Below are positions 1 to 64,000 of a stretch of DNA of 64,000 nucleotides, in pieces. The position numbers and the translations under genes are program-made. The stretch is from the NCBI RefSeq assembly GCF_921292975.1, contig NZ_CAKLCM010000002.1:1302001-1366000 (forward strand). The letters run 5' to 3'. The DNA is from Vibrio hippocampi (GTDB lineage: Bacteria > Pseudomonadota > Gammaproteobacteria > Enterobacterales > Vibrionaceae). Each line of letters opens with the position of its first letter. Positions within the stretch are counted from its first letter, which is position 1. The notes beneath the pieces are model-generated. The model was given only the letters and a program-made list of their open reading frames with translations. It had not been told where the DNA came from and ran no database searches.

Positions 1-269
1 TCATAGTGAGCACCTCTTGGCAATATGCCTAGATTTTAGCGCATATTGCCAAAAAGTACAAAAACCAAGCGATAAAAGCTTGGCTGAACGAACCAAAATA
101 TCGTTATCGACACTGCCTTTTTGGTCCTTCAGTGTCTTTAGTGAATGCGGGCTTTGGTGAATGCGGGTTTTAATGAATGTGAGCTTTAGCCTGTGCGGGA
201 ATAAGAATGTGTTGGAATCGCCCTGTATCTCCGAGCCAGAAATGACAGGGCGTTTCACTTATATTAATC

Positions 270-1535
270 TCATGCTTGTGGCGGTGTTCCCTCGGCATTC
301 GATACAATCGCGTCGATTTGCACTAATGCGCCCATCGCAATATCAGAGACTCCAATCACGGTTCGAGATGGATAATCGTTGTCAAAGTAGTCTGCCAGTA
401 CTTGATCCACTTGGGCGAGATCTTCCACCTGTTTTAACTGAATATTGAACTTCACGATATCATCCATATCATGATTCACACTCTCTACAATGGCTTTAAT
501 ATTACTTAGGCATTGTGCTGTTTGTTGTCGTACGTCGCTGGCAATAAGATCCCCACTCTGAGGTTGAATCGGCAGCTGTGCAGAAACATTATTGTAGTGT
601 GAAAACGCAACGGTATGGGTCGCGAGTTTGCTTACGGGTGCGTTTTCCGTGTTGTGAGCCCGAATCACGATACCGTGGCGATCTTCCACGGCTTGCGGTG
701 GTGTGCCATCACCGTGTGACACGGTGGCATCAATTTGTACCAATGCATCCATCGGTAATCCTTCCGCCTTGATGATTGAACGGGCTGGCATGTAAGCAAC
801 GCTTCTGGCAATGGCAGAACATGGAAAGAATGAGGAGTACACTTCATTGACTGCACAAATATCATCAAGATTGGTGACGTGTATGTTAATTTTCACAATG
901 TCATCAAGTGGTACATCAATACTCGTTAATACCGCTTTGAGGTTCGTCAAACATTGTCTTGCTTGCGCTTTCACTCCACCGGCGGCGATGTTTCCTGTAT
1001 TAGGTTCGATAGGAAGTTGAGCCGAGATGTGATTGTAATGGGAAAAGGCAACGCTCTGACTCGATAAACGATCCATTGGCGCTTTGGGTGTATTTCTGAC
1101 TCGTTTTATCAGTTCGCATGGCGCTTGTGGATGAGTCCCTTCCCCATTTGAGATCAGCGCATCCATTTGCACCAAAGCCCCTTCTGTTGGCAGCGCCGCG
1201 ACAGCAAGTACACTGCGTGTTGGAAGGTGGCTAGAGAAATATTCGTTGTAAACTTCATCGACGGCATCAAGATCAGCCATCGATTTTAGATAGACGGTTA
1301 TCTTAACCACATCGTGCAACCCGTGACCGACGCTTTCGACGATCGCCTTGATATTGTCTAGACACTGGCGGGAATGCTCTCTAATTCCGCCTTCAACTAA
1401 CTTGCCGCTACTAGGAACAATAGGCAGTTGTGCGGATATATTGTTGTAGTGAGAAAATGCCACAGATTGGGTTGAACTGCGATTGATTGGGGCGTTTTCT
1501 GTATTTCTAGAAACTTTGATGATCTTGCCACTCAT
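270..1535 (-). CDS. Triple-domain RidA (YjgF/YER057c/UK114) family protein
   Basis: Three complete RidA-like domains lie in tandem, at about residues 1-140, 141-288 and 289-421. Each repeats the pattern NTxxAP...SxxVAFSHYNxxSAQLPI...QCLxNxKA...DxVK...RxV...ALVQxDA. RidA proteins are normally single domains of about 130 residues that trimerise and deaminate reactive enamines and imines; the catalytic arginine equivalent to Arg105 of E. coli RidA is present in each unit (TRSV, ARSV, SRTV), while a Gln-x-Asp replaces the usual Glu-x-Glu. A single chain could therefore fold as a pseudo-trimer. The start at 1535 is preferred over an in-frame start at 1562 because GGAGAG lies 9 nt before it. It is the last gene of the minus-strand agmatine operon, so a role in clearing reactive products or binding pathway metabolites is inferred. 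No signal peptide is seen; cytoplasmic. Confidence 0.88.
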   Translation of the reverse strand: MSGKIIKVSRNTENAPINRSSTQSVAFSHYNNISAQLPIVPSSGKLVEGGIREHSRQCLDNIKAIVESVGHGLHDVVKITVYLKSMADLDAVDEVYNEYFSSHLPTRSVLAVAALPTEGALVQMDALISNGEGTHPQAPCELIKRVRNTPKAPMDRLSSQSVAFSHYNHISAQLPIEPNTGNIAAGGVKAQARQCLTNLKAVLTSIDVPLDDIVKINIHVTNLDDICAVNEVYSSFFPCSAIARSVAYMPARSIIKAEGLPMDALVQIDATVSHGDGTPPQAVEDRHGIVIRAHNTENAPVSKLATHTVAFSHYNNVSAQLPIQPQSGDLIASDVRQQTAQCLSNIKAIVESVNHDMDDIVKFNIQLKQVEDLAQVDQVLADYFDNDYPSRTVIGVSDIAMGALVQIDAIVSNAEGTPPQA

Positions 1536-1687
1536 GTCGAATACTCTCCAATTGATAAACAAAACGTGGACGAGATAGGTTCACGTTTATTGACGGTTAC
1601 AGGTAAAAAAGCGCTAGGCTACTCCCAACCATTGAGAGCAGCCGGTTATGCGTCGAATTAAAGGGGAAGTAAACCCAATCGTGAGGC

Positions 1688-2734
1688 TTACAAGGTGCTA
1701 AGGAAGGTTTGAATTTTATCTTCGTGGCGCCTAATGGTATCTTCACTTGGCGTCACCGCATCCTTGTGAGTAAAGTAAACCAAAATCGCCATTTGCGCGG
1801 TTAGGCGGTTTTCTGCTTCATCAAAGGCCACCGAGTACTCGCTTTCTAATGCGCCACGGGTCACTTCTTCTTTGTCATTAGCTGGCAAGCAGTGCAGTAG
1901 CATCGCGCCGGGTTTCGCTTTTGCCATCAACTCTTCAGAAATCACATAATCAGGCATGAAAGCGGCCAAGCGCTCTGCTTTCTCATCCATTTGAGTAACC
2001 CAGTAGAAACTGTCACCATAGACCACATCACACTCACTGATTCGTTCCACATCATCGGTAATTTCAATATGACCACCAGACTCGGCACAGTAAGATTGCG
2101 CTAGCTCCACCCACTCTGGTTCCATGTGATACTTGACTGGACCGATTTGCTTAAAGCCCATGCCGTATTTCGCACAGGTCAGCATTAATGAACGGCAAAC
2201 GTCAGTCGCGTCACCCATAAAGGCTAACGTCAGCTCATTTAGTTGGCGTCCATCGGTAATGTGCTCACGGATGGTAAATAAGTCCGCCAGCATTTGCGTT
2301 GGGTGGAAGCGAGTATCCAGACCGTTGATGACAGGCACGGTTGACATATTCAATAGCCCATCGAGGGTTTCCGGGCTATTAGTGCGCGCCATAATCACAT
2401 CGCACATGCGTGATAGCACTCGCGATGTATCATCAATAGACTCTTTACCACCAAGATGGATATCTTTCGGAGACAGGAAGAGCGCATGACCACCCAGCAG
2501 TGTCGCCGCGACTTCAAATGACACACGGGTACGCGTGGAGCCCGCTTCAAAAATCATCCCAACGGACTTACCTTTGAATAGTTGAGGGATAGCATTATCT
2601 TTGCGAGCTTGTTTAAGGTAGCTCATTAACTCCATCATGTTATCCATTTCTCGAACCGAGAAATCTTTCATTGATACCATGTGCTCAAGGTTTGCTTTGT
2701 GTAGGTCAGTTGCACTTGAAGAAGGTAATTTCAT
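1688..2734 (-). CDS. ptcA: Putrescine carbamoyltransferase
   Basis: Member of the aspartate/ornithine carbamoyltransferase family. The carbamoyl-phosphate loop STRTR is at residues 66-70, HPTQ at 144-147 and HCLP at 281-284. The length of 348 residues fits, and the tail after about residue 315 matches the extra C-terminal helix typical of putrescine enzymes. In the agmatine deiminase pathway it splits N-carbamoylputrescine with phosphate into putrescine and carbamoyl phosphate. It follows the agmatine deiminase gene by 105 nt and precedes the RidA gene, and it is functionally tied to the divergent carbamate kinase. An ornithine carbamoyltransferase is the alternative, but the neighbours argue for putrescine. 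Confidence 0.92.
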   Translation of the reverse strand: MKLPSSSATDLHKANLEHMVSMKDFSVREMDNMMELMSYLKQARKDNAIPQLFKGKSVGMIFEAGSTRTRVSFEVAATLLGGHALFLSPKDIHLGGKESIDDTSRVLSRMCDVIMARTNSPETLDGLLNMSTVPVINGLDTRFHPTQMLADLFTIREHITDGRQLNELTLAFMGDATDVCRSLMLTCAKYGMGFKQIGPVKYHMEPEWVELAQSYCAESGGHIEITDDVERISECDVVYGDSFYWVTQMDEKAERLAAFMPDYVISEELMAKAKPGAMLLHCLPANDKEEVTRGALESEYSVAFDEAENRLTAQMAILVYFTHKDAVTPSEDTIRRHEDKIQTFLSTL

Positions 2735-2839
2735 AATAATAGTCCTATTTTTATCGTCCGGGGCTCACTTAAGTTCGCCCCTTTTGTTTTCCGTCTTTGG
2801 ATTAAATTTTTTGTATTAAGTTATTGGATTAAAATGGAT

Positions 2840-3931
2840 TTATACTTTGGGCACTTGTTGCGTAATGCAGTGAATATTGCCGCCACCCAGCAGGATTTCA
2901 CGAGCTGGGACACCATTAACTTCGTAGCCCGGATACAGCGCCTCCAACAGTGCTTTCACCTCCGCGTCATAGCGGTCATCAAGCAGCGGTAGGACAATCT
3001 GGTTATTGGTGATCAGATAGTTGGCATACGACGCCGCTAAGCGTTCACCCGCCTCACGCTCCATCCCTTCGGCAATATCAATGCCAGCCGCTTCTTCTTT
3101 GGTCATATACAAAGGACCCGGCATTGGCAGCTTATGAACCTTGATTCTGCGACCTTTTGCATCCGTTTGATTACACAAGCAATCGTACGCTTCTCGGCTG
3201 ATCTCATACTGAGGGTCTTGCGGGTCATCGCACCAAGTCAGCACCACTTCACCGGGCTTAACGACATGAAGAATGTTGTCAACGTGACCGTTGGTTTCAT
3301 CGTTGTACAAGCCACGAGGCAGCCAAACGATCTTTTCAACATTTAGGTGTTCACAAAGCACTTCACTGAGCTCTTCTTTGCTCAAGTCAGGGTTGCGGCT
3401 TTCATCCAACAAACACTCTTCTGTGGTGTACAAAGTGCCTTCGCCGTCGATGTGGATTGAACCTCCTTCCAGCACAATCGGCGCTCTGTAACGTGGGTCA
3501 GCGGTAATTTCACACATTTTCTGTGCAACTTGATCGTCACGCTTCCAAGGCCAGTAAAGCCCATCCACAAACCCGCCCCAAGCATTGAATTCCCAGTCAA
3601 CACCGCGACGCTCGCCAGTATCATTAACAACATAGCTAGCGCCAATGTCGCGCATCCATGAGTCGTCGGTCGATACCTCAAGGACACGAATCTCATCAGG
3701 TAAACGGGAAACCGCGTTGTCGTATTGATCGGCACTAACTAACATGGTGACCGGAGTGGTCTTGTTAATTTGCTTCGCCACATCAGCAAACACTTTTTGT
3801 GCTGGTTTTGCGCCATTGCGCCAATTGTCTGTGCGCTCTGGCCAAGCCATCCAAATTTCACTGTGAGGGGCATGCTCGCCAGGCATCCTGAATCCGTCTT
3901 GCTTTGGTGTTGTCTCTAATAGTTTTTTCAT
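2840..3931 (-). CDS. aguA: Agmatine deiminase
   Basis: Guanidino-group hydrolase of the peptidyl-arginine deiminase superfamily (porphyromonas-type, Pfam PAD_porph). It converts agmatine to N-carbamoylputrescine and ammonia. The C-terminal [11 protein letters not shown] carries the catalytic Cys at about residue 355. The [12 protein letters not shown] segment and the NGHVDN histidine motif, which contribute the acid/base residues, are also present. The length of 363 residues is normal. The start has a good GGAG about 8 nt upstream. It lies 22 nt after the antiporter gene in the same operon. Confidence 0.95.
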
Positions 3932-3953
3932 TGTCTATCTCCTAAACTAAGCC

Positions 3954-5351
3954 TCAGCTTTCCTGTTCCAGTTGTTGATTTTTGCGTTTCAAAGCACCGA
4001 GTAAGATCCACTCTCCCATTAAGATCATGACGATGACGCCAATTAATACTGGAGCGGTATAACTCCAATCGGCGACGGTCAAGTCAAGCGCTTCAGGGAA
4101 GATGAAAAGCACCACGGCTTGGAGAATGACTAAGAAGCACACCGTGGACATCACGACTTGTGCGCCAAGCCCGCCCGGCACTTTAAATGGACGTTCACGT
4201 TCGCCATCCACCACACGCAGTTTTAGGTAGGCAGGGAACATAAACAGATAAGGCAGTAAGAATATGCAGCTAGAAAAAGCAAAGATGGACCAGAACAAGT
4301 CATCATTACCCTGCGCAAATAAAGCGTAAGAAAGAATGACCACTGTCGAGACAGCACCAGTGATGTTGTTAGCGCCAACCGGTGAACCCTTGTCAGACAT
4401 TTTTGCCACTGGGGCGGGAAGCTCGCCTTCTTGAGCGGCTTCTGCGGCGGCACGGCTTGAACCCATAGTCCAACTCACCATATTGCCAATAAGCGTCAAT
4501 AGCGCACAGATACCGAAGAAATAGACCATGGCAGTACCGAATGGACCATTACCAAATAACGTTTTAAAGGTATCGATTAAACCGGCTACCAAGCCGATAC
4601 TTTCAACCGGCAGCGCCATCAGAATGCCCACGGTGCCAAAAATGTAGAGGAACGCAGTGATACCAATCGAAAGGAATACGGCTTTGGGCATATCACGCAC
4701 GTCTTTCATCTCTTTGGTCATAGTGGCAACCAACTCAAACCCCATTAGGTTAAAGACAATTGCCGGAAGAAAGGCTACCGCAGAATCGAGTGTGGGCATC
4801 ATCGCAGAGAAGGTAAATTCATTCGCGACACCGTGCTTCATCGCATAGACAAAGCCGCCAACACCTAATGTGCCAATCACTAAGATTTTTAAAATAGCAC
4901 CGATGTTGGTCACCCAAACGCCAATGTCTGCCGAGACATTACAGATCCAAACGGTAAACCAAGTGAGAACAATACAAATCGCGATTTGCCCCCACAACGA
5001 TAGATCTGGCATGAATAACTCCGCGAACATGCCGGCGAACATGATGTAAACAGCCGGCATCCACAGACCGACGTTAATCCAATAAAACCACGTCGTACGG
5101 ACTGCCCATTTAAAATTGAACGCTTCTTTTACCCAGTCATAGATCCCACCATCACCGGGATAAGCAGTGCTTAGCTCAGAGGTGATAAATCCATAAGGGA
5201 TAACAAAAATGATCAGCATCACCACCCACCAACCGATGGAACTGACCCCTATACTTGCGGACGCTGTGAGTGTGTCGACCACCAATACTGCACATAATGT
5301 AAATAGTGCAATACTCATGACCCCCATTTTGCCTTGAGTTTCGTTGCTCAT
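3954..5351 (-). CDS. aguD: Agmatine/putrescine antiporter (APC-family permease)
   Basis: A 465-residue polytopic inner-membrane protein of the amino acid-polyamine-organocation superfamily, with about 12 hydrophobic segments. The first helix is at residues 9-29. An APC-type PGDGGIYDWVKEAF segment follows helix 2, and a hydrophilic C-terminal tail ends in KRKNQQLEQES. Related transporters in agmatine deiminase clusters swap external agmatine for internal putrescine. The substrate is inferred from its place as first gene of the operon with ptcA and aguA. It faces the carbamate kinase gene across a 410-nt divergent promoter region. Confidence 0.88.
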   Translation of the reverse strand: MSNETQGKMGVMSIALFTLCAVLVVDTLTASASIGVSSIGWWVVMLIIFVIPYGFITSELSTAYPGDGGIYDWVKEAFNFKWAVRTTWFYWINVGLWMPAVYIMFAGMFAELFMPDLSLWGQIAICIVLTWFTVWICNVSADIGVWVTNIGAILKILVIGTLGVGGFVYAMKHGVANEFTFSAMMPTLDSAVAFLPAIVFNLMGFELVATMTKEMKDVRDMPKAVFLSIGITAFLYIFGTVGILMALPVESIGLVAGLIDTFKTLFGNGPFGTAMVYFFGICALLTLIGNMVSWTMGSSRAAAEAAQEGELPAPVAKMSDKGSPVGANNITGAVSTVVILSYALFAQGNDDLFWSIFAFSSCIFLLPYLFMFPAYLKLRVVDGERERPFKVPGGLGAQVVMSTVCFLVILQAVVLFIFPEALDLTVADWSYTAPVLIGVIVMILMGEWILLGALKRKNQQLEQES

Positions 5352-5761
5352 TATTTCGCTCCTTCACTACCGCTTAATTACTGAATATGGCAATAATTAG
5401 ACGTGAATTTCGAAAAATGAACCTTGATGAAAACTTAATATCGGCATGACTGATATTAATCACGCTGAAAATTTAAAGAGCTAAGACATTTTTTCAGTAA
5501 AAAAACATTTTTTGCAAAATAGTTGTTCTTAATCAATTTATGAAAATCAGAACTTTCTTACTCACAAAACACCTAAAACAATTCGCAGATCACATATCGA
5601 ATTTAAAAACGATAATAATAATGACTCCGTGACATCGACATGATTTTCTAGACCAAGTTATAGATAGCGTTCGAATAGTGATTTTTATCGCCAATTGCAG
5701 GTGGGTAATTCAATACAGTATCTACCGTCTATTTTGAGATCACTTGCTTGGAGATTTATCT
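5352..5761. promoter_or_regulatory. Divergent promoter region between aguD and carbamate kinase
   Basis: This 410-nt AT-rich gap holds no gene and must contain the start signals for both arms of the agmatine locus. An inverted repeat TGATATTAATCA (5451-5462) sits within a weak CRP-like half-match, and AT-rich tracts fill 5490-5640. A GGAG at 5750-5753 serves the kinase start at 5762. The TetR gene at 6782 is a likely controller, but no operator can be assigned with confidence. Confidence 0.5.
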
Positions 5762-6670
5762 ATGTCAAAACCTATTATTGTTGTGGCGATTGGGGGCAAT
5801 GCTCTATTGCAACGCGGCGAGGTCATGAGCTGCGAAAACCAACAAAAAAGCATCGCACAAACCGCAAGTTCGCTGGCTGAGTTGAGTAAAAACTATCGTT
5901 TAGTCATTGTTCACGGCAATGGTCCACAAGTAGGGCTGCTTTCTTTGCAAAACAACGCATACAAAGACTGTCCGCCTTATCCGTTCGATGTTCTTGGCGC
6001 AGAAACACAAGGCATGATTGGGTATTTGATTCAGCAAGGGCTAAACGCTGCGATTGACGACCGCTTTACCACGACGATACTGACGCGGATTGTTGTTGAT
6101 GAAAATGACCCAGCTATCGCGGACCCTTCTAAATTTATTGGTCCTGTTTATAGCGAGCAGCAAGCGAAACAACTCGCTGAAACACATAATTGGGTCGTGA
6201 AACCAGACGGCGCACACTGGCGTCGTGTTGTTCCGTCGCCAAAACCACAAGAGGTGCTGGAAATAAAAGCCATTAAAGATCTGCTTGAAAAGGAACACCT
6301 GATCATTTGCGGCGGCGGCGGCGGCGCACCCGTAGTGGAGAAAGATGGCGCCTATGTCGGCTTTGAGGCAGTCATCGATAAAGATATGACAGCGGCTCTT
6401 ATAGCCGAAGAAATAGGCGCAGAGCACCTACTTATTCTGACTGACGGCACTCACGTCTGTCTAAATTGGGGCACGCCTGAAGAACAAAAACTGGAAAATG
6501 TGAGCGTTACACAGATGAAACAATACGATTTTGCTGCGGGCTCTATGGGACCGAAAGTGGACGCGTGTTGTCAGTTTGTTGATAACACAGGAAGCATGGG
6601 GCATATCGGCGATTTGTCTTGCGCACTAGAAATCATAGAAGGCAAATCCGGTACTCATGTAAAACGCTAA
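5762..6670 (+). CDS. arcC: Carbamate kinase
   Basis: A 302-residue amino-acid-kinase-fold enzyme that transfers phosphate from carbamoyl phosphate to ADP, giving ATP, CO2 and ammonia. The N-terminal VVAIGGNALLQRG motif, the VHGNGPQVG motif and the mid-protein CGGGGGAPVVE segment with VIDKDMTAALIAE are classic for carbamate kinases. Start chosen at 5762 because GGAG lies 8 nt upstream; an in-frame TTG at 5744 is less likely. It completes the energy-yielding branch of the agmatine pathway encoded by the divergent operon. The gene could equally be called aguC. Confidence 0.95.
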   Translation: MSKPIIVVAIGGNALLQRGEVMSCENQQKSIAQTASSLAELSKNYRLVIVHGNGPQVGLLSLQNNAYKDCPPYPFDVLGAETQGMIGYLIQQGLNAAIDDRFTTTILTRIVVDENDPAIADPSKFIGPVYSEQQAKQLAETHNWVVKPDGAHWRRVVPSPKPQEVLEIKAIKDLLEKEHLIICGGGGGAPVVEKDGAYVGFEAVIDKDMTAALIAEEIGAEHLLILTDGTHVCLNWGTPEEQKLENVSVTQMKQYDFAAGSMGPKVDACCQFVDNTGSMGHIGDLSCALEIIEGKSGTHVKR

Positions 6671-6781
6671 ACGTCTGACAAGCTAATGCCCAAATTGAGG
6701 TCGCAGGTCAACGTTTATCAAGCATCGACACTGTGGCCTTTACTATTTGGCGTTAATTAAATCTTGGATAGGCAATAAAAT

Positions 6782-7387
6782 ATGCGCAAAGTCAGCACAG
6801 AGGAAAAACTGTTAAAAATTAACCAAGCGGTTGTCCGCTTGATAGAAAGACGAGAAGCGACGGATATTTCTATGTACGATGTGGCGAAAGAGTGTGGCAT
6901 GGCGACCTCTACGGTTTATCATCATTATCCTAATATAGAAAATTTATTTCATAGTTTATTAAAAAATGTGTTTGTTGATTTTGATTTATTATTAGGTCGG
7001 TGCATTAATGAAGATCAAGTTTTCCATTGGACTGATATTAATCGGATGATCGAAACGGCGTATGTGAATTACTACAACCAAAACCCTATCGCAAAAAAAT
7101 TAATATTAGGTCGCCACACTTTCGCCGAATTGGGACATGCTGATACCGAGCACGACCTTGAATTAGGGCACCAAGTTGAAATGATCTATCGCCAGTTTTT
7201 TGATATTCCTCAGCTACCTCAGCCAATCAATATTTTCGCTATTTCTTTGCAAGTCGCCGATAAAATCTATTCTCTCTCTTACCGTAAGTACGGTTACATC
7301 ACCCCTGAATTAGCCACAGAAGCACTGCGCCTTTCTGAAGCGTATCTGCAACTCTACATTCCACCCATTTGCCAACGAACGTACTAG
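6782..7387 (+). CDS. TetR/AcrR-family regulator of the agmatine locus
   Basis: A 201-residue protein with an N-terminal helix-turn-helix (about residues 24-60, including MYDVAKECGMATSTVYHHYP) and an all-helical C-terminal ligand domain, the layout of TetR repressors. It lies 111 nt after the carbamate kinase gene on the same strand. Control of the divergent agmatine genes, with agmatine or a pathway product as inducer, is inferred from position only. It differs from the LuxR-like activators found in some Gram-positive agmatine clusters. Confidence 0.85.
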   Translation: MRKVSTEEKLLKINQAVVRLIERREATDISMYDVAKECGMATSTVYHHYPNIENLFHSLLKNVFVDFDLLLGRCINEDQVFHWTDINRMIETAYVNYYNQNPIAKKLILGRHTFAELGHADTEHDLELGHQVEMIYRQFFDIPQLPQPINIFAISLQVADKIYSLSYRKYGYITPELATEALRLSEAYLQLYIPPICQRTY

Positions 7388-7425
7388 ATTTCAGAAGCGT
7401 GCTGTTTGTGTATCAACGAATGGCT

Positions 7426-7451
7426 TGCGACAATCCTGTGCGACAATCCTG
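7426..7451. repeat. 13-bp tandem duplication after bcsZ
   Basis: The unit TGCGACAATCCTG occurs twice head to tail, directly next to the bcsZ stop codon. It is one of three short tandem duplications inside or beside the bcs operon. Confidence 0.85.
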
Positions 7452-7452
7452 A

Positions 7453-8451
7453 TTAGAAACCCGTGTCAGCCAACTTAACCAACATCTTAAGGCTGGCTGA
7501 ATAGTAATCTTCATAACGACTGATATGAGTTGAACTCGGCGACAGCTCTCCCATGGTGAAATCTCGAACCGCTAATAGTCCGCCACTCATTGGATAATCA
7601 GCTTTTTGATTGCCACTAACCATCTCCCAAGCGGGTGTAGTCAACCGATTATAAGGAGAAAACAGCGCCTGCCAACGTGCCAAGATCGGATGATCCGGAT
7701 TACGCCAAGCAATATACACTGGCACTCTAATCGCGTCATAGCTCGCACGAGCCGGCCATTGCGTGGCTGGAGACGTGGTTCCATCAGCATATAAAGTGAT
7801 CCAGTCGGTCGCTATCTTGCGCTTACCCCAATCAATATCGAGCATCAATTGCTGGGTGTCGTCTATTAGCGTCTGCAAATCATACAGGCGTGTGCGAGCG
7901 AAAAAATCCTGCCATGCAGGATAAATAAAGTACGACGGATTCAGCGTCATACTGGAAGCAAAAGTAAACCCATGGCTCCCAGGCAACATGACCTTTTTAC
8001 CGGCAAAATCGACAATATTATGTTTTAACAACGCACGCAGTATTTTATCGGAGGCTTGTAGATAGTGTCGCTGATCCCACTGTTGCCCAGCTTTTAATAG
8101 TGCCCAAGCAATAAGCACATCGCCATCCGAGGCGTTATTCTTATCTTCGATTGGCGTAGCGGCATTGGGATTATATTTCCAATAAAATAGACCCGTTGCC
8201 TCATCATGTAAGGTCGCTTGAGTCCATTTCCATAGCTGCTCAAAGGTCTGCGGATCGTCGAACGCCACGGCGAATAACATCCCAAAACCTTGACCTTCAC
8301 TGTGACTAATATTTTGATTTCCCGTATCAACCACTCGACCATCCGCTTGAATAAATCGCTGTTTATAACGCAACCAATCTGTGTCACTGGCAGCATGAAC
8401 CGGAAGTACCAACGCAGCCATAAAAATCACCAGCCATTTTGTAAACAACAT
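7453..8451 (-). CDS. bcsZ: Periplasmic endo-1,4-beta-glucanase of the cellulose operon (GH8)
   Basis: Glycoside hydrolase family 8 cellulase that trims or edits nascent cellulose in the periplasm. A signal peptide is visible at about residues 1-21 (hydrophobic core ending VHAAS). The catalytic acid lies in SHSEGQGFGMLFAV (about residue 52), and further family motifs are NNASDGDVLIAWALL and RASYDAIRVPVYIAW. About 332 residues, close to the E. coli size. Start set at 8451 because AGGAAAG precedes it; an in-frame GTG is one codon earlier. Last gene of the bcs operon, 77 nt after bcsC. Confidence 0.93.
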   Translation of the reverse strand: MLFTKWLVIFMAALVLPVHAASDTDWLRYKQRFIQADGRVVDTGNQNISHSEGQGFGMLFAVAFDDPQTFEQLWKWTQATLHDEATGLFYWKYNPNAATPIEDKNNASDGDVLIAWALLKAGQQWDQRHYLQASDKILRALLKHNIVDFAGKKVMLPGSHGFTFASSMTLNPSYFIYPAWQDFFARTRLYDLQTLIDDTQQLMLDIDWGKRKIATDWITLYADGTTSPATQWPARASYDAIRVPVYIAWRNPDHPILARWQALFSPYNRLTTPAWEMVSGNQKADYPMSGGLLAVRDFTMGELSPSSTHISRYEDYYSASLKMLVKLADTGF

Positions 8452-8503
8452 CACTTTCCTTTTATGCGTCGTTTTGTTTTAACATCAATCGATGAGTCGT
8501 CAT

Positions 8504-8539
8504 TGAAATATCAGTAATCAGTGAAACATCAGTAATCAT
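8504..8539. repeat. 18-bp tandem duplication overlapping the bcsC stop
   Basis: Two 18-bp units of form TGAAAYATCAGTAATCAK lie head to tail. The second unit contains the bcsC stop codon, so the duplication lengthens the bcsC-bcsZ gap without changing the protein. Confidence 0.8.
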
Positions 8540-11500
8540 TAAAATAATGTCTTAGCCAGATTTGTCCCAGCGCCTCATTATAGGAACCAAAGGTGTCATA
8601 CAACACTCGCGCTTCGAGCATTAAGTTGCGCTGAATCAGGTACTGCAACGTGGCATTAAATTGATAACCGATGCCACCAACGGCTTCACCGTCATAATAC
8701 GCTTCTTCGGTGTAACCCAACCCAGCGTAATACTCCAGCTCGGATTGCAATGCACCATCATTCGGGTAATAACCGGCAGAATCTAAACTGTATGACTGAT
8801 AACCCAACGAGCCACCAATAGAATAATTCAGCCCCATATACTCATGGCTATAGGTAAACGGGAACGCGATATTGACGTAGTTTTGTGGACTAAAGTAGCC
8901 ACCATGTCCCATGGTGAAATAACTCAAGTTTTCAGCAAAGTTGAGATAAGACATGCTGATACCCGCTTTTAGTTCAGCATCATCGTTAACATGCGGTCTA
9001 AAATAGAAGCCGGAACTGACGCCGAGGCTGGTATTATCCGCGACATTTTCGCCAAGGTAAGCCCAACCCTCAGCATTAACATAGTAGCCTGCAAAACCAT
9101 CATCGTAACTCAGCGCAACTTCAGCGCCATTTTTGGTGACTTGACCCCAAGTTTGACCCGAATATTTATCGGTTACCCCTGCGTAAGACAACAAGCTATC
9201 TTTGATGAGTCTTCTTTGAGCCGACAAAGTAAGACGCGTAAAGTTGTTAAGCTTCGGACGCCACTCTACGCCACCGACGAATGTATTTTCTTCAAACCCC
9301 AGCGGCGTGGTACCAATATCCAAGGTGTAGTCACGACCTTGCATTGACATGGCAACTTCTACCCCAGTTTGCTGTTGAGAACCTTGCGATGCCACAGAAG
9401 GCAACTCGTCACCATTGAGCTCTGATAAATCCTCATCTTCCGCAACCTGCCCTTGAATTGTCGCCCCCGTACCAAAGCGGCGACTGGCATCACCGGAAGA
9501 AGAACCCGAATTCAATGCAACCGCACTCACCTCTACTTTGAAGCGAGTATTGGCAAAAGGCTGCGTAGACCAAGCCAAGGTAGACTTAGCTTCGGTTAAC
9601 TTACTCAGACCCGCTTCCCCTTCTCTACCACGGATCTCGATATCCGCTTCAAGCCGTGACGAGGTTTCTTGACCTATGCTTGCGATCAACTTATCCACTT
9701 GAGCTAAGGTTTGCTGCTGAGTCGTTAATTTAGGCACATCAGAACGACTATTTCCGTCGCTTTCCACCTGCCAAGGCATAGTCGTACCGTAGACGGATTG
9801 TGCACTGACATCCGCTAGAGGATTGGAATGGGTTCGGAATGGGTTATCCGCTAATAGCTGACCACCTTGCATCGGGCTTGAAGATATCGACGTCAGCTCC
9901 ATGCCGAGTAATTTACCCCGAGCATTTCGCAATGTCGCCATCGCTTGCTGATGGTCGCCCTCAGCATGATAGACGCGCGCCAGCAATAATAGTCTTGATG
10001 GACTTTGAGTATCTTTGAGTTCTTTGGCAAGCTCGCGAGCCGTTTGCGGATCATTATTGGCGAGTGCAATATTAATCGCCCCAATGCGTGCATCCTGCTG
10101 ATTGCTGTCTTGATCCGTTGAAATAAGATAGTCATACACCACACCAGCTTCTTGGTGCATCTTGCCGGATTGATACAGTCTTGCCATCGCAAGCATCAGC
10201 TCAACACTGTTTGGATCTTGCTGCAATGCCATGGTCAACACATCATAAGCTGGCGCATAATGCCCCGCTAAACGCAGTTGATCAGCCTCAGCAATAACAT
10301 AAACGTTTCTTGCTCTCGCCAGTTGAGCCTCGCTGCTATTGGCGGTGATCAGCGGATCATTAAGAAGATTCTGTGCCGCTTTTTTCAAACCCGCCTGATA
10401 GAGAATAGTAATGTGGTTCGCGTAATCTTGCGCATTGCCCTCGATGCCTTGATCGAGATTCTTTTGGATGGTTTCAACCGCTAGGTTCATGTCACCACTT
10501 TGCACCATCAACTCTGCCGCTTTACCAGCTTGATAAGGTTTATCAAACGGCTCTGACGCCAATGCTTTGAGTAGCTCTAGCGATTTATCTCTATTTCCCT
10601 GTGCAATATAACTGGCAACACGATCCAAGGTTTGATTAAGCAAGCCCTCTTGATAGAGGCCGTCCATTCTGTCGGTTCTTTCTGCCTCAGGAATGCGTCC
10701 AAGATACGAGTTAGCGCGCTGCCACTGATCTTGACCAGAATAATAAACCGCAGCCGCATACAAAGACTCATTGGACGCTTCGGAGCGATACAGATGTGCG
10801 ATCACTTGTTCGGCTTCACTTCCTCTGTTGGTCAAGTGCAGCAAACGGGCCAATTCGAGTCTCATCCACGGGTTATTGGGGAGCCTATCGACGCCGTTTT
10901 CTATGATAACAATCGCAGTTTCAATGTTACCCATTGCTACCGCCTGCTCCGCTAAACTGCGAATATTACCGAACTGGTCGGCGGATTTTATCTTGCGTTG
11001 CTGCTCCGCAGGCAGATCGTTAAGCAGTTGCTGAGCTCTTTCAGCATCATTTTGTTCAACTAGCACATAATACAGCTGCTCTTTTGCCGCCGAATTTTTA
11101 GGGCTCGACTTAAGCACCGATGACAACAGTCTTTCTGCTTCGCTGTAATCGCCAACTTGTCTCAACAATTGGGCTCTAAACAGTTTTGCTGTGTTACCTA
11201 GTTGGTCTGAACGCGCCGCCAAAGGATGACTTAACTGCAAAGCCTGTTTGACGTTGCCTTGTTTCTGCTGCTGTTTGGCACGGTTTAAGTCCGCATAGAA
11301 CTTAGCTTCGCTCGCTTGTTTTCTTCTGGCGCTCGCCTGTTTACCACCAAGACTTGCAGAGCGACTCAGGTAATCGGCTGCTTTAGCAAAGTCCCCTTGC
11401 TGAGAATAAACGTAACCCAAACCCGCTAATGCATCGGCATCTTTGGGGTTAACATCAATCGCTTGTAAAAAAGCACGTTTCGCCTGGGTTAACTGACCCT

Positions 11501-12326
11501 TGTTAAGCAGCTCAAAGCCACTACTTCTGACCGCATTACTGACTTTTTTATCGAATAACTGCTTGATCTCTTTATCTTGCGGATGCCTTTTTACCCAAGC
11601 TTGATAATAGCGTTCATCCTCAGGTGTCGGTTGTAACCACAATAGCGTCTGTCTTAGACTTGCATCGGCTTCTTTGTTCGTCTCCGCCATGCTTTGCAGC
11701 ATATCCATTCCTTGGCGGCGGGTACTTTTCCGGTAACTAAGGACCTTGGCATAGGTCAGCTTAATGGCGGTATTTTCCGGGTAGCGACGATATAACTCTT
11801 TAAGTTGTGTTTTCGCCTCGTTGTATTGAGCCTTATCACTGGCCATAGTGAGATAATACTCAGGCGCCAGTGCCAAAGGCGGCTCACCGTCCTCAAACAA
11901 GGTTCTCCACGTTTCTAGAGCTTGTTGCAAATTGCCAGTATTTGCTAAGCGACGCGCTTGCTCAAGTTGTGCTTGCGGTAATTGCTTAAGCCCTGCTCGT
12001 GACTGCAATTGCTGCAAATATGGCGATTGTGGCGCCGTTTGAGCCAGTCTCGTTTGCCACTCAACGGCTTGTTTTGTATCACCGCGTTGATCGGCCCAAA
12101 GCGACAAATAATAGAGCGCGCGCTCATTGTCCGCTTCCACCATCAAGACTTTTTCAAGCGATTCGCTTGCCAAGGTATCGTTGGACTTAGAGTGCCAATA
12201 TTCCGCCTGCTCAAACAAGGTATTCAGCGTCGAGTTATTCGCGGCTAATTCAGTGGCATTAACATTCATACTCAGCGCTTGCACCAAGCAGGTTAACGAA
12301 ATCATGGATTGAATTTTATACTGCAT
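8529..12326 (-). CDS. bcsC: Cellulose export outer-membrane protein with TPR scaffold
   Basis: A 1265-residue protein with a signal peptide (about 1-24, ending VNATEL), a long array of tetratricopeptide repeats (about residues 30-820) and a C-terminal outer-membrane beta-barrel (BcsC_C, about 900-1265) that ends in an aromatic residue (HYFNDY). BcsC carries cellulose across the periplasm and outer membrane; the TPR part contacts the synthase and the glucan. A Q/S-rich linker links the TPR array to the barrel. It starts 5 nt after bcsB. Length and architecture match functional BcsC proteins; no breaks seen. Confidence 0.94.
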   Translation of the reverse strand: MQYKIQSMISLTCLVQALSMNVNATELAANNSTLNTLFEQAEYWHSKSNDTLASESLEKVLMVEADNERALYYLSLWADQRGDTKQAVEWQTRLAQTAPQSPYLQQLQSRAGLKQLPQAQLEQARRLANTGNLQQALETWRTLFEDGEPPLALAPEYYLTMASDKAQYNEAKTQLKELYRRYPENTAIKLTYAKVLSYRKSTRRQGMDMLQSMAETNKEADASLRQTLLWLQPTPEDERYYQAWVKRHPQDKEIKQLFDKKVSNAVRSSGFELLNKGQLTQAKRAFLQAIDVNPKDADALAGLGYVYSQQGDFAKAADYLSRSASLGGKQASARRKQASEAKFYADLNRAKQQQKQGNVKQALQLSHPLAARSDQLGNTAKLFRAQLLRQVGDYSEAERLLSSVLKSSPKNSAAKEQLYYVLVEQNDAERAQQLLNDLPAEQQRKIKSADQFGNIRSLAEQAVAMGNIETAIVIIENGVDRLPNNPWMRLELARLLHLTNRGSEAEQVIAHLYRSEASNESLYAAAVYYSGQDQWQRANSYLGRIPEAERTDRMDGLYQEGLLNQTLDRVASYIAQGNRDKSLELLKALASEPFDKPYQAGKAAELMVQSGDMNLAVETIQKNLDQGIEGNAQDYANHITILYQAGLKKAAQNLLNDPLITANSSEAQLARARNVYVIAEADQLRLAGHYAPAYDVLTMALQQDPNSVELMLAMARLYQSGKMHQEAGVVYDYLISTDQDSNQQDARIGAINIALANNDPQTARELAKELKDTQSPSRLLLLARVYHAEGDHQQAMATLRNARGKLLGMELTSISSSPMQGGQLLADNPFRTHSNPLADVSAQSVYGTTMPWQVESDGNSRSDVPKLTTQQQTLAQVDKLIASIGQETSSRLEADIEIRGREGEAGLSKLTEAKSTLAWSTQPFANTRFKVEVSAVALNSGSSSGDASRRFGTGATIQGQVAEDEDLSELNGDELPSVASQGSQQQTGVEVAMSMQGRDYTLDIGTTPLGFEENTFVGGVEWRPKLNNFTRLTLSAQRRLIKDSLLSYAGVTDKYSGQTWGQVTKNGAEVALSYDDGFAGYYVNAEGWAYLGENVADNTSLGVSSGFYFRPHVNDDAELKAGISMSYLNFAENLSYFTMGHGGYFSPQNYVNIAFPFTYSHEYMGLNYSIGGSLGYQSYSLDSAGYYPNDGALQSELEYYAGLGYTEEAYYDGEAVGGIGYQFNATLQYLIQRNLMLEARVLYDTFGSYNEALGQIWLRHYFNDY

Positions 12327-12331
12327 CTTAA

Positions 12332-14602
12332 TTACTGATCTTTATGTTGGTGCTGAGAAGACGTCAGTCGTCTTTGTGCGACTTTGACAAGCGTTGGATA
12401 GATGGCGAAGCCTAAAATCATTGAAACTAACAACAAAATGCCGACCAACATGACACTATGTTGGTTGGCATACCACATCACGACTTGATACCAAGGTAGC
12501 TCTCCTGATGGGAAGGTGGTCGAGACTTGGAAGCTGGCCACATCGTTATCATTGGTGATAATGGTGGTGTCGCCACGAATGGCGGCATTCGTCGATTGAG
12601 ATTGTAAGTCCGCGCCAATCTTTGATAGCTGTTCACTGTGCGACGCCGACACTAACACCACTACGCGCTCGGGATCCCAAGGCGAGCGATAGCTTAAGAA
12701 TCCACGCCATTGAGAGGCAGAAGCAAAATATCGTTCCGCCTCCAAACGCTGTAAAGACCACTCGCCCAGTAGCATGTTGCGCCATTTTTCAACTAAGCCA
12801 ATTTCCTTTAACCCAATATGATTTTGTTTCATGGTATAGGGAGAGTCAGAGAACAGAGCCTGATTGAAAACCTCGTCGGACATGACTGAGACGGCTAACA
12901 CATCCCTTGAAACTAATCGTTTTGTATCCGGCATACCTAAATAGACATCGGGATAAGTAACAACCGAGCCCGTGGCACTGCCTGAACGAGAGGTTAAATT
13001 CAACAACACTGCGATCTGCTCAGCTTTCGGACTTTCTGGCAAGACAATAGCTGTGTCTGATAGATCGGAATAGCGACTAAAAGGGAATGAAGCCCCGACA
13101 AAAAACGATAGGTTGGGTAATTTGGCAAAATGACGCGTTTGGGTAAGATCCAAGTTGGAATTTTCTCCAATGCTGCTGCGTATATTGGCATTGGCAAGCT
13201 GATGGCAAGGCGTACCCGGCTGGTAAGAGAGATTAAAAAACAGAGACAGCTCATTATCGCCATAAATCATATAAGGCTGCACTGGCACGCGAGCCTGTTC
13301 TTTTCTTATATCGCCGCCCAACTGGTGCCAAATTTTTTCTAGGGTACCGGTTTTATTCACCGCTAATCCGGTCAGATACTGTTGATTAAGGGTAATGCTG
13401 AGCAGAGACTGTTCGTCACTCATCCAATCCACGGTAGGGAAACGATAGTCGATATTGAGTGGCACGCTGTTACCATCCCACAAGAACAGATCGGGCGCGG
13501 CTCTAAAGCTGATGTTCATCGGTTCGTGCCAAACCCCTGAAGTCACTAAACTTTGAGACTCCGAGAGTAAATCACGCAGATAGGTCGGGCGATCAGTGGG
13601 CAACCAACGTGGCGCATCATAAGCAGAACGTTTTGCAATCGCCTGTTGTTTTACGCCAAAGGATTGTGCGCCATGCGGAAATTTTTCATGAATCAAAGTC
13701 CACACCGCGGAGCGCAATTGCTGTTTATCTTTACCAGCGACCATCAGTAGATTGTGTTTGGGACTCACTGGGTTACTGATGATTTTAATATAAGGATGTT
13801 CACTGTATGGAAAGGTTAAAGACCCTATTTTTTCTCCGGGAGCGGCGAAAACAATGCCATTTTCTTTTGGCAACTCACCAAGTGTGACCGCAAAGTCGCT
13901 GGTCTTATGGTCTGTCTGGATACCAAACCAAGAAGAGAGCATCGCTGCCGCTGAAACCTGAGAACTGGAAGGCGTTTGCGGTAAGCCAACAAATACACGA
14001 CCACCGTCAAAATAGCTGGTATCAATAAAGGGCTCTGGGAATCGACTTAAGGCGGGTGTGACGCTTAACGCCGTCGTGTCAACAATGATACGACTGGTTG
14101 GCAGAATCGTTAAGTCCGGCGTTGGAATCGCTTCGGGGTAACACAAGATCTGACCACTCTGTTCTAACTGAAATGCGATAACCGTTTGTGAAGTCATCAA
14201 CACTGCAGGGATATCTAACAAATAACTCGCTTGGGTTTCAAACATCGTCCCAAACGGCAATTGGGCGATTTGTTGACCATTGAGGCTAACCGTCAGACTG
14301 TCCCCACGGTCAATCAGCGTTTGCTTAACATCAATATCCAACACCAACTGCGCTTTATTTACCAACTGATCGGCAGGCATACCAAGGCGCAGACCCGCCT
14401 GAGTTTGTCCCTGCATAAAGCGTATACCTTGAGAATGACCAAGTTGTTGGAAAGTCACTTCCTGACTAAACACATGGGAAGTCAATAGCAGCATGGTCAA
14501 GAAGACAGACTGCACTTTAGATAAGCACTTCACGTTGGATAAGCACTTCACGTTGGAAAGGCTCCTCACCTTAGAAAGGCGACTCAGCAGCAATCGCATC
14601 AT
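12332..14602 (-). CDS. bcsB: Cellulose synthase periplasmic subunit
   Basis: A 756-residue BcsB protein: N-terminal signal segment, two carbohydrate-binding/flavodoxin-like modules in the periplasm, and a C-terminal membrane anchor (about residues 715-740) that packs on BcsA and is needed for catalysis. The family segment near YPEAIPTPDLTILP is visible. The start overlaps the bcsA stop as ATGA, indicating translational coupling. Oddity: the region before the hydrophobic signal core is lengthened by a repeated hexapeptide SNVKCL encoded by an 18-bp tandem duplication. Confidence 0.93.
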   Translation of the reverse strand: MMRLLLSRLSKVRSLSNVKCLSNVKCLSKVQSVFLTMLLLTSHVFSQEVTFQQLGHSQGIRFMQGQTQAGLRLGMPADQLVNKAQLVLDIDVKQTLIDRGDSLTVSLNGQQIAQLPFGTMFETQASYLLDIPAVLMTSQTVIAFQLEQSGQILCYPEAIPTPDLTILPTSRIIVDTTALSVTPALSRFPEPFIDTSYFDGGRVFVGLPQTPSSSQVSAAAMLSSWFGIQTDHKTSDFAVTLGELPKENGIVFAAPGEKIGSLTFPYSEHPYIKIISNPVSPKHNLLMVAGKDKQQLRSAVWTLIHEKFPHGAQSFGVKQQAIAKRSAYDAPRWLPTDRPTYLRDLLSESQSLVTSGVWHEPMNISFRAAPDLFLWDGNSVPLNIDYRFPTVDWMSDEQSLLSITLNQQYLTGLAVNKTGTLEKIWHQLGGDIRKEQARVPVQPYMIYGDNELSLFFNLSYQPGTPCHQLANANIRSSIGENSNLDLTQTRHFAKLPNLSFFVGASFPFSRYSDLSDTAIVLPESPKAEQIAVLLNLTSRSGSATGSVVTYPDVYLGMPDTKRLVSRDVLAVSVMSDEVFNQALFSDSPYTMKQNHIGLKEIGLVEKWRNMLLGEWSLQRLEAERYFASASQWRGFLSYRSPWDPERVVVLVSASHSEQLSKIGADLQSQSTNAAIRGDTTIITNDNDVASFQVSTTFPSGELPWYQVVMWYANQHSVMLVGILLLVSMILGFAIYPTLVKVAQRRLTSSQHQHKDQ
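14521..14556. repeat. 18-bp tandem repeat in the bcsB signal region
   Basis: Two perfect units of ATAAGCACTTCACGTTGG are followed in the same 18-bp phase by a degenerate unit at 14557-14574. In the protein this duplicates the hexapeptide SNVKCL before the signal core. Copy number change would keep frame. Confidence 0.9.
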
Positions 14603-16716
14603 GAGGTCAGCTCCTGTTTAGCGGTGTCTTTATTCGCTGCTATCTCTTTATTTTCTAAACCTTTGTTACTACGTCGCTCCCGAATGGAGGCACGCAATAC
14701 GTCATAAACACATTGGCTGATCGTCACCATCGAGCGCAGTGCATTATCTTTGGCTCTTGGTGGTGTCACCCAAGCATCGGCTCGTGCTAGCACAATTCTC
14801 ACTAGCTCACGGCGCTGGGTTATCGACATCTCATCAAACTGCAACGCGCAGCCTTTTGCATTGATGATTGTTTTGGTCACTGGAATTGAAATCGCGCCAG
14901 ATTGCAGTTCTAACTCAACCTGTTCAATGGGAGATTCGGGTTGCTGATGAATATCAAGCAGGCAACCTCCCATCGAAACATCAATTGTATTCGAGCGAGA
15001 TGCAATGCCGTTTGCATAATGAACCACAGCAGGAATAGTCACATCCAAACGTATCGTGTTACGCACCTGCTTGGTTTCCCTTCCTGTTGCAATCGCCGCA
15101 CTCAAGAAAAACAAGCTATAAAACGCCCAGCCAATATTAAGCGCGAGCACATTGGGATTCATATCGAATTGATGGTGGAAAACCATTCGCCACCCGCCCC
15201 AAAGTACCGCGACAACAAGCAGTAGCGCCACAATGATGTGGGGACGAACGATATTGAAATCGAAATAAGTTTTGTCGAGCAACTGCCCTTTGTCGGTAAC
15301 GTTAAATTTACCTCTATGCGGTGAGAAAATGGTGATCAAGGTCGGAATGACCAGATGCAATGACAAAGCAATGTCGTAAATATCACCCCAAAAACTATAA
15401 CGATGCTGACCGTTCAATCGTGATGTCACCATCGTGGAAATGATAAAATGCGGCAATGCGTAGGCAAAAATTACGGGCGCTGAGGCGTGAATAATTTTCA
15501 AGTCAAACAACAAGTACGCCAATGGGGCGACCAGATAAATTACCCTCGGCAACGGAAATAAAAAGTACATCATCGCACTGAGATAACACAGTCTTTGCTG
15601 AATACTCAGCCCTTTACCGAATAAAGGGTTGTCTAACCGGAAAATCTGTACCATCCCCCGAGCCCAACGGTTACGCTGCACAACGTGAACACCCAAACGT
15701 TCTGTGGCTAAACCCGCCGAGAGTCTAAGCGGCAAGTACGCCGTGCTCCACCCTAATCGCTGCATTTTTAATGCAGTGTGCGCGTCCTCGGTGACGGTTT
15801 CGACCGCAATACCGCCAATTTCCTCAATAGCCGTACGTCTTAATACCGCACAGGAACCACAGAAAAAACTCGCATTCCAAGTGTCGTTACCTTGTTGAAT
15901 CGGACCATAAAATAGCTCGCCTTCATTAGGAATATCTCGACCACCGTAGAGGTTTCGTTCAAAAGGATCGGGAGAGTAAAAATGGTGAGGGGTTTGGATA
16001 ATGCCCAGTTTAGGATCTTTAACAAATGCGCCGACCGTTGCCTGCAAAAAAATCCGAGTCGAAACGTGGTCACAATCGAAAATACAGATCAAATCACCCT
16101 TCGTAAGCTTTAACGCATTATTAAGGTTGCCCGCTTTTGCGTGGGTATTATCCGTACGCGTGATATAGCCAACACCTGAGTTCGCGGCAAACACAGCAAA
16201 CTCCTGTCGATTTCCGTCATCGAGTAAATAGATGTTGAGCTTGTCTCTTGGATAATCTAAACATTGAGCCGCCAATACCGTATCTTGCACCACATCCAAC
16301 TCTTCGTTGTACGTTGGAATATACACATCGACGGTTGGCCACAGTGACGTGTCTTTTGGTAGAGGCTCGATCTTGCGCTCAAGTGGAAACGAGGTTTGCA
16401 AGTAACCTAGCAATAGCATTGTCCATGAGTAGACCTCGGCAATGAATAATATAATGCCTAAGATCGCTTCAAACTGAGTTTCAAATAATAGGGTTTCCGT
16501 CGCCCGGTAATACAGATAGCGCGTGGATGTAATGATGGAAAAAACCACCATCACAATCGATACTTTGCGGCTCTTGCTAAAGTTCAGTAACAATAATGCC
16601 CCGAGACTAAACAGCGCAAACAAATACTGTTTATCACCATCCATCGGTGTCATTACCACCAACATAATGATAGGAGTGAGAATGACCAGCAGTAAAATAA
16701 GTCTTAATTTGTTCAT
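14599..16716 (-). CDS. bcsA: Cellulose synthase catalytic subunit (GT2 with PilZ domain)
   Basis: A 705-residue inner-membrane glycosyltransferase that polymerises UDP-glucose into beta-1,4-glucan and threads it through its own channel. The processive GT2 motifs are in order: DDG (about 165), DCD (about 212), TED (about 306) and QRNRW (about 344). Hydrophobic helices flank the catalytic domain. A PilZ domain follows (about 550-650) with an RxxxR element (VRNTIRL) and DVSMGGCL, so activation by cyclic di-GMP is expected. It lacks the extended N-terminus of E. coli BcsA, as in many vibrios and Rhodobacter. Preceded by bcsQ, 34 nt upstream. Confidence 0.96.
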   Translation of the reverse strand: MNKLRLILLLVILTPIIMLVVMTPMDGDKQYLFALFSLGALLLLNFSKSRKVSIVMVVFSIITSTRYLYYRATETLLFETQFEAILGIILFIAEVYSWTMLLLGYLQTSFPLERKIEPLPKDTSLWPTVDVYIPTYNEELDVVQDTVLAAQCLDYPRDKLNIYLLDDGNRQEFAVFAANSGVGYITRTDNTHAKAGNLNNALKLTKGDLICIFDCDHVSTRIFLQATVGAFVKDPKLGIIQTPHHFYSPDPFERNLYGGRDIPNEGELFYGPIQQGNDTWNASFFCGSCAVLRRTAIEEIGGIAVETVTEDAHTALKMQRLGWSTAYLPLRLSAGLATERLGVHVVQRNRWARGMVQIFRLDNPLFGKGLSIQQRLCYLSAMMYFLFPLPRVIYLVAPLAYLLFDLKIIHASAPVIFAYALPHFIISTMVTSRLNGQHRYSFWGDIYDIALSLHLVIPTLITIFSPHRGKFNVTDKGQLLDKTYFDFNIVRPHIIVALLLVVAVLWGGWRMVFHHQFDMNPNVLALNIGWAFYSLFFLSAAIATGRETKQVRNTIRLDVTIPAVVHYANGIASRSNTIDVSMGGCLLDIHQQPESPIEQVELELQSGAISIPVTKTIINAKGCALQFDEMSITQRRELVRIVLARADAWVTPPRAKDNALRSMVTISQCVYDVLRASIRERRSNKGLENKEIAANKDTAKQELTS

Positions 16717-16750
16717 ATTATATTTTTAATTGGAGTGATAACCCTGCAAA

Positions 16751-17518
16751 TTAAGAGGTTAAACCATCACCCACGTTAATATCTAAAGCAGTGATAATCT
16801 TATTACTAATCATATCTACGTCAAAGGCAGCGGAAGAGTTAGGATTGAAGTCATATATCGACTTTTGTGAAGCATTGGCTTCGACAACGCTTTCATCTCT
16901 GTGGATCTGACCAAGTAATTTATCTTGTAAGCGATCTTGGCTAAATACAATCACCTCACTACTGACTCGTTTTTTAAGATCGGTTTGGTTGAGTACAAAG
17001 TAATGGGGGCAATGGGTATTTTCAGCAAACATCTTTTCTACTTTCGGCAACAAGGATAATGAGGCCGTATCCGCCAATAAAGGGGTAATACAAATATCAG
17101 CGAGCTTTGATACCGCTCTACATGCCGCGAACTGACTTCCCGGCACATCGGCAATAATCACCAGCTTGGGATCTTGCAGTAAGGAATATAACCCTCGAGA
17201 AACAAACAATTCATCCTGCGTTAATCGAGATTCAAAAGCGTCACTTTGTTGATTGCTGGTTTCACCATAAGGCAGAACAAAAATATTATTTTTATACGAC
17301 AGCGCCATCTCACCCCAATTGGATTGTTCCTGACTCTGCGCAACGTAGCCGCGCTCGTCGCTAATAGGAAGCCCGAAATGGAGTCGAAGGGAGTTTTGGC
17401 GGTCAAAATCAATCGCTAACGTCTTAATTCCCTTAGCCGATAGCGCATAACAAAGGTTGGCTACGATAGTCGTGCAGCCCACTCCGCCTTTAGGTGAAGA
17501 TACAGTAATTAAGGGCAT
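16751..17518 (-). CDS. bcsQ: Cellulose operon ParA/MinD-like ATPase
   Basis: A 255-residue P-loop ATPase of the BcsQ (YhjQ) family. The deviant Walker A motif SPKGGVGCTT is at residues 8-17 and a FDRQNSLRLHFG switch region follows. BcsQ helps assemble and localise the synthase at the cytoplasmic face of the inner membrane. It overlaps the preceding small gene by 10 nt and precedes bcsA by 34 nt, so coupled expression is likely. Confidence 0.9.
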   Translation of the reverse strand: MPLITVSSPKGGVGCTTIVANLCYALSAKGIKTLAIDFDRQNSLRLHFGLPISDERGYVAQSQEQSNWGEMALSYKNNIFVLPYGETSNQQSDAFESRLTQDELFVSRGLYSLLQDPKLVIIADVPGSQFAACRAVSKLADICITPLLADTASLSLLPKVEKMFAENTHCPHYFVLNQTDLKKRVSSEVIVFSQDRLQDKLLGQIHRDESVVEANASQKSIYDFNPNSSAAFDVDMISNKIITALDINVGDGLTS

Positions 17519-17916
17519 GATACGGCTCGCACTGTGGTGTGTACGTTAGAATATGTCGTTTGTTCGTGTGTTTCTGGAGCGTCAGCGTCTTTATCTGATG
17601 GTGTTTCTGCGACTAAATTATGGGCAATGGGAACCATGCTTAGACTTGATAATATCGTCTGATCTCCAGAACCTTGCTGCAATTTAAAGGGTAAAGACGG
17701 CTGTTCATTGTGCTGAATGTAGTTATTTTTATCCAATGTACCATCGAGTCTGTCAATAATTTCCATTGAATCACTGGCTATTTTTTCATCAAGTTGATTC
17801 AAAATAGCGTAGCGACGAGTTTTATTATGGCGAACATGCGTTGGCATACTAATAAAATTAATAGTATCGCACCCCGTATTTTTCTCGAACCTCTTTAGGT
17901 CATCATAGACACTCAT
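17509..17916 (-). CDS. Small cellulose-operon leader protein, BcsR/BcsP-like
   Basis: A 135-residue protein. The N-terminal 45 residues (SVYDDLKRF...RRYAILNQL) resemble the pattern of BcsR/BcsP accessory proteins: a short helix, a linker, and then an Arg-aromatic-hydrophobic segment. The remainder is Ser/Thr/Asp-rich and probably disordered. In E. coli, BcsR binds BcsQ; here the gene immediately precedes and overlaps bcsQ, which supports the same partnership. The similarity is weak and by eye only. Ribosome-binding site AAGGATG lies about 9 nt upstream. First gene of the bcs operon. Confidence 0.55.
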   Translation of the reverse strand: MSVYDDLKRFEKNTGCDTINFISMPTHVRHNKTRRYAILNQLDEKIASDSMEIIDRLDGTLDKNNYIQHNEQPSLPFKLQQGSGDQTILSSLSMVPIAHNLVAETPSDKDADAPETHEQTTYSNVHTTVRAVSCP

Positions 17917-18087
17917 TGCTTGTTACATCCTTTAAGCAAAACTTCACATTAACCTGCGTAATGTAACATTTATTTGCAGCCACATGGAACTAATATCACA
18001 TTATTTTTAGATTATCGTCATTGGCAATGAAATAAGCGCAACCATACCCTTTACGTTGCTTGGCTCTAATGTCTCACTAAATTACAG

Positions 18088-18363
18088 TCACCCGGTTGGG
18101 GTCAGTGTCAGTGTCAGTGGGTCGATTGTTCCGCTCGCCACATGCGGTCTAAGCATTATCATCCGATACCGTTTCTTTGTTACCGGACGAAACGTTAAAG
18201 CTGTTTGGATTGGTTTGGTAAATAAGTCTCCATTGGCTAATAACTTGCCTTCTAGACTCATTGTAGAACCGCTACCACTAGACGAACTGCCTCCGCAAGC
18301 GGAAGGTGTCGTTAGAGCAATAAGATATAAAACTGTCTTTTCATACTGTGAAGTAACTAACAT
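18088..18363 (-). CDS. Possible small lipoprotein, perhaps frameshifted
   Basis: Reading begins MLVTSQYEK and runs into a hydrophobic stretch ending PSACGGSSSSGSGS, which looks like a lipoprotein signal with a Ser/Gly linker after the Cys, followed by about 60 residues with beta-strand-like patterning. No clear ribosome-binding site is seen, and residue -3 of the lipobox is Pro. An out-of-frame ATG at 18345 (MKRQFYILLL) would give a more usual signal start, so a single-base shift may have broken the gene. The C-terminus holds a three-fold Leu-Thr repeat (GTCAGT units). Family not recognised. Confidence 0.35.
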   Translation of the reverse strand: MLVTSQYEKTVLYLIALTTPSACGGSSSSGSGSTMSLEGKLLANGDLFTKPIQTALTFRPVTKKRYRMIMLRPHVASGTIDPLTLTLTPTG

Positions 18364-18364
18364 A

Positions 18365-18402
18365 CAAAGCCCAAAAATCTGCTGTCTGACTTTTGGGCTT
18401 TG
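18365..18402. terminator. Bidirectional hairpin terminator
   Basis: CAAAGCCCAAAA and TTTTGGGCTTTG form a perfect 12-bp stem with a 14-nt loop, followed by a T-rich tract on the plus strand. It separates two minus-strand lipoprotein-like genes. Confidence 0.75.
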
Positions 18403-18422
18403 ATTTTTATTCTATGTAACGA

Positions 18423-18866
18423 TTACTTTGATGTTTTTGCGTCACCAAAATATTTCATTGCGCGGTCAACTTCAGCTTGTGATGGCTGATAAACCGTCCA
18501 TTCATCCTGCTCATTGTTTTTGTATTTGATAAGTTTATTTTCGACATCAAACTCGTAGTACGGGAATACTTCTCTTAGGTTAAAAAATAGCGCGGGTGCA
18601 AAAAATAGGATATCAGCAACCAAGTACCCTCCGTTAAACTTTAATGGCATAGAACCATACATAGCGCTATAACCCTCTGACTCAGCCTTAAATTCATATT
18701 GACCAAAACTGGTCGTACTGTAGGTATGCTCTTGTTCAAAATCCACCACAAATTGTTCGTTGTCTTTAACGGTCAACGCGGTGTTATCTTGGGTCGTATT
18801 AAACTGAGTAGATGCTGAACACCCACAAAGAATGACTGAAAGGGAAATTAAAAAGGTATTTTTCAT
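18423..18866 (-). CDS. Predicted lipoprotein, function unknown
   Basis: A 147-residue protein with a lipoprotein signal: positive start (MKN), hydrophobic core and lipobox LCGC at about residues 13-16, so a lipid anchor at Cys16 is expected. The body has aromatic-rich strands and a hydrophobic segment around FNGGYLVADILFFAPALFFNLREVFPYYEFD, a pattern seen in small Vibrio envelope proteins of unknown role. It ends just before the hairpin at 18365-18402. No functional partner can be named. Confidence 0.7.
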   Translation of the reverse strand: MKNTFLISLSVILCGCSASTQFNTTQDNTALTVKDNEQFVVDFEQEHTYSTTSFGQYEFKAESEGYSAMYGSMPLKFNGGYLVADILFFAPALFFNLREVFPYYEFDVENKLIKYKNNEQDEWTVYQPSQAEVDRAMKYFGDAKTSK

Positions 18867-18996
18867 CGGTTTCTCACAATTGTATAATTTATAAATTACA
18901 CCAAATCCAATATATCCAATTAGACACAGAGGATAAGTTTAAGGTTCTAAAATCTTGGCTATTCTATTTATTAGCGTTCAATATTTCTAGATATTT

Positions 18997-19047
18997 ATAT
19001 ACCCTATTTACCTCAAAATGCCGAATTCACTGGTAATTTAGGTATCT
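18997..19047. repeat. Degenerate dispersed palindromic repeat, copy 1
   Basis: About 50 bp beginning ATATACCC, with an internal TTACCTCAAAAT and ending near GGTAT. A second copy lies at 25311-25361. The shared order of motifs and inverted ends suggest a small non-coding mobile repeat. The surrounding gap 18867-19470 holds no gene I can support. Confidence 0.5.
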
Positions 19048-19241
19048 AATTAAGTTAGTATCATTATACAATTTAAGATATGTGACGCATGGTTTTATAA
19101 AAATCATTTATATATTAACAGGATTTATTGAACCTTCGGTCATAAAAACTGACGCTGATTTTGAATGGTACTATCCACAAACGATGCCAATCGTCAAAGT
19201 CATCAATGAGCGTTTTTTTTTGCAGCCATGGGCTAAGCATA

Positions 19242-19266
19242 AGTCGCCGACCGATATTCGGCGACT
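19242..19266. other. Perfect 9-bp hairpin in intergenic DNA
   Basis: AGTCGCCGA and TCGGCGACT pair across a 7-nt loop. There is no U-run on either strand immediately after, so a terminator role is doubtful. Confidence 0.5.
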
Positions 19267-19470
19267 CGCTCAACCAACAACGAGTGCGCCCGCTGTTGTT
19301 TCCATACTAGCCAGAATAGGCTGTGCTATAAGGGTTGCTACAAACTCAGCTTTACTGTTAACGCGGATAACTTGATTCTACTCACCAATCTTGGTGTCTT
19401 ATTAGCAGAGAGTTGATGTCCAACCCTACCCGTACAGATTTAAATTTGTCAGACACGGCGTAAGTATTAT

Positions 19471-19731
19471 CTAGTCTTCGTGCTCATCAACTGAGAAAGA
19501 CTCTTCAATTCTTTTTAGTTCTTCTTGTTCTTTCAGCTTAATTTCTTCTTGAACGGCGGCTTTACGTTCGTTCAGTGCTTTTTTTTCTGACTTCGTCAGA
19601 AACTTCACCGCCTTCTTGTTTGAAAGTGCGTACGCAACGACATCTTCACCTTTCTCTCTGCGTTCATTTACACGTTGTGAAAAGCGCTCGTTGTCGCGTG
19701 CTTTGCGTTCTGCTGAACTCAATTTGCTCAT
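19471..19731 (-). CDS. Small highly charged conserved-type protein
   Basis: An 86-residue protein dominated by Lys, Arg and Glu (SAERKARDNERFSQRVNERR at the start; LNERKAAVQEEIKLKEQEEL in the second half), predicted to be almost wholly helical or coiled. No membrane segment or known domain. Codon use and a clean single frame between non-coding flanks favour a real gene. Function unknown. Confidence 0.65.
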   Translation of the reverse strand: MSKLSSAERKARDNERFSQRVNERREKGEDVVAYALSNKKAVKFLTKSEKKALNERKAAVQEEIKLKEQEELKRIEESFSVDEHED

Positions 19732-20025
19732 TGATATACCTTTGTAAAAATAAAATGGCTACTTGTATGCCTTCTCGCTGATAAATAAAAACACTTATCT
19801 TGCGAATAGCGGGAGTCTAGCATAGATGGGCTATGCTGTACGCCACTTCAATTGGTCTTAGAAAGATTAGGAAGCCCGTAAATCATTCACGCAATAAAAA
19901 ATCAAAATTTCTTCCATTTATTTTGCGCAAAAAAAAACAATCTACGTCACTGCCGCAAAAACTCAGATTTTCTTAATCTACTTCCATCACTTAAGACAAC
20001 CAAAAAACAAATAAAGGAAGACACC

Positions 20026-20352
20026 ATGACTAAGCCAAACCTGAAAGCCGCTCAAGGCATGTTATTGGTCACCGTCGGTGCTGCAATGCTTACTGCTTGT
20101 AACTCATCCAGCACTCAAGAGCAAATCGCGTGGATAGAAAAATGGGACAGTTTTGCCCACTATGACCAAAAACTAGAGGTCATTGAACAATGCTTTAAAC
20201 AGGCTAAGGTGCGCAGTCTGATGGATGATATGACCGACAGACAATCACAGGTCTACAACGCCTGCACACTAGAACTAATAACAAAAATCGCCGAGGGCGA
20301 AGGGGTATACCTCGAAAAGAAAGTTCTGCAAGCCAATATCGTCCAATTTTAA
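20026..20352 (+). CDS. Small predicted lipoprotein at head of the kinase/sigma cluster
   Basis: A 108-residue protein with a signal peptide and lipobox LTAC (Cys at about residue 25) followed by NSSSTQ, so a lipoprotein. The mature part contains two Cys (in EQCFKQA and NACTLEL) and is helical. A strong AAGGAAG ribosome-binding site precedes the start by 6 nt. It begins a plus-strand run with a membrane protein (27 nt later), phosphatase, sigma factor and kinase. A sensory or envelope role in that system is inferred only from position. Confidence 0.72.
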   Translation: MTKPNLKAAQGMLLVTVGAAMLTACNSSSTQEQIAWIEKWDSFAHYDQKLEVIEQCFKQAKVRSLMDDMTDRQSQVYNACTLELITKIAEGEGVYLEKKVLQANIVQF

Positions 20353-20379
20353 TCGACTGAAATTATTGAGGAAAAGACT

Positions 20380-20952
20380 ATGAGTAATAAAGACAAAGCC
20401 CTAGCGATAGCCAACGACGCTAAACAATCCGCCGAGCAACTTACCAGTAACCTAACGCAAAGTGATGCCTTTGCCCGCACTAGCGATGCCCTTGGCAAAG
20501 CCAAAGCCGCCGCCTCAGAGGTTGATTACAGCGGGATCAAAATAATGAACCTTTTCTCGGTCTTTGCTTATGCGCTGCTACTCCTTAGCACCTACCTCCC
20601 TTTCGCTGAGCTTTTTGGCGCGAGTATTTCACTGGGTGAATTCTCACCAACTTGGCTATACCTGTTAGCGATTTGCGGTCTGCTCTCACACCTATTTGGT
20701 GCCAAGCAAGCGCTATCGCGGTTATTAACTCTAAGCTTACTTGCCACGGTTGTGTTAAAAGCGGTCTCCGCTGCAAACGACATGATGCAGGTGAGCAGCT
20801 ATGGCAGCCGTAATACCTATTCTTTGCCGTTAGATTTACTTGGTCTTGGTTCCTATGTTTTTTTGGCGGCGCTGGTTCTGTTACTCGTGGTGCTGTTCAA
20901 GCCAGGCTACAAAACCAACAGCGCACTGTGGAAAAAACTCATCCAAAAATAA
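20380..20952 (+). CDS. Four-helix inner-membrane protein
   Basis: A 190-residue protein with a soluble Ala/Lys-rich N-terminal helix (about 1-50) and four membrane spans at about 56-75, 88-106, 111-130 and 152-176. No recognised domain. It sits 27 nt after the lipoprotein gene and 21 nt before the phosphatase gene, with good ribosome-binding sites, so the three probably form one transcript. Role unknown; it could be a membrane partner of the downstream kinase. Confidence 0.7.
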   Translation: MSNKDKALAIANDAKQSAEQLTSNLTQSDAFARTSDALGKAKAAASEVDYSGIKIMNLFSVFAYALLLLSTYLPFAELFGASISLGEFSPTWLYLLAICGLLSHLFGAKQALSRLLTLSLLATVVLKAVSAANDMMQVSSYGSRNTYSLPLDLLGLGSYVFLAALVLLLVVLFKPGYKTNSALWKKLIQK

Positions 20953-20973
20953 TCAATAACTAAGGGGCTCAAT

Positions 20974-21675
20974 ATGGATTTTAAACCGCGCAAACAGCAT
21001 CAGTTCTTTCAGATGAACCCCTTAGGTCGTGACTTTATTGTTGGTGATTTGCATGGACAACTCGCTCAATTTTATCGCCAATTACAAGCGGTAGGCTTTG
21101 ACTACCAAGTTGACCGAGTTTTTTGCTGTGGGGACCTAATTGGTCGCGGTCCCAACTCTGGCGAGGCGCTTAATTTGCTCACTCAGAAATGGTTTTATTC
21201 CGTGATGGGCAATCATGAGCAGTTGTTTTTACTCGGATTTGAACAGGCAAAGTACTGGGATATCCTTGCCCGAGAAAACGGCGATTGGTTAGGTCATACC
21301 TTACACTGCAGTGATCAGCTGATGCGTTGGAAGACTCTGATAGAGATCTGCATGCCATTAAGCATAACCCTTTCCTATCAAAACATGACTATCGGTCTTG
21401 TGCATGCGTCAAGTCTTGGCTGTTGGTCACAGATGCAAAGCGGTCGACTCAGTGCCAGACAGGTATGGCGCAGCTTATGGAGCAGACCACTGAAGCGTAT
21501 GGGCGCAGTGGCATCGATCACGGAGGTAGATGCTGTCGTCCATGGCCACTGTCCAGTACCTTCTCTGCTGCGTATCGGTAATCGATACTGGACCGACACC
21601 TACGCCATGAGCCAGCGCTTGTGTTTGACTCCCCTAGCACTATTCGCTGCCAATAGCACGTTACATGCTGGCTAG
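20974..21675 (+). CDS. PPP-family serine/threonine protein phosphatase
   Basis: A 233-residue calcineurin-like phosphatase of the bacterial PrpA/PrpB and lambda type. Metal-binding motifs: GDLHG (24-28), GDLIGRG (53-59), GNHE (79-82) and a late VHGH (about 188). These enzymes remove phosphate from Ser/Thr (and sometimes Tyr or His) residues using Mn2+. It lies 87 nt before the sigma factor and kinase genes on the same strand. The likely job, by inference, is to reverse phosphorylation set by that kinase. Confidence 0.88.
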   Translation: MDFKPRKQHQFFQMNPLGRDFIVGDLHGQLAQFYRQLQAVGFDYQVDRVFCCGDLIGRGPNSGEALNLLTQKWFYSVMGNHEQLFLLGFEQAKYWDILARENGDWLGHTLHCSDQLMRWKTLIEICMPLSITLSYQNMTIGLVHASSLGCWSQMQSGRLSARQVWRSLWSRPLKRMGAVASITEVDAVVHGHCPVPSLLRIGNRYWTDTYAMSQRLCLTPLALFAANSTLHAG

Positions 21676-21691
21676 ACTGGCACACTAAACC

Positions 21692-21731
21692 TTTGTTACT
21701 TTTGAACAAATTTAATTAATATTTTGTTACT
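21692..21731 (+). promoter_or_regulatory. Direct repeat upstream of the sigma-factor gene
   Basis: TTTGTTACT occurs at 21692-21700 and again at 21723-21731, 31 bp apart (three helical turns), in the 87-nt gap before the sigma gene. It may be an activator site or tandem promoter elements, possibly for the sigma factor itself. Confidence 0.35.
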
Positions 21732-21762
21732 ATAAGCCTTAAAGAAAGCCCGCAAAGGACTG

Positions 21763-22353
21763 ATGATGTCGATTAAAGATTTGGATGATGCAACTCAGCT
21801 ATTGCTTGCCTGGCAGAGCCGAGATCAACAGAAAAGCAAAGAGTTTCTAAGTTACGCCTATCAGGATATTCGTAACATTGTCAGTAAATACAAGCAGCAA
21901 CACAGCCCCAATGAGACACTCCTGCATGACGCAAGTATCACCGAGCTCGCGTCTGAGGCCTTTGTCAAATTGCATCGCTGGCGTAATGACGAGCAGCCCT
22001 TCGAAAACCGGAAACAGTTTTTTGATTATGTTCGAGTATCGGTATGGCACCTCCTTTTTGGCCAACCTCATCAGGCTATGGTCAATCGACAGCAAGCTAA
22101 AAAGAGCTATCTCAAGCAGCAAATGACAGAGCTCGTGGGGCATCAGCAGCAGTGGGATCAAAATATGGATCTGTCCAAAGCACTAGAGCTACTCCAGCAA
22201 AAATACCCTCTACAATCCGAAGTCTTTGAGTTGAAACATTTCGCCATGGTCAGCCAAGCACAAATAGCTGAAATATTGGAAATTTCACCTCGAACTGTCG
22301 ACAACTATCTGCGCTTTTCAACGGTTTGGTTGCGCACTAAGCTGGATAAATAA
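21763..22353 (+). CDS. ECF sigma factor of the kinase-linked type (ECF43-like)
   Basis: A 196-residue sigma-70 family protein. Region 2 spans about residues 25-95 (LASEAFVKLHRW core) and region 4 about 155-190, with the helix-turn-helix QAQIAEILEISPRTVDNYLR. There is no anti-sigma gene; instead the last base of its stop codon starts a Ser/Thr kinase gene (TAATG overlap), the arrangement described for EcfP/PknT of Vibrio parahaemolyticus, where phosphorylation of a region-2 threonine allows core RNA polymerase binding. Thr60 (in ASITELASEAF) is the candidate site here. Assignment to that family is by layout and motif, not by alignment. Confidence 0.82.
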   Translation: MMSIKDLDDATQLLLAWQSRDQQKSKEFLSYAYQDIRNIVSKYKQQHSPNETLLHDASITELASEAFVKLHRWRNDEQPFENRKQFFDYVRVSVWHLLFGQPHQAMVNRQQAKKSYLKQQMTELVGHQQQWDQNMDLSKALELLQQKYPLQSEVFELKHFAMVSQAQIAEILEISPRTVDNYLRFSTVWLRTKLDK

Positions 22354-25289
22354 TGGATATCGTTAGCCTTTACTTTGAGCTCATTGAGCTGCCCTTAGCA
22401 GAGCAAAATGCTCGCATGGAGGCGCTTAGCGACTTAGACCCAGAACAACGTGATGAGCTTCGTAATATGCTAGATGCTGGCACCGAACTACTCAGCGGCA
22501 GTCAACTTATTGCCAAGCATATGCAAGCCGGTCCAGCCGTCGATTATCAGCGTTACATCGGTCAAGTCGTCATGGGGTTCACCATTACCGAGATCCTCTC
22601 TGAGGCAGGCGGCATGGGTCTTGTTTTTCTTGCGCAGCAAGAACTCTACTCCCCTGATAGCAAAGAGCTGAAAGTGCATCGCGCCGCCGTTAAAGTATTG
22701 CGTTACGAGCGCATGAACGCCGAGCAGCAGCAACAGTTTTTCTACCGTGAAGCGGCTAGCCTGATGGAACTCGATCAGCCGAATATTTGTAAGATCTACG
22801 GCATCTCTCAGATACTCGATCAAGCCTGTATTGTCATGGATTTCATCGATGGCGTCGCGCTTGACGACTGGCTGGCGGAGCATCGTATTGAGCAAGACAA
22901 AGTCTTAGCCCTATTTGTGGTTCTTTTAAAAGCTATGTGCTACGCCCATAACAAACATATTTATCATGGCGACCTAAAACCGCAGAACATTCTCGTTGAT
23001 GGTCAAGGTCAGCTCACCCTTATAGATTTAGGTTTAGCTAAGCAGTTCGACCCGCATGATAAGGACGACTTTACCCAACACTACATTCAGGCTTTTTCGC
23101 AATATTGGAGCGCGCCCGAACAGCGACAAGGCAAGTGGAACAAATCCCAATCGGACGTTTATTCTTTGGGGGCAATTCTGGCGTTTATGCTCAGCGGCAC
23201 AACCCCAAGTCGAGATGATCTCAATACTATCAATGATCGAGAACTTCGGGCGATTATCGCTAAGTCCCTAAGTCCCGACCCAGCGCAGCGTTATCGCGAC
23301 GCCAATGAGTTTCTCGCAGTTATTCAACGCTTTCGCCAAGGTTTCGCGATAAAGGAATACTCCAATAGCTGGTTATACCGCGCCCAAAAAGGGCTCACCC
23401 GACGACCACTAATAAACGCGTCAATTGCGCTCAGCCTAAGCTTATTGATTGGAACCAGTGTCGCGACCTGGCGTCACAACCAAGTGTTGATGGCCGAACA
23501 GACCTCCAGTCAACAAGTGATGGCTCAGCTTGAACAAATGCTACGCGATAACTTTCCTCACCTACACCACCGCTTTGAGCAGCCTCCAGTTGAACAACTT
23601 TACGTTCAAGGAGCCAAACGCTGGCTAGGTCAGCAGCAAAATTTAACCAAGCAAGCAAGAATGCAAACCGGCTTGCTGTTTATTCAGGGCTTGTTTATTG
23701 ACTACAGCGAAAACGTAGATCTTGTTTTCGACATCCTAGAAGCCTTGGAGGTTGCAACTGAACTCGATATGCAAAACGAGCAACAACTGCAGCTACAGTA
23801 TTATTGGATGCTTGCTCACACCTTCAACGCCTTTAAAGGCATTGAAACGACCTACGGTGACGATAACTTTAGTTTTTACAATTACCGCAACGATCCCAGC
23901 CTAATTCCCGATAGCAACCCCGCAGCACCGCTGGCAAAACAACTTATTGCCTCACTTAACTCGCAGCAACAGCTTAACCCACTACAGCTCCATGCCATCA
24001 TCGCAGCGCTAAAGGTCCCCATGCCCTTCGACATAGAGCTGCGAAGGTTGCAATACCAAGCACTTTTTGCCCAAGCGAGCCCCTATTTATTAGAAGCGCA
24101 CGCATTAAATACCGCCCAGCGTTTAGACTTGTTGGCGTTTATTTACCTCGGCAGCGCGGAAAGTCCGTTTTTCGACCAAAGCCGCGCAGTCAATAACTTG
24201 GATCACCACTTTGAGTTGCGTCAACAGATGCGCAGCATCTTACCGGCATTAACGGATATGCTTGGAGTTGAGTCACTGAGTATTCAAGACTACTATCGTC
24301 TGCAGTTGGCGATCACGGCTATCGATCCTACGCAAAGTCCAGCGCAACTACAGGCTTTGATCAGCCCACAACTCAACGAGCTGCTTTCGCAAACCCAATT
24401 GGTCGACAGCGCCCAAATAAACACCATTGAGTTGCAATTTAACCCGTTTTCCGAAGCGAGCTACGACCACAACAAAGACATTGTACGCGACAATCTCGCT
24501 GAGTTTCGTCGCCGCTATGGCAGCGAATACGGAGACATGATGACCCACCTAAGCCTGCTACAAAAACAGAGCCTGCGCTTAGGCAGTCCAGTAATCATCA
24601 ACTATTTAGACAACTATCTACAAAGCCAAGCAATGCGTGTGAGACGTTTAGATTGGAAGCATGACTCTGCCTATCAAGGCCTAGATCTTGCCATTATTCA
24701 GCACGATTGGGATAAGGTTCAACAGCTCTTATCAGAGCTTGAGACAGACTTTGAGCTCTACTTTAAATTACTCGAAGACAACGGTCTTGAAGCATATGGC
24801 ATACGTCAGTTGCATCGACACGCTTGGACGCCAGCAATCAATAACGACTGGAAATCCGCAGAGCAACAAATTGCCCAGTCCAAACTCAGTGCCCGCGAGC
24901 AAAAAATCTATCTGGCCATTTTGAGTCTTAATCTGGGCAAAGTAAATGACACCCTAATTCTACTGCCAAAGCCTAGCGACCTGCCACAAACACTCAGTTT
25001 TGAATTTGACCAAGGCTTTTACCAACTCAACGAGCTTATCTACTTTTATGGCAAGCACGTTGAGCCTAAAGAGGCCATTGAACAGCTTGAAGCGCGTATA
25101 GCGAACAATAAAGAATACCGCAATATCTTCAACGCCGCTCAAGCCCTGTACCTATGCGACTTACTACTTGACGTCGGAGAGGATCAGCGCGCTAGGCAAA
25201 TGTTCACAGAGCTTCAAGACCAGCAGAAAGCTTTTGCGTTTCGAGATGATTGGCAGCAGCTTTGGGGTAAATTGAGCAACCAGCTCTAA
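22353..25289 (+). CDS. Membrane-bound Ser/Thr protein kinase (PknT-like) with TPR-like sensor part
   Basis: A 978-residue kinase. Cytoplasmic kinase domain (about 70-335): glycine loop AGGMGLVF, Lys114 in AAVKVL, catalytic loop HGDLKPQN (205-212), IDLG (224-227) replacing DFG, and APE (254-256); all key residues are present. A single membrane helix follows (about 353-373), then some 600 residues of helical repeat-like sequence that would lie outside the inner membrane and may sense a signal. Residues 1-65 form a short extension. It starts on the sigma-factor stop codon, so the two are translationally coupled. By analogy with EcfP/PknT it should phosphorylate the sigma factor. Confidence 0.9.
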   Translation: MDIVSLYFELIELPLAEQNARMEALSDLDPEQRDELRNMLDAGTELLSGSQLIAKHMQAGPAVDYQRYIGQVVMGFTITEILSEAGGMGLVFLAQQELYSPDSKELKVHRAAVKVLRYERMNAEQQQQFFYREAASLMELDQPNICKIYGISQILDQACIVMDFIDGVALDDWLAEHRIEQDKVLALFVVLLKAMCYAHNKHIYHGDLKPQNILVDGQGQLTLIDLGLAKQFDPHDKDDFTQHYIQAFSQYWSAPEQRQGKWNKSQSDVYSLGAILAFMLSGTTPSRDDLNTINDRELRAIIAKSLSPDPAQRYRDANEFLAVIQRFRQGFAIKEYSNSWLYRAQKGLTRRPLINASIALSLSLLIGTSVATWRHNQVLMAEQTSSQQVMAQLEQMLRDNFPHLHHRFEQPPVEQLYVQGAKRWLGQQQNLTKQARMQTGLLFIQGLFIDYSENVDLVFDILEALEVATELDMQNEQQLQLQYYWMLAHTFNAFKGIETTYGDDNFSFYNYRNDPSLIPDSNPAAPLAKQLIASLNSQQQLNPLQLHAIIAALKVPMPFDIELRRLQYQALFAQASPYLLEAHALNTAQRLDLLAFIYLGSAESPFFDQSRAVNNLDHHFELRQQMRSILPALTDMLGVESLSIQDYYRLQLAITAIDPTQSPAQLQALISPQLNELLSQTQLVDSAQINTIELQFNPFSEASYDHNKDIVRDNLAEFRRRYGSEYGDMMTHLSLLQKQSLRLGSPVIINYLDNYLQSQAMRVRRLDWKHDSAYQGLDLAIIQHDWDKVQQLLSELETDFELYFKLLEDNGLEAYGIRQLHRHAWTPAINNDWKSAEQQIAQSKLSAREQKIYLAILSLNLGKVNDTLILLPKPSDLPQTLSFEFDQGFYQLNELIYFYGKHVEPKEAIEQLEARIANNKEYRNIFNAAQALYLCDLLLDVGEDQRARQMFTELQDQQKAFAFRDDWQQLWGKLSNQL

Positions 25290-25310
25290 GAGCGCCACAA
25301 TATAATAAAC

Positions 25311-25361
25311 ATATACCCAAGTTACCTCAAAATATAGGATTCAGATGTAATAAGGGTATAT
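25311..25361. repeat. Dispersed palindromic repeat, copy 2
   Basis: Begins ATATACCC and ends GGGTATAT, so its ends are inverted copies of each other, with an internal TTACCTCAAAAT shared with the copy at 18997. It lies just after the kinase gene. The 25290-25778 gap also has an 8-bp stem (25475-25482 with 25508-25515) and a terminator-type hairpin, but no gene. Confidence 0.55.
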
Positions 25362-25675
25362 ACCAAAATGACAATGATTGATCCTTTCCTTAATCCCACG
25401 CTATTAAACACAGCAACACATTGAAAGCCTATTTGACCATTAATTAAACAACGTTAGCGTAATACCAAAAGAGACCGCTTAATTTGAGAAAGACCTTATT
25501 TCCCACTTTAAGCGGCTTTGATTTATCAAACGACGTGGCGAGCTACAAGTTGCGAGCAATTTTCTTGGTCATAAAAAATGATACGCATTACTTTTCGGTT
25601 CATTGTTCTACGCCTATAGCAAAGGATTCGCACGGAAGAGATTGGAGTATAACCGATTAAAACATCGCCACTAAA

Positions 25676-25700
25676 AAGCCGCAGCGTAATGCTGCGGCTT
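25676..25700. terminator. Terminator-type hairpin, copy 1 of 3
   Basis: AAGCCGCAGC-gtaat-GCTGCGGCTT, preceded by AAAAA on the plus strand, so it ends transcripts reading on the minus strand. The identical hairpin recurs at 30870-30894 and, with mismatches, at 28106-28130. Here no tRNA-like sequence follows. Confidence 0.65.
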
Positions 25701-25778
25701 CGAGCGGTGGGTTCTACGCTTACCTATATCAAGACGGTGCAAACAGCCTTATTTACAGGATCCTTACTTGCAGTGCCC

Positions 25779-27245
25779 TTATTCAAGATATTTTTTATCG
25801 GCTAATCCCGCTAGTAAAACCTTCGTGCCAATATTCACACCCTTACGGAAATTATCATCTGACAGTTCCCCTCTTACAACACCAACAGCTCTCACTTCTA
25901 CCGCTATGTTAATTGGAAGTTGGTCATATCCTTTTAAGTCGCGGTGATCACTGTAATGTTCTAACATTTCCGTGTTCACAATATAGACTTCTAGTTGATT
26001 TGAATAGCTGTCGATAACATAAGTCAATTCATCTGAATCAGCATAGTCTAGTTCTATTATTTCGTAGCTTGCGTCATCATCAACACTTACGGGCTTACCA
26101 AGAATGTCCTTTGCAAAGGACATCAAATAAGCATTAGAAGTCAGCTTTAGTTGTTCGTATTTAGGTCTAAGTGCTTCCATTTCTGGAGATTTCAGTAATT
26201 GTTGATTTACAACTCTAGCAAGGTCTTTTTCCATCCGTGCGACTTTAGCAACGTTTGACCGGTGCGTCTTGCTAAGACTTTTAAGCTTTATATCTGCAGA
26301 TTTATCCGTAAAGCCATGCTTTTCTCTTGCTTGAATTTTTGCGTCATTGGTTACGCCTCGGCTGAAGGATTTTGCTTCTTGACGATAGCCACTAATCAGG
26401 TTGTCGCGATGATCAGCTTCACCTTGCAGAATGAGCTCATTATAAATAGCGCCAGTCAGATCGTGGTAGTGACTCATTAATGACGAATTATTCAGCACAA
26501 CACTACTCACATCCCTCTTCACCGGGATTCTAGAGGTGAAGCAATAACCCCGAATCTCTTGTGACGTCGCAATGTAGCTTCCTTTAACTTCAATTTCTTC
26601 GTCACATGCTTTGTATTTCATTCTTACTTTTTCAAATTTCTTTCCTGTCATTGGTTTAGAACCTACAACATCGGAACCAAGAGCATTAAAACTATCTGCC
26701 AACTGTGCCGCCAGAGTTTCAATCGTTTTTTCACTCTCAACAAGTAGTCGATCAACTTCAACCTCACGATCCAATACAACTTGTACATCAGCTAGATACC
26801 CGACCTTACTTGCTTCAACAGCAGCCATTTGTTCTAAAAGCCGCACATCGCTCGCTTTTGCCTGTTCAATTTTCATCTGCTCATCAGCGAGTACGCGTTG
26901 CTGGGCTACTTTCATTTCTTCAATAATTGAATAGAAGTTTGCTTCCAGAGCTTTTGATTCAGCGCCCTGATACGTCAGAGTTGGGAAAGCGGCGGCATCT
27001 AAGTTTTGTAAATCTATCGACGAAATCAATTGATCGAGGGCACGTTGTTCTTGACCATGAACTGTGATTTTGGGAATTTCTGATGTATTTAACTGATACA
27101 CCTTACGTTTAAAACCTTCCGCTGGAATAGGTTGAGTTGGGCTACGGTTTTTTTTAAGTGTAATATCACTGCCGAGAAAGGCGAAACTTGGGACGCTAAT
27201 AATCGAAACAATAACCGCGGTCAGAACTTTATTTTTGAATTGCAT
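25779..27245 (-). CDS. Secreted/periplasmic coiled-coil protein, function unknown
   Basis: A 488-residue protein with a clear signal peptide (MQFKNKVLTAVIVSIISVPSF, cleaved near residue 22). The start at 27245 is chosen because GAGGG precedes it; an in-frame ATG 7 codons earlier has no such site. Residues about 100-190 and 290-350 are strongly helical and charged, consistent with coiled coils. The last 100 residues look beta-rich and contain DDDASYEIIELDYAD. Two Cys occur near CDEEIEVK and GYCFTS. No family recognised. It lies alone between two terminator-hairpin copies in the boundary zone, which suggests it arrived with a mobile element. Confidence 0.72.
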   Translation of the reverse strand: MQFKNKVLTAVIVSIISVPSFAFLGSDITLKKNRSPTQPIPAEGFKRKVYQLNTSEIPKITVHGQEQRALDQLISSIDLQNLDAAAFPTLTYQGAESKALEANFYSIIEEMKVAQQRVLADEQMKIEQAKASDVRLLEQMAAVEASKVGYLADVQVVLDREVEVDRLLVESEKTIETLAAQLADSFNALGSDVVGSKPMTGKKFEKVRMKYKACDEEIEVKGSYIATSQEIRGYCFTSRIPVKRDVSSVVLNNSSLMSHYHDLTGAIYNELILQGEADHRDNLISGYRQEAKSFSRGVTNDAKIQAREKHGFTDKSADIKLKSLSKTHRSNVAKVARMEKDLARVVNQQLLKSPEMEALRPKYEQLKLTSNAYLMSFAKDILGKPVSVDDDASYEIIELDYADSDELTYVIDSYSNQLEVYIVNTEMLEHYSDHRDLKGYDQLPINIAVEVRAVGVVRGELSDDNFRKGVNIGTKVLLAGLADKKYLE

Positions 27246-27422
27246 AATTCCCTCTAATTTGTTCATTTAGTTTTTACTTGATGACTCAATAAAGTCATCG
27301 AATTAAACTTTGATATTTGGATAAAACTAGTTGATGTGTATATAAGGCATTTTTAGTCAAGCGAGTGCCCATTTTCGTAATCATCTTTTTCGTGGTGTCG
27401 AGTCCTTTAAATCCCCCTAATA

Positions 27423-27533
27423 TTAAGTTACCTTTGCTTCCTGAGCCCCTTTTTTAATAGCATTAACATCAATGCTATTCTTTGCGCGATCAGCAAACTG
27501 TTCTGCTTTTCCTTTTATATTACCTTTGCTCAT
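27423..27533 (-). CDS. 36-residue small protein, faintly CsbD-like
   Basis: The frame begins MSKGNIKGKAEQ and ends GAQEAKVT; AGGTGA lies 6 nt before the ATG. The KGKAEQ...KNSI pattern recalls short CsbD-type stress proteins, but it is too short for a firm call. A 12-bp inverted repeat lies about 40-85 nt upstream of the start. Confidence 0.42.
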   Translation of the reverse strand: MSKGNIKGKAEQFADRAKNSIDVNAIKKGAQEAKVT

Positions 27534-27571
27534 TACTTCACCTTTATTTTCTAAAAATCAATTGTATAGAA

Positions 27572-27617
27572 ATAAAAATCACAGATGTAAGTAAATGTTT
27601 CTATTTGTGATTTTTAT
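27572..27617. promoter_or_regulatory. AT-rich 12-bp inverted repeat upstream of the small gene
   Basis: ATAAAAATCACA (27572-27583) and TGTGATTTTTAT (27606-27617) are perfect inverse copies with a 22-nt spacer. It may be an operator or attenuator for the small minus-strand gene at 27423-27533. The rest of the gap to 28083 shows no gene. Confidence 0.45.
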
Positions 27618-28083
27618 ATCATCACACACACTTTGGTACTTAAGTGCTAGACAAAGCTCAATAAATAAGGGGGAAGTTACTGACGCCTTGTTATCGAATT
27701 TTGCAGCCAAAATTGAATGAAAATCAAACAACAGATGACGATATTAATGATACCTTTTGGCTCTCAATTAGAGTCGAAGATCCTCAGTAAACCCTCGCAT
27801 AAGTTAATCAGTCGCTAACTAAATACTCTAGGGACACTAAAAGTAAAAATTTCCGCAATAAAAAGTGCTAAAGAACGAAATTAATCACAGAAATTGTAGA
27901 AACCGAATCGTTGTCAGTAACAAATATTAATGGAGTAAGATGAGTTATTAGAAGATGGTCGCCTATTACAACTAAGGGTTCGGCATATCGCGCATTACTT
28001 GGGTTGACGACTACAAGGGTTACTTCAGTTCATTAATTTGCGCTTATAACAAGGGAACAGCACAGAAGATACAGAAATGTAAC

Positions 28084-28160
28084 TTACTGAAATATATAAA
28101 ATAAAAAGCCGCAGCGTAATGCTGAGGCTGTGAATGTGGCGCTAAGTGAGGGAGTCTAAC
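28084..28160. repeat. Attachment-site-like remnant (terminator plus tRNA 3'-end-like), copy 2 of 3
   Basis: Read on the minus strand: a T-arm/acceptor-like tail (28137-28160), then a linker, then the hairpin 28106-28130 with two mismatches, then A/T sequence ending ATATATTTCAGT. It matches the copy at 30850-30924 along its length; the 24-bp tRNA-like part is identical at 20 positions. I read it as a displaced tRNA 3' end left by integration. Confidence 0.6.
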
Positions 28161-28175
28161 TCCTAGGCTATCTAG

Positions 28176-29123
28176 CTACCGTACAACGCCCAACCATTGA
28201 TGTTTGGTCGCGAGTTCAGAGAGAATCTCTATCTCTTTTTCTGACTCTGCTTTTAGCCACGCCACCAGCTCATCGATCACTGGAGATTGAGAACGACTGT
28301 GACAAAAATATTGCCAAGGACTGAATTGCACTGGGGTTTCTGGCGGACAAACCAAATAACCATGTTCCAGTTCTGGAAGAATCAGAAGTAGATCGGTAAC
28401 GGTCACGCCTTGACCCGCTAAACATGCACTCAGAGCCATGTCCAAGGTGAAAAACGTGGTGTTACGGGCATTCTGTTCGACTTTATATTTTGTTCCACGC
28501 AGCCAAGTATTCCAGTCAAAATGATCCATCGTTGGATGTAACCTGGGCATTTGAAAAATAGACGTGATACTGGCACCTTCTGCAACAAGTTGTTGGGCGC
28601 ATACTGGCGCCATATACTCTTCTCTTAGGTAATGAATATTTGGTGTATTTTTATAAAGGCTGCCGCGACGAGTGTTAAGAATTAATAGGTCATAATCGCT
28701 CGCATTGATACTTTCATCTTCATCGATTGTCGGAACAATCACGATTTCGTAATCTGGATACCTATCAATCAACATCTGGGTCTTAGGAATTAAAGAGCGC
28801 GTTGCGTAACTAAGGGCAGCCTTGATAACGATTTTTTTCTGAGGAATGCTTTTCCAACTCGCCAAAAGAGACTGTATAGATTGATAGTTACTCTCTAGCG
28901 CAGAATACAGAGATTCCCCCTTTAGCGTTAACTCAATAGAACGATTTTTTCGGATAACTAGAGATTCATTCAAGTCATCTTCCAGTTGTTTCACCTGTCG
29001 ACTTACCGCACTTTGAGTAACATTGAGTTCATTAGCCGCAAGAGTAAAGCTCATAAGCCTTGCTACAGATTCAAACACCTGAAGACCTTTATGAGAATAG
29101 GGTAAATCTGGATACGGAGTCAT
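28176..29123 (-). CDS. LysR-family transcriptional regulator (GcvA-like subgroup)
   Basis: A 315-residue regulator: winged helix-turn-helix at about residues 10-70 (SFTLAANELNVTQSAVSRQVKQLE) and a periplasmic-binding-protein-like effector domain thereafter. It is divergent from the MATE exporter gene with a 100-nt gap that must hold both promoters, so control of that exporter is the natural inference. The 3' end abuts the attachment-like repeat at 28084-28160. Confidence 0.88.
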   Translation of the reverse strand: MTPYPDLPYSHKGLQVFESVARLMSFTLAANELNVTQSAVSRQVKQLEDDLNESLVIRKNRSIELTLKGESLYSALESNYQSIQSLLASWKSIPQKKIVIKAALSYATRSLIPKTQMLIDRYPDYEIVIVPTIDEDESINASDYDLLILNTRRGSLYKNTPNIHYLREEYMAPVCAQQLVAEGASITSIFQMPRLHPTMDHFDWNTWLRGTKYKVEQNARNTTFFTLDMALSACLAGQGVTVTDLLLILPELEHGYLVCPPETPVQFSPWQYFCHSRSQSPVIDELVAWLKAESEKEIEILSELATKHQWLGVVR

Positions 29124-29223
29124 AATATTTCACATGAGTTTAGGTAATGTCAGAGTGGCATAAATGTAAATTGAATACCAGCAATGAAACCGTTACTTTG
29201 TCACCATTATCAATGAGGTTTCC

Positions 29224-30582
29224 ATGCAAAAAATATTTTCACTCGCCTTTCCCCTTATTATCTCCCAGCTTATCTCTATGGCACTAGTGCTGACAGATAT
29301 CTGGATGATGTCACAGATCAGTGTGGCTGATCTCGCGGCGGGAGGTCTAGGCGCATCCGTTTACGCTTTCGTTTTTTTGGTTGCCTCCAGCATGGTTGGC
29401 TATAGTGCCAATCTTATTGCTGTGGCTTTTGGTCAAAGTATTTCCCGACCAGAATTTGGTTTTCAGCAGATTCGCAACAGTGTTAAAGGTGCTGTTATGC
29501 TAGCGGTTATCTGCACGGCTTTACTCACCATTAGCTTTTCCTATGCACCCAACCTTTTAAGTTATGCCAATCAACCAGAAACGGTTATCACTATCGCGAT
29601 GAATTACCTTAACGCATTGAAATGGGCAATGCTCCCAACTTTGCTGCTACTGATTTTAAGAGGGCTCACGAGTACATTTGGTGATGTTCGCAGTGTCATG
29701 CTGATGTCGATAGTGACTGTATTAATCAATGTACCGATAAGCTATTTCCTTGCCTTTACCCTCAATTACGGCATTGCCGGGCTTGGAGCCGGTACTTCTC
29801 TTTCCGCGCTAATAGTACTTATCGGCTATGGTTATTGGGTTTTTACTCACCATAAATATGCTAGGTTCGCACCGTGGAAAAATGTTGAAGAATATTCATT
29901 TAAACTAATGCTTCCACTCTTGAGCATGGGATTCCCGATCGCGTTAGCGGGTATTCTAGAACACGGACTTATTTACGGCGGAACATTGATGGCTGGGATG
30001 ATAAGTATTACTTCTTTAGCAATGCACCAGATATTACTGCAGTGTCTTAGCTTTACCTGGAATATCAACTTTGGTTTTTCTCAGGCTGCTTCAATACTCG
30101 TCAGCAAAGATTTTGGGGCAGAAAATTATACTGGCATCAAACGTATATCTAGTCAGAGCTTTCTACTCGTCACAGCCATAAGCTTTACTCTTGTGTTTGT
30201 TTTTATCTCTTGGCCAGAGTCCATTGCGACACTTTTCCAGCTAGGCGAAGGAGACAGTGCGACTAACAGTGACCTAACTCAAGTATTGCTGTCATCAATT
30301 TGGGTTGTTGCGCTCTGTTTCGTTGTCGATGCTTGGCAACTACTTGCACTAAACCTATTACGTGGCATGAAAATAGTTCTTTCTCCAACCCTAATGACAG
30401 GTATTGGCTATTGGATTTTTGGTCTACCTGCCGCGTGGCTATTAATGCAGCAGTATGGATTAGCCGGAATTTGGGCTGGGATTGGAGTCGGTTTAGGAGT
30501 AACGGGAATTTTGCTTCTTATCCAACTCATCCACACATTAAACCAAACGACTTTTACCGATCAAGAAGTAGAGGGGCTATAG
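29224..30582 (+). CDS. MATE-family multidrug/cation exporter
   Basis: A 452-residue inner-membrane protein with about 12 helices in two halves, starting IFSLAFPLIISQLISMALVLTDIWMM; MATE hallmark segments include DIWMM near the start and the WNINFGFSQAASILV segment at the start of the second half. Members expel drugs and dyes in exchange for Na+ or H+. The substrate is unknown. GAGG precedes the start by 6 nt. Divergent LysR regulator upstream. The pair sits between two attachment-like repeats, so it may be cargo of an earlier island. Confidence 0.88.
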   Translation: MQKIFSLAFPLIISQLISMALVLTDIWMMSQISVADLAAGGLGASVYAFVFLVASSMVGYSANLIAVAFGQSISRPEFGFQQIRNSVKGAVMLAVICTALLTISFSYAPNLLSYANQPETVITIAMNYLNALKWAMLPTLLLLILRGLTSTFGDVRSVMLMSIVTVLINVPISYFLAFTLNYGIAGLGAGTSLSALIVLIGYGYWVFTHHKYARFAPWKNVEEYSFKLMLPLLSMGFPIALAGILEHGLIYGGTLMAGMISITSLAMHQILLQCLSFTWNINFGFSQAASILVSKDFGAENYTGIKRISSQSFLLVTAISFTLVFVFISWPESIATLFQLGEGDSATNSDLTQVLLSSIWVVALCFVVDAWQLLALNLLRGMKIVLSPTLMTGIGYWIFGLPAAWLLMQQYGLAGIWAGIGVGLGVTGILLLIQLIHTLNQTTFTDQEVEGL

Positions 30583-30622
30583 TCCCTCTACTACCACGGT
30601 CCTTTGTTTTTTACGCAAATTT

Positions 30623-30844
30623 TTACTGAGTAAACGGCAGGTTAAAGTGATTTGATCGAGAGCGATAGTGCTTACACCATTGATCCATAATTTTACAACG
30701 TGCTTTCACATTCTCCGCTTTATCATATGCGGCTTCTACCTCACCTTTAACTTCATGTGCTAGGCACATGTCAACGTACCTGAGGTTGAACTCTAGCTCA
30801 TTTAAATTGGTCGACGCCATCGACCGAATACCATGACTACACAT
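30623..30844 (-). pseudogene. Decayed C-terminal fragment of a P4-type tyrosine integrase
   Basis: About 73 residues beginning CSHGIRSMASTNLNE, which matches the AHGMRSLASTTLNE box (catalytic His/Arg) of P4-like integrases, followed by a degenerate MCLAH...AAYDKAE stretch containing the position of the catalytic Tyr. Everything upstream of the HGxR box is missing, and the break falls next to the attachment-like repeat. Its partner for comparison is the intact integrase tail at 63670-64000. It is a remnant of an earlier integration. Confidence 0.8.
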
Positions 30845-30849
30845 ATAGT

Positions 30850-30924
30850 TTATTGAAATATATACGAAAAAGCCGCAGCGTAATGCTGCGGCTTAAAATG
30901 TGGCGGTGAGTGAGGGAGTCGACC
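30850..30924. repeat. Attachment-site-like remnant (terminator plus tRNA 3'-end-like), copy 3 of 3
   Basis: On the minus strand, 30901-30924 reads as a T-arm and acceptor end close to a tRNA-Ser type tail ending CACTCACCGCCA, but with one T missing in the TTCGA loop. It is followed by the perfect hairpin 30870-30894 with a U-run. This is the probable left boundary of the DISARM island. Confidence 0.65.
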
Positions 30925-31005
30925 AAATAGATTATCTATCTGAAACTTAAGAACTTATAGCAAGTCGACTTTCGGGAATATACACTCTGTCATACATTTC
31001 GTTTT

Positions 31006-31021
31006 TGTGATATTTATCACG
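31006..31021. promoter_or_regulatory. CRP-like palindrome
   Basis: TGTGATATTTATCACG fits the TGTGA-N6-TCACA pattern at 9 of 10 positions. It lies between the end of the NERD-helicase gene and the attachment-like repeat, with no intact gene reading from it. Confidence 0.35.
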
Positions 31022-31072
31022 ATTACCTTTAAGCAACCACACTCTAGGCTATTTAATTCAAAAAATATTCGT

Positions 31073-32752
31073 TCAATGCTCATTAATAACGACTAACAAG
31101 TGCTTAGCTCTTGAACATGCAACATAGTAATCAGCTCGTTGAAAGATGGGGGACTCCCTATTATAAGGGATATCTATGAGCATTATCGCGTCAGCCTCCA
31201 GGCCTTTAAATCCCTTAACTGTGGAGAACAAAATTCCCTTTCCTTCCTGCCAACGTTCTATGTCGCCAGTAATCTCTACTCCTCTAGCTTTGCTTAACGT
31301 AGCCAAGGAAGAATTACTCTGCTTATATGGGCTTAAAACCGCTACTTGACTTGGCTTTAAGTTACCTTTATTTATCCATTCATGTACATATCGTTCTACG
31401 CGCTTTTGGATTTCAAAACTATTATCCAGTCGAACGATGATTGGCTCATCCCCAACAGGAGCATCACCTTTAGTAGGAATTTGCTTATCAAGAATCTCGC
31501 TACACAAACTGGCTATAGATTTAGTATTGCGGCAGTTGACTGGAAGATTAAATGGCTGCCCTAAAGCAGGTAAAGACGGCTCTTGATCTACATATAAATT
31601 CTGATTGGGATCAAAGAAGACATACATAGCCCCCTCGTCACCATTTGTATTGATAAGCTCTAGTGGCAACCACCAATCTGATTGAAAGTCTTGGCCTTCA
31701 TCAACAATGACAGCATCATACCTATCTTCTAAAACGTCAATTGCCTCCACCAACAGCTCTGGTGCTTCTTCCCGCCAGAACTCGTCTTCATTTTGAGTAT
31801 AAGGATTAAATGGGATTCCAGCTTTTCTACATAAATCTGAGCAAAGACCGTGAAAATGTGTAACCGTGATTCTGTCGGTATAAACAGGAGAGATGCTGTC
31901 CCTCAACCATTTTGCAAGGGCTCTGTTGTAACACACAAGCAGCGTCTTCATTCCTTGGCTAGCAAACTTCTCTGCTTGAGCTTGTGCCAACATGGTTTTT
32001 CCTGAGCCAGCTATACCATTTATACAAGCTCTTTGTGTATGCGATAAAAAATCCAAAAGCATGAGCTGGTCGTTAGTAAGACGAAATAGTTTTTCTTCTT
32101 GGTCTTCTATTTTCCGAAAAAGAACTGGAAGCAGAGCAAAACTTGGCGAAATGGACTTGTAGATTTTTTGTCTATCCTCTTTTGAAAGAGGAATTGGGTT
32201 TTCACGCCTAACCCATTGAGATAAGGCGGACTTAATTCTTCTATCTAAAAACGGGAGGTCATTTGCAGATAGTATGACTGATGGTGTAGCTCCTGCTGGA
32301 GTCTCCCCACTATATTCACAATCAGGAAACACGGCGGCATAACCGTAACCAAATGGCAAACTGTTTGCTCCGTTATAGCCCTTTTGCTTAATTTCCTTCT
32401 CCAAGAAATGAGTATTTCTTCGTGCCTGTTCAAAAGGGTCTTGAATTGACCTTAGATTGCCATTAGGTAAAACCCTGTTCCATTCACGAGTTTCGTTGTC
32501 ATATCTAATTTCCCCCCCTTTTACCTCAAGCACCAACATTCCATGAGAAGGAAGAATAACTACAAAATCCGTTTCACCTTCTTTGAGCGTCGTATTACCT
32601 TTGTCATTTCTGTCGACCCTAAGCCATGGGTAACTATGATAAATAACACAATCGTCAGGTAACAAATCTACCAGAAACCTTGCGACATCCCTTTCCGACT
32701 TAATGCTTATATCTTCAATGTTAACCTTTGGAATTAATCTAGCCAAAATCAA
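31073..32752 (-). CDS. NERD nuclease-SF1 helicase fusion, last gene of the DISARM operon
   Basis: A 559-residue protein. The N-terminal NERD (nuclease-related) domain spans about 20-130, with the nuclease-type pattern Asp62...Glu76-Val-Lys78 (ETDFVV...LEVKGG). A UvrD/Rep-type SF1 helicase follows: Walker A GIAGSGKT (246-253), Walker B VIVDEGQDF (348-356), a motif IV-VI region with SRNTKS-like NCRNTKS, and a final CSRAKHLLVVI. The first codon is a TTG, and a second TTG two codons later has better spacing to AGGA, so the exact start is uncertain. It follows drmC by 10 nt, so it is co-transcribed with DISARM. It is not one of the named DISARM core subunits; a nuclease-helicase effector role is inferred. 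Confidence 0.88.
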   Translation of the reverse strand: MILARLIPKVNIEDISIKSERDVARFLVDLLPDDCVIYHSYPWLRVDRNDKGNTTLKEGETDFVVILPSHGMLVLEVKGGEIRYDNETREWNRVLPNGNLRSIQDPFEQARRNTHFLEKEIKQKGYNGANSLPFGYGYAAVFPDCEYSGETPAGATPSVILSANDLPFLDRRIKSALSQWVRRENPIPLSKEDRQKIYKSISPSFALLPVLFRKIEDQEEKLFRLTNDQLMLLDFLSHTQRACINGIAGSGKTMLAQAQAEKFASQGMKTLLVCYNRALAKWLRDSISPVYTDRITVTHFHGLCSDLCRKAGIPFNPYTQNEDEFWREEAPELLVEAIDVLEDRYDAVIVDEGQDFQSDWWLPLELINTNGDEGAMYVFFDPNQNLYVDQEPSLPALGQPFNLPVNCRNTKSIASLCSEILDKQIPTKGDAPVGDEPIIVRLDNSFEIQKRVERYVHEWINKGNLKPSQVAVLSPYKQSNSSLATLSKARGVEITGDIERWQEGKGILFSTVKGFKGLEADAIMLIDIPYNRESPIFQRADYYVACSRAKHLLVVINEH

Positions 32753-32762
32753 TATCCTATTT

Positions 32763-33908
32763 TTATATAACTTCCATTGCTAGTGGCACGAAATCTAACC
32801 ACTCATCTTCACTTATTTTAATTTTCTCTGTCGGACCAAAGCCCTTAACCGTCACAAGATAGTATTGCTGTCCATCAGTAATATTTTGCTGCTTATTCCA
32901 GCGATAGTTGCCCAAATACAGTTTTCCATCAAAGCTGATTATGACCAATGTGCCAGCTTTTGGCTTGCCCTCGTTAGAGTCACACTTGATAAATTTCCTC
33001 ACATCTTTACAGCCAGTTTTTTGGTTTTCAAACTCTATGCGTACGGGTTCACCCTCTTCCAATGCCTTTGACGCATCATCTAAATTTATTGTGTTTTTAT
33101 CTGTAAGCTCAGGAATATTCTTGTTTACAAAGACCGAAGAAGTATACGGAAAAATCTCTTTAGAATTAATCATAGAGTTGAGTTGACTACAAATATCAGC
33201 CGGAATACTTCCTCCTTCGATATTGATGCCCATTTCTATATTTCTATCGAGCGCAGCTTCGGTCAAGTTGGCACTAGTTATAAATGCCCCTCGCCTATCA
33301 GCAACAGCGCACTTTGCGTGTACTCGAGCAAATCCACTTTGATACTTTTCTCTGTTCTCACGAGGCCAAATATACAACTGAATGTTTGGGATGTTCGTAT
33401 GGAGTCTCTCAAGTGTCTTTAAAAAAACGCTTGATGACTCCTTATCCTCAGACTCCAAAAGCATTCTTACTTGTACACCCCTCGCAATTGCCTGCTTAAG
33501 TGCTTGCTCAACATTGGGGATGTTCACCAATACGAACGAAACGATAAATAACGTCTCTTTAGCAGAATTTATAATGTCTAATAGAACTTGTTCGGACCTT
33601 CGAACCGGAAACAAGTTTGAGTCAGGGCCTGTCCATACAAGTTCTGTCGATTCATGCTCTCTTTGTTTTGATGACGCATAAGAGGCGCCGAGTATCAGCG
33701 CCGCTAACTCTTCACTTGTACAAGTACTGTTCTTCCAAGCACTTAAAAGTGAATTAAGTGCATCATTGGAAGCTTCTGCATTAAAAAAACCCTTTAATAC
33801 AAAAGAATCCATTGATTCAGTCACTTTAATTTTCTTTGAAAGTGACTTTATTTTATCAAAGTGCTGATCTTTGACGACATCATAGATATACAGAAGTAAG
33901 TCATCCAT
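32763..33908 (-). CDS. drmC: DISARM protein DrmC (phospholipase D-like)
   Basis: A 381-residue protein with a phospholipase D superfamily core (about 95-240). One HKD motif is clear: His-Ala-Lys...Asp at about 197-204, followed by GAFITSANLTEAAL. PLD folds in defence proteins are often nucleases. DrmC is part of the DISARM core but is dispensable in some tested systems. The start at 33908 overlaps the drmB stop (TGATG), preferred over a TTG one codon earlier. The domain after residue 240 is beta-rich and not recognised. Confidence 0.88.
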   Translation of the reverse strand: MDDLLLYIYDVVKDQHFDKIKSLSKKIKVTESMDSFVLKGFFNAEASNDALNSLLSAWKNSTCTSEELAALILGASYASSKQREHESTELVWTGPDSNLFPVRRSEQVLLDIINSAKETLFIVSFVLVNIPNVEQALKQAIARGVQVRMLLESEDKESSSVFLKTLERLHTNIPNIQLYIWPRENREKYQSGFARVHAKCAVADRRGAFITSANLTEAALDRNIEMGINIEGGSIPADICSQLNSMINSKEIFPYTSSVFVNKNIPELTDKNTINLDDASKALEEGEPVRIEFENQKTGCKDVRKFIKCDSNEGKPKAGTLVIISFDGKLYLGNYRWNKQQNITDGQQYYLVTVKGFGPTEKIKISEDEWLDFVPLAMEVI

Positions 33909-35785
33909 CAACAGTCAACCTCAAAAAACGCTGCACCATCATTATCAAGCGTTGGTACTACCAACGCTCTGTCAAGGTAGCGGTTGTTTTTTTCACATGA
34001 CGTTTCAGCAGCAAAAGTACAAGCGTGGCAAGCCGCAGCATGTAAAGTTCGGTCTTTTTCAGGGTTATGCTCTGAGCAGAGTGGATCCGATGAACAAACT
34101 CTCGCGCGATTTAGTGCTTGATGGAGTAGTCTTTCCAAGTTTTCAGCCTTGCCTAACTCAACCAACCCTCCGAGGGTACCATCAGAGTCAGCAGCCGCGG
34201 TGTATATCAAGATACCAGCTTGGTTGTTTTCACCACTTGTATCACCATAAATTCTTTCACGAATACTTGCTGCATTGTAGCCACACTCAAGAGCGAGCTC
34301 CCTAATTAGTAAATGAGCTATAGTGTGTAGCAAGACATAACGAACCCCTGGATACCCACTATCTGGAGATAATCCCCTAGCTAATCTCCAGCCTTTATGG
34401 CCATTAATTAATTTTTCATTAATAACCTGAACAGCCGGAATCTGCTCCCATTGATTCAGTTCATCCTCATTGAAACAAATAAAAATACCTTCACCATGTA
34501 CCTGGCTAGCTGGTACCCAAGTAGGTGTATCCTTACATAACGAAGCCATTGGCGGTTGCTCATCTGGATTATTGCTTTCCTCAGGAGCTTCTACTCGCGT
34601 GAAACCAATTAAAGCATTCACCTCCCTCAATCGTTTCAGTAGTAAAACATTCGATATTTGCTTCTTGTATTTTGCGGGTACACTTGTTGCCTCACTTAAA
34701 AAGTGTGGCCAATCAGTTGGCGGGTTGGGCTCAATAAACACTTCCCATTCTGGCCCCTTAATATCTTCCTGAGTTACCGTACCACCTACTTCACCATTAT
34801 TGATAGCTTCTATAACGGACCAAATTTCCTCAGCAGAATATTGGTCAATTCCAGGTAGTATTGCATTTTTCACTAATACTTTAAGAATCGCTTTGACTTC
34901 AAAAACAGACTCAACATCTGAAAAGTTATCCCAGCCATCCTGAACCAGCTGAATAATAGGATCACGAGTTAGTGGAATAGCGAGGGCAGATAAAGTTATT
35001 GGGAACCAACTATTTGTTGCTCCAAGTAGCACAGCTCTAGCATCTTCTTCACAACTAGAATCATATTTGTCTAAATGAGGATGCCGCCCCCTACACGCCG
35101 GGAGATTTTCTTTACCTGCTTTTCCAAAAGCCTGCGCTAAATTTCGTTTAGCGTCACATTCATCACACTTAACCCAAAGGTTTTCTGTTTGCAACGAAGC
35201 ACCGCTTTCGAAGAAACGTAAACCACCAGTACAAGTAGAGTGCCCACCGTGCACATAGTAGCGCCAAGGGAAGTCATCTAAGTGACCATTGCGACATGCC
35301 AAGAGAAAACGAGCAGGTACAGCATCAGCATTTTTCGCTGGTTTATCCCCTTTGGAACCTCGGCACATTGAATGAACAAATCTCGTTTGTTCTGGCCTGA
35401 ATCTGTTTTCTTTAATATCAAAAAGTCCAGAGTCATACTCTGCTAACATTCCGCACTTAACACAGCGTAACCATCGAGGAAACGGCCTCACTGGGACTCC
35501 CACTCGTGCTTCCGCCGAAAATGGATCACTGGATTCTTTATTTGGAAACGGTGGCATTCTCATACTTTCGACTTGTTGCCCAAGTACTTTTTTTACCGCA
35601 GACAATAAACGAGCTTCAGTAATAGGAGGGCACCTATCTTTATCCCAACGGTCTATTCCCTGTGTAACAACCGATAGACTTGGCATATCTATTAATGCTC
35701 CAGGTCCATAGGTCCAAAGAAGCTGACTTGGTCTTACATCACCAACAGGAGTAATGTTTGAAATCGTCTTTTTACCAGCGCCCAT
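33908..35785 (-). CDS. drmB: DISARM protein DrmB (DUF1998)
   Basis: A 625-residue DUF1998 protein, which in DISARM forms a complex with the helicase DrmA that recognises invading DNA with a 5' end. The N-terminal part has paired Cys motifs (CVKCGM near 110; CDECDAKRN near 210). The DUF1998 region at about 470-600 contains YVLLHTIAHLLIRELALECGY and a Cys cluster (SSDPLCSEH, AACHACTF, TSCEKNNRYLDR). It overlaps drmA at TAATG and drmC at TGATG, indicating tight coupling. Confidence 0.92.
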   Translation of the reverse strand: MGAGKKTISNITPVGDVRPSQLLWTYGPGALIDMPSLSVVTQGIDRWDKDRCPPITEARLLSAVKKVLGQQVESMRMPPFPNKESSDPFSAEARVGVPVRPFPRWLRCVKCGMLAEYDSGLFDIKENRFRPEQTRFVHSMCRGSKGDKPAKNADAVPARFLLACRNGHLDDFPWRYYVHGGHSTCTGGLRFFESGASLQTENLWVKCDECDAKRNLAQAFGKAGKENLPACRGRHPHLDKYDSSCEEDARAVLLGATNSWFPITLSALAIPLTRDPIIQLVQDGWDNFSDVESVFEVKAILKVLVKNAILPGIDQYSAEEIWSVIEAINNGEVGGTVTQEDIKGPEWEVFIEPNPPTDWPHFLSEATSVPAKYKKQISNVLLLKRLREVNALIGFTRVEAPEESNNPDEQPPMASLCKDTPTWVPASQVHGEGIFICFNEDELNQWEQIPAVQVINEKLINGHKGWRLARGLSPDSGYPGVRYVLLHTIAHLLIRELALECGYNAASIRERIYGDTSGENNQAGILIYTAAADSDGTLGGLVELGKAENLERLLHQALNRARVCSSDPLCSEHNPEKDRTLHAAACHACTFAAETSCEKNNRYLDRALVVPTLDNDGAAFFEVDC

Positions 35786-38700
35786 TATAAATCACCTTCT
35801 GTTGCACTTTTCTTCTTCACTGGAGGCTTCCAAGAAGGACCATCCGGGAGTTGTTGAGTATTCATTTGTAATTTAACTCCAGGCTCAACTTCACGCATAG
35901 ACATAGGAACAGTAAATCGCCCCCACTCGCCTATTCCAGGTTTATTAATCAAAGCAATCTTCGAGTCGACGCTTTCCCCTTTCTTCTCATAAGCCACCGT
36001 ACGACCTGGAACATGAGTCTCTTTTACCCACTCATCAACTCTCTGTTTAATAGCAGCGCTGGCTAATTTCTTTGACTCGGAACTCTCTTCAACCAAGTGC
36101 ACCCTATCCGTAATTGAGCTGATCGTTGTTTGAACAATACTTGAACTTGGCGATTTTAGTTTTGCTGCCCCATCATTGGGGTTCAACTTGTCATCGCTTA
36201 AACGCATTAAACTCAGCATTGAGCCTGTTAGGCCTCTATCCATCGCTCGAGGAGAAAACGGAGTCACTGATTGCGCTTCAACATGTTTGTAGAATGTCGA
36301 ATGATAGTGCTCGAAAGTTTCGTAGTGAGATAGATCTCTCGGCCTTGACCATGTCAAAACAGTACAAACTAGCCCTGGGAAACTACGTCCAACACGGCTG
36401 GTTGCCTGGATATACTCGGCAGTACTCTTAGGTTGACCATTGACTGCCATCACACCGAGTCTATTAACGTCAACCCCAACTGATAACATGTTGGTTGCTA
36501 GTACCACATCAATAGCGCGACTTTCTCCCTCACCCCACCTAGTAATATACTTACCTTCGACGGGATCGAAATCTGCCTTAAATTTAACCTCTAGCTGATC
36601 AAGATATTTAGGGATGTCTTGGCTTGATACACGAGAAGTCAACTCTCGTATATTGTTGACACTTCGCTGCTGCAATCCAGGTCGATCAACCAAACTCATT
36701 TGCACTCGGTAAGAACGAGTTTGAACATCATCCTCGGCTAGTCGTTTCATGCCGCCTAATTCACGTAAAGAGTTAAAGTAACCAACACTCGTCATGTAGG
36801 GGTCAGCTACTTGACCAAAGCGTTCAAACAATGCTTGAGATGCTGTCAAAAATGCTGTGTATACTCGTATTAATACTGCAGGTCTTGCGCTGCCAGGGGA
36901 ACACACTCCGATATAACGGCGACCATAGTGATCTTTGATTGGTCGCTGGACAGAAAAAAAGTTGTCTTCAATATCTAAGCCATGTGGGGGAAATACTGCG
37001 ACTTGACGATTAAAAACGCCACTAACTTGTTGCTTTGCTTTCCTCACCGTTGCTGTTGAAGCAATAACTTTTGGTCGAATAAACTTACCGCCAAGTGTCC
37101 ATGAACACAACTCATCGACTGCCGTTTCATATAAGCCCACCATCGTCCCTAGTGGACCACTAATTAGGTGGAACTCATCTTGAATGATGAGATCCGGCGG
37201 ACGGATTTCAGAAATAGCTTTAACTTTTACTGTTGGGCCTGCTTTAGATTTAGGGTGGTTACCATTACAGGAATTCGAGTCCGACCAGATCAACCCATGC
37301 CGTTCGCACTCAAGACTTGCTTTACCAAACAAATTTCTGATTTCACCTCGCCACGCCATCATTGCAAACTTGTCTACCGTGGCAATCATCATTGAAGGTG
37401 GGCGGTGGTACATCTCTTCATCAACGACTAAAGCAGGAATACCCGGATGTGCTGATTTGGCTGACTTACCTTTAGAAAACTCACAGCGTGCTTTTTTATC
37501 CCCACAGTAGATTGCTGTTTGTAACTTATCCTTGTTAACCTCAATATGCTTACCTGGTTCAATCTCTTCCCCACACCACGGACAACTCGTTAACTGAGCC
37601 GGTGATGAACCTCCTGCATTGTATTTATCAGGGTCTCGAATATCTTTTATCGCTTTTGCGCTATCATCAGTGCTACCGGGCGCCACCTTATTGCCAACCC
37701 ATAAGCCGATAGTAAATGGTGTTTCGCCAAGCCGCATATCACCATTTTTCACAGACTCTTGACGAATAACTTCCATTGCACAAATCAATGTAGTCGCACG
37801 TTGAAACTGCTGGAGCGTAAGCAGTCTTAGGGTGTAACGCATTATTACGGCCAGACCTCGGCTTGCATCATACCCTCCCAAGTTGCCCTGAAAACGACGA
37901 ATCGACATAGTGAATGCAGCCACACCAAGGTAAGCTTCTGTTTTACCACCACCAGTTGGGAACCATAACAAGTCGGCGAAAGACTCAGCCGACTCCGTTC
38001 TATCTTGATGATCAGGCTGTGCTAAAGCAGGAATAGATAACAGAAGAAATGCAAGCTGGAATGAACGCCATGAGTAGTTTTTTGGATCTTTATAAAGTTC
38101 GTCAACTTTTATGGCTTTATCGGTTCTACGTTTATGGGCGTAAATACTCTGAACACGTTGCTTAGCCATAGCAAGGTTTGCAAAACGAAATGCTTCCAAT
38201 GCATTGTCGTTTTCGGGATCTGCTAATACCTCTATGCCTTCCTTTAAGCGCTGATTTATTTCCGAACAACTAGCAATAGCTCGATATGCAGCATCATCAT
38301 GATTGACGACATCATCACCTATTCGGTGTTTCTGCTCATCTATCCAAGCGGTGTAATCGTCGGTCATCTGAGTTAACGCAACGACAAGCTCTTCTCTTGT
38401 CATTTCAGCTAACTTCAGCATATTCAAATAGCCACCGGATACCATTGCCTTTAGCGCTGGCCTGTCCCCATCACGGAGGCCTGGAACTTCCGTTACTGGC
38501 ACTTCATATTGTGGCATGACAACGGTTTTGACTTTCGACGCCCTCTCTACGTCCTCTGATGACACATCTGCATGAACAGCGATACCGTGACCAGAGGCAA
38601 ATTCTACTTGGTTACGATAAACCATTTCCAATGATTCACGCTCCAAGTCCTCACCATCAGGCTTTAGTACCGGGCGCTTGCGGAAAACGTCTTTTCTTGA

Positions 38701-39783
38701 GGATTCGCTAACAGCAGAGGCTGAAATCTCAGGTTGAAAAACCCACGCTGTATCTCTGTTTGACTCTGGTTCTTCTTGTGTATTGACCAAGAAAACTGTA
38801 ACAAGTCGATCGCCATTTTCATTCGGCTTTCTCACGGTTCCTTGAATAACGACATTAGAGTTTTCTTTGTCGATAGCAACAGGCTTAATCGACCCCGTTT
38901 CTAATGGTAAGTTTATGGAACCACCACAAGGTATACGTTGCCAAACTTTAACTTTAGCACCTTGCGATTCTTCACCTGTTTCAGGATCAGTATGAGTCTT
39001 GTACATATCATGCTCATAGAAGCGCTGATAACGTCCCCAAGAGGCTTGAATCTCAATACTTTTTTCCTCACCAGACACACAGAATGTAAAACCCATGCTT
39101 GAGGGAATTAATGATTGGTTACTCGCAGCATCGACTTCTTCGCTAGATTCAGGATCTGGTTTAACGCTGCTAGACGGCGAGTCAGATTTCGTCGAGGTAG
39201 CTTTGACGATTAAATCCTCTGGGTCTTCATCCTCATCTCCAGAGCCATCAATACCAAACTCTCCACCTTTTTCAGCAGCATCTAATGGTGCTAAACGACC
39301 GACGAGGTAACGGTCACGCACACTCATATCAAGAATTTGCTCATGCGGTCCATTTGCTGGACCTAACAAATCATCCATCACCGCATACTGCAGAAGTTCC
39401 CTTACATAAACATCATCTTGAATAAGTGGAACCTCGGCTAGCGTTTTTCCGAGGAGATTAGGGACCTCTTCAGCAAATTTTGTCCATTCAATACGTGATA
39501 CTTGACCAGAACACGTAAATGGTACTGCCACAGATAGTTCAGATTTCAGGTACTTATCGAAAAATAACGTTGTTGAATCTAAATCACTACGTTGCCGATA
39601 AACCCGTCCTACACCGAGTAGTGCATTTGCGCTATCAACTACGAGTACCCAACAGCCTTCAACAATACCTGAGAATATTTCTCTCTTACCATGCAACTGT
39701 ACGCAATAATTCGCACAACGCGAATTACTTGGTTTAGTAGTGTTTAGTGCAATAAATGCTTTGTTCTTAGTTATCCTAACCAT
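35785..39783 (-). CDS. drmA: DISARM helicase DrmA (SF2)
   Basis: A 1332-residue SF2 helicase. The Walker A motif in WFPTGGGKTEAY is at about residue 608, the DEFH box (IIQDEFHLISGPLG) at about 868, and the C-terminal motif VI (ATSRVGRSFPG) at about 1128. A zinc-binding pair CPWCGEE lies near 735. An acidic, Asp/Glu/Ser-rich linker (about 160-225) precedes the helicase core. DrmA with DrmB is the DNA-sensing, translocating part of DISARM. It begins 7 nt after drmMI. Length matches class 1 DrmA proteins. Confidence 0.94.
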   Translation of the reverse strand: MVRITKNKAFIALNTTKPSNSRCANYCVQLHGKREIFSGIVEGCWVLVVDSANALLGVGRVYRQRSDLDSTTLFFDKYLKSELSVAVPFTCSGQVSRIEWTKFAEEVPNLLGKTLAEVPLIQDDVYVRELLQYAVMDDLLGPANGPHEQILDMSVRDRYLVGRLAPLDAAEKGGEFGIDGSGDEDEDPEDLIVKATSTKSDSPSSSVKPDPESSEEVDAASNQSLIPSSMGFTFCVSGEEKSIEIQASWGRYQRFYEHDMYKTHTDPETGEESQGAKVKVWQRIPCGGSINLPLETGSIKPVAIDKENSNVVIQGTVRKPNENGDRLVTVFLVNTQEEPESNRDTAWVFQPEISASAVSESSRKDVFRKRPVLKPDGEDLERESLEMVYRNQVEFASGHGIAVHADVSSEDVERASKVKTVVMPQYEVPVTEVPGLRDGDRPALKAMVSGGYLNMLKLAEMTREELVVALTQMTDDYTAWIDEQKHRIGDDVVNHDDAAYRAIASCSEINQRLKEGIEVLADPENDNALEAFRFANLAMAKQRVQSIYAHKRRTDKAIKVDELYKDPKNYSWRSFQLAFLLLSIPALAQPDHQDRTESAESFADLLWFPTGGGKTEAYLGVAAFTMSIRRFQGNLGGYDASRGLAVIMRYTLRLLTLQQFQRATTLICAMEVIRQESVKNGDMRLGETPFTIGLWVGNKVAPGSTDDSAKAIKDIRDPDKYNAGGSSPAQLTSCPWCGEEIEPGKHIEVNKDKLQTAIYCGDKKARCEFSKGKSAKSAHPGIPALVVDEEMYHRPPSMMIATVDKFAMMAWRGEIRNLFGKASLECERHGLIWSDSNSCNGNHPKSKAGPTVKVKAISEIRPPDLIIQDEFHLISGPLGTMVGLYETAVDELCSWTLGGKFIRPKVIASTATVRKAKQQVSGVFNRQVAVFPPHGLDIEDNFFSVQRPIKDHYGRRYIGVCSPGSARPAVLIRVYTAFLTASQALFERFGQVADPYMTSVGYFNSLRELGGMKRLAEDDVQTRSYRVQMSLVDRPGLQQRSVNNIRELTSRVSSQDIPKYLDQLEVKFKADFDPVEGKYITRWGEGESRAIDVVLATNMLSVGVDVNRLGVMAVNGQPKSTAEYIQATSRVGRSFPGLVCTVLTWSRPRDLSHYETFEHYHSTFYKHVEAQSVTPFSPRAMDRGLTGSMLSLMRLSDDKLNPNDGAAKLKSPSSSIVQTTISSITDRVHLVEESSESKKLASAAIKQRVDEWVKETHVPGRTVAYEKKGESVDSKIALINKPGIGEWGRFTVPMSMREVEPGVKLQMNTQQLPDGPSWKPPVKKKSATEGDL

Positions 39784-39790
39784 TCAACCC

Positions 39791-42700
39791 TTATCCTTGT
39801 TCAGCCTCATGTCTAGCTTTGTTCAACATTGAGAGGCGATATAAGATTTCTTCTCTAGCTTTCTCACTAATAGTAAAGCGAGTATTTTTTCCTTCAGGTA
39901 AATAACCCACACAGTGAAACCCATACTCTGGTTCCAAATCGTTGAAACCGTAGGCGGACAAAACAGCGTCGTTTAGAGCGATTTGCTTTTCTCGCAACGC
40001 ACTAATCTCAAATGAATATAAAGCTTGATCATGTAAATCATTATAAAACTTTGTCATACCTTTTTGATTTTCAAGCATATATCTTGCTCTCAAATCAAAA
40101 AATTCTCGCCCCATTCGATTTAAATCGTCATGTGTACCTTCCAGCACTTTTTCTGGAAATGGGAACGTTTCAAATATATCACCATGAGTGTACCTAAGAC
40201 GCTCATGCAACCTTGAACCATGTTCAAAGGCCCACACTGCATGGAAGTCTGATGATAAACATGCAAACAAAGACATACTGTCACTTGTTACTACACATAA
40301 TGTATTAGCGTAAATATACCTGTTAGGAACAAATGTGAAACATGGGTATTTGGTCGCTCCAGTTGCAAAAACCAAGACCTTCTCCATCGGTTCCTGCATT
40401 GCATCCCAATGTTTGGGATGCTGTTCAAATGAATGCCCCCTTCCAACCTTATGATACAACTCTGGTCTTGGTCTCAAATGTCTCCACCAATATTCCTGAG
40501 CTCCTTTATCTTTACCAGATAACCTCTCTTGCTTTACATTTTCCTCTAAATGCGCAAATGGCAATTCATATTTTTCAGCTTCTTCTATCTCCCAATCAAA
40601 AAAGGAAATAACCTTCCTTTCAGGAGAGTGCGTAAAACTCTGGTTTACTTCTCTACCAATTAAAAAGTCAAAAATCACATTTTTAGTTTCAGGCTGCTGC
40701 TTCACCCACTTTTCTGTTGTGTCTGAGTCAACCAAAAAACCATCCCCAAGGAGGATAGTACCTTGATAAACCATTTTTTTATTTGAGTTTATTTTTACAG
40801 GGGACCAGTTATCTCTATGGCTTAAACTTGGAGATATATAATCAACTTTCTGACCATTTATGGTTTTTTCTCCAGTCCAGCTCCCTTTGTATAAATGCAC
40901 TCGGCTAGTAACTACACTTGCATTACCGGGCCAAACTTCGCTGGGTACAGCCTGATAAATGCTAGCACCTATTGCCAACATTTGAGATAGTGATATGTCT
41001 CTCGTATTTCCTTCCGCAATGGTATTAACTGCAATCAGTCCCATTGTACTATTGGGAGCTAGTAGCTTATAAGCCTGTAAGAAAAAGTAGGCAACTAGGT
41101 CTGCAGAACCTCTTTTACCATCAGCTAAACATTCAACTAAATAATCGCGATAACATGTACCCATGAATCCCGTTATTTTTTGACCACCAAGGAAAGGAGG
41201 ATTTCCGACAATTGCGTCAAAGCCACATTTTTTGGTACTGAATACCTCTGGAAACTCTAAACACCAATGAAAGGCCGTTCTTGCTTTTTTCCTGTCTGTT
41301 AGGTCAGCAGACAATCCATCTAAGGCTGTAGACTTCAAGTAATGAGTACACTCTAAATCACCAGCTATGGATTGCGGTAACAAAGCGGCAAGAACGGAAG
41401 TGTCAGCTAACTTTCCACCAGACTTTAATTTCATACCAACCAAGGCATCTGCTACTAACTTTGGAAACGCTATTGCTTCTTTAACCTGATCAGCCGTGAG
41501 TACCATTTCCGCTATATCAGACACTCTATTGATATCATGAACTGCAATTTGTTTTCTCAGTTCTGCAGCATCTGTTACCCGCTTTTTTACTTGCTCTGCA
41601 ATAGGTAGCTCTACCAACTGTGATTTTTTAGCTTGAGATGGATTTAAATTTAAGAAACAGAGCTGATCTAGGTTATGTATACCTAGTAAACTGTCACCTG
41701 ACTTTAGATTGTGATCTAAAAAGCCAAAAGGTCGATCCTTCGATAAAGTGACAAGCCAAATTGATAGTTTTGCTAGTTCAACCGCTAGCGGGTTGATATC
41801 AACACCATAGAGGCAACGTTCTGAGATTAACCGCCTAGCGACAATCAAACGCTCTTCAGCATCAATTGGCAACAACTCCATAGTTTCATCGTGAGTCGTT
41901 GCTCCCTTCACTGTGACAAAAACACCTGTTTGTTCGGCTATTAACCATGATTCACACACTCGTTCAGCCAGCCATCGACACACTTGAACAAGAAATGCAC
42001 CAGAGCCCATTGCTGGGTCACAAATTTTTAGACCAAGTAGTTCTTCTGGTGACTTCAACTGCCACTCTTCTCGAGGTTTTCCTTCTGCTGGTCCGACATA
42101 AACAACTGCCTCAAGCGTTTCGGTCACAATAGATTCGGTTAATGACTTAGGCGTGTAGTGAGAGCCTGTCTCTCGCCTATCAGAGCCAGTTGTCAACATG
42201 AAAGCATTTTTAGGATAAAGTAGCGGATTACCCCAAGCATCAAACCTTAGAAAGTGGTAATAAGGTTTAATACGCTGACACAGTTCCATATCGTTATAAC
42301 AAGCTACCAGGAGCTTATCGACATCTGCGTCTGTCACTTCTTTATTCAAATCATTCGTGATTCGAGATGGAGAACTGCCAGTGCGTTCTTTGAGAAGTTT
42401 CTTCAATGCAGGCAAGCCATCAAGAGCAGCTGAGGCTAACTCCCCTAACTGGACCCAAGGCTTTTTGCAGCTTTTGCTACCAGATAACTCCAACGTAACA
42501 TCAGAAGCTCGTTTTACTGTCTGCTCCAATAGACCCTCATAGACATAACCAATTTGCTCTACATCTAGCGCTCGATAAGACAGTGTTCTACCTTGATACA
42601 ATTGAATGGCATCAAGGAACAATAAGACAGTTCGATTATCAATCGGTAGCGGCTTGGCTTCTTCTTCAAGCCAGCTACTACCTTTCTTTCTACCTTCCAA

Positions 42701-43843
42701 GAAAGGGAACCTATCAGGATCAAAAAGCGAGCCGCCCAATGCTGGCATACGCATATTTTCATGCTCAACACCGGAATAAACAGATCGGAAGATAGCTAAT
42801 AAACGCGCCCATGCGTTTTTACGATAAGAGAGCACTTCATCACCATGTAAACTCGCTTCTTCTCTCAACTTAGCTCGCAATGTCGACATTGCATAATTAG
42901 CTTCATAGGCTTGATCACCTAAGAGCAATAGACCACGTTCTTCCGCACAAAGTAAAAATACCAAGCGCATCATTAATGTTAAGCCAGCCTCGTATAACTC
43001 TTCAGGCTCAACGCCTTCCAATAGCTCTCCATTGTGATCATGATTAATGCGGTCAATTGACTGAATAAGCACTTCAACCGCTCGACTTACTTGAACACCA
43101 AGTGTTTGAGTGACATCATCTTGATGCTGCAATGATTCATCAATTAACTCTGGGAGAGTTTTAGCTTCATCAAAGCCGTTAAATACAACTCCTATGTTAA
43201 ATAGGCTATAGAATGCTTTTAACGTTATAGGTTCTAGCCCCCATAGACGAGCATACCAGCTGGCATAGGTCGTTATTCCCCCAACAGGAGCATCAATGAA
43301 CATCCATTGTTCTCCATTTGTGATCAGCCCCAGTCTAGTTCCAACACCTCGACATAAATGTGCCATGCGTTCTGCTGGCGTTGTAGACCAGCTGTCCCCC
43401 GGAAATACTTCACTCAGAGCCGTACCTGACGGATAGGTTTGTATCAACATATAAGGTTTGGTTTCGTCACTAGCAATGACCGCATAATCTGGTTTTATTG
43501 TTACTTGATGCTCCGGAACAGTGGCCGCAATGGAGTCATGCATCTGAGGTTGCTCTTTGAGTACATCTCCATCTCCATCCTCATCTAGTTCCAAGCCAAA
43601 TTTCAACACCCAGTTGATCCATTGATGGTGAATCTTGTCTTTGATTTTTAGATCTTCTAGAACATCACTATCAATGACTTCACGCCATTCATCGTACGTT
43701 TGACGAAACTGTCTCTTCTTTATTGAGTCTAGTTTTTCAAGTCCCTGCGGAAATGCTTGATTAAGTATAGGCTCAGCCAAAAACGGGCCTGATACTTCAA
43801 TGAGTGACAGCCAGTCGGCATGTTGAGTTGTGGAAAATGCCAT
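39791..43843 (-). CDS. drmMI: Class 1 DISARM adenine-N6 DNA methyltransferase
   Basis: A 1350-residue Eco57I/Type IIG-like methyltransferase. The S-adenosylmethionine motif DPAMGSGAF is at about residue 611 and the catalytic NPPFLGG at about 881; the C-terminal part (about 1000-1330) resembles target-recognition and specificity regions. It marks host DNA so that DISARM spares it. Its start overlaps the drmD stop (TGATG). The presence of this gene and drmD defines the locus as class 1. No nuclease motif was spotted in its N-terminus, but this was not tested. Confidence 0.92.
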   Translation of the reverse strand: MAFSTTQHADWLSLIEVSGPFLAEPILNQAFPQGLEKLDSIKKRQFRQTYDEWREVIDSDVLEDLKIKDKIHHQWINWVLKFGLELDEDGDGDVLKEQPQMHDSIAATVPEHQVTIKPDYAVIASDETKPYMLIQTYPSGTALSEVFPGDSWSTTPAERMAHLCRGVGTRLGLITNGEQWMFIDAPVGGITTYASWYARLWGLEPITLKAFYSLFNIGVVFNGFDEAKTLPELIDESLQHQDDVTQTLGVQVSRAVEVLIQSIDRINHDHNGELLEGVEPEELYEAGLTLMMRLVFLLCAEERGLLLLGDQAYEANYAMSTLRAKLREEASLHGDEVLSYRKNAWARLLAIFRSVYSGVEHENMRMPALGGSLFDPDRFPFLEGRKKGSSWLEEEAKPLPIDNRTVLLFLDAIQLYQGRTLSYRALDVEQIGYVYEGLLEQTVKRASDVTLELSGSKSCKKPWVQLGELASAALDGLPALKKLLKERTGSSPSRITNDLNKEVTDADVDKLLVACYNDMELCQRIKPYYHFLRFDAWGNPLLYPKNAFMLTTGSDRRETGSHYTPKSLTESIVTETLEAVVYVGPAEGKPREEWQLKSPEELLGLKICDPAMGSGAFLVQVCRWLAERVCESWLIAEQTGVFVTVKGATTHDETMELLPIDAEERLIVARRLISERCLYGVDINPLAVELAKLSIWLVTLSKDRPFGFLDHNLKSGDSLLGIHNLDQLCFLNLNPSQAKKSQLVELPIAEQVKKRVTDAAELRKQIAVHDINRVSDIAEMVLTADQVKEAIAFPKLVADALVGMKLKSGGKLADTSVLAALLPQSIAGDLECTHYLKSTALDGLSADLTDRKKARTAFHWCLEFPEVFSTKKCGFDAIVGNPPFLGGQKITGFMGTCYRDYLVECLADGKRGSADLVAYFFLQAYKLLAPNSTMGLIAVNTIAEGNTRDISLSQMLAIGASIYQAVPSEVWPGNASVVTSRVHLYKGSWTGEKTINGQKVDYISPSLSHRDNWSPVKINSNKKMVYQGTILLGDGFLVDSDTTEKWVKQQPETKNVIFDFLIGREVNQSFTHSPERKVISFFDWEIEEAEKYELPFAHLEENVKQERLSGKDKGAQEYWWRHLRPRPELYHKVGRGHSFEQHPKHWDAMQEPMEKVLVFATGATKYPCFTFVPNRYIYANTLCVVTSDSMSLFACLSSDFHAVWAFEHGSRLHERLRYTHGDIFETFPFPEKVLEGTHDDLNRMGREFFDLRARYMLENQKGMTKFYNDLHDQALYSFEISALREKQIALNDAVLSAYGFNDLEPEYGFHCVGYLPEGKNTRFTISEKAREEILYRLSMLNKARHEAEQG

Positions 43844-46800
43844 CAGTTCGCCTCACACAAGTTATCTGGTACCAGGAAAATTACCGCTACGGGGAATGTA
43901 CGGTCGATGTAGTTTGCGTAGCGTTTTTCGATTGCTTCGGTCTCTGCTTTTTTATCCGACTCTATTCGCTGCTTCCTTGCTGCAATTGCTACTCTGTCTT
44001 TTTTCACTTCAGTCCTCTCATCTTCTCCAAATAAGCTCAACTGTTCGTGAAGAACACCTTCGAGTGATAGCTGTTCACCAATTGAATGATCTAACTCATC
44101 AAGCACGGTAGTAATATCGTCTATCTCTTTCTGTTTAAGACGTTCAAGAGTGCTTTCCAAATTAGTAAGACGCTCTTTTGATCTTGCTTCGACAGACTGA
44201 TGAATCGATTGGGCTTGATTCGTAAACCTGGTTTTTAGCGCATCTTTCGTTTGCTGAGAGACATATGCTGGTGTTGATAGCTCAAGCCATGTGTCTATTT
44301 GATTCACACCTCGCTCTCGACTATGTCCACTGTCTTTGAGATAACCACCAGCATAGGTAATTTCTTCGTGTAGGCGGTTATGAGTCCCACCAACTACAAC
44401 TAACCTTGATGCAACAATCGCAACCACACTTTGCAGTTCTGTAGAAGGGACACTCCTTACTGTGACTCGGTGGAGCTTATCGTCTTTCTCCCAAACCCTA
44501 CTGCGTAATAGCCGCAAACACATTTGCACCAAACGATGATTTAAGTGCACCAGCACTACATCATCTCTCCCTTTAGCGACGTTATGATCAAACGTTATTG
44601 GTCTAATTTGTTTAGTGAAAGGGTGGCGTAAACCTTTGTTACAAGGAGCCCAAGAACCTGTAAACTCTGGCATTATGAACACACTTCCTTCAGGTGTATT
44701 CGTGAGAGTTATTGGCTTCAGTGGCGGTTTCTGAGCAACTTCTAAGGCTGTCTGAACAGCAGCCAAAACATGTTCAGGTGTTAAGTGAAAATCTTCTTGA
44801 GTTGAGATAAGTTGCTGGTGTAGACGCTTTATCTTTTCTTGTAAGTCTCGCTCGGCTCTAACCGCCTTTTTCGCTTTAGCCATTTTGGCTTCGGCTTGTA
44901 GTGTATTGAGCTCAGTGGCTCGACCTTCAATTAATCCCGCCATTTGAGGAGCGATGACAGGGTTTACACTCCCCATGTCTTCACGCATCGACTCTAGCTT
45001 GATAAGTGCTCTGATGATGTCATCTTTATGACCACCAACAGTGTCACTATCGGTTGCTGAGCCAGCATCAACAGGGTGCCAAATTAGAATTTCCTTTGCT
45101 TTTTGACCGTGTCGGTCGATACGACCATTCCGCTGTTCCATTACATTTGGATTGTATGGAATTTCTAAGTGTATTAGACAATTACAATGATTCTGTAAAT
45201 CAATACCTTCGGAAGCTGCATCTGTAGCTAACAATATTCTGACATCAGATTGCTCTGGATGGGTTTGAAAAGCAGCTTTAACATCTTCACGCTCTTCATG
45301 ATCCATACCTCCATTGATGATAGCTAGGCGTTTACCAGCCAACCCTTTTTCGGTAAGAATTTTCTCCAACCATTGTTGAGTTGTTCGATACTCTGTAAAT
45401 AGGATAACACGCTGATTATTCCATTTTTTACCATCTTTTAAATTGCGATTAATCCAACCACAAATAGCATCAGCTTTTGAATCTGATTGATATTGCGCTG
45501 CTTGCGCCCAACTTCTCAATTCATTGAGCAAAGATCGTTCTTTCTGACTCAGCGGTACAGCTCGACGACTTGCCTCCTCAATCGCCTCTTCTTGCGCCAG
45601 TTCAAAATCTTGGTCATTTGCGTAATCCTCTTCGGCTTTAAGCATCGCTTTTCGAAGGATTCGCTCTTCAATAGCTGTCGTTTGTTTTGATTCTGAGGCC
45701 TTGTTTAGAGTGTTGATATGTTTTTCTAGCGTCGATGCAAAAGACGCCGGCGAAGAAAACAGTCTTTTCTTTAGTAAGCCGTTGACAAACTTTGTAGCCA
45801 TCACATTTTTTGCATCGGCGTTAGATGATTCTCGACTTTCCGCATATTGATCAAGCTTTTGGTGCATGCTTCGCTCAAGCTCGGTGAAATTCACTTCCAA
45901 GGCTTGTAGTTTTCTCTTCGGATAAAGAGCCTCACCATTTTCATCGACAAGATCGGTTTTCAAACGCCTAATCATAACTTTTTGGAGCTGTTTCTCGTTT
46001 GGTAAGATGTTGCGAGAGAAACGCTGGTCATCCAGTATTTCTAGCAAGGAAGTAAATGACTCTGTGTAACCATTGTGGGGTGTCGCGGTTAAAAACAGCT
46101 TATGCTGAAAGTGAGGCGCAATTTCTCGAATAATTTTTGTACGCTGACTTGCAACAGCGTAATTCGCTGAGCCAGATGGAGCGATATTATGCGCTTCGTC
46201 AATGACCAACATATCAAACTTACGCGGGTATTCAGCCTTTGCTGGCATAGTTTCTCTGAGAAGCCTTAAACCTTCTCCACTTTTTATCCAGTCTTGCGAA
46301 GCAATAAGTCGAGGAAACGACGTCCAAGGGTTAGCATGAATCCCTCGCTCGCGGCGAAGTTGTTTCACATACTCGGTATTAACAAGTTTGAACTCCAAAC
46401 CAAACTTTTCTTGCATCTCGTCTTGCCACTTCAATTGCAAAGAAGCTGGGCAAATAATGAGCACTGTTCGAGCACGGTGGCGAATTAACATCTCCTGAAT
46501 AACTAAGCCGGCTTCAATGGTTTTACCTAGGCCGACGTCGTCTGCTATCAGAAGATTTACACGAGCCATATTGATTGCTCGAACTAAAGGATCAAGCTGA
46601 AAGTTTTCAATGCTCACACCGCTGCGAAAAGGGGCTTGTAAGAAGTTTCTATCTGCGTTGGTAGCGGCCCCCCAACGAACTGCATCTAGAAATGCATCCA
46701 GCTTGCTTGCATCATCAAAACCAGTTATTTCTGGCAAGCCTGATTTCTCAATAATGTGAGCGCCGGGCTCAATCTCCCAGATCACTTCAAGTTCTTCGCC

Positions 46801-46965
46801 TAAGCCATCTTCATCAATAGAGGATAACGTTACATAATTTTGCTTTGTGCGAAATGAAGTTGGGAGTTGTGAAGTTTTCACGTCAGCGACAATCCATTGT
46901 CGCTTTCTAACTTCAACCAGTTGGCCTGGTTCTGGAGTGACTGAATATTCGATGGTTTGTGTCAT
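43843..46965 (-). CDS. drmD: DISARM SNF2-like helicase DrmD
   Basis: A 1040-residue SNF2/RapA-type helicase. Walker A DDVGLGKT is at residues 142-149, DEAH (VIDEAHNIAPSGS) at about 254, SAT-equivalent TATPHNG near 290, and the C-terminal motifs ATDAASEGIDLQ and RNGRIDRHGQ near 590 and 640. A long charged, coiled-coil tail follows (about 860-1030). DrmD is the signature extra helicase of class 1 DISARM. It is the first gene of the tightly overlapping drmD-MI-A-B-C run; the 162-nt gap upstream (46966-47127) likely holds a promoter. Confidence 0.92.
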   Translation of the reverse strand: MTQTIEYSVTPEPGQLVEVRKRQWIVADVKTSQLPTSFRTKQNYVTLSSIDEDGLGEELEVIWEIEPGAHIIEKSGLPEITGFDDASKLDAFLDAVRWGAATNADRNFLQAPFRSGVSIENFQLDPLVRAINMARVNLLIADDVGLGKTIEAGLVIQEMLIRHRARTVLIICPASLQLKWQDEMQEKFGLEFKLVNTEYVKQLRRERGIHANPWTSFPRLIASQDWIKSGEGLRLLRETMPAKAEYPRKFDMLVIDEAHNIAPSGSANYAVASQRTKIIREIAPHFQHKLFLTATPHNGYTESFTSLLEILDDQRFSRNILPNEKQLQKVMIRRLKTDLVDENGEALYPKRKLQALEVNFTELERSMHQKLDQYAESRESSNADAKNVMATKFVNGLLKKRLFSSPASFASTLEKHINTLNKASESKQTTAIEERILRKAMLKAEEDYANDQDFELAQEEAIEEASRRAVPLSQKERSLLNELRSWAQAAQYQSDSKADAICGWINRNLKDGKKWNNQRVILFTEYRTTQQWLEKILTEKGLAGKRLAIINGGMDHEEREDVKAAFQTHPEQSDVRILLATDAASEGIDLQNHCNCLIHLEIPYNPNVMEQRNGRIDRHGQKAKEILIWHPVDAGSATDSDTVGGHKDDIIRALIKLESMREDMGSVNPVIAPQMAGLIEGRATELNTLQAEAKMAKAKKAVRAERDLQEKIKRLHQQLISTQEDFHLTPEHVLAAVQTALEVAQKPPLKPITLTNTPEGSVFIMPEFTGSWAPCNKGLRHPFTKQIRPITFDHNVAKGRDDVVLVHLNHRLVQMCLRLLRSRVWEKDDKLHRVTVRSVPSTELQSVVAIVASRLVVVGGTHNRLHEEITYAGGYLKDSGHSRERGVNQIDTWLELSTPAYVSQQTKDALKTRFTNQAQSIHQSVEARSKERLTNLESTLERLKQKEIDDITTVLDELDHSIGEQLSLEGVLHEQLSLFGEDERTEVKKDRVAIAARKQRIESDKKAETEAIEKRYANYIDRTFPVAVIFLVPDNLCEAN

Positions 46966-47127
46966 AGCTACTTATTGCTGATAGAGAAAGCAGCCTATGA
47001 TTATAGCATTGAACACTCAGTTATGAGGAGTTACTTAAACGCTAAAGTTGCTTCACATCAATAAGTTAACTGTACATTTTTCACTCTAACATGTGCAAAT
47101 CAATACTATCGAGCCTTAAAGTAAAAA

Positions 47128-48189
47128 CTACTGATTGGGTTGCTGGTTGATATGATTCTGTAGGGAAGTACCAACTATTTCACCAAGACGCACAGGTACT
47201 GCGTTTCCAATCATTTTACCAAGGTTTTTTATCGCATATTCGCCATCTGGCTCAACGAACTCATAGTCATCAGGAAACGACTGTAAAATTGCGGCTTCCC
47301 GCAATGAAATTGCTCGGGCTTGAGTTGGGTGTCCAAAACGACCATTCCCAAAACCAAAGCACTGAGTCGTGATAGTTGGACTAGGCTCATCCCATGTCAT
47401 ACGACCATAAACGCTAGCATAGCCTTTTCCACTAGCTTTCGTATGGCATTTAGCCCGTAGTTCCTCAGGCCAATCTCGCCACGTGCCTCCTGGTTTTGAT
47501 GCTTTTATTCGCTTCAGATTCAACTCAGACAAACTACTTGAGCGATGCAATGGATCATGCTTACTAACACTACCCGCCTTAATTCTTGGCAGATGTCCTA
47601 TAACATCTTTGACCGTTATGTATTTGCTTTTATCGTGAGTTGGTTTTATTAATTCAATTTTTCCCAGACGGGAAGCTAATAAAACGAGCCTACTTCTAGT
47701 CTGTGCCATCCCATAGTCCGGACAAAAAACAACTCTCTCATCAACGAAGTAACCTTCTGATTTTAGGCCTTCTTTGAAGTCAGCGTAGACTTTATGCTTA
47801 TTCAAATCAGGAACATTTTCCATTGTAATGAAGTCAGGTTGTGATTCTTTAACTAGGCGAGCGAACTGATAAAGTAGCCCCCATCTCTCATCTTGTTCTT
47901 TAGGTTTCGCTTGAGTGTACTTAGAGAAAGGTTGGCAAGGTGCACAACCAGCAAGTAGCGAGTATGCACTATCGTCAAATCTTGACTTAATATCTTCGGC
48001 TGTAACATCCGCTACACTTTTTAGAACAAACTCAGCACTGTTGTTGTGCTCATACGGAAATTTGCAGTTCACCTCAATATCAAACCCAGCTTTTACATCA
48101 ATCCCTGCCTTTTGTAAGCCATGGGTCAGGCCACCAGCACCACAAAATAGGTCAACACCAACGATTTTCACTTTAACTACCAAAATCAA
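47128..48189 (-). CDS. Cytosine-C5 DNA methyltransferase (Dcm family)
   Basis: A 353-residue C5 methyltransferase. Motif I DLFCGAGG is near residue 13, the catalytic PCQPF at 84-88 (Cys85), ENV at 124-126 and QTRSR at 163-167, with motif IX/X regions near the C-terminus (GNAVPVRLG). The first codon in frame is TTG; a GTG six codons later is an alternative start. It lies on the same strand as, and 162 nt before, drmD, and 64 nt after the HNH gene. A C5 methyltransferase is the hallmark of class 2 DISARM (drmMII), yet here it accompanies class 1 genes. It could instead be the modification half of a restriction pair with the HNH protein. Confidence 0.93.
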   Translation of the reverse strand: MILVVKVKIVGVDLFCGAGGLTHGLQKAGIDVKAGFDIEVNCKFPYEHNNSAEFVLKSVADVTAEDIKSRFDDSAYSLLAGCAPCQPFSKYTQAKPKEQDERWGLLYQFARLVKESQPDFITMENVPDLNKHKVYADFKEGLKSEGYFVDERVVFCPDYGMAQTRSRLVLLASRLGKIELIKPTHDKSKYITVKDVIGHLPRIKAGSVSKHDPLHRSSSLSELNLKRIKASKPGGTWRDWPEELRAKCHTKASGKGYASVYGRMTWDEPSPTITTQCFGFGNGRFGHPTQARAISLREAAILQSFPDDYEFVEPDGEYAIKNLGKMIGNAVPVRLGEIVGTSLQNHINQQPNQ

Positions 48190-48253
48190 CTTTAACTTTG
48201 CGAGGACTATACCATAAATCTAGTAAAGCATCGAGCACGATAGTGAAGTGTAA

Positions 48254-49108
48254 CTATGAACAGCAAGAATCATCGTCACTAACAAACAGCTCGTTGATTA
48301 TTGTGATATATCGCTCAGCCACTGTGCCAACCTCTCGATAAGCCATCTCGAGAATCATTGATACCTGCTCGTTGTTTTCAAGAGGTACGTAGTTTTTCTC
48401 GTCCATATAAAATTCAATCGCCTTAACCTTGTCATCCCGCCCTTCTAGGAACTCACGAAAATCTTTGCTTGCTTTTGCGCTATTACATTCTCTACAGCTC
48501 GGTACCAGATTTCCGAGTCGATGCTCTCCTAGGTAAACTTTATTAATAGGGATTGCGTGCTCAATCACCAGTTCCTTTGACTCTCCACAATAAGCACATT
48601 GATGGTTGAAGTAGGCTTTGGTTGCCTGCCAATCCTCTTCAGAAAACTGCTCTGTTCCAAGGTTACTAAGGATATTTCGCACTAATAGGTTTTGAGCATT
48701 GCCTATCGCATTACCGCGGTAGCGGCTATTGGCTCTGGCAGTTGGTGCTGATAGTTTGTGCGAGAGTGTAGTTCTTGATTCAAGTGACTCACTCTCCAAC
48801 TGAGATTGGTCATAGTCGATGCCGATTCGTTTTGAGTATTTAACAAAGTAAACCGCATCTTTTTCAAACCACTGACTACATGCACGAACAGTTTGCCCAC
48901 GCACCAAGTAAACTTTGGTCCAGTATCGTTTGGATAAATCCGAAGGAAGGCTACTGATTGGAATCAAAAAAGGAAAGTTAAGGTTAAAATTGCGCTTGGA
49001 GTAATCAGCATCGCAAAGACGCTCGAACTCATTGTGATTTTTTTGTTCGCAATACTCCAGTACCTTAGGCAGAAGTGCCTGAACTAACTTTCCGATTTTC
49101 ATAGCCAC
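48254..49108 (-). CDS. HNH endonuclease
   Basis: A 284-residue protein. Its HNH nuclease domain at about 168-225 shows a zinc pair CAYC (171-174), the catalytic region VIEHAIPINK, GNLVPSCREC (second zinc pair) and NSAKASKDF. The N-terminal 165 residues are helical and not recognised and may bind DNA. The first codon is GTG with an ATG two codons later. It is followed on the same strand by the C5 methyltransferase gene, which suggests a restriction-modification pair or an added effector of the DISARM block. It is the first gene of the defence cluster. Confidence 0.85.
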   Translation of the reverse strand: MAMKIGKLVQALLPKVLEYCEQKNHNEFERLCDADYSKRNFNLNFPFLIPISSLPSDLSKRYWTKVYLVRGQTVRACSQWFEKDAVYFVKYSKRIGIDYDQSQLESESLESRTTLSHKLSAPTARANSRYRGNAIGNAQNLLVRNILSNLGTEQFSEEDWQATKAYFNHQCAYCGESKELVIEHAIPINKVYLGEHRLGNLVPSCRECNSAKASKDFREFLEGRDDKVKAIEFYMDEKNYVPLENNEQVSMILEMAYREVGTVAERYITIINELFVSDDDSCCS

Positions 49109-49287
49109 TCAACCAAGCCTTAAACTGACGATAATAGTAAGTATATGCACTAGCTGTGAAACGTAGAGCAGGAACTTCAAGAGGGATTGGGGCTAATCTA
49201 TTTAAACTCACTAGTAACTTTCAAAAGCAATTCCTAGCTATCAAGATATCAGTTGCTCCTTCTCTGACTGAGTCAGTATGGTTACTA

Positions 49288-50502
49288 TTATAGTTCTGTC
49301 TTTTCTACAAACACTCCCCTTTTTTTAACATCAGGTCCCAATACGCATACCATACTTGGGAAGGGCGCAGCATCTTGTGACTTACCACCTTGCAAGAACT
49401 TCAGACGCCCCTTAATAAAACGAATCTCGCCATTTGATAGATAATCATGGCATGCCTTAGTATCGGTTCTAGCTGGAACTAACATCACTACTGTCACCCC
49501 CTTAAGTGATTCTTCATAAGCTTTTTTGGCGAATGCTTTCAGCTTTGAATATGGCGGGTTACAAAAAACAATATGGCCACTCCAATCCTGCACTAAAGCG
49601 TTATCCTCTTCCGTAAAATATTTTCCACAAAGAGCAGTCTCAGGCTCAGCTGCTGCGTCAAGAGTGAAACCAAACTGCTGATTTAGCTGGTTAAAAATAT
49701 CTAGTGGAGTCTGCCATTTATCCTGCTTATTTTCGCCAGTTCTTGCAGATGAGTACATAACGTCTAGACTCCGTGTCGATTTATCCCCTTTCACCTGTGC
49801 AGTCTGGTCTTTATCTGGGCTAGTTAACACAGATAAATACATTAAATCGTCCTTGGTTAAATTTTTCGGTTTCACTGCTAGCGCGCTTAGCTGATAAAAC
49901 AATAGCCCCTTTTGTAGTTCATAATCCTCGTCATCTGGCCGAATCAGAGTCAAGGCAGATTTTTCCGAAATGATAGTTTCAACGGGCAACCCCACTTCAC
50001 CATCAAAGAGTTCCTTAGAACAACGGTTAACCGCAATTCTTAGGTATTTTTCAAGGTCCATTCGTACTAAATGCAATAACTCCCACTCCTGAAGCTCATG
50101 CCTCATAGAGACAATGTAAACCTTGACCAAGTTATGGCCGACTTCACGACAATCATTAGACCAAAAGCAACGAATCCCACTATCTTGCATCACTTTCCAG
50201 CTTTGATTCGCTCTTCCTTGAAATCGAACACAATCATCTATCGACTTCAGAAAAATCGAGAACCACCGCTGGGCTACCGGTTCAACCAACTTGGGTCCAA
50301 TCTGAGGAAGCTTGATTGTGAAATGATAGGCAATGAGCATTGCGTTTGATTGTGTCGCTTGTTCGTAGTGCTGTTTGAATAAAGAAATTGCTCCAGATAA
50401 CAATGGTCCTCGCTCTTGATTGACTTGCATCTTCTCAAACCAATCTTGTTTATGGATGTTAGATGAGTCCTTGCAGTAAACAAACTTATCTTCTTTTATC
50501 AT
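49288..50502 (-). CDS. YfjJ-like domain fused to a phage N6-adenine methyltransferase
   Basis: A 404-residue protein with two parts. Residues about 262-404 are a phage-type N6-adenine methyltransferase (DKWQTPLDIF, LDAAAEP, NPPYSK at 315-320, LVPARTDTKACHDY). Residues about 35-170 share order and spacing with the YfjJ/inovirus Gp2-like protein at 56512-57168 (AYHFTIKLP; RCFWSNDCREVGHNLVKVYIVS), though His residues of that family are partly replaced. Start at 50502 has GAGAGAGG upstream; a TTG 5 codons earlier is possible. It overlaps the AlpA gene by 17 nt. Role probably in self-marking or replication of the satellite. Confidence 0.82.
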   Translation of the reverse strand: MIKEDKFVYCKDSSNIHKQDWFEKMQVNQERGPLLSGAISLFKQHYEQATQSNAMLIAYHFTIKLPQIGPKLVEPVAQRWFSIFLKSIDDCVRFQGRANQSWKVMQDSGIRCFWSNDCREVGHNLVKVYIVSMRHELQEWELLHLVRMDLEKYLRIAVNRCSKELFDGEVGLPVETIISEKSALTLIRPDDEDYELQKGLLFYQLSALAVKPKNLTKDDLMYLSVLTSPDKDQTAQVKGDKSTRSLDVMYSSARTGENKQDKWQTPLDIFNQLNQQFGFTLDAAAEPETALCGKYFTEEDNALVQDWSGHIVFCNPPYSKLKAFAKKAYEESLKGVTVVMLVPARTDTKACHDYLSNGEIRFIKGRLKFLQGGKSQDAAPFPSMVCVLGPDVKKRGVFVEKTEL

Positions 50503-50683
50503 CACTACCTCTCTCAATCACAGACACGATCCATTCCTTGATATCTTGTTCAACCCAGGCAACAGCTCTATCTCCGATGTTGACACTTTGGGGAAATTCT
50601 CCAGTTTTCATTTTTCGGTAAATCGCAGACCTAGAAAGTGCGGTTAGATTCATCACCTCATTTAGACGAATTAGCCTATTCAT
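50486..50683 (-). CDS. AlpA-family regulator 1
   Basis: A 65-residue helix-turn-helix protein (MNRLIRLNEVMNLTALSRSAIYRKM...FPQSVNIGDRAVAWVEQDIKEWI) of the AlpA/P4 Vis type, which act as excisionase or gene activator in P4-like satellites and CP4-57. The start at 50683 is set by AAGGAG 8 nt upstream; an in-frame longer start has none. It is followed with overlap by the fused methyltransferase gene. Confidence 0.9.
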   Translation of the reverse strand: MNRLIRLNEVMNLTALSRSAIYRKMKTGEFPQSVNIGDRAVAWVEQDIKEWIVSVIERGSDDKRR

Positions 50684-50774
50684 GTTCGTACTCCTTCTTC
50701 GTTCATAGATATAGGAAAAACTAGTACCACTTTTTGTCACTGGCTCCCTTACCATCCCTAGACGTCCAACTCAT

Positions 50775-50814
50775 TCAATTCAAAAAAATCTCAGGCATAT
50801 ATTACTTAGGTGAA
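50775..50814. promoter_or_regulatory. 40-bp element upstream of AlpA 1 and radC, copy A
   Basis: This 40-bp segment matches 52815-52854 at 31 of 40 positions. It starts TCAATTCAAAAA and ends AGGTGAA. Both copies lie about 90-110 bp upstream of a minus-strand AlpA gene and in front of a plus-strand operon, so a shared divergent promoter or operator is likely. Confidence 0.5.
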
Positions 50815-50844
50815 GTAGTGCATTGATTAGATTGGAGAAATAAA

Positions 50845-51318
50845 ATGAAGGACAAATCCACCAGCTACCTAAAAGCCAAATCGTTGCCGGAACACCAAGT
50901 GCTGGAGCAGACCGCGCAAATAATAGCTAACCGACATTTAAAAGGAGATGTATTTACAAGCCCCAACGCCACAAAAGAGTTTTTGACTTACAAACTGGCT
51001 CAACACGAACGCGAAGTTTTCGCAGTGCTATTACTGGACAATCAACATCGATTGATTGAATACAATGAGCTGTTCTTTGGAACCATTGATGCTGCTACGG
51101 TTTATCCGAGAGAAGTCGTTAAGCTTGCATTAGAGCGAAACGCCGCAGCAGTCATTTTCGCTCACAACCATCCATCAGGACAGGCTGAGCCCTCACAAGC
51201 AGATAGACGCATCACTTCACGGCTTAGTGACGCATTAGCTTTGATCGATATTAGAGTGCTTGATCATTTTGTGATTGGAGAAACACCCGTTTCATTTGCT
51301 GAAAGGGGGCTAATATGA
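50845..51318 (+). CDS. radC: RadC-family JAB/MPN domain protein
   Basis: A 157-residue protein with the RadC metalloprotease-like motif: HNHPSG at 107-112 followed by Ser117 and Asp120 (HxHx(n)SxxD). It lacks the N-terminal helix-hairpin-helix of chromosomal RadC, which is usual for island-borne copies such as E. coli YfjY. Its activity is unclear despite the historical DNA-repair name. Its stop overlaps the following DUF2787 gene (ATGA). It is divergent from AlpA 1. Confidence 0.9.
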
Positions 51319-51761
51319 GCTTGCCAATTTTGCATAACGACGTATTGCCATTATCGAACGAGCTTAAAGTAAGACTTTGCGCTTCACTTGAATTGTGTGC
51401 AGTTCCCAAAGAAGCAAAACGTATCGCTCTTAATTTTCGGGATACTCAGTACTATCAAACCGGTAATGGGTCTCACCCTATCGAGGTTCATCTGGCCAGA
51501 GATACCATTGAGAGCCCTTGGCACATCGCGGTCATGGCGAGCTTTGCCTATCCAGATGAGCACAGTACACAAATGGAAGTCCAGCTCTACTTCAACTTTT
51601 GTCATGGCTGGTTTTATCAACCAGACATTGAACGCTGTGATCTCGACCAGCCACAAGTCATTGAGCTATTTCAGTCTTGGGACAAAGCCTTTGTGAAGTT
51701 ACTAAATAACAAAGGCTTCAACCAACTCACTCTTACCGTTCTTAAAACGCTTTTGCCTTAA
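51315..51761 (+). CDS. DUF2787 family protein, copy 1
   Basis: A 148-residue protein of the DUF2787 type common beside radC in Vibrio and Shewanella islands. Shared core: [20 protein letters not shown], then FAYPD...[19 protein letters not shown]. Function unknown. Coupled to radC by a 4-nt overlap. A second family member follows 50 nt later. Confidence 0.75.
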
Positions 51762-51811
51762 GCACAACCTCTTGAATTAATTGCCGCTCGCAACAGCGGT
51801 AAGGAGCCTTT

Positions 51812-52258
51812 ATGTCTGTAACAACGACCACACAACCCCCATTAACCTTTGCCAATACCGCTCTAAGGGTTTCAGATAAGTTACTTAATGCACTAATAAC
51901 AACAGTGTCAAACAAGAATATATCTGAGGCAAGAACCGTCACTGTTAACTTTAGAGATACCAGTTACACGGCCGATACTGGTGGATTTCATCCAGTTGAA
52001 ATTTGCTTTACTAAAGTTAACGGCAATCATTGCCACCTACTTTACATCACAGACTTCAGCTTCTCCGGAGGCCACTACCCCGAACTTGCTCGTGATTTGG
52101 ATTTTGATATCGGTAACAATGCGTTCTTTGCTCGCTACTCGGGCTGGCAATGCCTTGATAGCGACGATGTACGTGAGATGTATACGCTTTGGGAAAGAAA
52201 TTTTCTAGCTTATCTGGATATGGGAAGCTTTGATGAAATAAAAGTTGAGTGCTTTTAA
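51812..52258 (+). CDS. DUF2787 family protein, copy 2
   Basis: A 148-residue paralogue of the preceding protein with the same length and the same NFRDTSYTADTGGFHPVEI core, the DFSFSGGHYPELARDLDFD stretch and a C-terminal LWERNFLAYL helix. Identity between the copies is moderate, so duplication is old. AAGGAG lies 6 nt upstream of the start. Function unknown. It ends at the hairpin at 52269. Confidence 0.75.
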   Translation: MSVTTTTQPPLTFANTALRVSDKLLNALITTVSNKNISEARTVTVNFRDTSYTADTGGFHPVEICFTKVNGNHCHLLYITDFSFSGGHYPELARDLDFDIGNNAFFARYSGWQCLDSDDVREMYTLWERNFLAYLDMGSFDEIKVECF

Positions 52259-52268
52259 ACAGCAAAAG

Positions 52269-52292
52269 CAAGGCTTGGGTGACCAAGCCTTG
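52269..52292 (+). terminator. Hairpin terminator after the radC-DUF2787 operon
   Basis: CAAGGCTTGG-gtga-CCAAGCCTTG is a perfect 10-bp stem with a short loop, followed by TTGCCTTA, a weak U-run. It lies 11 nt after the DUF2787 stop. Confidence 0.7.
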
Positions 52293-52303
52293 TTGCCTTA
52301 GTA

Positions 52304-52489
52304 TTAACGATTTCGAATTTTTTGCCTCATCCAAGCGTCAATATCCCGAGCTCTCCATTTTACCGACTTAGCCCCTACACGTACTTGGCGAGGAAATTGT
52401 TGAAATTCCATAAGCTTGTAGATACAGGTTCGCCCTAAGGCAACACGACTCATTACCTGACGAACATTGAGCCAATCTCCCTGGTCCAT
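52304..52489 (-). CDS. AlpA-family regulator 2
   Basis: A 61-residue MerR/AlpA-like winged helix protein (WLNVRQVMSRVALGRTCIYKLM...FPRQVRVGAKSVKWRARDIDAWM). It starts 8 nt after the end of AlpA 3 on the same strand, so the two form a tandem operon. Confidence 0.85.
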   Translation of the reverse strand: MDQGDWLNVRQVMSRVALGRTCIYKLMEFQQFPRQVRVGAKSVKWRARDIDAWMRQKIRNR

Positions 52490-52497
52490 GTAATACC

Positions 52498-52707
52498 TCA
52501 GTCCATATCATAGCCATACAAAACATTTTCATTACGGCGCCCTAGTACATCGCGCATCCAATCTTGCACTTCGCTTTCAAGCCAAACCGCAGCTCGACAG
52601 CCCAACGGAACACATCTTGGGAAACGTTCTTCTTTGATATAACGATTGATAGAAGAGCGACTCAAACTCGTCATTTCCATCACTTGCTTCATCCTGATAA
52701 ATCGCAT
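52498..52707 (-). CDS. AlpA-family regulator 3
   Basis: A 69-residue AlpA-type protein (MRFIRMKQVMEMTSLSRSSI...FPRCVPLGCRAAVWLESEVQDWM). AGGGGG precedes the start. It is upstream of AlpA 2 and about 108 bp from the 40-bp element copy B, divergent from the WYL-led operon. Confidence 0.88.
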   Translation of the reverse strand: MRFIRMKQVMEMTSLSRSSINRYIKEERFPRCVPLGCRAAVWLESEVQDWMRDVLGRRNENVLYGYDMD

Positions 52708-52814
52708 GATACCCCCTACTATCGTCCATTCATAAGATATGACATTAGTAGAGCTAATTTTTGTTCGCCGCAGTCCCCTGGTGTGTAGTTTGGGTCTTTA
52801 AGTCGCCAGCTAAG

Positions 52815-52854
52815 TCAATTCAAAAATAAAACAAACATACATTACCAAGGTGAA
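52815..52854. promoter_or_regulatory. 40-bp element upstream of AlpA 3, copy B
   Basis: Matches copy A (50775-50814) at 31 of 40 positions. The rest of the 52708-53086 gap contains no gene that I can support; it must hold promoters for the divergent AlpA pair and the WYL gene. Confidence 0.5.
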
Positions 52855-53086
52855 TCGGCCGCCTTTAATTGCTATTAATCAGTTAAGCATCGCACACTTT
52901 GAAGCTTCCCTTTCAATTGCGCCAACCGTGACTGATAGCAAATAAAGCAAGCCATAAAATCCATCCGGCAAGTAATGCCCGCTCAATCCGTAGCATCAGA
53001 AATTATTTACTGATAGCACAGCAAGTTAGTTCAAACCACTCTATCTGAATAGCATTGCTCTGCCTTAACCTACACAGCAGTTAGTT

Positions 53087-53845
53087 ATGGCGACTAAACC
53101 CAACTTGAGAGACCACGTATCGCTTCTTTTTGAGCTGCACAATCGCATACCACAAACTCACTCAATAGCCGTACAGGAGTTACAACAGCAACTATCTTCT
53201 ATCGGAATCGAACGAGATATTCGAACTATCCAAAGAAATCTCGACATTCTTGTCCAACACCTCAACGTTTCCAAAGATACCCGTGACCGCCCTTATGGGT
53301 ATCGCCGTGAGGCTTCAACGCTAAATAGCTTCGGGGAAAGAGAAACTATCCTTCTTACCTTCGCAGAGCAATGGCTAACTAACACTTTTCCAGTCGAGTA
53401 TCGAGCCATCATCCACTCTATCTTTAATGACATCCAGCAACAGAAGTCCCAAAGACACGACACCATGCCATTGCAAGAACTGCTCTACGTAGACGAGTCT
53501 TTGATTCCAAACATTAGCTACACGTCTGTCTTCAGCTCAGCTTTCGAGCTGATATGCAAGGCACTGATGAACACAAATCAACTCAAAGTTGAATTACCTG
53601 GTGGTCAACAAAACATTGAACCCCTAGGTTTGGCGATAACGGAGCAAGGTTTAACTGTTGTCTATCAAGAGGCAGAAAGCTGTCAAGTGAAGCATGCCGA
53701 CGTCTCAGACATAACCAATGCAGACCTATCAACCTTCGATTTCAAAAGGCCAAAAGAATTTTCAATCAAGGCTTACATCAAACAGCAACTCGCAACCGAG
53801 CAACAGAACTCAATTAAGCATAACAACCGCCCTACGACCATGTAG
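53087..53845 (+). CDS. Helix-turn-helix/WYL-domain regulator
   Basis: A 252-residue protein: N-terminal winged helix (about 1-75, IAVQELQQQLSSIGIERDIRTIQRNL), a middle helical part and a C-terminal WYL-type fold (about 130-220) that usually binds nucleic-acid or nucleotide ligands; the defining Trp-Tyr-Leu is not conserved. Such proteins often repress defence and island genes. It heads a plus-strand run with two small genes and a membrane-anchored protein. The likely target is its own operon and the divergent AlpA genes. The Gly-rich start context lacks a strong ribosome-binding site. Confidence 0.75.
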   Translation: MATKPNLRDHVSLLFELHNRIPQTHSIAVQELQQQLSSIGIERDIRTIQRNLDILVQHLNVSKDTRDRPYGYRREASTLNSFGERETILLTFAEQWLTNTFPVEYRAIIHSIFNDIQQQKSQRHDTMPLQELLYVDESLIPNISYTSVFSSAFELICKALMNTNQLKVELPGGQQNIEPLGLAITEQGLTVVYQEAESCQVKHADVSDITNADLSTFDFKRPKEFSIKAYIKQQLATEQQNSIKHNNRPTTM

Positions 53846-53877
53846 GGCTCAAACTAAAAACAATAAAAGGATACTAG

Positions 53878-53976
53878 ATGACATTCACTAAAACGTTACT
53901 GGCTTGCATTACGAAACCATCCTGCCAACTAAAGTGCGATTCAGCAAATCAGTCAACTACAAGGACAGCGCTATGA
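53878..53976 (+). CDS. Possible 32-residue leader peptide gene
   Basis: ATG preceded by AAAAGGA, reading MTFTKTLLACITKPSCQLK and ending in TGA within ATGA, where the next small gene starts. The overlap suggests translational coupling. Cys-rich (three Cys). No family known; short enough to be chance. Confidence 0.4.
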   Translation: MTFTKTLLACITKPSCQLKCDSANQSTTRTAL

Positions 53977-54089
53977 AAGCTCTCCTCGCAATCGGTATCG
54001 GACTGTCTGTTTTACTCGGCTCAAAAAGCCTTCCATTTTGGCTCGTCATCGTGGCCATCATTTTGTTTGGCGGCAAAAAATCAAACTAG
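53973..54089 (+). CDS. 38-residue single-helix membrane protein
   Basis: Reads MKALLAIGIGLSV...LVIVAIILFGGKKSN: nearly all hydrophobic with a basic tail, so one or two membrane helices. AAGGA lies about 8 nt before the ATG. A longer in-frame start at 53904 adds an unlikely polar leader. Lies 16 nt before the next gene; likely same operon. Confidence 0.55.
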   Translation: MKALLAIGIGLSVLLGSKSLPFWLVIVAIILFGGKKSN

Positions 54090-54105
54090 TAAATAAGGAA
54101 ATCAC

Positions 54106-54864
54106 ATGAGTTCAATCAAAAAAATCATTCTGGGTTGGCTAGCTCTTTCCATCGTTATTGGTGGATGGGCTCTTGTTACAGGAAATACGTCTGAGGAAGC
54201 CATGCTTAAAAATCAATTTGTAGGCATCTGTGAGGATGTTCTGGACGAGGTTGAAGATGAAATCAACAACCACTTAAAACTAAAGTTGTTCGAATCTGGC
54301 AGACCAGGGAAGATTCAAGTTGATGGTGTCAACGAGGAACTAATTACAGCAGAACGCGGCCACAACGGCGCAGCTATCGCTTGTCCATACGAACTCGATG
54401 CCAATTTCGATACAAAAGGCATTAATGTCTTTACCATTGTAAAGCTTGACTATGACGGTGATGTCGTTAGAACAGAAAATGTGATTAATGGTCTACACTC
54501 ACAATCAAAGAAAACCACCAGCATTGACTCACAACGTAGTTCTAAATTTCGCGAGTTAGCCAGAGTCCAGATCTGCGAGACCGTTTTCGAAACAAACGTG
54601 GAATTTACTAAGAATCAATTTGATACCCACATACCTAAGGCAGGTGCTGTTGCACAGATGAGTCAACAGCCAATAATCGCTGACTCACATAACGGTAAGC
54701 CAAATGCATTCATTTGTGACTTCATACTAGAATCATCGGTTACAGGCATTGAGCCACACATGATTTTTGAAGTTGAGATAGACTCAAGCCAAAGTATTAC
54801 CTCAGTTGTAGGTTGGCCTGATGTCTTTGACCCACAAGAGAACCTATGGTGGTCAGAGCTTTAA
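54106..54864 (+). CDS. Membrane-anchored protein with an internal duplication, function unknown
   Basis: A 252-residue protein with one N-terminal membrane helix (about 6-25), the rest probably periplasmic. Two halves appear to repeat: ICEDVLDEVEDE...IACPYELDANFDTKGINVFTIVKLDYDG (about 42-125) and ICETVFETNVEF...FICDFILESSVTGIEPHMIFEVEIDSS (about 158-238), each with two Cys at matching places (ICE...C). Disulfide pairs per half are plausible. AAGGAA precedes the start. It ends the WYL-led run and is followed by a hairpin terminator. No family recognised. Confidence 0.65.
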   Translation: MSSIKKIILGWLALSIVIGGWALVTGNTSEEAMLKNQFVGICEDVLDEVEDEINNHLKLKLFESGRPGKIQVDGVNEELITAERGHNGAAIACPYELDANFDTKGINVFTIVKLDYDGDVVRTENVINGLHSQSKKTTSIDSQRSSKFRELARVQICETVFETNVEFTKNQFDTHIPKAGAVAQMSQQPIIADSHNGKPNAFICDFILESSVTGIEPHMIFEVEIDSSQSITSVVGWPDVFDPQENLWWSEL

Positions 54865-54996
54865 CAGCATGTATGGGGAGATTAGTTTCCTAGTACTTTC
54901 AAAGATATATTATTGAGAAAAACCCTTGTGGAGACCAAACGGCCTTATCTTAAACATTCGACTATCCAGAATTAAAATATACTAAAAAGTAAAAAG

Positions 54997-55019
54997 ACGC
55001 CCTTACTTTTGAAGGGCGT
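54997..55019 (+). terminator. Hairpin terminator after the WYL-led operon
   Basis: ACGCCCTT and AAGGGCGT form an 8-bp stem with a 7-nt loop, with A-runs before and TTTAA after. Also usable for minus-strand transcripts. Confidence 0.75.
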
Positions 55020-55101
55020 TTAACAATATAATGGCGATATGGTCTAGCTAATAATCTCAAACAGCGGTGTCTCGACAGTGCACCTTTCCGGTACGCTAAT
55101 T

Positions 55102-56128
55102 TGTGTGATTCATAGAGATGGTTTCAATTTTCTTAGCTGAAGATCAAGCTTGTAATTCTGCTCTTGAAACCGCTCTTTCTCGATCTGGTAGTGCTGAGAT
55201 ACCTCTTCAGACAAAGGAGTTTGATCAGATATCTCAGTAATCCTGTCTATCGGGGTTAGCCCATTTAACGAGCTGTGGGGGCGTTCCCAGTTGTAGTAGT
55301 GTTGCCATTCAGCTAGTAACAGATCCAGCTCTTCCAGCCCCACGGAGACATCTATGGTCGGATAGAACTCACTTTTATCTGTTTTCTGAGAGCGTTCAAC
55401 TTTGCCATTCAAGTGAGGTGAGCCAGGTTTATTTGGGCGAAACTTGATTCCATAAATCATGAGTTTTTTCTGGACTTTCTCAGCAAAGAATTCACGCCCT
55501 CTGTCCGTCTGAATACGCTGGATAGGAAATGGCATCTCTTCCACGACACAATCAATAAAATCGACTGTATTTGCTGCTGTGCGCCGTGAGTAGCACCTCA
55601 GAACCCGATAGCGAGAGCAGTCATCAATAGCTGTGTACTGATAAATTCCAGGTGCTATTTTACAGGTGTCCATCTGGACTCTATCACCAGGAATTGGGCG
55701 CTCATATCTTTGGAAATCTTTTTTGCGTCGGTAAGTTACAATGGGTTTGACTGACGCTTCAGATAAAACTTTATGGAGTGTCGCGGTGCTTAAGTGTATT
55801 TGGTGAAGTCGGATTAATTCCGTTTGTAAACGCCGCGCCCCTAAATTGCGTTTCTCACGCATCGTAAGGATCAATGCTCTTAGCTCATCAGTGACTTTAG
55901 TAACTGGAGATGAATGAGGTCGTCTGCTCTGACTTTCCAGGCCAGCTATTCCACACTTCTTATATCGCTTAGCCCACTTGCGTAATGTTGGTCTGGAAAT
56001 ACCACAGCGTCGACATACGAGACCTGCGTCACCACATTCCTCATACATTTTTACCCACTGTAGTCTTTGTTGGATTTCTCTGTCCATAGACACCCAGTAT
56101 AGTTGAAAGGATGTCTATGAATCACACA
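55102..56128 (-). mobile_element. Complete IS481-family insertion sequence, 1027 bp
   Basis: Terminal inverted repeats TGTGTGATTCATAGAGAT (left) and TGTGTGATTCATAGACAT (right, inverted) match at 17 of 18 positions, and a perfect 7-bp target duplication GCTAATT (55095-55101 and 56129-56135) flanks it. It carries one transposase gene whose stop codon lies inside the left repeat. Confidence 0.93.
55110..56087 (-). CDS. IS481-family DDE transposase
   Basis: A 325-residue transposase: N-terminal helix-turn-helix (residues about 22-50, CRRCGISRPTLRKWAKRY) and an rve integrase core with Asp140 (VQMDTCK), Asp195 (QTDRGREFF) and Glu231 (NGKVERSQKT). All three catalytic residues and the C-terminal HYYNWERPHSSLNGLTP segment are present, so it is probably active. 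An in-frame GTG two codons earlier is an alternative start. Frame is intact. Confidence 0.93.
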   Translation of the reverse strand: MDREIQQRLQWVKMYEECGDAGLVCRRCGISRPTLRKWAKRYKKCGIAGLESQSRRPHSSPVTKVTDELRALILTMREKRNLGARRLQTELIRLHQIHLSTATLHKVLSEASVKPIVTYRRKKDFQRYERPIPGDRVQMDTCKIAPGIYQYTAIDDCSRYRVLRCYSRRTAANTVDFIDCVVEEMPFPIQRIQTDRGREFFAEKVQKKLMIYGIKFRPNKPGSPHLNGKVERSQKTDKSEFYPTIDVSVGLEELDLLLAEWQHYYNWERPHSSLNGLTPIDRITEISDQTPLSEEVSQHYQIEKERFQEQNYKLDLQLRKLKPSL

Positions 56129-56511
56129 GCTAATTAGGGATGTATCTTCAATCACAGCACTACCTTCTGGACCAGACAATCTTGAAGTGACCTTCCACCT
56201 GAAGCTACCAAGCTCATTGTTTGCGGAGTAATGTTCCGTTAGAACTATATCGGTTTCCCCTGGATTCATGCCAGGCTCTGTATGATGAACATGATTTTCC
56301 AACATCAGACCCTCTACGTGATAATCTTCCCCATCACATGTGCATGTAACGGCGCTTCCACTCCATCTCGTTTCCCAGCTCATTTGTAACTCCTCTATTT
56401 ATCCACAGTTACATCTGTGGGATATTTTGTTGCTTTTCAAGGAAGTAACGATAGGAGTTAATTATTTTTGCAAGACTCAAGAGCCAAGTCACATTCGGTG
56501 CAAGCTTCAAT

Positions 56512-57168
56512 TTAGTTTCGACTACAGCCAAAGTTTCTAACACTATCTCCATAAGCTTTAGTTGCGACTTTACAAAGGTAGCTCATCCAATGAAACGCGG
56601 ATTCAAATGAATCTCGAAGAACCCCATCACGTTCCTTGACGTGACTAGATGCAATTCTTCTAGCGTTAATCGTTTTGCAGCCTGCAAACTCTACGAGACC
56701 AGGCATATTCTCCCATGATATATTAATAGCACTTGCCCATGCCGTATTCACCATCCATGTCAAATGTCCCTCCTTTGGTGAAAAATAATTTCCTAATCTG
56801 AAGTAAGTATCGTTATTGAGTAGAAAAAAGACATGAAAGTGTTCCTTCATCGACTCACTGTACTCTCTGCACCAGACATACCTAATACTTGTACGATGGA
56901 CATTCTTGTGTAACCTGGTCTTTCGTTCACAGTCAGCTTTTATCTTCTCTCTGAATGAGTTGATAAAACGGCTAATACTTCCCTCTATCCCACCAAGCTG
57001 ATTTTCCGGATAACGAAGCACAACATGAAACATCAAAGTTCTAGGGTGCTCATTTAACGCACTTGATAAAACCTTATGAACAGAACGAAGATAAACTTCA
57101 TTAAAGTCATGGTTACTATTAACACTTAACCCTAGATATTTTGAATATTTGTAAATCTCATAATACAT
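56512..57168 (-). CDS. YfjJ / inovirus Gp2-like protein
   Basis: A 218-residue protein with the YagK/YfjJ C-terminal domain pattern: RTLMFHVVLRYPENQ, then IRYVWCREYSESMKEHFHVFFLLNNDTYF, then FHWMSYLCKVATKAYGD. The family is typical of CP4-57-like elements and resembles inovirus Gp2 replication proteins; the paired His residues (HFHVF) recall replication endonucleases, though activity is not shown. It is last in the minus-strand satellite run after AlpA 4. This part of the island is AT-rich. Confidence 0.82.
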   Translation of the reverse strand: MYYEIYKYSKYLGLSVNSNHDFNEVYLRSVHKVLSSALNEHPRTLMFHVVLRYPENQLGGIEGSISRFINSFREKIKADCERKTRLHKNVHRTSIRYVWCREYSESMKEHFHVFFLLNNDTYFRLGNYFSPKEGHLTWMVNTAWASAINISWENMPGLVEFAGCKTINARRIASSHVKERDGVLRDSFESAFHWMSYLCKVATKAYGDSVRNFGCSRN

Positions 57169-57326
57169 AACACACTCTCATTATGACACCTGAATTTATT
57201 AACAAACCAAAAGTTAGTATGTAGATATCCTTTTCAGAAAAATAAAACCAAGAAAAAACTGAAGGACAAAAATAAAAAACCCAACAAAACCTAGTATAAA
57301 TAGAAAGACGCCACTCTCTATTTATT

Positions 57327-57563
57327 TTAATTAAAAACCTTATCAATAATTTCTTTATGTGGATTAACTATAACGGAGCACAACATCAACCTCTCACCCC
57401 GCTTTACTTTTACCCATTGAAGCACTTCACTTTCCAACCAACGCCGGGTTCTACTCCCCACATTGATATTTTGAGGAAACTTTCTATCTTTCATGAGTCT
57501 ATATATATTAGTTTTACCAAGACCGGTAATATTTTTAACTTGAACCAAACTTATTAACTTCAT
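57327..57563 (-). CDS. AlpA-family regulator 4
   Basis: A 78-residue protein with an AlpA core (MKLISLVQVKNITGLGKTNIYRLMKDRKFPQNINVGSRTRRWLESEVLQWV) and a longer tail. GAGGG precedes the start. It sits between the DUF3987 gene (33 nt upstream) and the YfjJ gene. Confidence 0.85.
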   Translation of the reverse strand: MKLISLVQVKNITGLGKTNIYRLMKDRKFPQNINVGSRTRRWLESEVLQWVKVKRGERLMLCSVIVNPHKEIIDKVFN

Positions 57564-57596
57564 CCACTACCCTCATTAATTAAGGTTAAATATCAA

Positions 57597-59063
57597 CTAA
57601 TGAACAACATCAAATAGCAAATCTTCTCTAAGTTTACTTTCGTCATACAAGTTATTAGGAAACAAATCAATAACCTTGGTTTTCTTGAATAAGATCTCAC
57701 CAAATGGCTCTTTGACTTTAAGATACTCCAGAGCAAGATCAAGTGATTTCTTATTTCTTGTTCCATCCGGGCCAAATTGAAGCAATTTATCTCTTTTTAC
57801 ATATCTGACACCCATATTAGCTTGCTCATTAAACCAGTAATATAAGTTCTCTGCGTCCTGTTTGTATTTAGGCTGCATTGCGAAAACCTTAATAAACTCG
57901 CCAGAAAAATATGCCATAAGATCAACAGCCTCAAGTAAAGCTGCTTTGGAGATATCTTCTTCTGGCAAGTCATCAAAACTATGAATTATTGCTGCTAGAC
58001 GAGCTATATTCTCAGGTAGCTTAGAAGCATGATCTTTTACATGTTCAAAAACGCCTTCTGGTGCCATTTTAAACTCAATATCATTCGCAATATCAATCCA
58101 AACTTGTTTTGCTTCATTTGAGAACCGAACAATCTGTCTCGAAGTGTAATCCGGCAACTCTGATGCTTGGGTTAGTAATTTACTCAACCTTTCGTTGAAG
58201 ACTGAGAGATCTTCCAGCGAGTACTCAACTCCATAGGATTGTCTAAAACCACAATTAGACTCTGGGGCGCAAACGAGAAATCTAGACAAAAAACCATTAC
58301 CACGAACATCATCCTTGCCTCTCTTAAAGAAGCGCTCTAACGCGCTCCATTGCGTCATGATATTAATCGTAAGTCGAGCATCTTCTACCGTAAATGAGCC
58401 TGCTGTTTTTCTACTTACCGTAACTTCATCGCCGCTCCATATAGCATTGAGGCTTGCTGTATGAGACATTAATCGGCTGTTTAGCAGCACTCCACCTTCG
58501 CTAGAGCCAAGGTAAGCATTAGGAATGTGTTCACTCAAACCACTCAATAACGCCTCAACAGTGCTGTCTTCAAAACTCAGACTTTTTAGCTTCGGCTTCT
58601 TCGGAGCATCGTTTTCATGTTCAAGTAAGGCATGGACCATTTCCTCCACTGCACCTTCATCTTCCATGTTGAAAGATTTTTCGATCTGATTTTTTCTCTT
58701 CTCGAACAGCATTTCCCTAATACTGTACTCCTTCACTTTATCGTTAAATCGCCCGGTAGATTCCTTATGAAAGGATTTAATCCCCTTAGTAAGTAAATTT
58801 TCTAGTGATGACTTCCGCTCTCCTGATTCCGCAATAATTAATGACATCAAAGAAACTGGTGCCACCTTTCCTGTTGGCAGCTCTACATCTATACCCCCTT
58901 GTAGAGCAACAGACGCTGCACTGATTGTTGCTAAGTAAACCATTGGGTCTGGCGCTTGAGTGATTGTTTTGGCCTCATTAAACGCATTTGTTATCAACTT
59001 TGAATGTTCGACTCTTGGGCTGTACCCCCCATCGATTGGAAATTGATATCTATAGTGATTCAC
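57597..59063 (-). CDS. DUF3987 (YfjI-like) primase/helicase-type protein
   Basis: A 488-residue protein of the DUF3987 family found in P4-like satellites. The Walker-A-like SLIIAESGERKSSLENLL is near residues 75-92 (Ser-Gly-Glu-Arg-Lys-Ser), a typical DUF3987 variant. A second conserved region near 150-200 has STVEALLSGL and AYLGSSEGGVLLNSRL. Such proteins probably unwind or prime DNA for element replication. Start set at GTG 59063 because GAGGAG lies 9 nt upstream; an in-frame TTG is three codons earlier. It lies between AlpA 5 and AlpA 4. Confidence 0.82.
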   Translation of the reverse strand: MNHYRYQFPIDGGYSPRVEHSKLITNAFNEAKTITQAPDPMVYLATISAASVALQGGIDVELPTGKVAPVSLMSLIIAESGERKSSLENLLTKGIKSFHKESTGRFNDKVKEYSIREMLFEKRKNQIEKSFNMEDEGAVEEMVHALLEHENDAPKKPKLKSLSFEDSTVEALLSGLSEHIPNAYLGSSEGGVLLNSRLMSHTASLNAIWSGDEVTVSRKTAGSFTVEDARLTINIMTQWSALERFFKRGKDDVRGNGFLSRFLVCAPESNCGFRQSYGVEYSLEDLSVFNERLSKLLTQASELPDYTSRQIVRFSNEAKQVWIDIANDIEFKMAPEGVFEHVKDHASKLPENIARLAAIIHSFDDLPEEDISKAALLEAVDLMAYFSGEFIKVFAMQPKYKQDAENLYYWFNEQANMGVRYVKRDKLLQFGPDGTRNKKSLDLALEYLKVKEPFGEILFKKTKVIDLFPNNLYDESKLREDLLFDVVH

Positions 59064-59104
59064 AGTGCACAACTCCTCTTTTAAGGTTGATTTACAAAAG
59101 CTTT

Positions 59105-59341
59105 CTATTTGGCGCTAACAGTAGATTCATTCCTCATAGAGTTGATCCACTCTATGATGTCCTTTTCTCTCCAACCTACGGCTCTTGCGCCTAGCTGGAT
59201 CTTCGAAGGGAATGTTGGATCAAACCTTGGGGATTTGGGGTTTTGCTTGTCATATAAAGCTGAGCGCGACAAGCCAATCAACAACGCTATATCTTTCAAG
59301 CGAAGGATTTTGTTTGAATGTGATAAGGACTGGTCTTGCAT
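59105..59341 (-). CDS. AlpA-family regulator 5
   Basis: A 78-residue AlpA-type protein (ILRLKDIALLIGLSRSALYDKQ...FPSKIQLGARAVGWREKDIIEWI). It has an insert, KSPRFDPT, in the wing. Its ribosome-binding site GGAG lies in a perfect 10-bp hairpin just before the start. It heads the DUF3987-AlpA 4-YfjJ run. Confidence 0.88.
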   Translation of the reverse strand: MQDQSLSHSNKILRLKDIALLIGLSRSALYDKQNPKSPRFDPTFPSKIQLGARAVGWREKDIIEWINSMRNESTVSAK

Positions 59342-59344
59342 ATT

Positions 59345-59375
59345 ACTTCTCCCAATTTGTTGTGATGGGAGAAGT
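59345..59375 (-). promoter_or_regulatory. Hairpin covering the ribosome-binding site of AlpA 5
   Basis: In the minus-strand mRNA, ACTTCTCCCA and TGGGAGAAGT form a perfect 10-bp stem with an 11-nt loop. The 3' arm contains the GGGAG ribosome-binding site and ends 3 nt before the ATG. Folding would hide the site; as DNA it could also be an operator. Confidence 0.7.
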
Positions 59376-59470
59376 AAAAAACATTAGCATGAGGAAGTCA
59401 TAGGAGAAGACGTCCGTTCAGGTGAGAGAAAGAATCCGTAGCCCTTGATTTAACTGGGCTTCAACTCCTC

Positions 59471-60562
59471 CTAACTTTTTTTATATTGGTCGGGTCTTAT
59501 GATTTTTTCAGCTTCTTTGGCATAGTATTCACTGAAGCCTAACTCTTCAAATGTGCCAATAACCTGTTCCTTTTTTTTCTTAATCGCGTCTCGTTTCAAC
59601 CGTTGTTGATTGCCCCAATGAGTATTAAAAACACTTTTTAAACATGGAAATTGACATCCTTTGATTTGAACTCGACCTCTGGGCTCAGGAGCAATTAAGA
59701 AAGCACTAGCCTCCCTAGCTCCCTTCCCTTTAATGCTAGGGCACTTTCGTCCTATAAAGCCAGCGACGCCTCCGGAGACAATAGGCATACTCTTCACATG
59801 CAAAAGGAATCCAGCTTTTGACAGCTCGACAAAGGTCGTTGCTACGTGATACTCAGGTTCGAGATGATAAACGCTACTTTGGTATTCAGCTTCGTTGAAT
59901 AGATATTTCGATACATCTTGCTCCAATATTTCACAATCCGAAGCGAAAATTTCTTGGGTCTTGATGTCCTCTACAGGGTGGTTGAATTTTACACCCTTTG
60001 TGCTGCTCTGAGAGCATAATACAAACCTCAGTTCAGAACCAACCATCATGAACTTAGAAAAAATATTGGCGAGATTCGCTTGATGGCTATCATCCACCTC
60101 AAATACATATTTGGGCACAGGTACAGATTTGCATACTCGATGATGTTTCTTCTCAACATCATACATAAACACACCTGAGAAACTCCTAACTGATATCCTG
60201 TCTGAATCAGCAAGTTTTTTTACATCATTGGTATCAAGTTGTAAAAGCTCTACGTCACTAAGCAATGTGGAAGAACGCAGGTTCGATGTAACCACGTTTG
60301 GCTGTCCGAAAGCGTTGAAATCTTGCTCTCCCATAAAATACCTGACAAGTTGTGCTTTCTTGAGAATATTCGTTTCACTTAAAATAACATCGGATTTAGT
60401 TAAGCTCTCTAGTTGTGGGTCTATAGCCCAAACCGGAAAACCGCTCGGTACAGGTACGAAAACTGGAATTTCTAACAGAATGCACTTTCTAAGTTTATCT
60501 GCAATAGGGGCTATCTCATCAACATCACTAAGCTTATAAGTCAGCTTGTTTGACAATCTCAC
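59471..60562 (-). CDS. Unrecognised 363-residue island protein
   Basis: The frame extends to 60679, but the upstream part is implausible; a GTG at 60562 has GGAG about 7 nt before it and gives MRLSNKLTYKLSDVDEIAP. The protein is mixed alpha/beta with no membrane segment. Its C-terminal third is basic with two Cys (RKCPSIKGKG; KGCQFPCLKSVF) and ends in a Lys-rich helical part (KRDAIKKKKEQVIGTFEELG). It may bind nucleic acid. Divergent from the SUMF1-fold gene, with a 370-nt gap. Function unknown. Confidence 0.68.
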   Translation of the reverse strand: MRLSNKLTYKLSDVDEIAPIADKLRKCILLEIPVFVPVPSGFPVWAIDPQLESLTKSDVILSETNILKKAQLVRYFMGEQDFNAFGQPNVVTSNLRSSTLLSDVELLQLDTNDVKKLADSDRISVRSFSGVFMYDVEKKHHRVCKSVPVPKYVFEVDDSHQANLANIFSKFMMVGSELRFVLCSQSSTKGVKFNHPVEDIKTQEIFASDCEILEQDVSKYLFNEAEYQSSVYHLEPEYHVATTFVELSKAGFLLHVKSMPIVSGGVAGFIGRKCPSIKGKGAREASAFLIAPEPRGRVQIKGCQFPCLKSVFNTHWGNQQRLKRDAIKKKKEQVIGTFEELGFSEYYAKEAEKIIRPDQYKKS

Positions 60563-60932
60563 GAAGCATCTCCATTCATAGCTATTTGTTGCTATTAGTA
60601 GCAGAAATAGCAGCAACTTAATGTTTTGTAAGTCATAAAAAGTACTTGCTAGACTACCTTTGACAATTCCGGAGAGCAAATTGGAAAACGAATAAGTGAT
60701 GAAGATTTACGCGAACAATCTATTGACTTAGCCAATATTTCAATTTAGGTTATACACAAAGGGCTGAGGCTTACCTGCGGTTTGTAATGTACTTCTTACA
60801 AAACAAAGCACTCACATCGTTGAAGAAAAAGACACTACCACTCACGATCAAACCATCATTCTCGGACCTTATAGCCGGAAGTACGCCGTCACTAAAGTGT
60901 GATGGGGCTTGTTTATTTTTAAAGGTTTTAGA
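60563..60932. promoter_or_regulatory. Divergent region before the SUMF1-fold gene
   Basis: No gene that I can support in these 370 nt; it separates the 363-residue protein (minus) from the SUMF1-fold protein (plus) and must carry both promoters. Confidence 0.4.
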
Positions 60933-62807
60933 ATGACTAATAACTCAATCCCAACTACATACATCCCATTAGAGAAGTTCCATATTGTTCCCTTAACAGG
61001 GCTATCTCCAGCAGAGCTCAAAGTCTCTGCGAAAAGAACATCACGTGACCGTGAAAAAATCACTCATACAACAAAACTAAACGCCATTACTAAATGTCTT
61101 GGAATAGCTGGTGGATTTGCCGCTTACGAGAAAGAGTACAATGGAAGCTTACTTCCGTTCATGGCAAAACATAACCTTAAAAAGCGCAAAGACCTACTCA
61201 AACACAGAAAAAAGGGCGCGCATCACTTATACTATCCTTTCACCCACCAGCAAGTATCAGAGAGATTGTTCTTCTCTGAAGAACCTACACCTCAGAAACT
61301 GTTTACCGGGCATGATTTTGACTTTTCTGGTGTATTCGGATGGCATAGTGGCGACTTGCATGATGCACTGCAGCAAGACGCTGATTGGGAACAGATCATA
61401 CTCAACAATTATCACGTACGACAAATCGCCGACAGTAAATTTGATCCAAGCGTGCTTCCAATAAGGCAACAGGAATTACTTAGCTTGGATGTCGCATCTG
61501 AAATTACGCTATCTGTGGTGGATAGAACAAACTTGCCTTCAGTATTAGACTATCTAACCAACAAAACCACAGAGCCAGTAGAGCGACCAACCCGATATAA
61601 ACAAATATCGGTGAAAATTGTCGACCTTATACTGCTAAACAACAGGATTATTACTAGTGGCAGCAGTTATCACCTTCTAGGAAATGCTCTAACCAACATT
61701 CCTAGTACCACTGCTTATATCAAACTTTACGCTCAAAGCACCACTCCTGAAGAAGAAGCGACTCTTGATATCGACTCTCAAAAATATATTCAAACACTTC
61801 TCGCAGCACGGTTTAAACAAAGTGATGCAGGCTGGGTGAACGTATTGCCTTACAACGATAAACTGATTTTTTTATCGGATGGCAGAGGAAACTTTGACTT
61901 CCTCGTCCAAAACCAACGCGATGCGGTCTTTACTCACGAGGTATATGGTGACAATTTAAAACGAGCAGATATCCCGAGCTTTATAGAAGATTATCGCTTT
62001 GAACGCTGGCACTACTTTGAATATGAGGGGAACCGAGAATGGGATAGTCACTGCTCAGAAATGAACTATTACCACAGTGGTGGCCTCATGCAAAACTACC
62101 CCGGTACCCAGACTATATTGCGTGAGTACTTTCAATATAAAGGGATTTATCATCCTGAGCACAGACGTTCTAACGTTCGTCTTGATGGTTTCAATCAAGT
62201 ATCCATCGATGAAAAAGAAATGATGGTCTCCGAACTCATAACGATTGGTGATCTCATCTACTTCCTAGAACAAAACGCAGAGTACAACGAAAACAGACAA
62301 GGTGATTCACTAGCCCCAGTCAACGCCGAGAGTGATATCACTCTGCCGGCATCATGTACATTTTTTGACGTCCTAGCCTACATTAACTGGTTGGAGAAAC
62401 AAACGGGGGTTCCACTTCGTATTCTGAACTACTCAGAATACAAATCATTGAGAGGAGAAAACTGGTCAAAACCAAAACGTGGCCAAGACAGTGACATGAT
62501 ATTCATCACCACTACAGGTGACAAATATGATTCTCACCCACCCTACATGGCTCAAAATGACTTTGACAACTTACACCTTCGGTTCCCAAAACCTCTTCAC
62601 TGTATCGAAGAGAACGGATTACAGTTTATTGATTCAAACTTCTTTTGTGAGTGGCTACTAGAAGGGGTTCAGATCCGTTCAGCTAGTCTCACTTCGTTCT
62701 ATATGGACGCTTATGTGTTAAGGGCACATGGTCCTCAAGATTCAACCGGAAAATACAAAGGCATGAAGACAGGCTTCAGGCTCTGTTACGAACTGAAAAA
62801 GCATTAA
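60933..62807 (+). CDS. Large island protein with a SUMF1/formylglycine-enzyme-like C-terminus
   Basis: A 624-residue protein. The C-terminal part (about 470-624) follows the sulfatase-modifying-factor (SUMF1/FGE, C-type-lectin-like) pattern: LPASCTFFDVLAYINWLEKQTG, then PLRILNYSEYKSLR, and a final GFRLCYEL. A general FGE ends GFRLV/C in this way. The metal/catalytic Cys pair of true FGE was not identified, so it may be a binding fold rather than an enzyme. The N-terminal 100 residues (TTKLNAITKCLGIAGGFAAYE...HNLKKRKDLLKHR) are basic and resemble a nucleic-acid-binding part. Start chosen at 60933 (AAAGG upstream); a start 8 codons earlier is possible. Function unknown. Confidence 0.7.
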   Translation: MTNNSIPTTYIPLEKFHIVPLTGLSPAELKVSAKRTSRDREKITHTTKLNAITKCLGIAGGFAAYEKEYNGSLLPFMAKHNLKKRKDLLKHRKKGAHHLYYPFTHQQVSERLFFSEEPTPQKLFTGHDFDFSGVFGWHSGDLHDALQQDADWEQIILNNYHVRQIADSKFDPSVLPIRQQELLSLDVASEITLSVVDRTNLPSVLDYLTNKTTEPVERPTRYKQISVKIVDLILLNNRIITSGSSYHLLGNALTNIPSTTAYIKLYAQSTTPEEEATLDIDSQKYIQTLLAARFKQSDAGWVNVLPYNDKLIFLSDGRGNFDFLVQNQRDAVFTHEVYGDNLKRADIPSFIEDYRFERWHYFEYEGNREWDSHCSEMNYYHSGGLMQNYPGTQTILREYFQYKGIYHPEHRRSNVRLDGFNQVSIDEKEMMVSELITIGDLIYFLEQNAEYNENRQGDSLAPVNAESDITLPASCTFFDVLAYINWLEKQTGVPLRILNYSEYKSLRGENWSKPKRGQDSDMIFITTTGDKYDSHPPYMAQNDFDNLHLRFPKPLHCIEENGLQFIDSNFFCEWLLEGVQIRSASLTSFYMDAYVLRAHGPQDSTGKYKGMKTGFRLCYELKKH

Positions 62808-62814
62808 CAGTAAA

Positions 62815-62835
62815 GGCAGTGGCTAAGTCACTGCC
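62815..62835 (+). terminator. Hairpin after the SUMF1-fold gene
   Basis: GGCAGTG-gctaagt-CACTGCC, perfect 7-bp stem, followed by TAGTTTA. It would weakly end the upstream transcript before the NYN gene. Confidence 0.6.
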
Positions 62836-62876
62836 TAGTTTACCCCTTCTTGAATTTATTTCCGGGACACAACTTG

Positions 62877-63599
62877 ATGAAAAAGAAAAACTTTAATATC
62901 GCTGTTTACATTGATATGGAAAACATAGCTGCTAGCGACTTTCAGCTTGAAGAAGTAATGAATTCTTTCCTCAGCGCTGACGACGAGTACAACTGTATAT
63001 TCACAATTAAGTCGGCTTATGGGAACCAAGCGACAGCAAAGAAATCACTGAAAGCTCAAATCTTAGAGCATAATTTCAATATTATTGACACGCCCAAAAT
63101 TGGTAAAGAGAAGAACAGAGCGGATTTGTTACTCAGCTTGGATGCCTTTGAAAGTCTGCACCTTGATAACCCGAGAGTTGATAGATATTGCTTTATGACC
63201 ACAGATTCTGACTTTACTGTAATTGCAGATAAACTGAGAAAGTTCGGTAGAGAAGTATGGTTAGTCTGCAAAAAATCCGACAAAGATAGAGCGATTATCG
63301 CTAAGTCATTCGACAACTTATTGTTCGTCGAAGATTTCCTTCCAAAGAAAGATATTTCTGTAGTGGGCAACCTTGATAAGCTTTTTATGAGCGCCGTCAG
63401 GAATATGAACCAGAGCAAACTTCCAAGCAACGTTTCCATTGCTAATGACAGGATGAAAGCTCTAGACCCAAGTTTTCAAGTGAATAATACGGAATTCAAA
63501 ACCTTCATGAATTTCATCAATCACATGGAGCAAAAAGGCTACGTCAAACTAGAAAGCCTTCCCACTGGTGAAAATCGTATTACTGAAATCTGCGTGTAG
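62877..63599 (+). CDS. NYN-LOTUS domain protein (LabA/DUF88-like predicted RNase)
   Basis: A 240-residue protein. The NYN (PIN-like) nuclease domain (about 5-152) has acidic residues at Asp13 (YIDMEN), Asp83 (RADLLLSLDA) and Asp110/Asp112 (TTDSDF), the pattern of a metal-dependent RNase site. The C-terminal OST-HTH/LOTUS domain (about 165-232) may bind RNA. Start set at 62877 (ATG); a TTG 9 codons earlier lacks a clear site. It follows the SUMF1-fold gene on the same strand, 69 nt later. NYN-LOTUS proteins are common in mobile elements, and a defence role is plausible but unproven. Confidence 0.83.
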   Translation: MKKKNFNIAVYIDMENIAASDFQLEEVMNSFLSADDEYNCIFTIKSAYGNQATAKKSLKAQILEHNFNIIDTPKIGKEKNRADLLLSLDAFESLHLDNPRVDRYCFMTTDSDFTVIADKLRKFGREVWLVCKKSDKDRAIIAKSFDNLLFVEDFLPKKDISVVGNLDKLFMSAVRNMNQSKLPSNVSIANDRMKALDPSFQVNNTEFKTFMNFINHMEQKGYVKLESLPTGENRITEICV

Positions 63600-63624
63600 T
63601 TAGCAGAAGTAAAAATGAAAAAAG

Positions 63625-63651
63625 TTTAGGGCTTTACAGCTAAGCCCTAAA
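63625..63651. terminator. Bidirectional hairpin between the NYN gene and the integrase
   Basis: TTTAGGGCTT and AAGCCCTAAA form a perfect 10-bp stem with a 7-nt loop between two convergent genes; A-rich to the left suits the minus-strand integrase transcript. Confidence 0.75.
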
Positions 63652-63669
63652 TTACCATTTACCATGAAT

Positions 63670-64000
63670 TCAACCGATCGCTCTTAAATGTACAGCACCT
63701 GTTACTGACAATGAACCTACTGCTGCATCATCGATGTAACTACTCCACCACTCCATCATTTTTCGTCGGCGTTCCAGGTAATCTGTTCGATTATAGGCAG
63801 AGCGGATAGCATTACGGTCCTGGTGAGCTAAAGCTGCTTCAATGATATCCGGATCAAAACCTCTTTCATTCAACGTAGTACTGGCGAGAGAGCGCATACC
63901 ATGCGCGGTGGTGCGGTCTTTGAACCCGATGCGTCCCAGGGCCTTATTGATGGTCTCAGAGTCAATAGACCGCTTAGGGAAGCGCATAGATGGAAATACA
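63670..64000 (-). CDS. P4-type tyrosine integrase, C-terminal part (runs off the window)
   Basis: The visible 109 codons continue in frame to the window edge (VFPSMRFPKRSIDSE), so the gene starts beyond 64000. Catalytic region: AHGMRSLASTTLNERG (Arg and His box), ALAHQDRNAIRSAYNR (His and the nucleophilic Tyr at AYNR) and LERRRKMMEWW. This is the normal C-terminus of P4/CP4-type integrases of about 400 residues. It should catalyse integration and excision of the island at a tRNA gene located just beyond the right edge. Confidence 0.93.
   Translation of the reverse strand, partial: VFPSMRFPKRSIDSETINKALGRIGFKDRTTAHGMRSLASTTLNERGFDPDIIEAALAHQDRNAIRSAYNRTDYLERRRKMMEWWSSYIDDAAVGSLSVTGAVHLRAIG

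Follow-up and report, generated by a model that had tools for sequence, protein, structure and literature searches.

The stretch of Vibrio hippocampi DNA analysed here (the window, 64,000 nucleotides) carries on its reverse strand the five genes of a class 1 DISARM system, an anti-phage family whose founding paper is reportedly that of Ofir et al. 2018. They are followed by a sixth gene, encoding a NERD nuclease domain joined to an SF1 helicase, which we call NERDhel. The genes and the features considered below are the following.

47128..48189, reverse strand: C5-cytosine methyltransferase upstream of drmD, a possible associate (Pfam DNA_methylase, 191.7 bits; PADLOC DrmMII, 325.7)
43843..46965, reverse strand: drmD, SNF2-like helicase, 1040 aa (NCBIfam DISARM_DrmD, 1383 bits, cut-off 610; PADLOC DrmD, 1475)
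39791..43843, reverse strand: drmMI, MmeI/Eco57I-type N6-adenine methyltransferase, 1350 aa (PADLOC DrmMI, 1726 bits; Pfam Eco57I, MmeI_Mtase and MmeI_TRD)
40151..40792, reverse strand: target recognition domain of DrmMI, residues 1018-1231 (Pfam MmeI_TRD)
35785..39783, reverse strand: drmA, SF2 (YprA-type) helicase, 1332 aa (NCBIfam DISARM_DrmAS, 1475.7 bits, cut-off 950)
33908..35785, reverse strand: drmB, DUF1998/MZB protein, 625 aa (NCBIfam DrmB_fam, 757.9 bits, cut-off 240; Pfam MZB)
32763..33911, reverse strand: drmC, PLD-type nuclease in a long form, 382 aa (NCBIfam DISARM_DrmC_I, 232 bits, cut-off 133, over residues 15-248 only)
32763..33147, reverse strand: C-terminal extension of DrmC, approximately residues 255-382 (about 130 aa), seen only where NERDhel is present
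31073..32752, reverse strand: NERDhel, NERD nuclease domain and SF1 helicase, 559 aa (Pfam NERD, PADLOC and motif conservation)
32381..32701, reverse strand: NERD domain of NERDhel, residues 18-124, with D62, E76 and K78 (Pfam NERD, 50.1 bits, cut-off 22.1)
31082..32095, reverse strand: SF1 helicase region of NERDhel, approximately residues 220-557 (sub-threshold Pfam matches to AAA_19, AAA_12 and UvrD_C_2; invariant motifs)
30870..30894, reverse strand: terminator-like hairpin, likely the end of the operon, with a 10-pair stem and a T-rich tail (consensus match only)

All six operon reading frames were open over these coordinates. Overlaps of 1 nt join drmD to drmMI and drmA to drmB, one of 4 nt joins drmB to drmC, and gaps of 7 nt and 10 nt separate drmMI from drmA and drmC from NERDhel, whose start codon is TTG. 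This agrees with the first-pass annotation, which had described five DISARM genes overlapping or nearly touching and a sixth gene 10 nt after drmC. Its assignment to class 1 was also borne out, as DrmD, DrmMI, DrmA, DrmB and DrmC are all present, in the class 1 order drmD-drmMI-drmA-drmB-drmC, and all five were named by PADLOC with bit scores between 281 (for DrmB) and 1726 (for DrmMI). The NCBIfam cut-offs were passed by DrmA, DrmB, DrmC and DrmD, and none was passed by DrmMI. For the DrmD protein the top PADLOC match was a model labelled DrmA, the DrmD model being second. DrmA matched the solved DrmA chain 7s9v_A in phmmer with 1874 bits, and DrmE was absent from the PADLOC matches listed for nine proteins, in a library that may be without a DrmE model. 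The target recognition region of DrmMI diverges, the window sharing 54-65% identity with two sibling operons over the blocks from 40965 to 40005. A relative of the upstream C5-cytosine methyltransferase (659 bits) also lies upstream of drmD in one of the sister loci, L045.

The strongest terminator-like site on the operon strand was the 10-pair hairpin, located 179 nt past the NERDhel stop. Between drmC and NERDhel the scan detected no terminator-like site, and weak sites of 5-6 pairs were seen within these two genes. Considering that the scan total of 5 was barely above that of shuffled sequences (2.6, sd 1.6), the hairpin as operon end is suggestive. An Rfam scan of 25000-64000 gave no match, no direct repeats of at least 18 bases were found in 30500-64000, and the whole operon had no near DNA match in the E. 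coli genomes.

NERDhel has the two features of the NERD-SF1 family, an N-terminal NERD domain of the PD-(D/E)xK type and the SF1 motifs, with the SF1 Pfam matches remaining below threshold. The first-pass annotation had singled out D62, E76, K78 and the Walker A motif. These residues fit the PD-(D/E)xK pattern and are near-invariant among the 62 NERD-SF1 proteins that we collected: D62 is found in all 62, E76 in 60 and K78 in 61, while K252 of Walker A, D351, R408 and R548 are each conserved in 62/62. The best family match among the PADLOC matches listed was the reverse transcriptase-associated NERD-helicase (RTasNERD-Hel, 211.5 bits; C3a187 reached 126.4), and Pfam detected no reverse transcriptase in the 29 reading frames scanned (of the 43 in the window with at least 120 aa), a set covering the operon and the genes that flank it closely. 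The 4.59-Mb genome has a single NERDhel match at E ≤0.001. The closest named locus is that of Vibrio hepatarius HF70, with a NERDhel 95% identical to that of the window; dN/dS between the two is 0.14, which corresponds to purifying selection, and the values of DrmA (0.065), DrmB (0.068) and DrmC (0.10) are all lower. No match was obtained among PDB sequences at E ≤0.01, and the AlphaFold model of NERDhel was unusable (pLDDT 33.7). In viral contigs no close relative was seen; matches to NERDhel were obtained in two unannotated phage records, one match spanning 97% of the protein with 29% identity.

The other distinctive element of the operon is the tail of DrmC. The PLD fold was matched over residues 97-263 (VIA-align) in a weak model of DrmC (pLDDT 54.1), and in this low-confidence model the extension is predicted to be mostly beta. 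In the structural comparison the PLD part was recognised and no match covering the extension was seen. The extension also resembles nothing else among the loci compared. Its profile matched only the window, the V. hepatarius locus (L044) and L003, which among the loci compared are the three class 1 loci with NERDhel. A short DrmC was present in the 11 other class 1 loci where DrmC was found (L033, L034, L045, L046, L056 and L057, and on plasmids L107, L108, L110, L111 and L112, the lengths for L108, L111 and L112 being taken from annotation). When plasmids were searched with a stretch whose end is the DrmC extension, the matches covered PLD parts only.

The sister operon L045 makes this joint presence and absence visible at the DNA level. 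It is about 90% identical to the window, and its DrmA is 94% identical, up to position 33148, where the PLD domain of DrmC ends and the match stops; the DrmC of L045 has 268 aa, and NERDhel is missing. With L003 the match likewise breaks at 33144 and is picked up again in NERDhel. Since L003 lies outside the group formed by the window, L044 and L045, the tail was either lost in L045 or gained twice. Compared with V. hepatarius, the window is 77-88% identical over 35004-33005, 96-98% over 33004-31514 and 88% over 31513-31069, and the match ends at 31085, near the NERDhel stop; dS is 0.185 for NERDhel, 0.27 for drmA and 0.60-0.65 for drmB and drmC. An equally similar block (98%) is found in 38504-38005, and the sibling operons are mosaic throughout. 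As other blocks are as similar as the tail, its identity fits an exchange and is by itself no proof of transfer as a unit; the idea that the extension and NERDhel were exchanged together between the window and V. hepatarius is thus weakened by the mosaic character of the operons along their whole length.

Both the lack of NERDhel in L045 and the listing of NERD+UvrD proteins as separate candidates in PADLOC would fit a NERDhel that forms a defence system of its own, consisting of one gene, carried along in the operon and working by itself. We consider this rather unlikely, given the closeness of NERDhel to drmC and its joint presence with the DrmC extension, and given the distribution of its relatives described below.

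Loci with DrmA were collected independently of NERDhel by searches in 369, 329, 398, 260 and 257 genomes, which are overlapping sets and, as in all the family searches, public subsets. Matches better than 1e-20 were taken as regions of at most 20 kb, which gave 44 regions, or 45 with the window; weak matches (best E 3.6e-5) were left out in the 369-, 329- and 398-genome searches, and the threshold of 1e-20 was set in the other two. At most two DrmA candidates were scored per genome, so that the copy number is a lower bound. L035, L060, L068 and L124 were excluded as truncated, and L002 and L044, apparently one locus, were counted once, leaving 41 DrmA loci. DrmMI was present in 12 of these, with NERD-SF1 in two (the window and V. 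hepatarius). DrmC without DrmMI was found in five, none of which has NERD-SF1; by the size of DrmA and DrmB these five look class-2-like. The remaining 24 have neither DrmMI nor DrmC, and there 19 have NERD-SF1 and five an SF1 helicase without NERD (two of the five, L048 and L049, being copies in one genome). The difference between 19/24 and 2/17 gave a Fisher P of 2.5e-5, uncorrected for relatedness; related loci, such as the near-identical L041 and L042, inflate P values of this kind.

The DrmC extension and NERDhel are both absent from the 10 other DrmMI loci sampled in genomes and from the eight plasmid DISARMs with DrmD and a DrmMI-type gene (0/8 for NERDhel; the eight are among 60 plasmid records listed). 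NERDhel is also present in a third class 1 locus, L003 (Gammaproteobacteria bacterium 45_16_T64), which has a 73% identical DrmD on the same contig on the upstream side; this locus was not counted because it was found by the NERDhel query. The first-pass annotation had raised the prospect that the gene might prove rarely linked to DISARM: this held for loci with DrmMI and failed for pairs of DrmA and DrmB alone, of which NERD-SF1 is the usual partner. Given that NERDhel is missing from most of the DISARM loci sampled, L045 included, the core does without it, and its role as a regular DISARM subunit was rejected.

In what is apparently the same set of 369 genomes, DrmA was found in 12, NERDhel (E ≤1e-10) in 36 and both in eight, against 1.2 expected (P 1.4e-6, or 9.8e-6 without the genome of the window). 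The spacing was also close. Among 26 NERDhels in DrmAB loci, seven of which come from plasmid loci found via NERDhel itself, 19 directly adjoin drmA or drmB (four of them convergent, in L041, L042, L055 and L073, and the other 15 on the same strand), and the remaining seven belong to the same run of genes, at a distance of two coupled genes from drmB. A chance neighbourhood was rejected on the basis of this co-occurrence and spacing. The pairs of DrmA and DrmB without DrmD, DrmMI and DrmC therefore have beside them the same NERD-SF1 family as the window. In 2/2 tested, the DrmA of such pairs was below the NCBIfam DISARM cut-off. A C5-cytosine methyltransferase profile match above 180 bits was obtained in 11 of the 24 fetched regions of loci lacking DrmMI and DrmC, for which reason the name 'methyltransferase-less' was rejected for the DrmMI-less group.

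The Druantia, Tiamat and McrBC contexts of NERDhel were found by examining its nearest relatives first. Two plasmid relatives begin a few nt after the genes for proteins of 2094 aa (L069) and 2052 aa (L070). The former is DruE1 (1528 bits), in a locus that also has a DUF4338 gene, presumably the mark of Druantia druA, and the latter was called DruE by its size and layout. In L075 and L077 the relatives come directly after the TmtA gene of Tiamat (1279 and 2048 bits, respectively), and in L078 the relative lies 87 nt before a gene whose product has EVE and AAA_5 domains, and before a McrBC-family gene. Taking into account the rarity with DrmMI, the usual presence beside DrmAB pairs and the kin behind DruE, the link of NERDhel appears to be with the DrmAB-type motor and not with DISARM overall. 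Repair is a common role of SF1 UvrD-like helicases, and on this ground NERDhel might be a repair or regulatory helicase that preserves host DNA integrity alongside DISARM and is no effector. Both the kin placed after DruE and TmtA and before McrBC genes and the conservation of the NERD catalytic residues make this very unlikely.

In the NERDhel tree (all trees being quick SH-aLRT trees) the three DISARM copies group together (100, starred as well supported), with the two DruE-linked copies as their sister (99, starred). The enclosing branch of 19 (support 88) also holds both Tiamat copies, the McrBC copy, nine DrmAB-linked copies and two unassigned ones, and 17 further DrmAB-linked copies form a separate branch (100, starred). 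In the DrmA tree, where long-branch attraction between the L041 group or class-2-like loci and the rest is possible, the NERD label requires seven changes, at least six of which are forced by starred branches. Independent action, as considered above, finds support in the 28 of the 62 collected NERD-SF1 proteins without an assigned defence partner, some of whose partners may have been missed. However, 26 of these 28 lie elsewhere in the tree than the 19-member branch with the window copy, and the association with DrmAB and DruE recurs on different branches. The case for a functional link rests mainly on this repeated pairing with one type of motor.

By comparison with class 1 DISARM, the window differs in the 130-aa DrmC extension and in the terminal NERD-SF1 gene. 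The first-pass annotation had remarked that a NERD helicase is not a named DISARM subunit. In accordance with this, no report of a NERD-SF1 helicase in DISARM was found in the literature searched, which consisted mostly of sources other than preprints, and none is mentioned in the accessible part of PMC12458937, which describes the nucleases of YprA-type systems. According to that part of PMC12458937, ARMADA type II has a YprA-type helicase, a BrxHII-like helicase, a methyltransferase and a final SF1 helicase with an N-terminal nuclease-type domain, as does the window; yet the domain of its ArmD is RelE-like and that of NERDhel is NERD by Pfam. The ARMADA YprA proteins are described in the same text as carrying a C-terminal Vsr nuclease and as closest to Druantia; in the window DrmA and DrmB are separate genes and neither has a Vsr match in Pfam. 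TALON (PMC12458937, same part) combines a YprA-type helicase with a NERD nuclease, as in the window, but it further includes an ARMADA-like helicase together with genes for TPR-CSD and TBP, and it is rare and largely confined to Chloroflexota. No TPR-CSD or TBP gene was detected by Pfam among the nine operon and upstream proteins. Membership in ARMADA or TALON was thus rejected, the defining genes being missing. An extra nuclease-type protein embedded in DISARM-like operons is also reported for ShdA, in about 70 loci in Pseudomonas (PMC10270631, in the part available); it has an RmuC domain, by name a different family from NERDhel.

With regard to mechanism, DrmAB is described in the available part of PMC9142583 as binding 5'-overhang single strands and as autoinhibited, and DrmC as dispensable and not co-purified, recruitment of another nuclease being proposed there. 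We consider, with roughly equal chances for and against, that the window holds a full class 1 DISARM operon with a plug-in effector module, formed by the DrmC extension and NERD-SF1, which would be swappable and would serve the DrmAB motor. DrmAB would load on 5'-overhang single strands and open the DNA; NERDhel would engage the exposed strand, translocate along it and use its PD-(D/E)xK centre to cut it; the extension of DrmC might, at a guess, dock NERDhel on the complex; and methylation by DrmMI would protect the host. In this way NERDhel would supply the DNA degradation, as the first-pass annotation had suggested it could. RecBCD and AddAB consist of two motors and a PD-(D/E)xK nuclease, and the proposed division of labour would resemble that of these enzymes and of ArmD in ARMADA type II. 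According to the accessible text of PMC12458937, ArmD is encoded after the YprA helicase and joins a RelE-like domain to an SF1 helicase; ARMADA defence was lost when its Walker A was changed and was partly reduced by a Walker B mutation.

The same NERD centre could instead be turned against the cell, NERDhel being a backup killing effector that attacks host DNA when a phage inhibits DISARM; suicidal backup roles have been proposed for the NERD domains of PglW and DndF (PMC12839542 and PMC10853773, in the parts available). A fused helicase would be better suited to degrading opened DNA than a free toxin, and the protection given by ARMADA, whose helicase is comparable, is non-abortive according to the available part of PMC12458937, so that we hold this alternative to be improbable.

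Going back to the plug-in module, a broader version of it is possible rather than probable. NERD-SF1 may be a shared, swappable nuclease effector of YprA-type motors, with a third DrmAB architecture composed of DrmA, DrmB and NERD-SF1, often with a C5-cytosine methyltransferase and without DrmD, DrmMI and DrmC; the same module would serve DruE, and the window would be a hybrid that acquired it through a DrmC adaptor domain. If true, a swappable NERD-SF1 effector would provide the nuclease step still missing for these DISARM-type systems at least. As NERDhel is common beside related defence helicases, it is a good candidate for the DNA-destroying part of DISARM, and its recurrence beside DrmAB and DruE, together with its pairing with the DrmC extension in class 1 DISARM, makes this nuclease candidate a concrete one. 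A direct test is possible, since V. hepatarius and the window have NERDhel in natural operons near-identical to that of L045, where it is missing.

In the DrmA-DrmB loci L036, L039, L051-L054, and L125, a protein of 468-545 aa is encoded immediately before the NERD nuclease-SF1 helicase fusion (NERDhel), with a gap of -4 to 3 nt between the two genes. The similarity among these preceding proteins is chain-wise, from member to member, and that of L039 gave a weak, sub-threshold Pfam match to an ADP-ribosyltransferase (2CompART). A variant of the DrmA-DrmB loci was also seen (L047, L048, L050, and L063), in which the SF1 helicase has 457-505 aa and lacks the NERD domain; it is followed by a related protein of 478-495 aa, which is broken into two ORFs in L048 and which had no Pfam match in the L050 member, the sole one scanned.

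In the plasmid loci L069 and L070, where a NERDhel relative directly follows DruE, a two-gene set lies convergent with this pair. It encodes a protein of 960-1012 aa, for which neither a Pfam nor a PADLOC match was found in the L069 copy, and then an SNF2-type helicase similar to DpdE, BrxH, and DrmD.

The features flanking the DISARM operon in the window were as follows.

30623-30844: 73-aa ORF, downstream of NERDhel
47128-50517: C5-cytosine methyltransferase, HNH protein, and Dam-like methyltransferase, upstream of drmD
50845-59072: RadC, DUF2787, YfjJ, and DUF3987 genes

Considering the 73-aa ORF, which we take to resemble the C terminus of a phage-type integrase, together with the RadC, DUF2787, YfjJ, and DUF3987 genes, the operon is probably located within a degraded mobile island. 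A Dcm relative is likewise found upstream of drmD in the sibling operon L045, and Dcm and Vsr-like genes were found repeatedly near DrmAB loci.

Among the three sibling operons (the window, Vibrio hepatarius, and L045), drmMI is mostly 87-97% identical, except at window positions 40005-40965, where the blocks of the target recognition domain share 50-65% identity; in L045 the divergent stretch is longer. Given such strong divergence of this domain, the methylation motif of DrmMI probably differs between the sibling operons.
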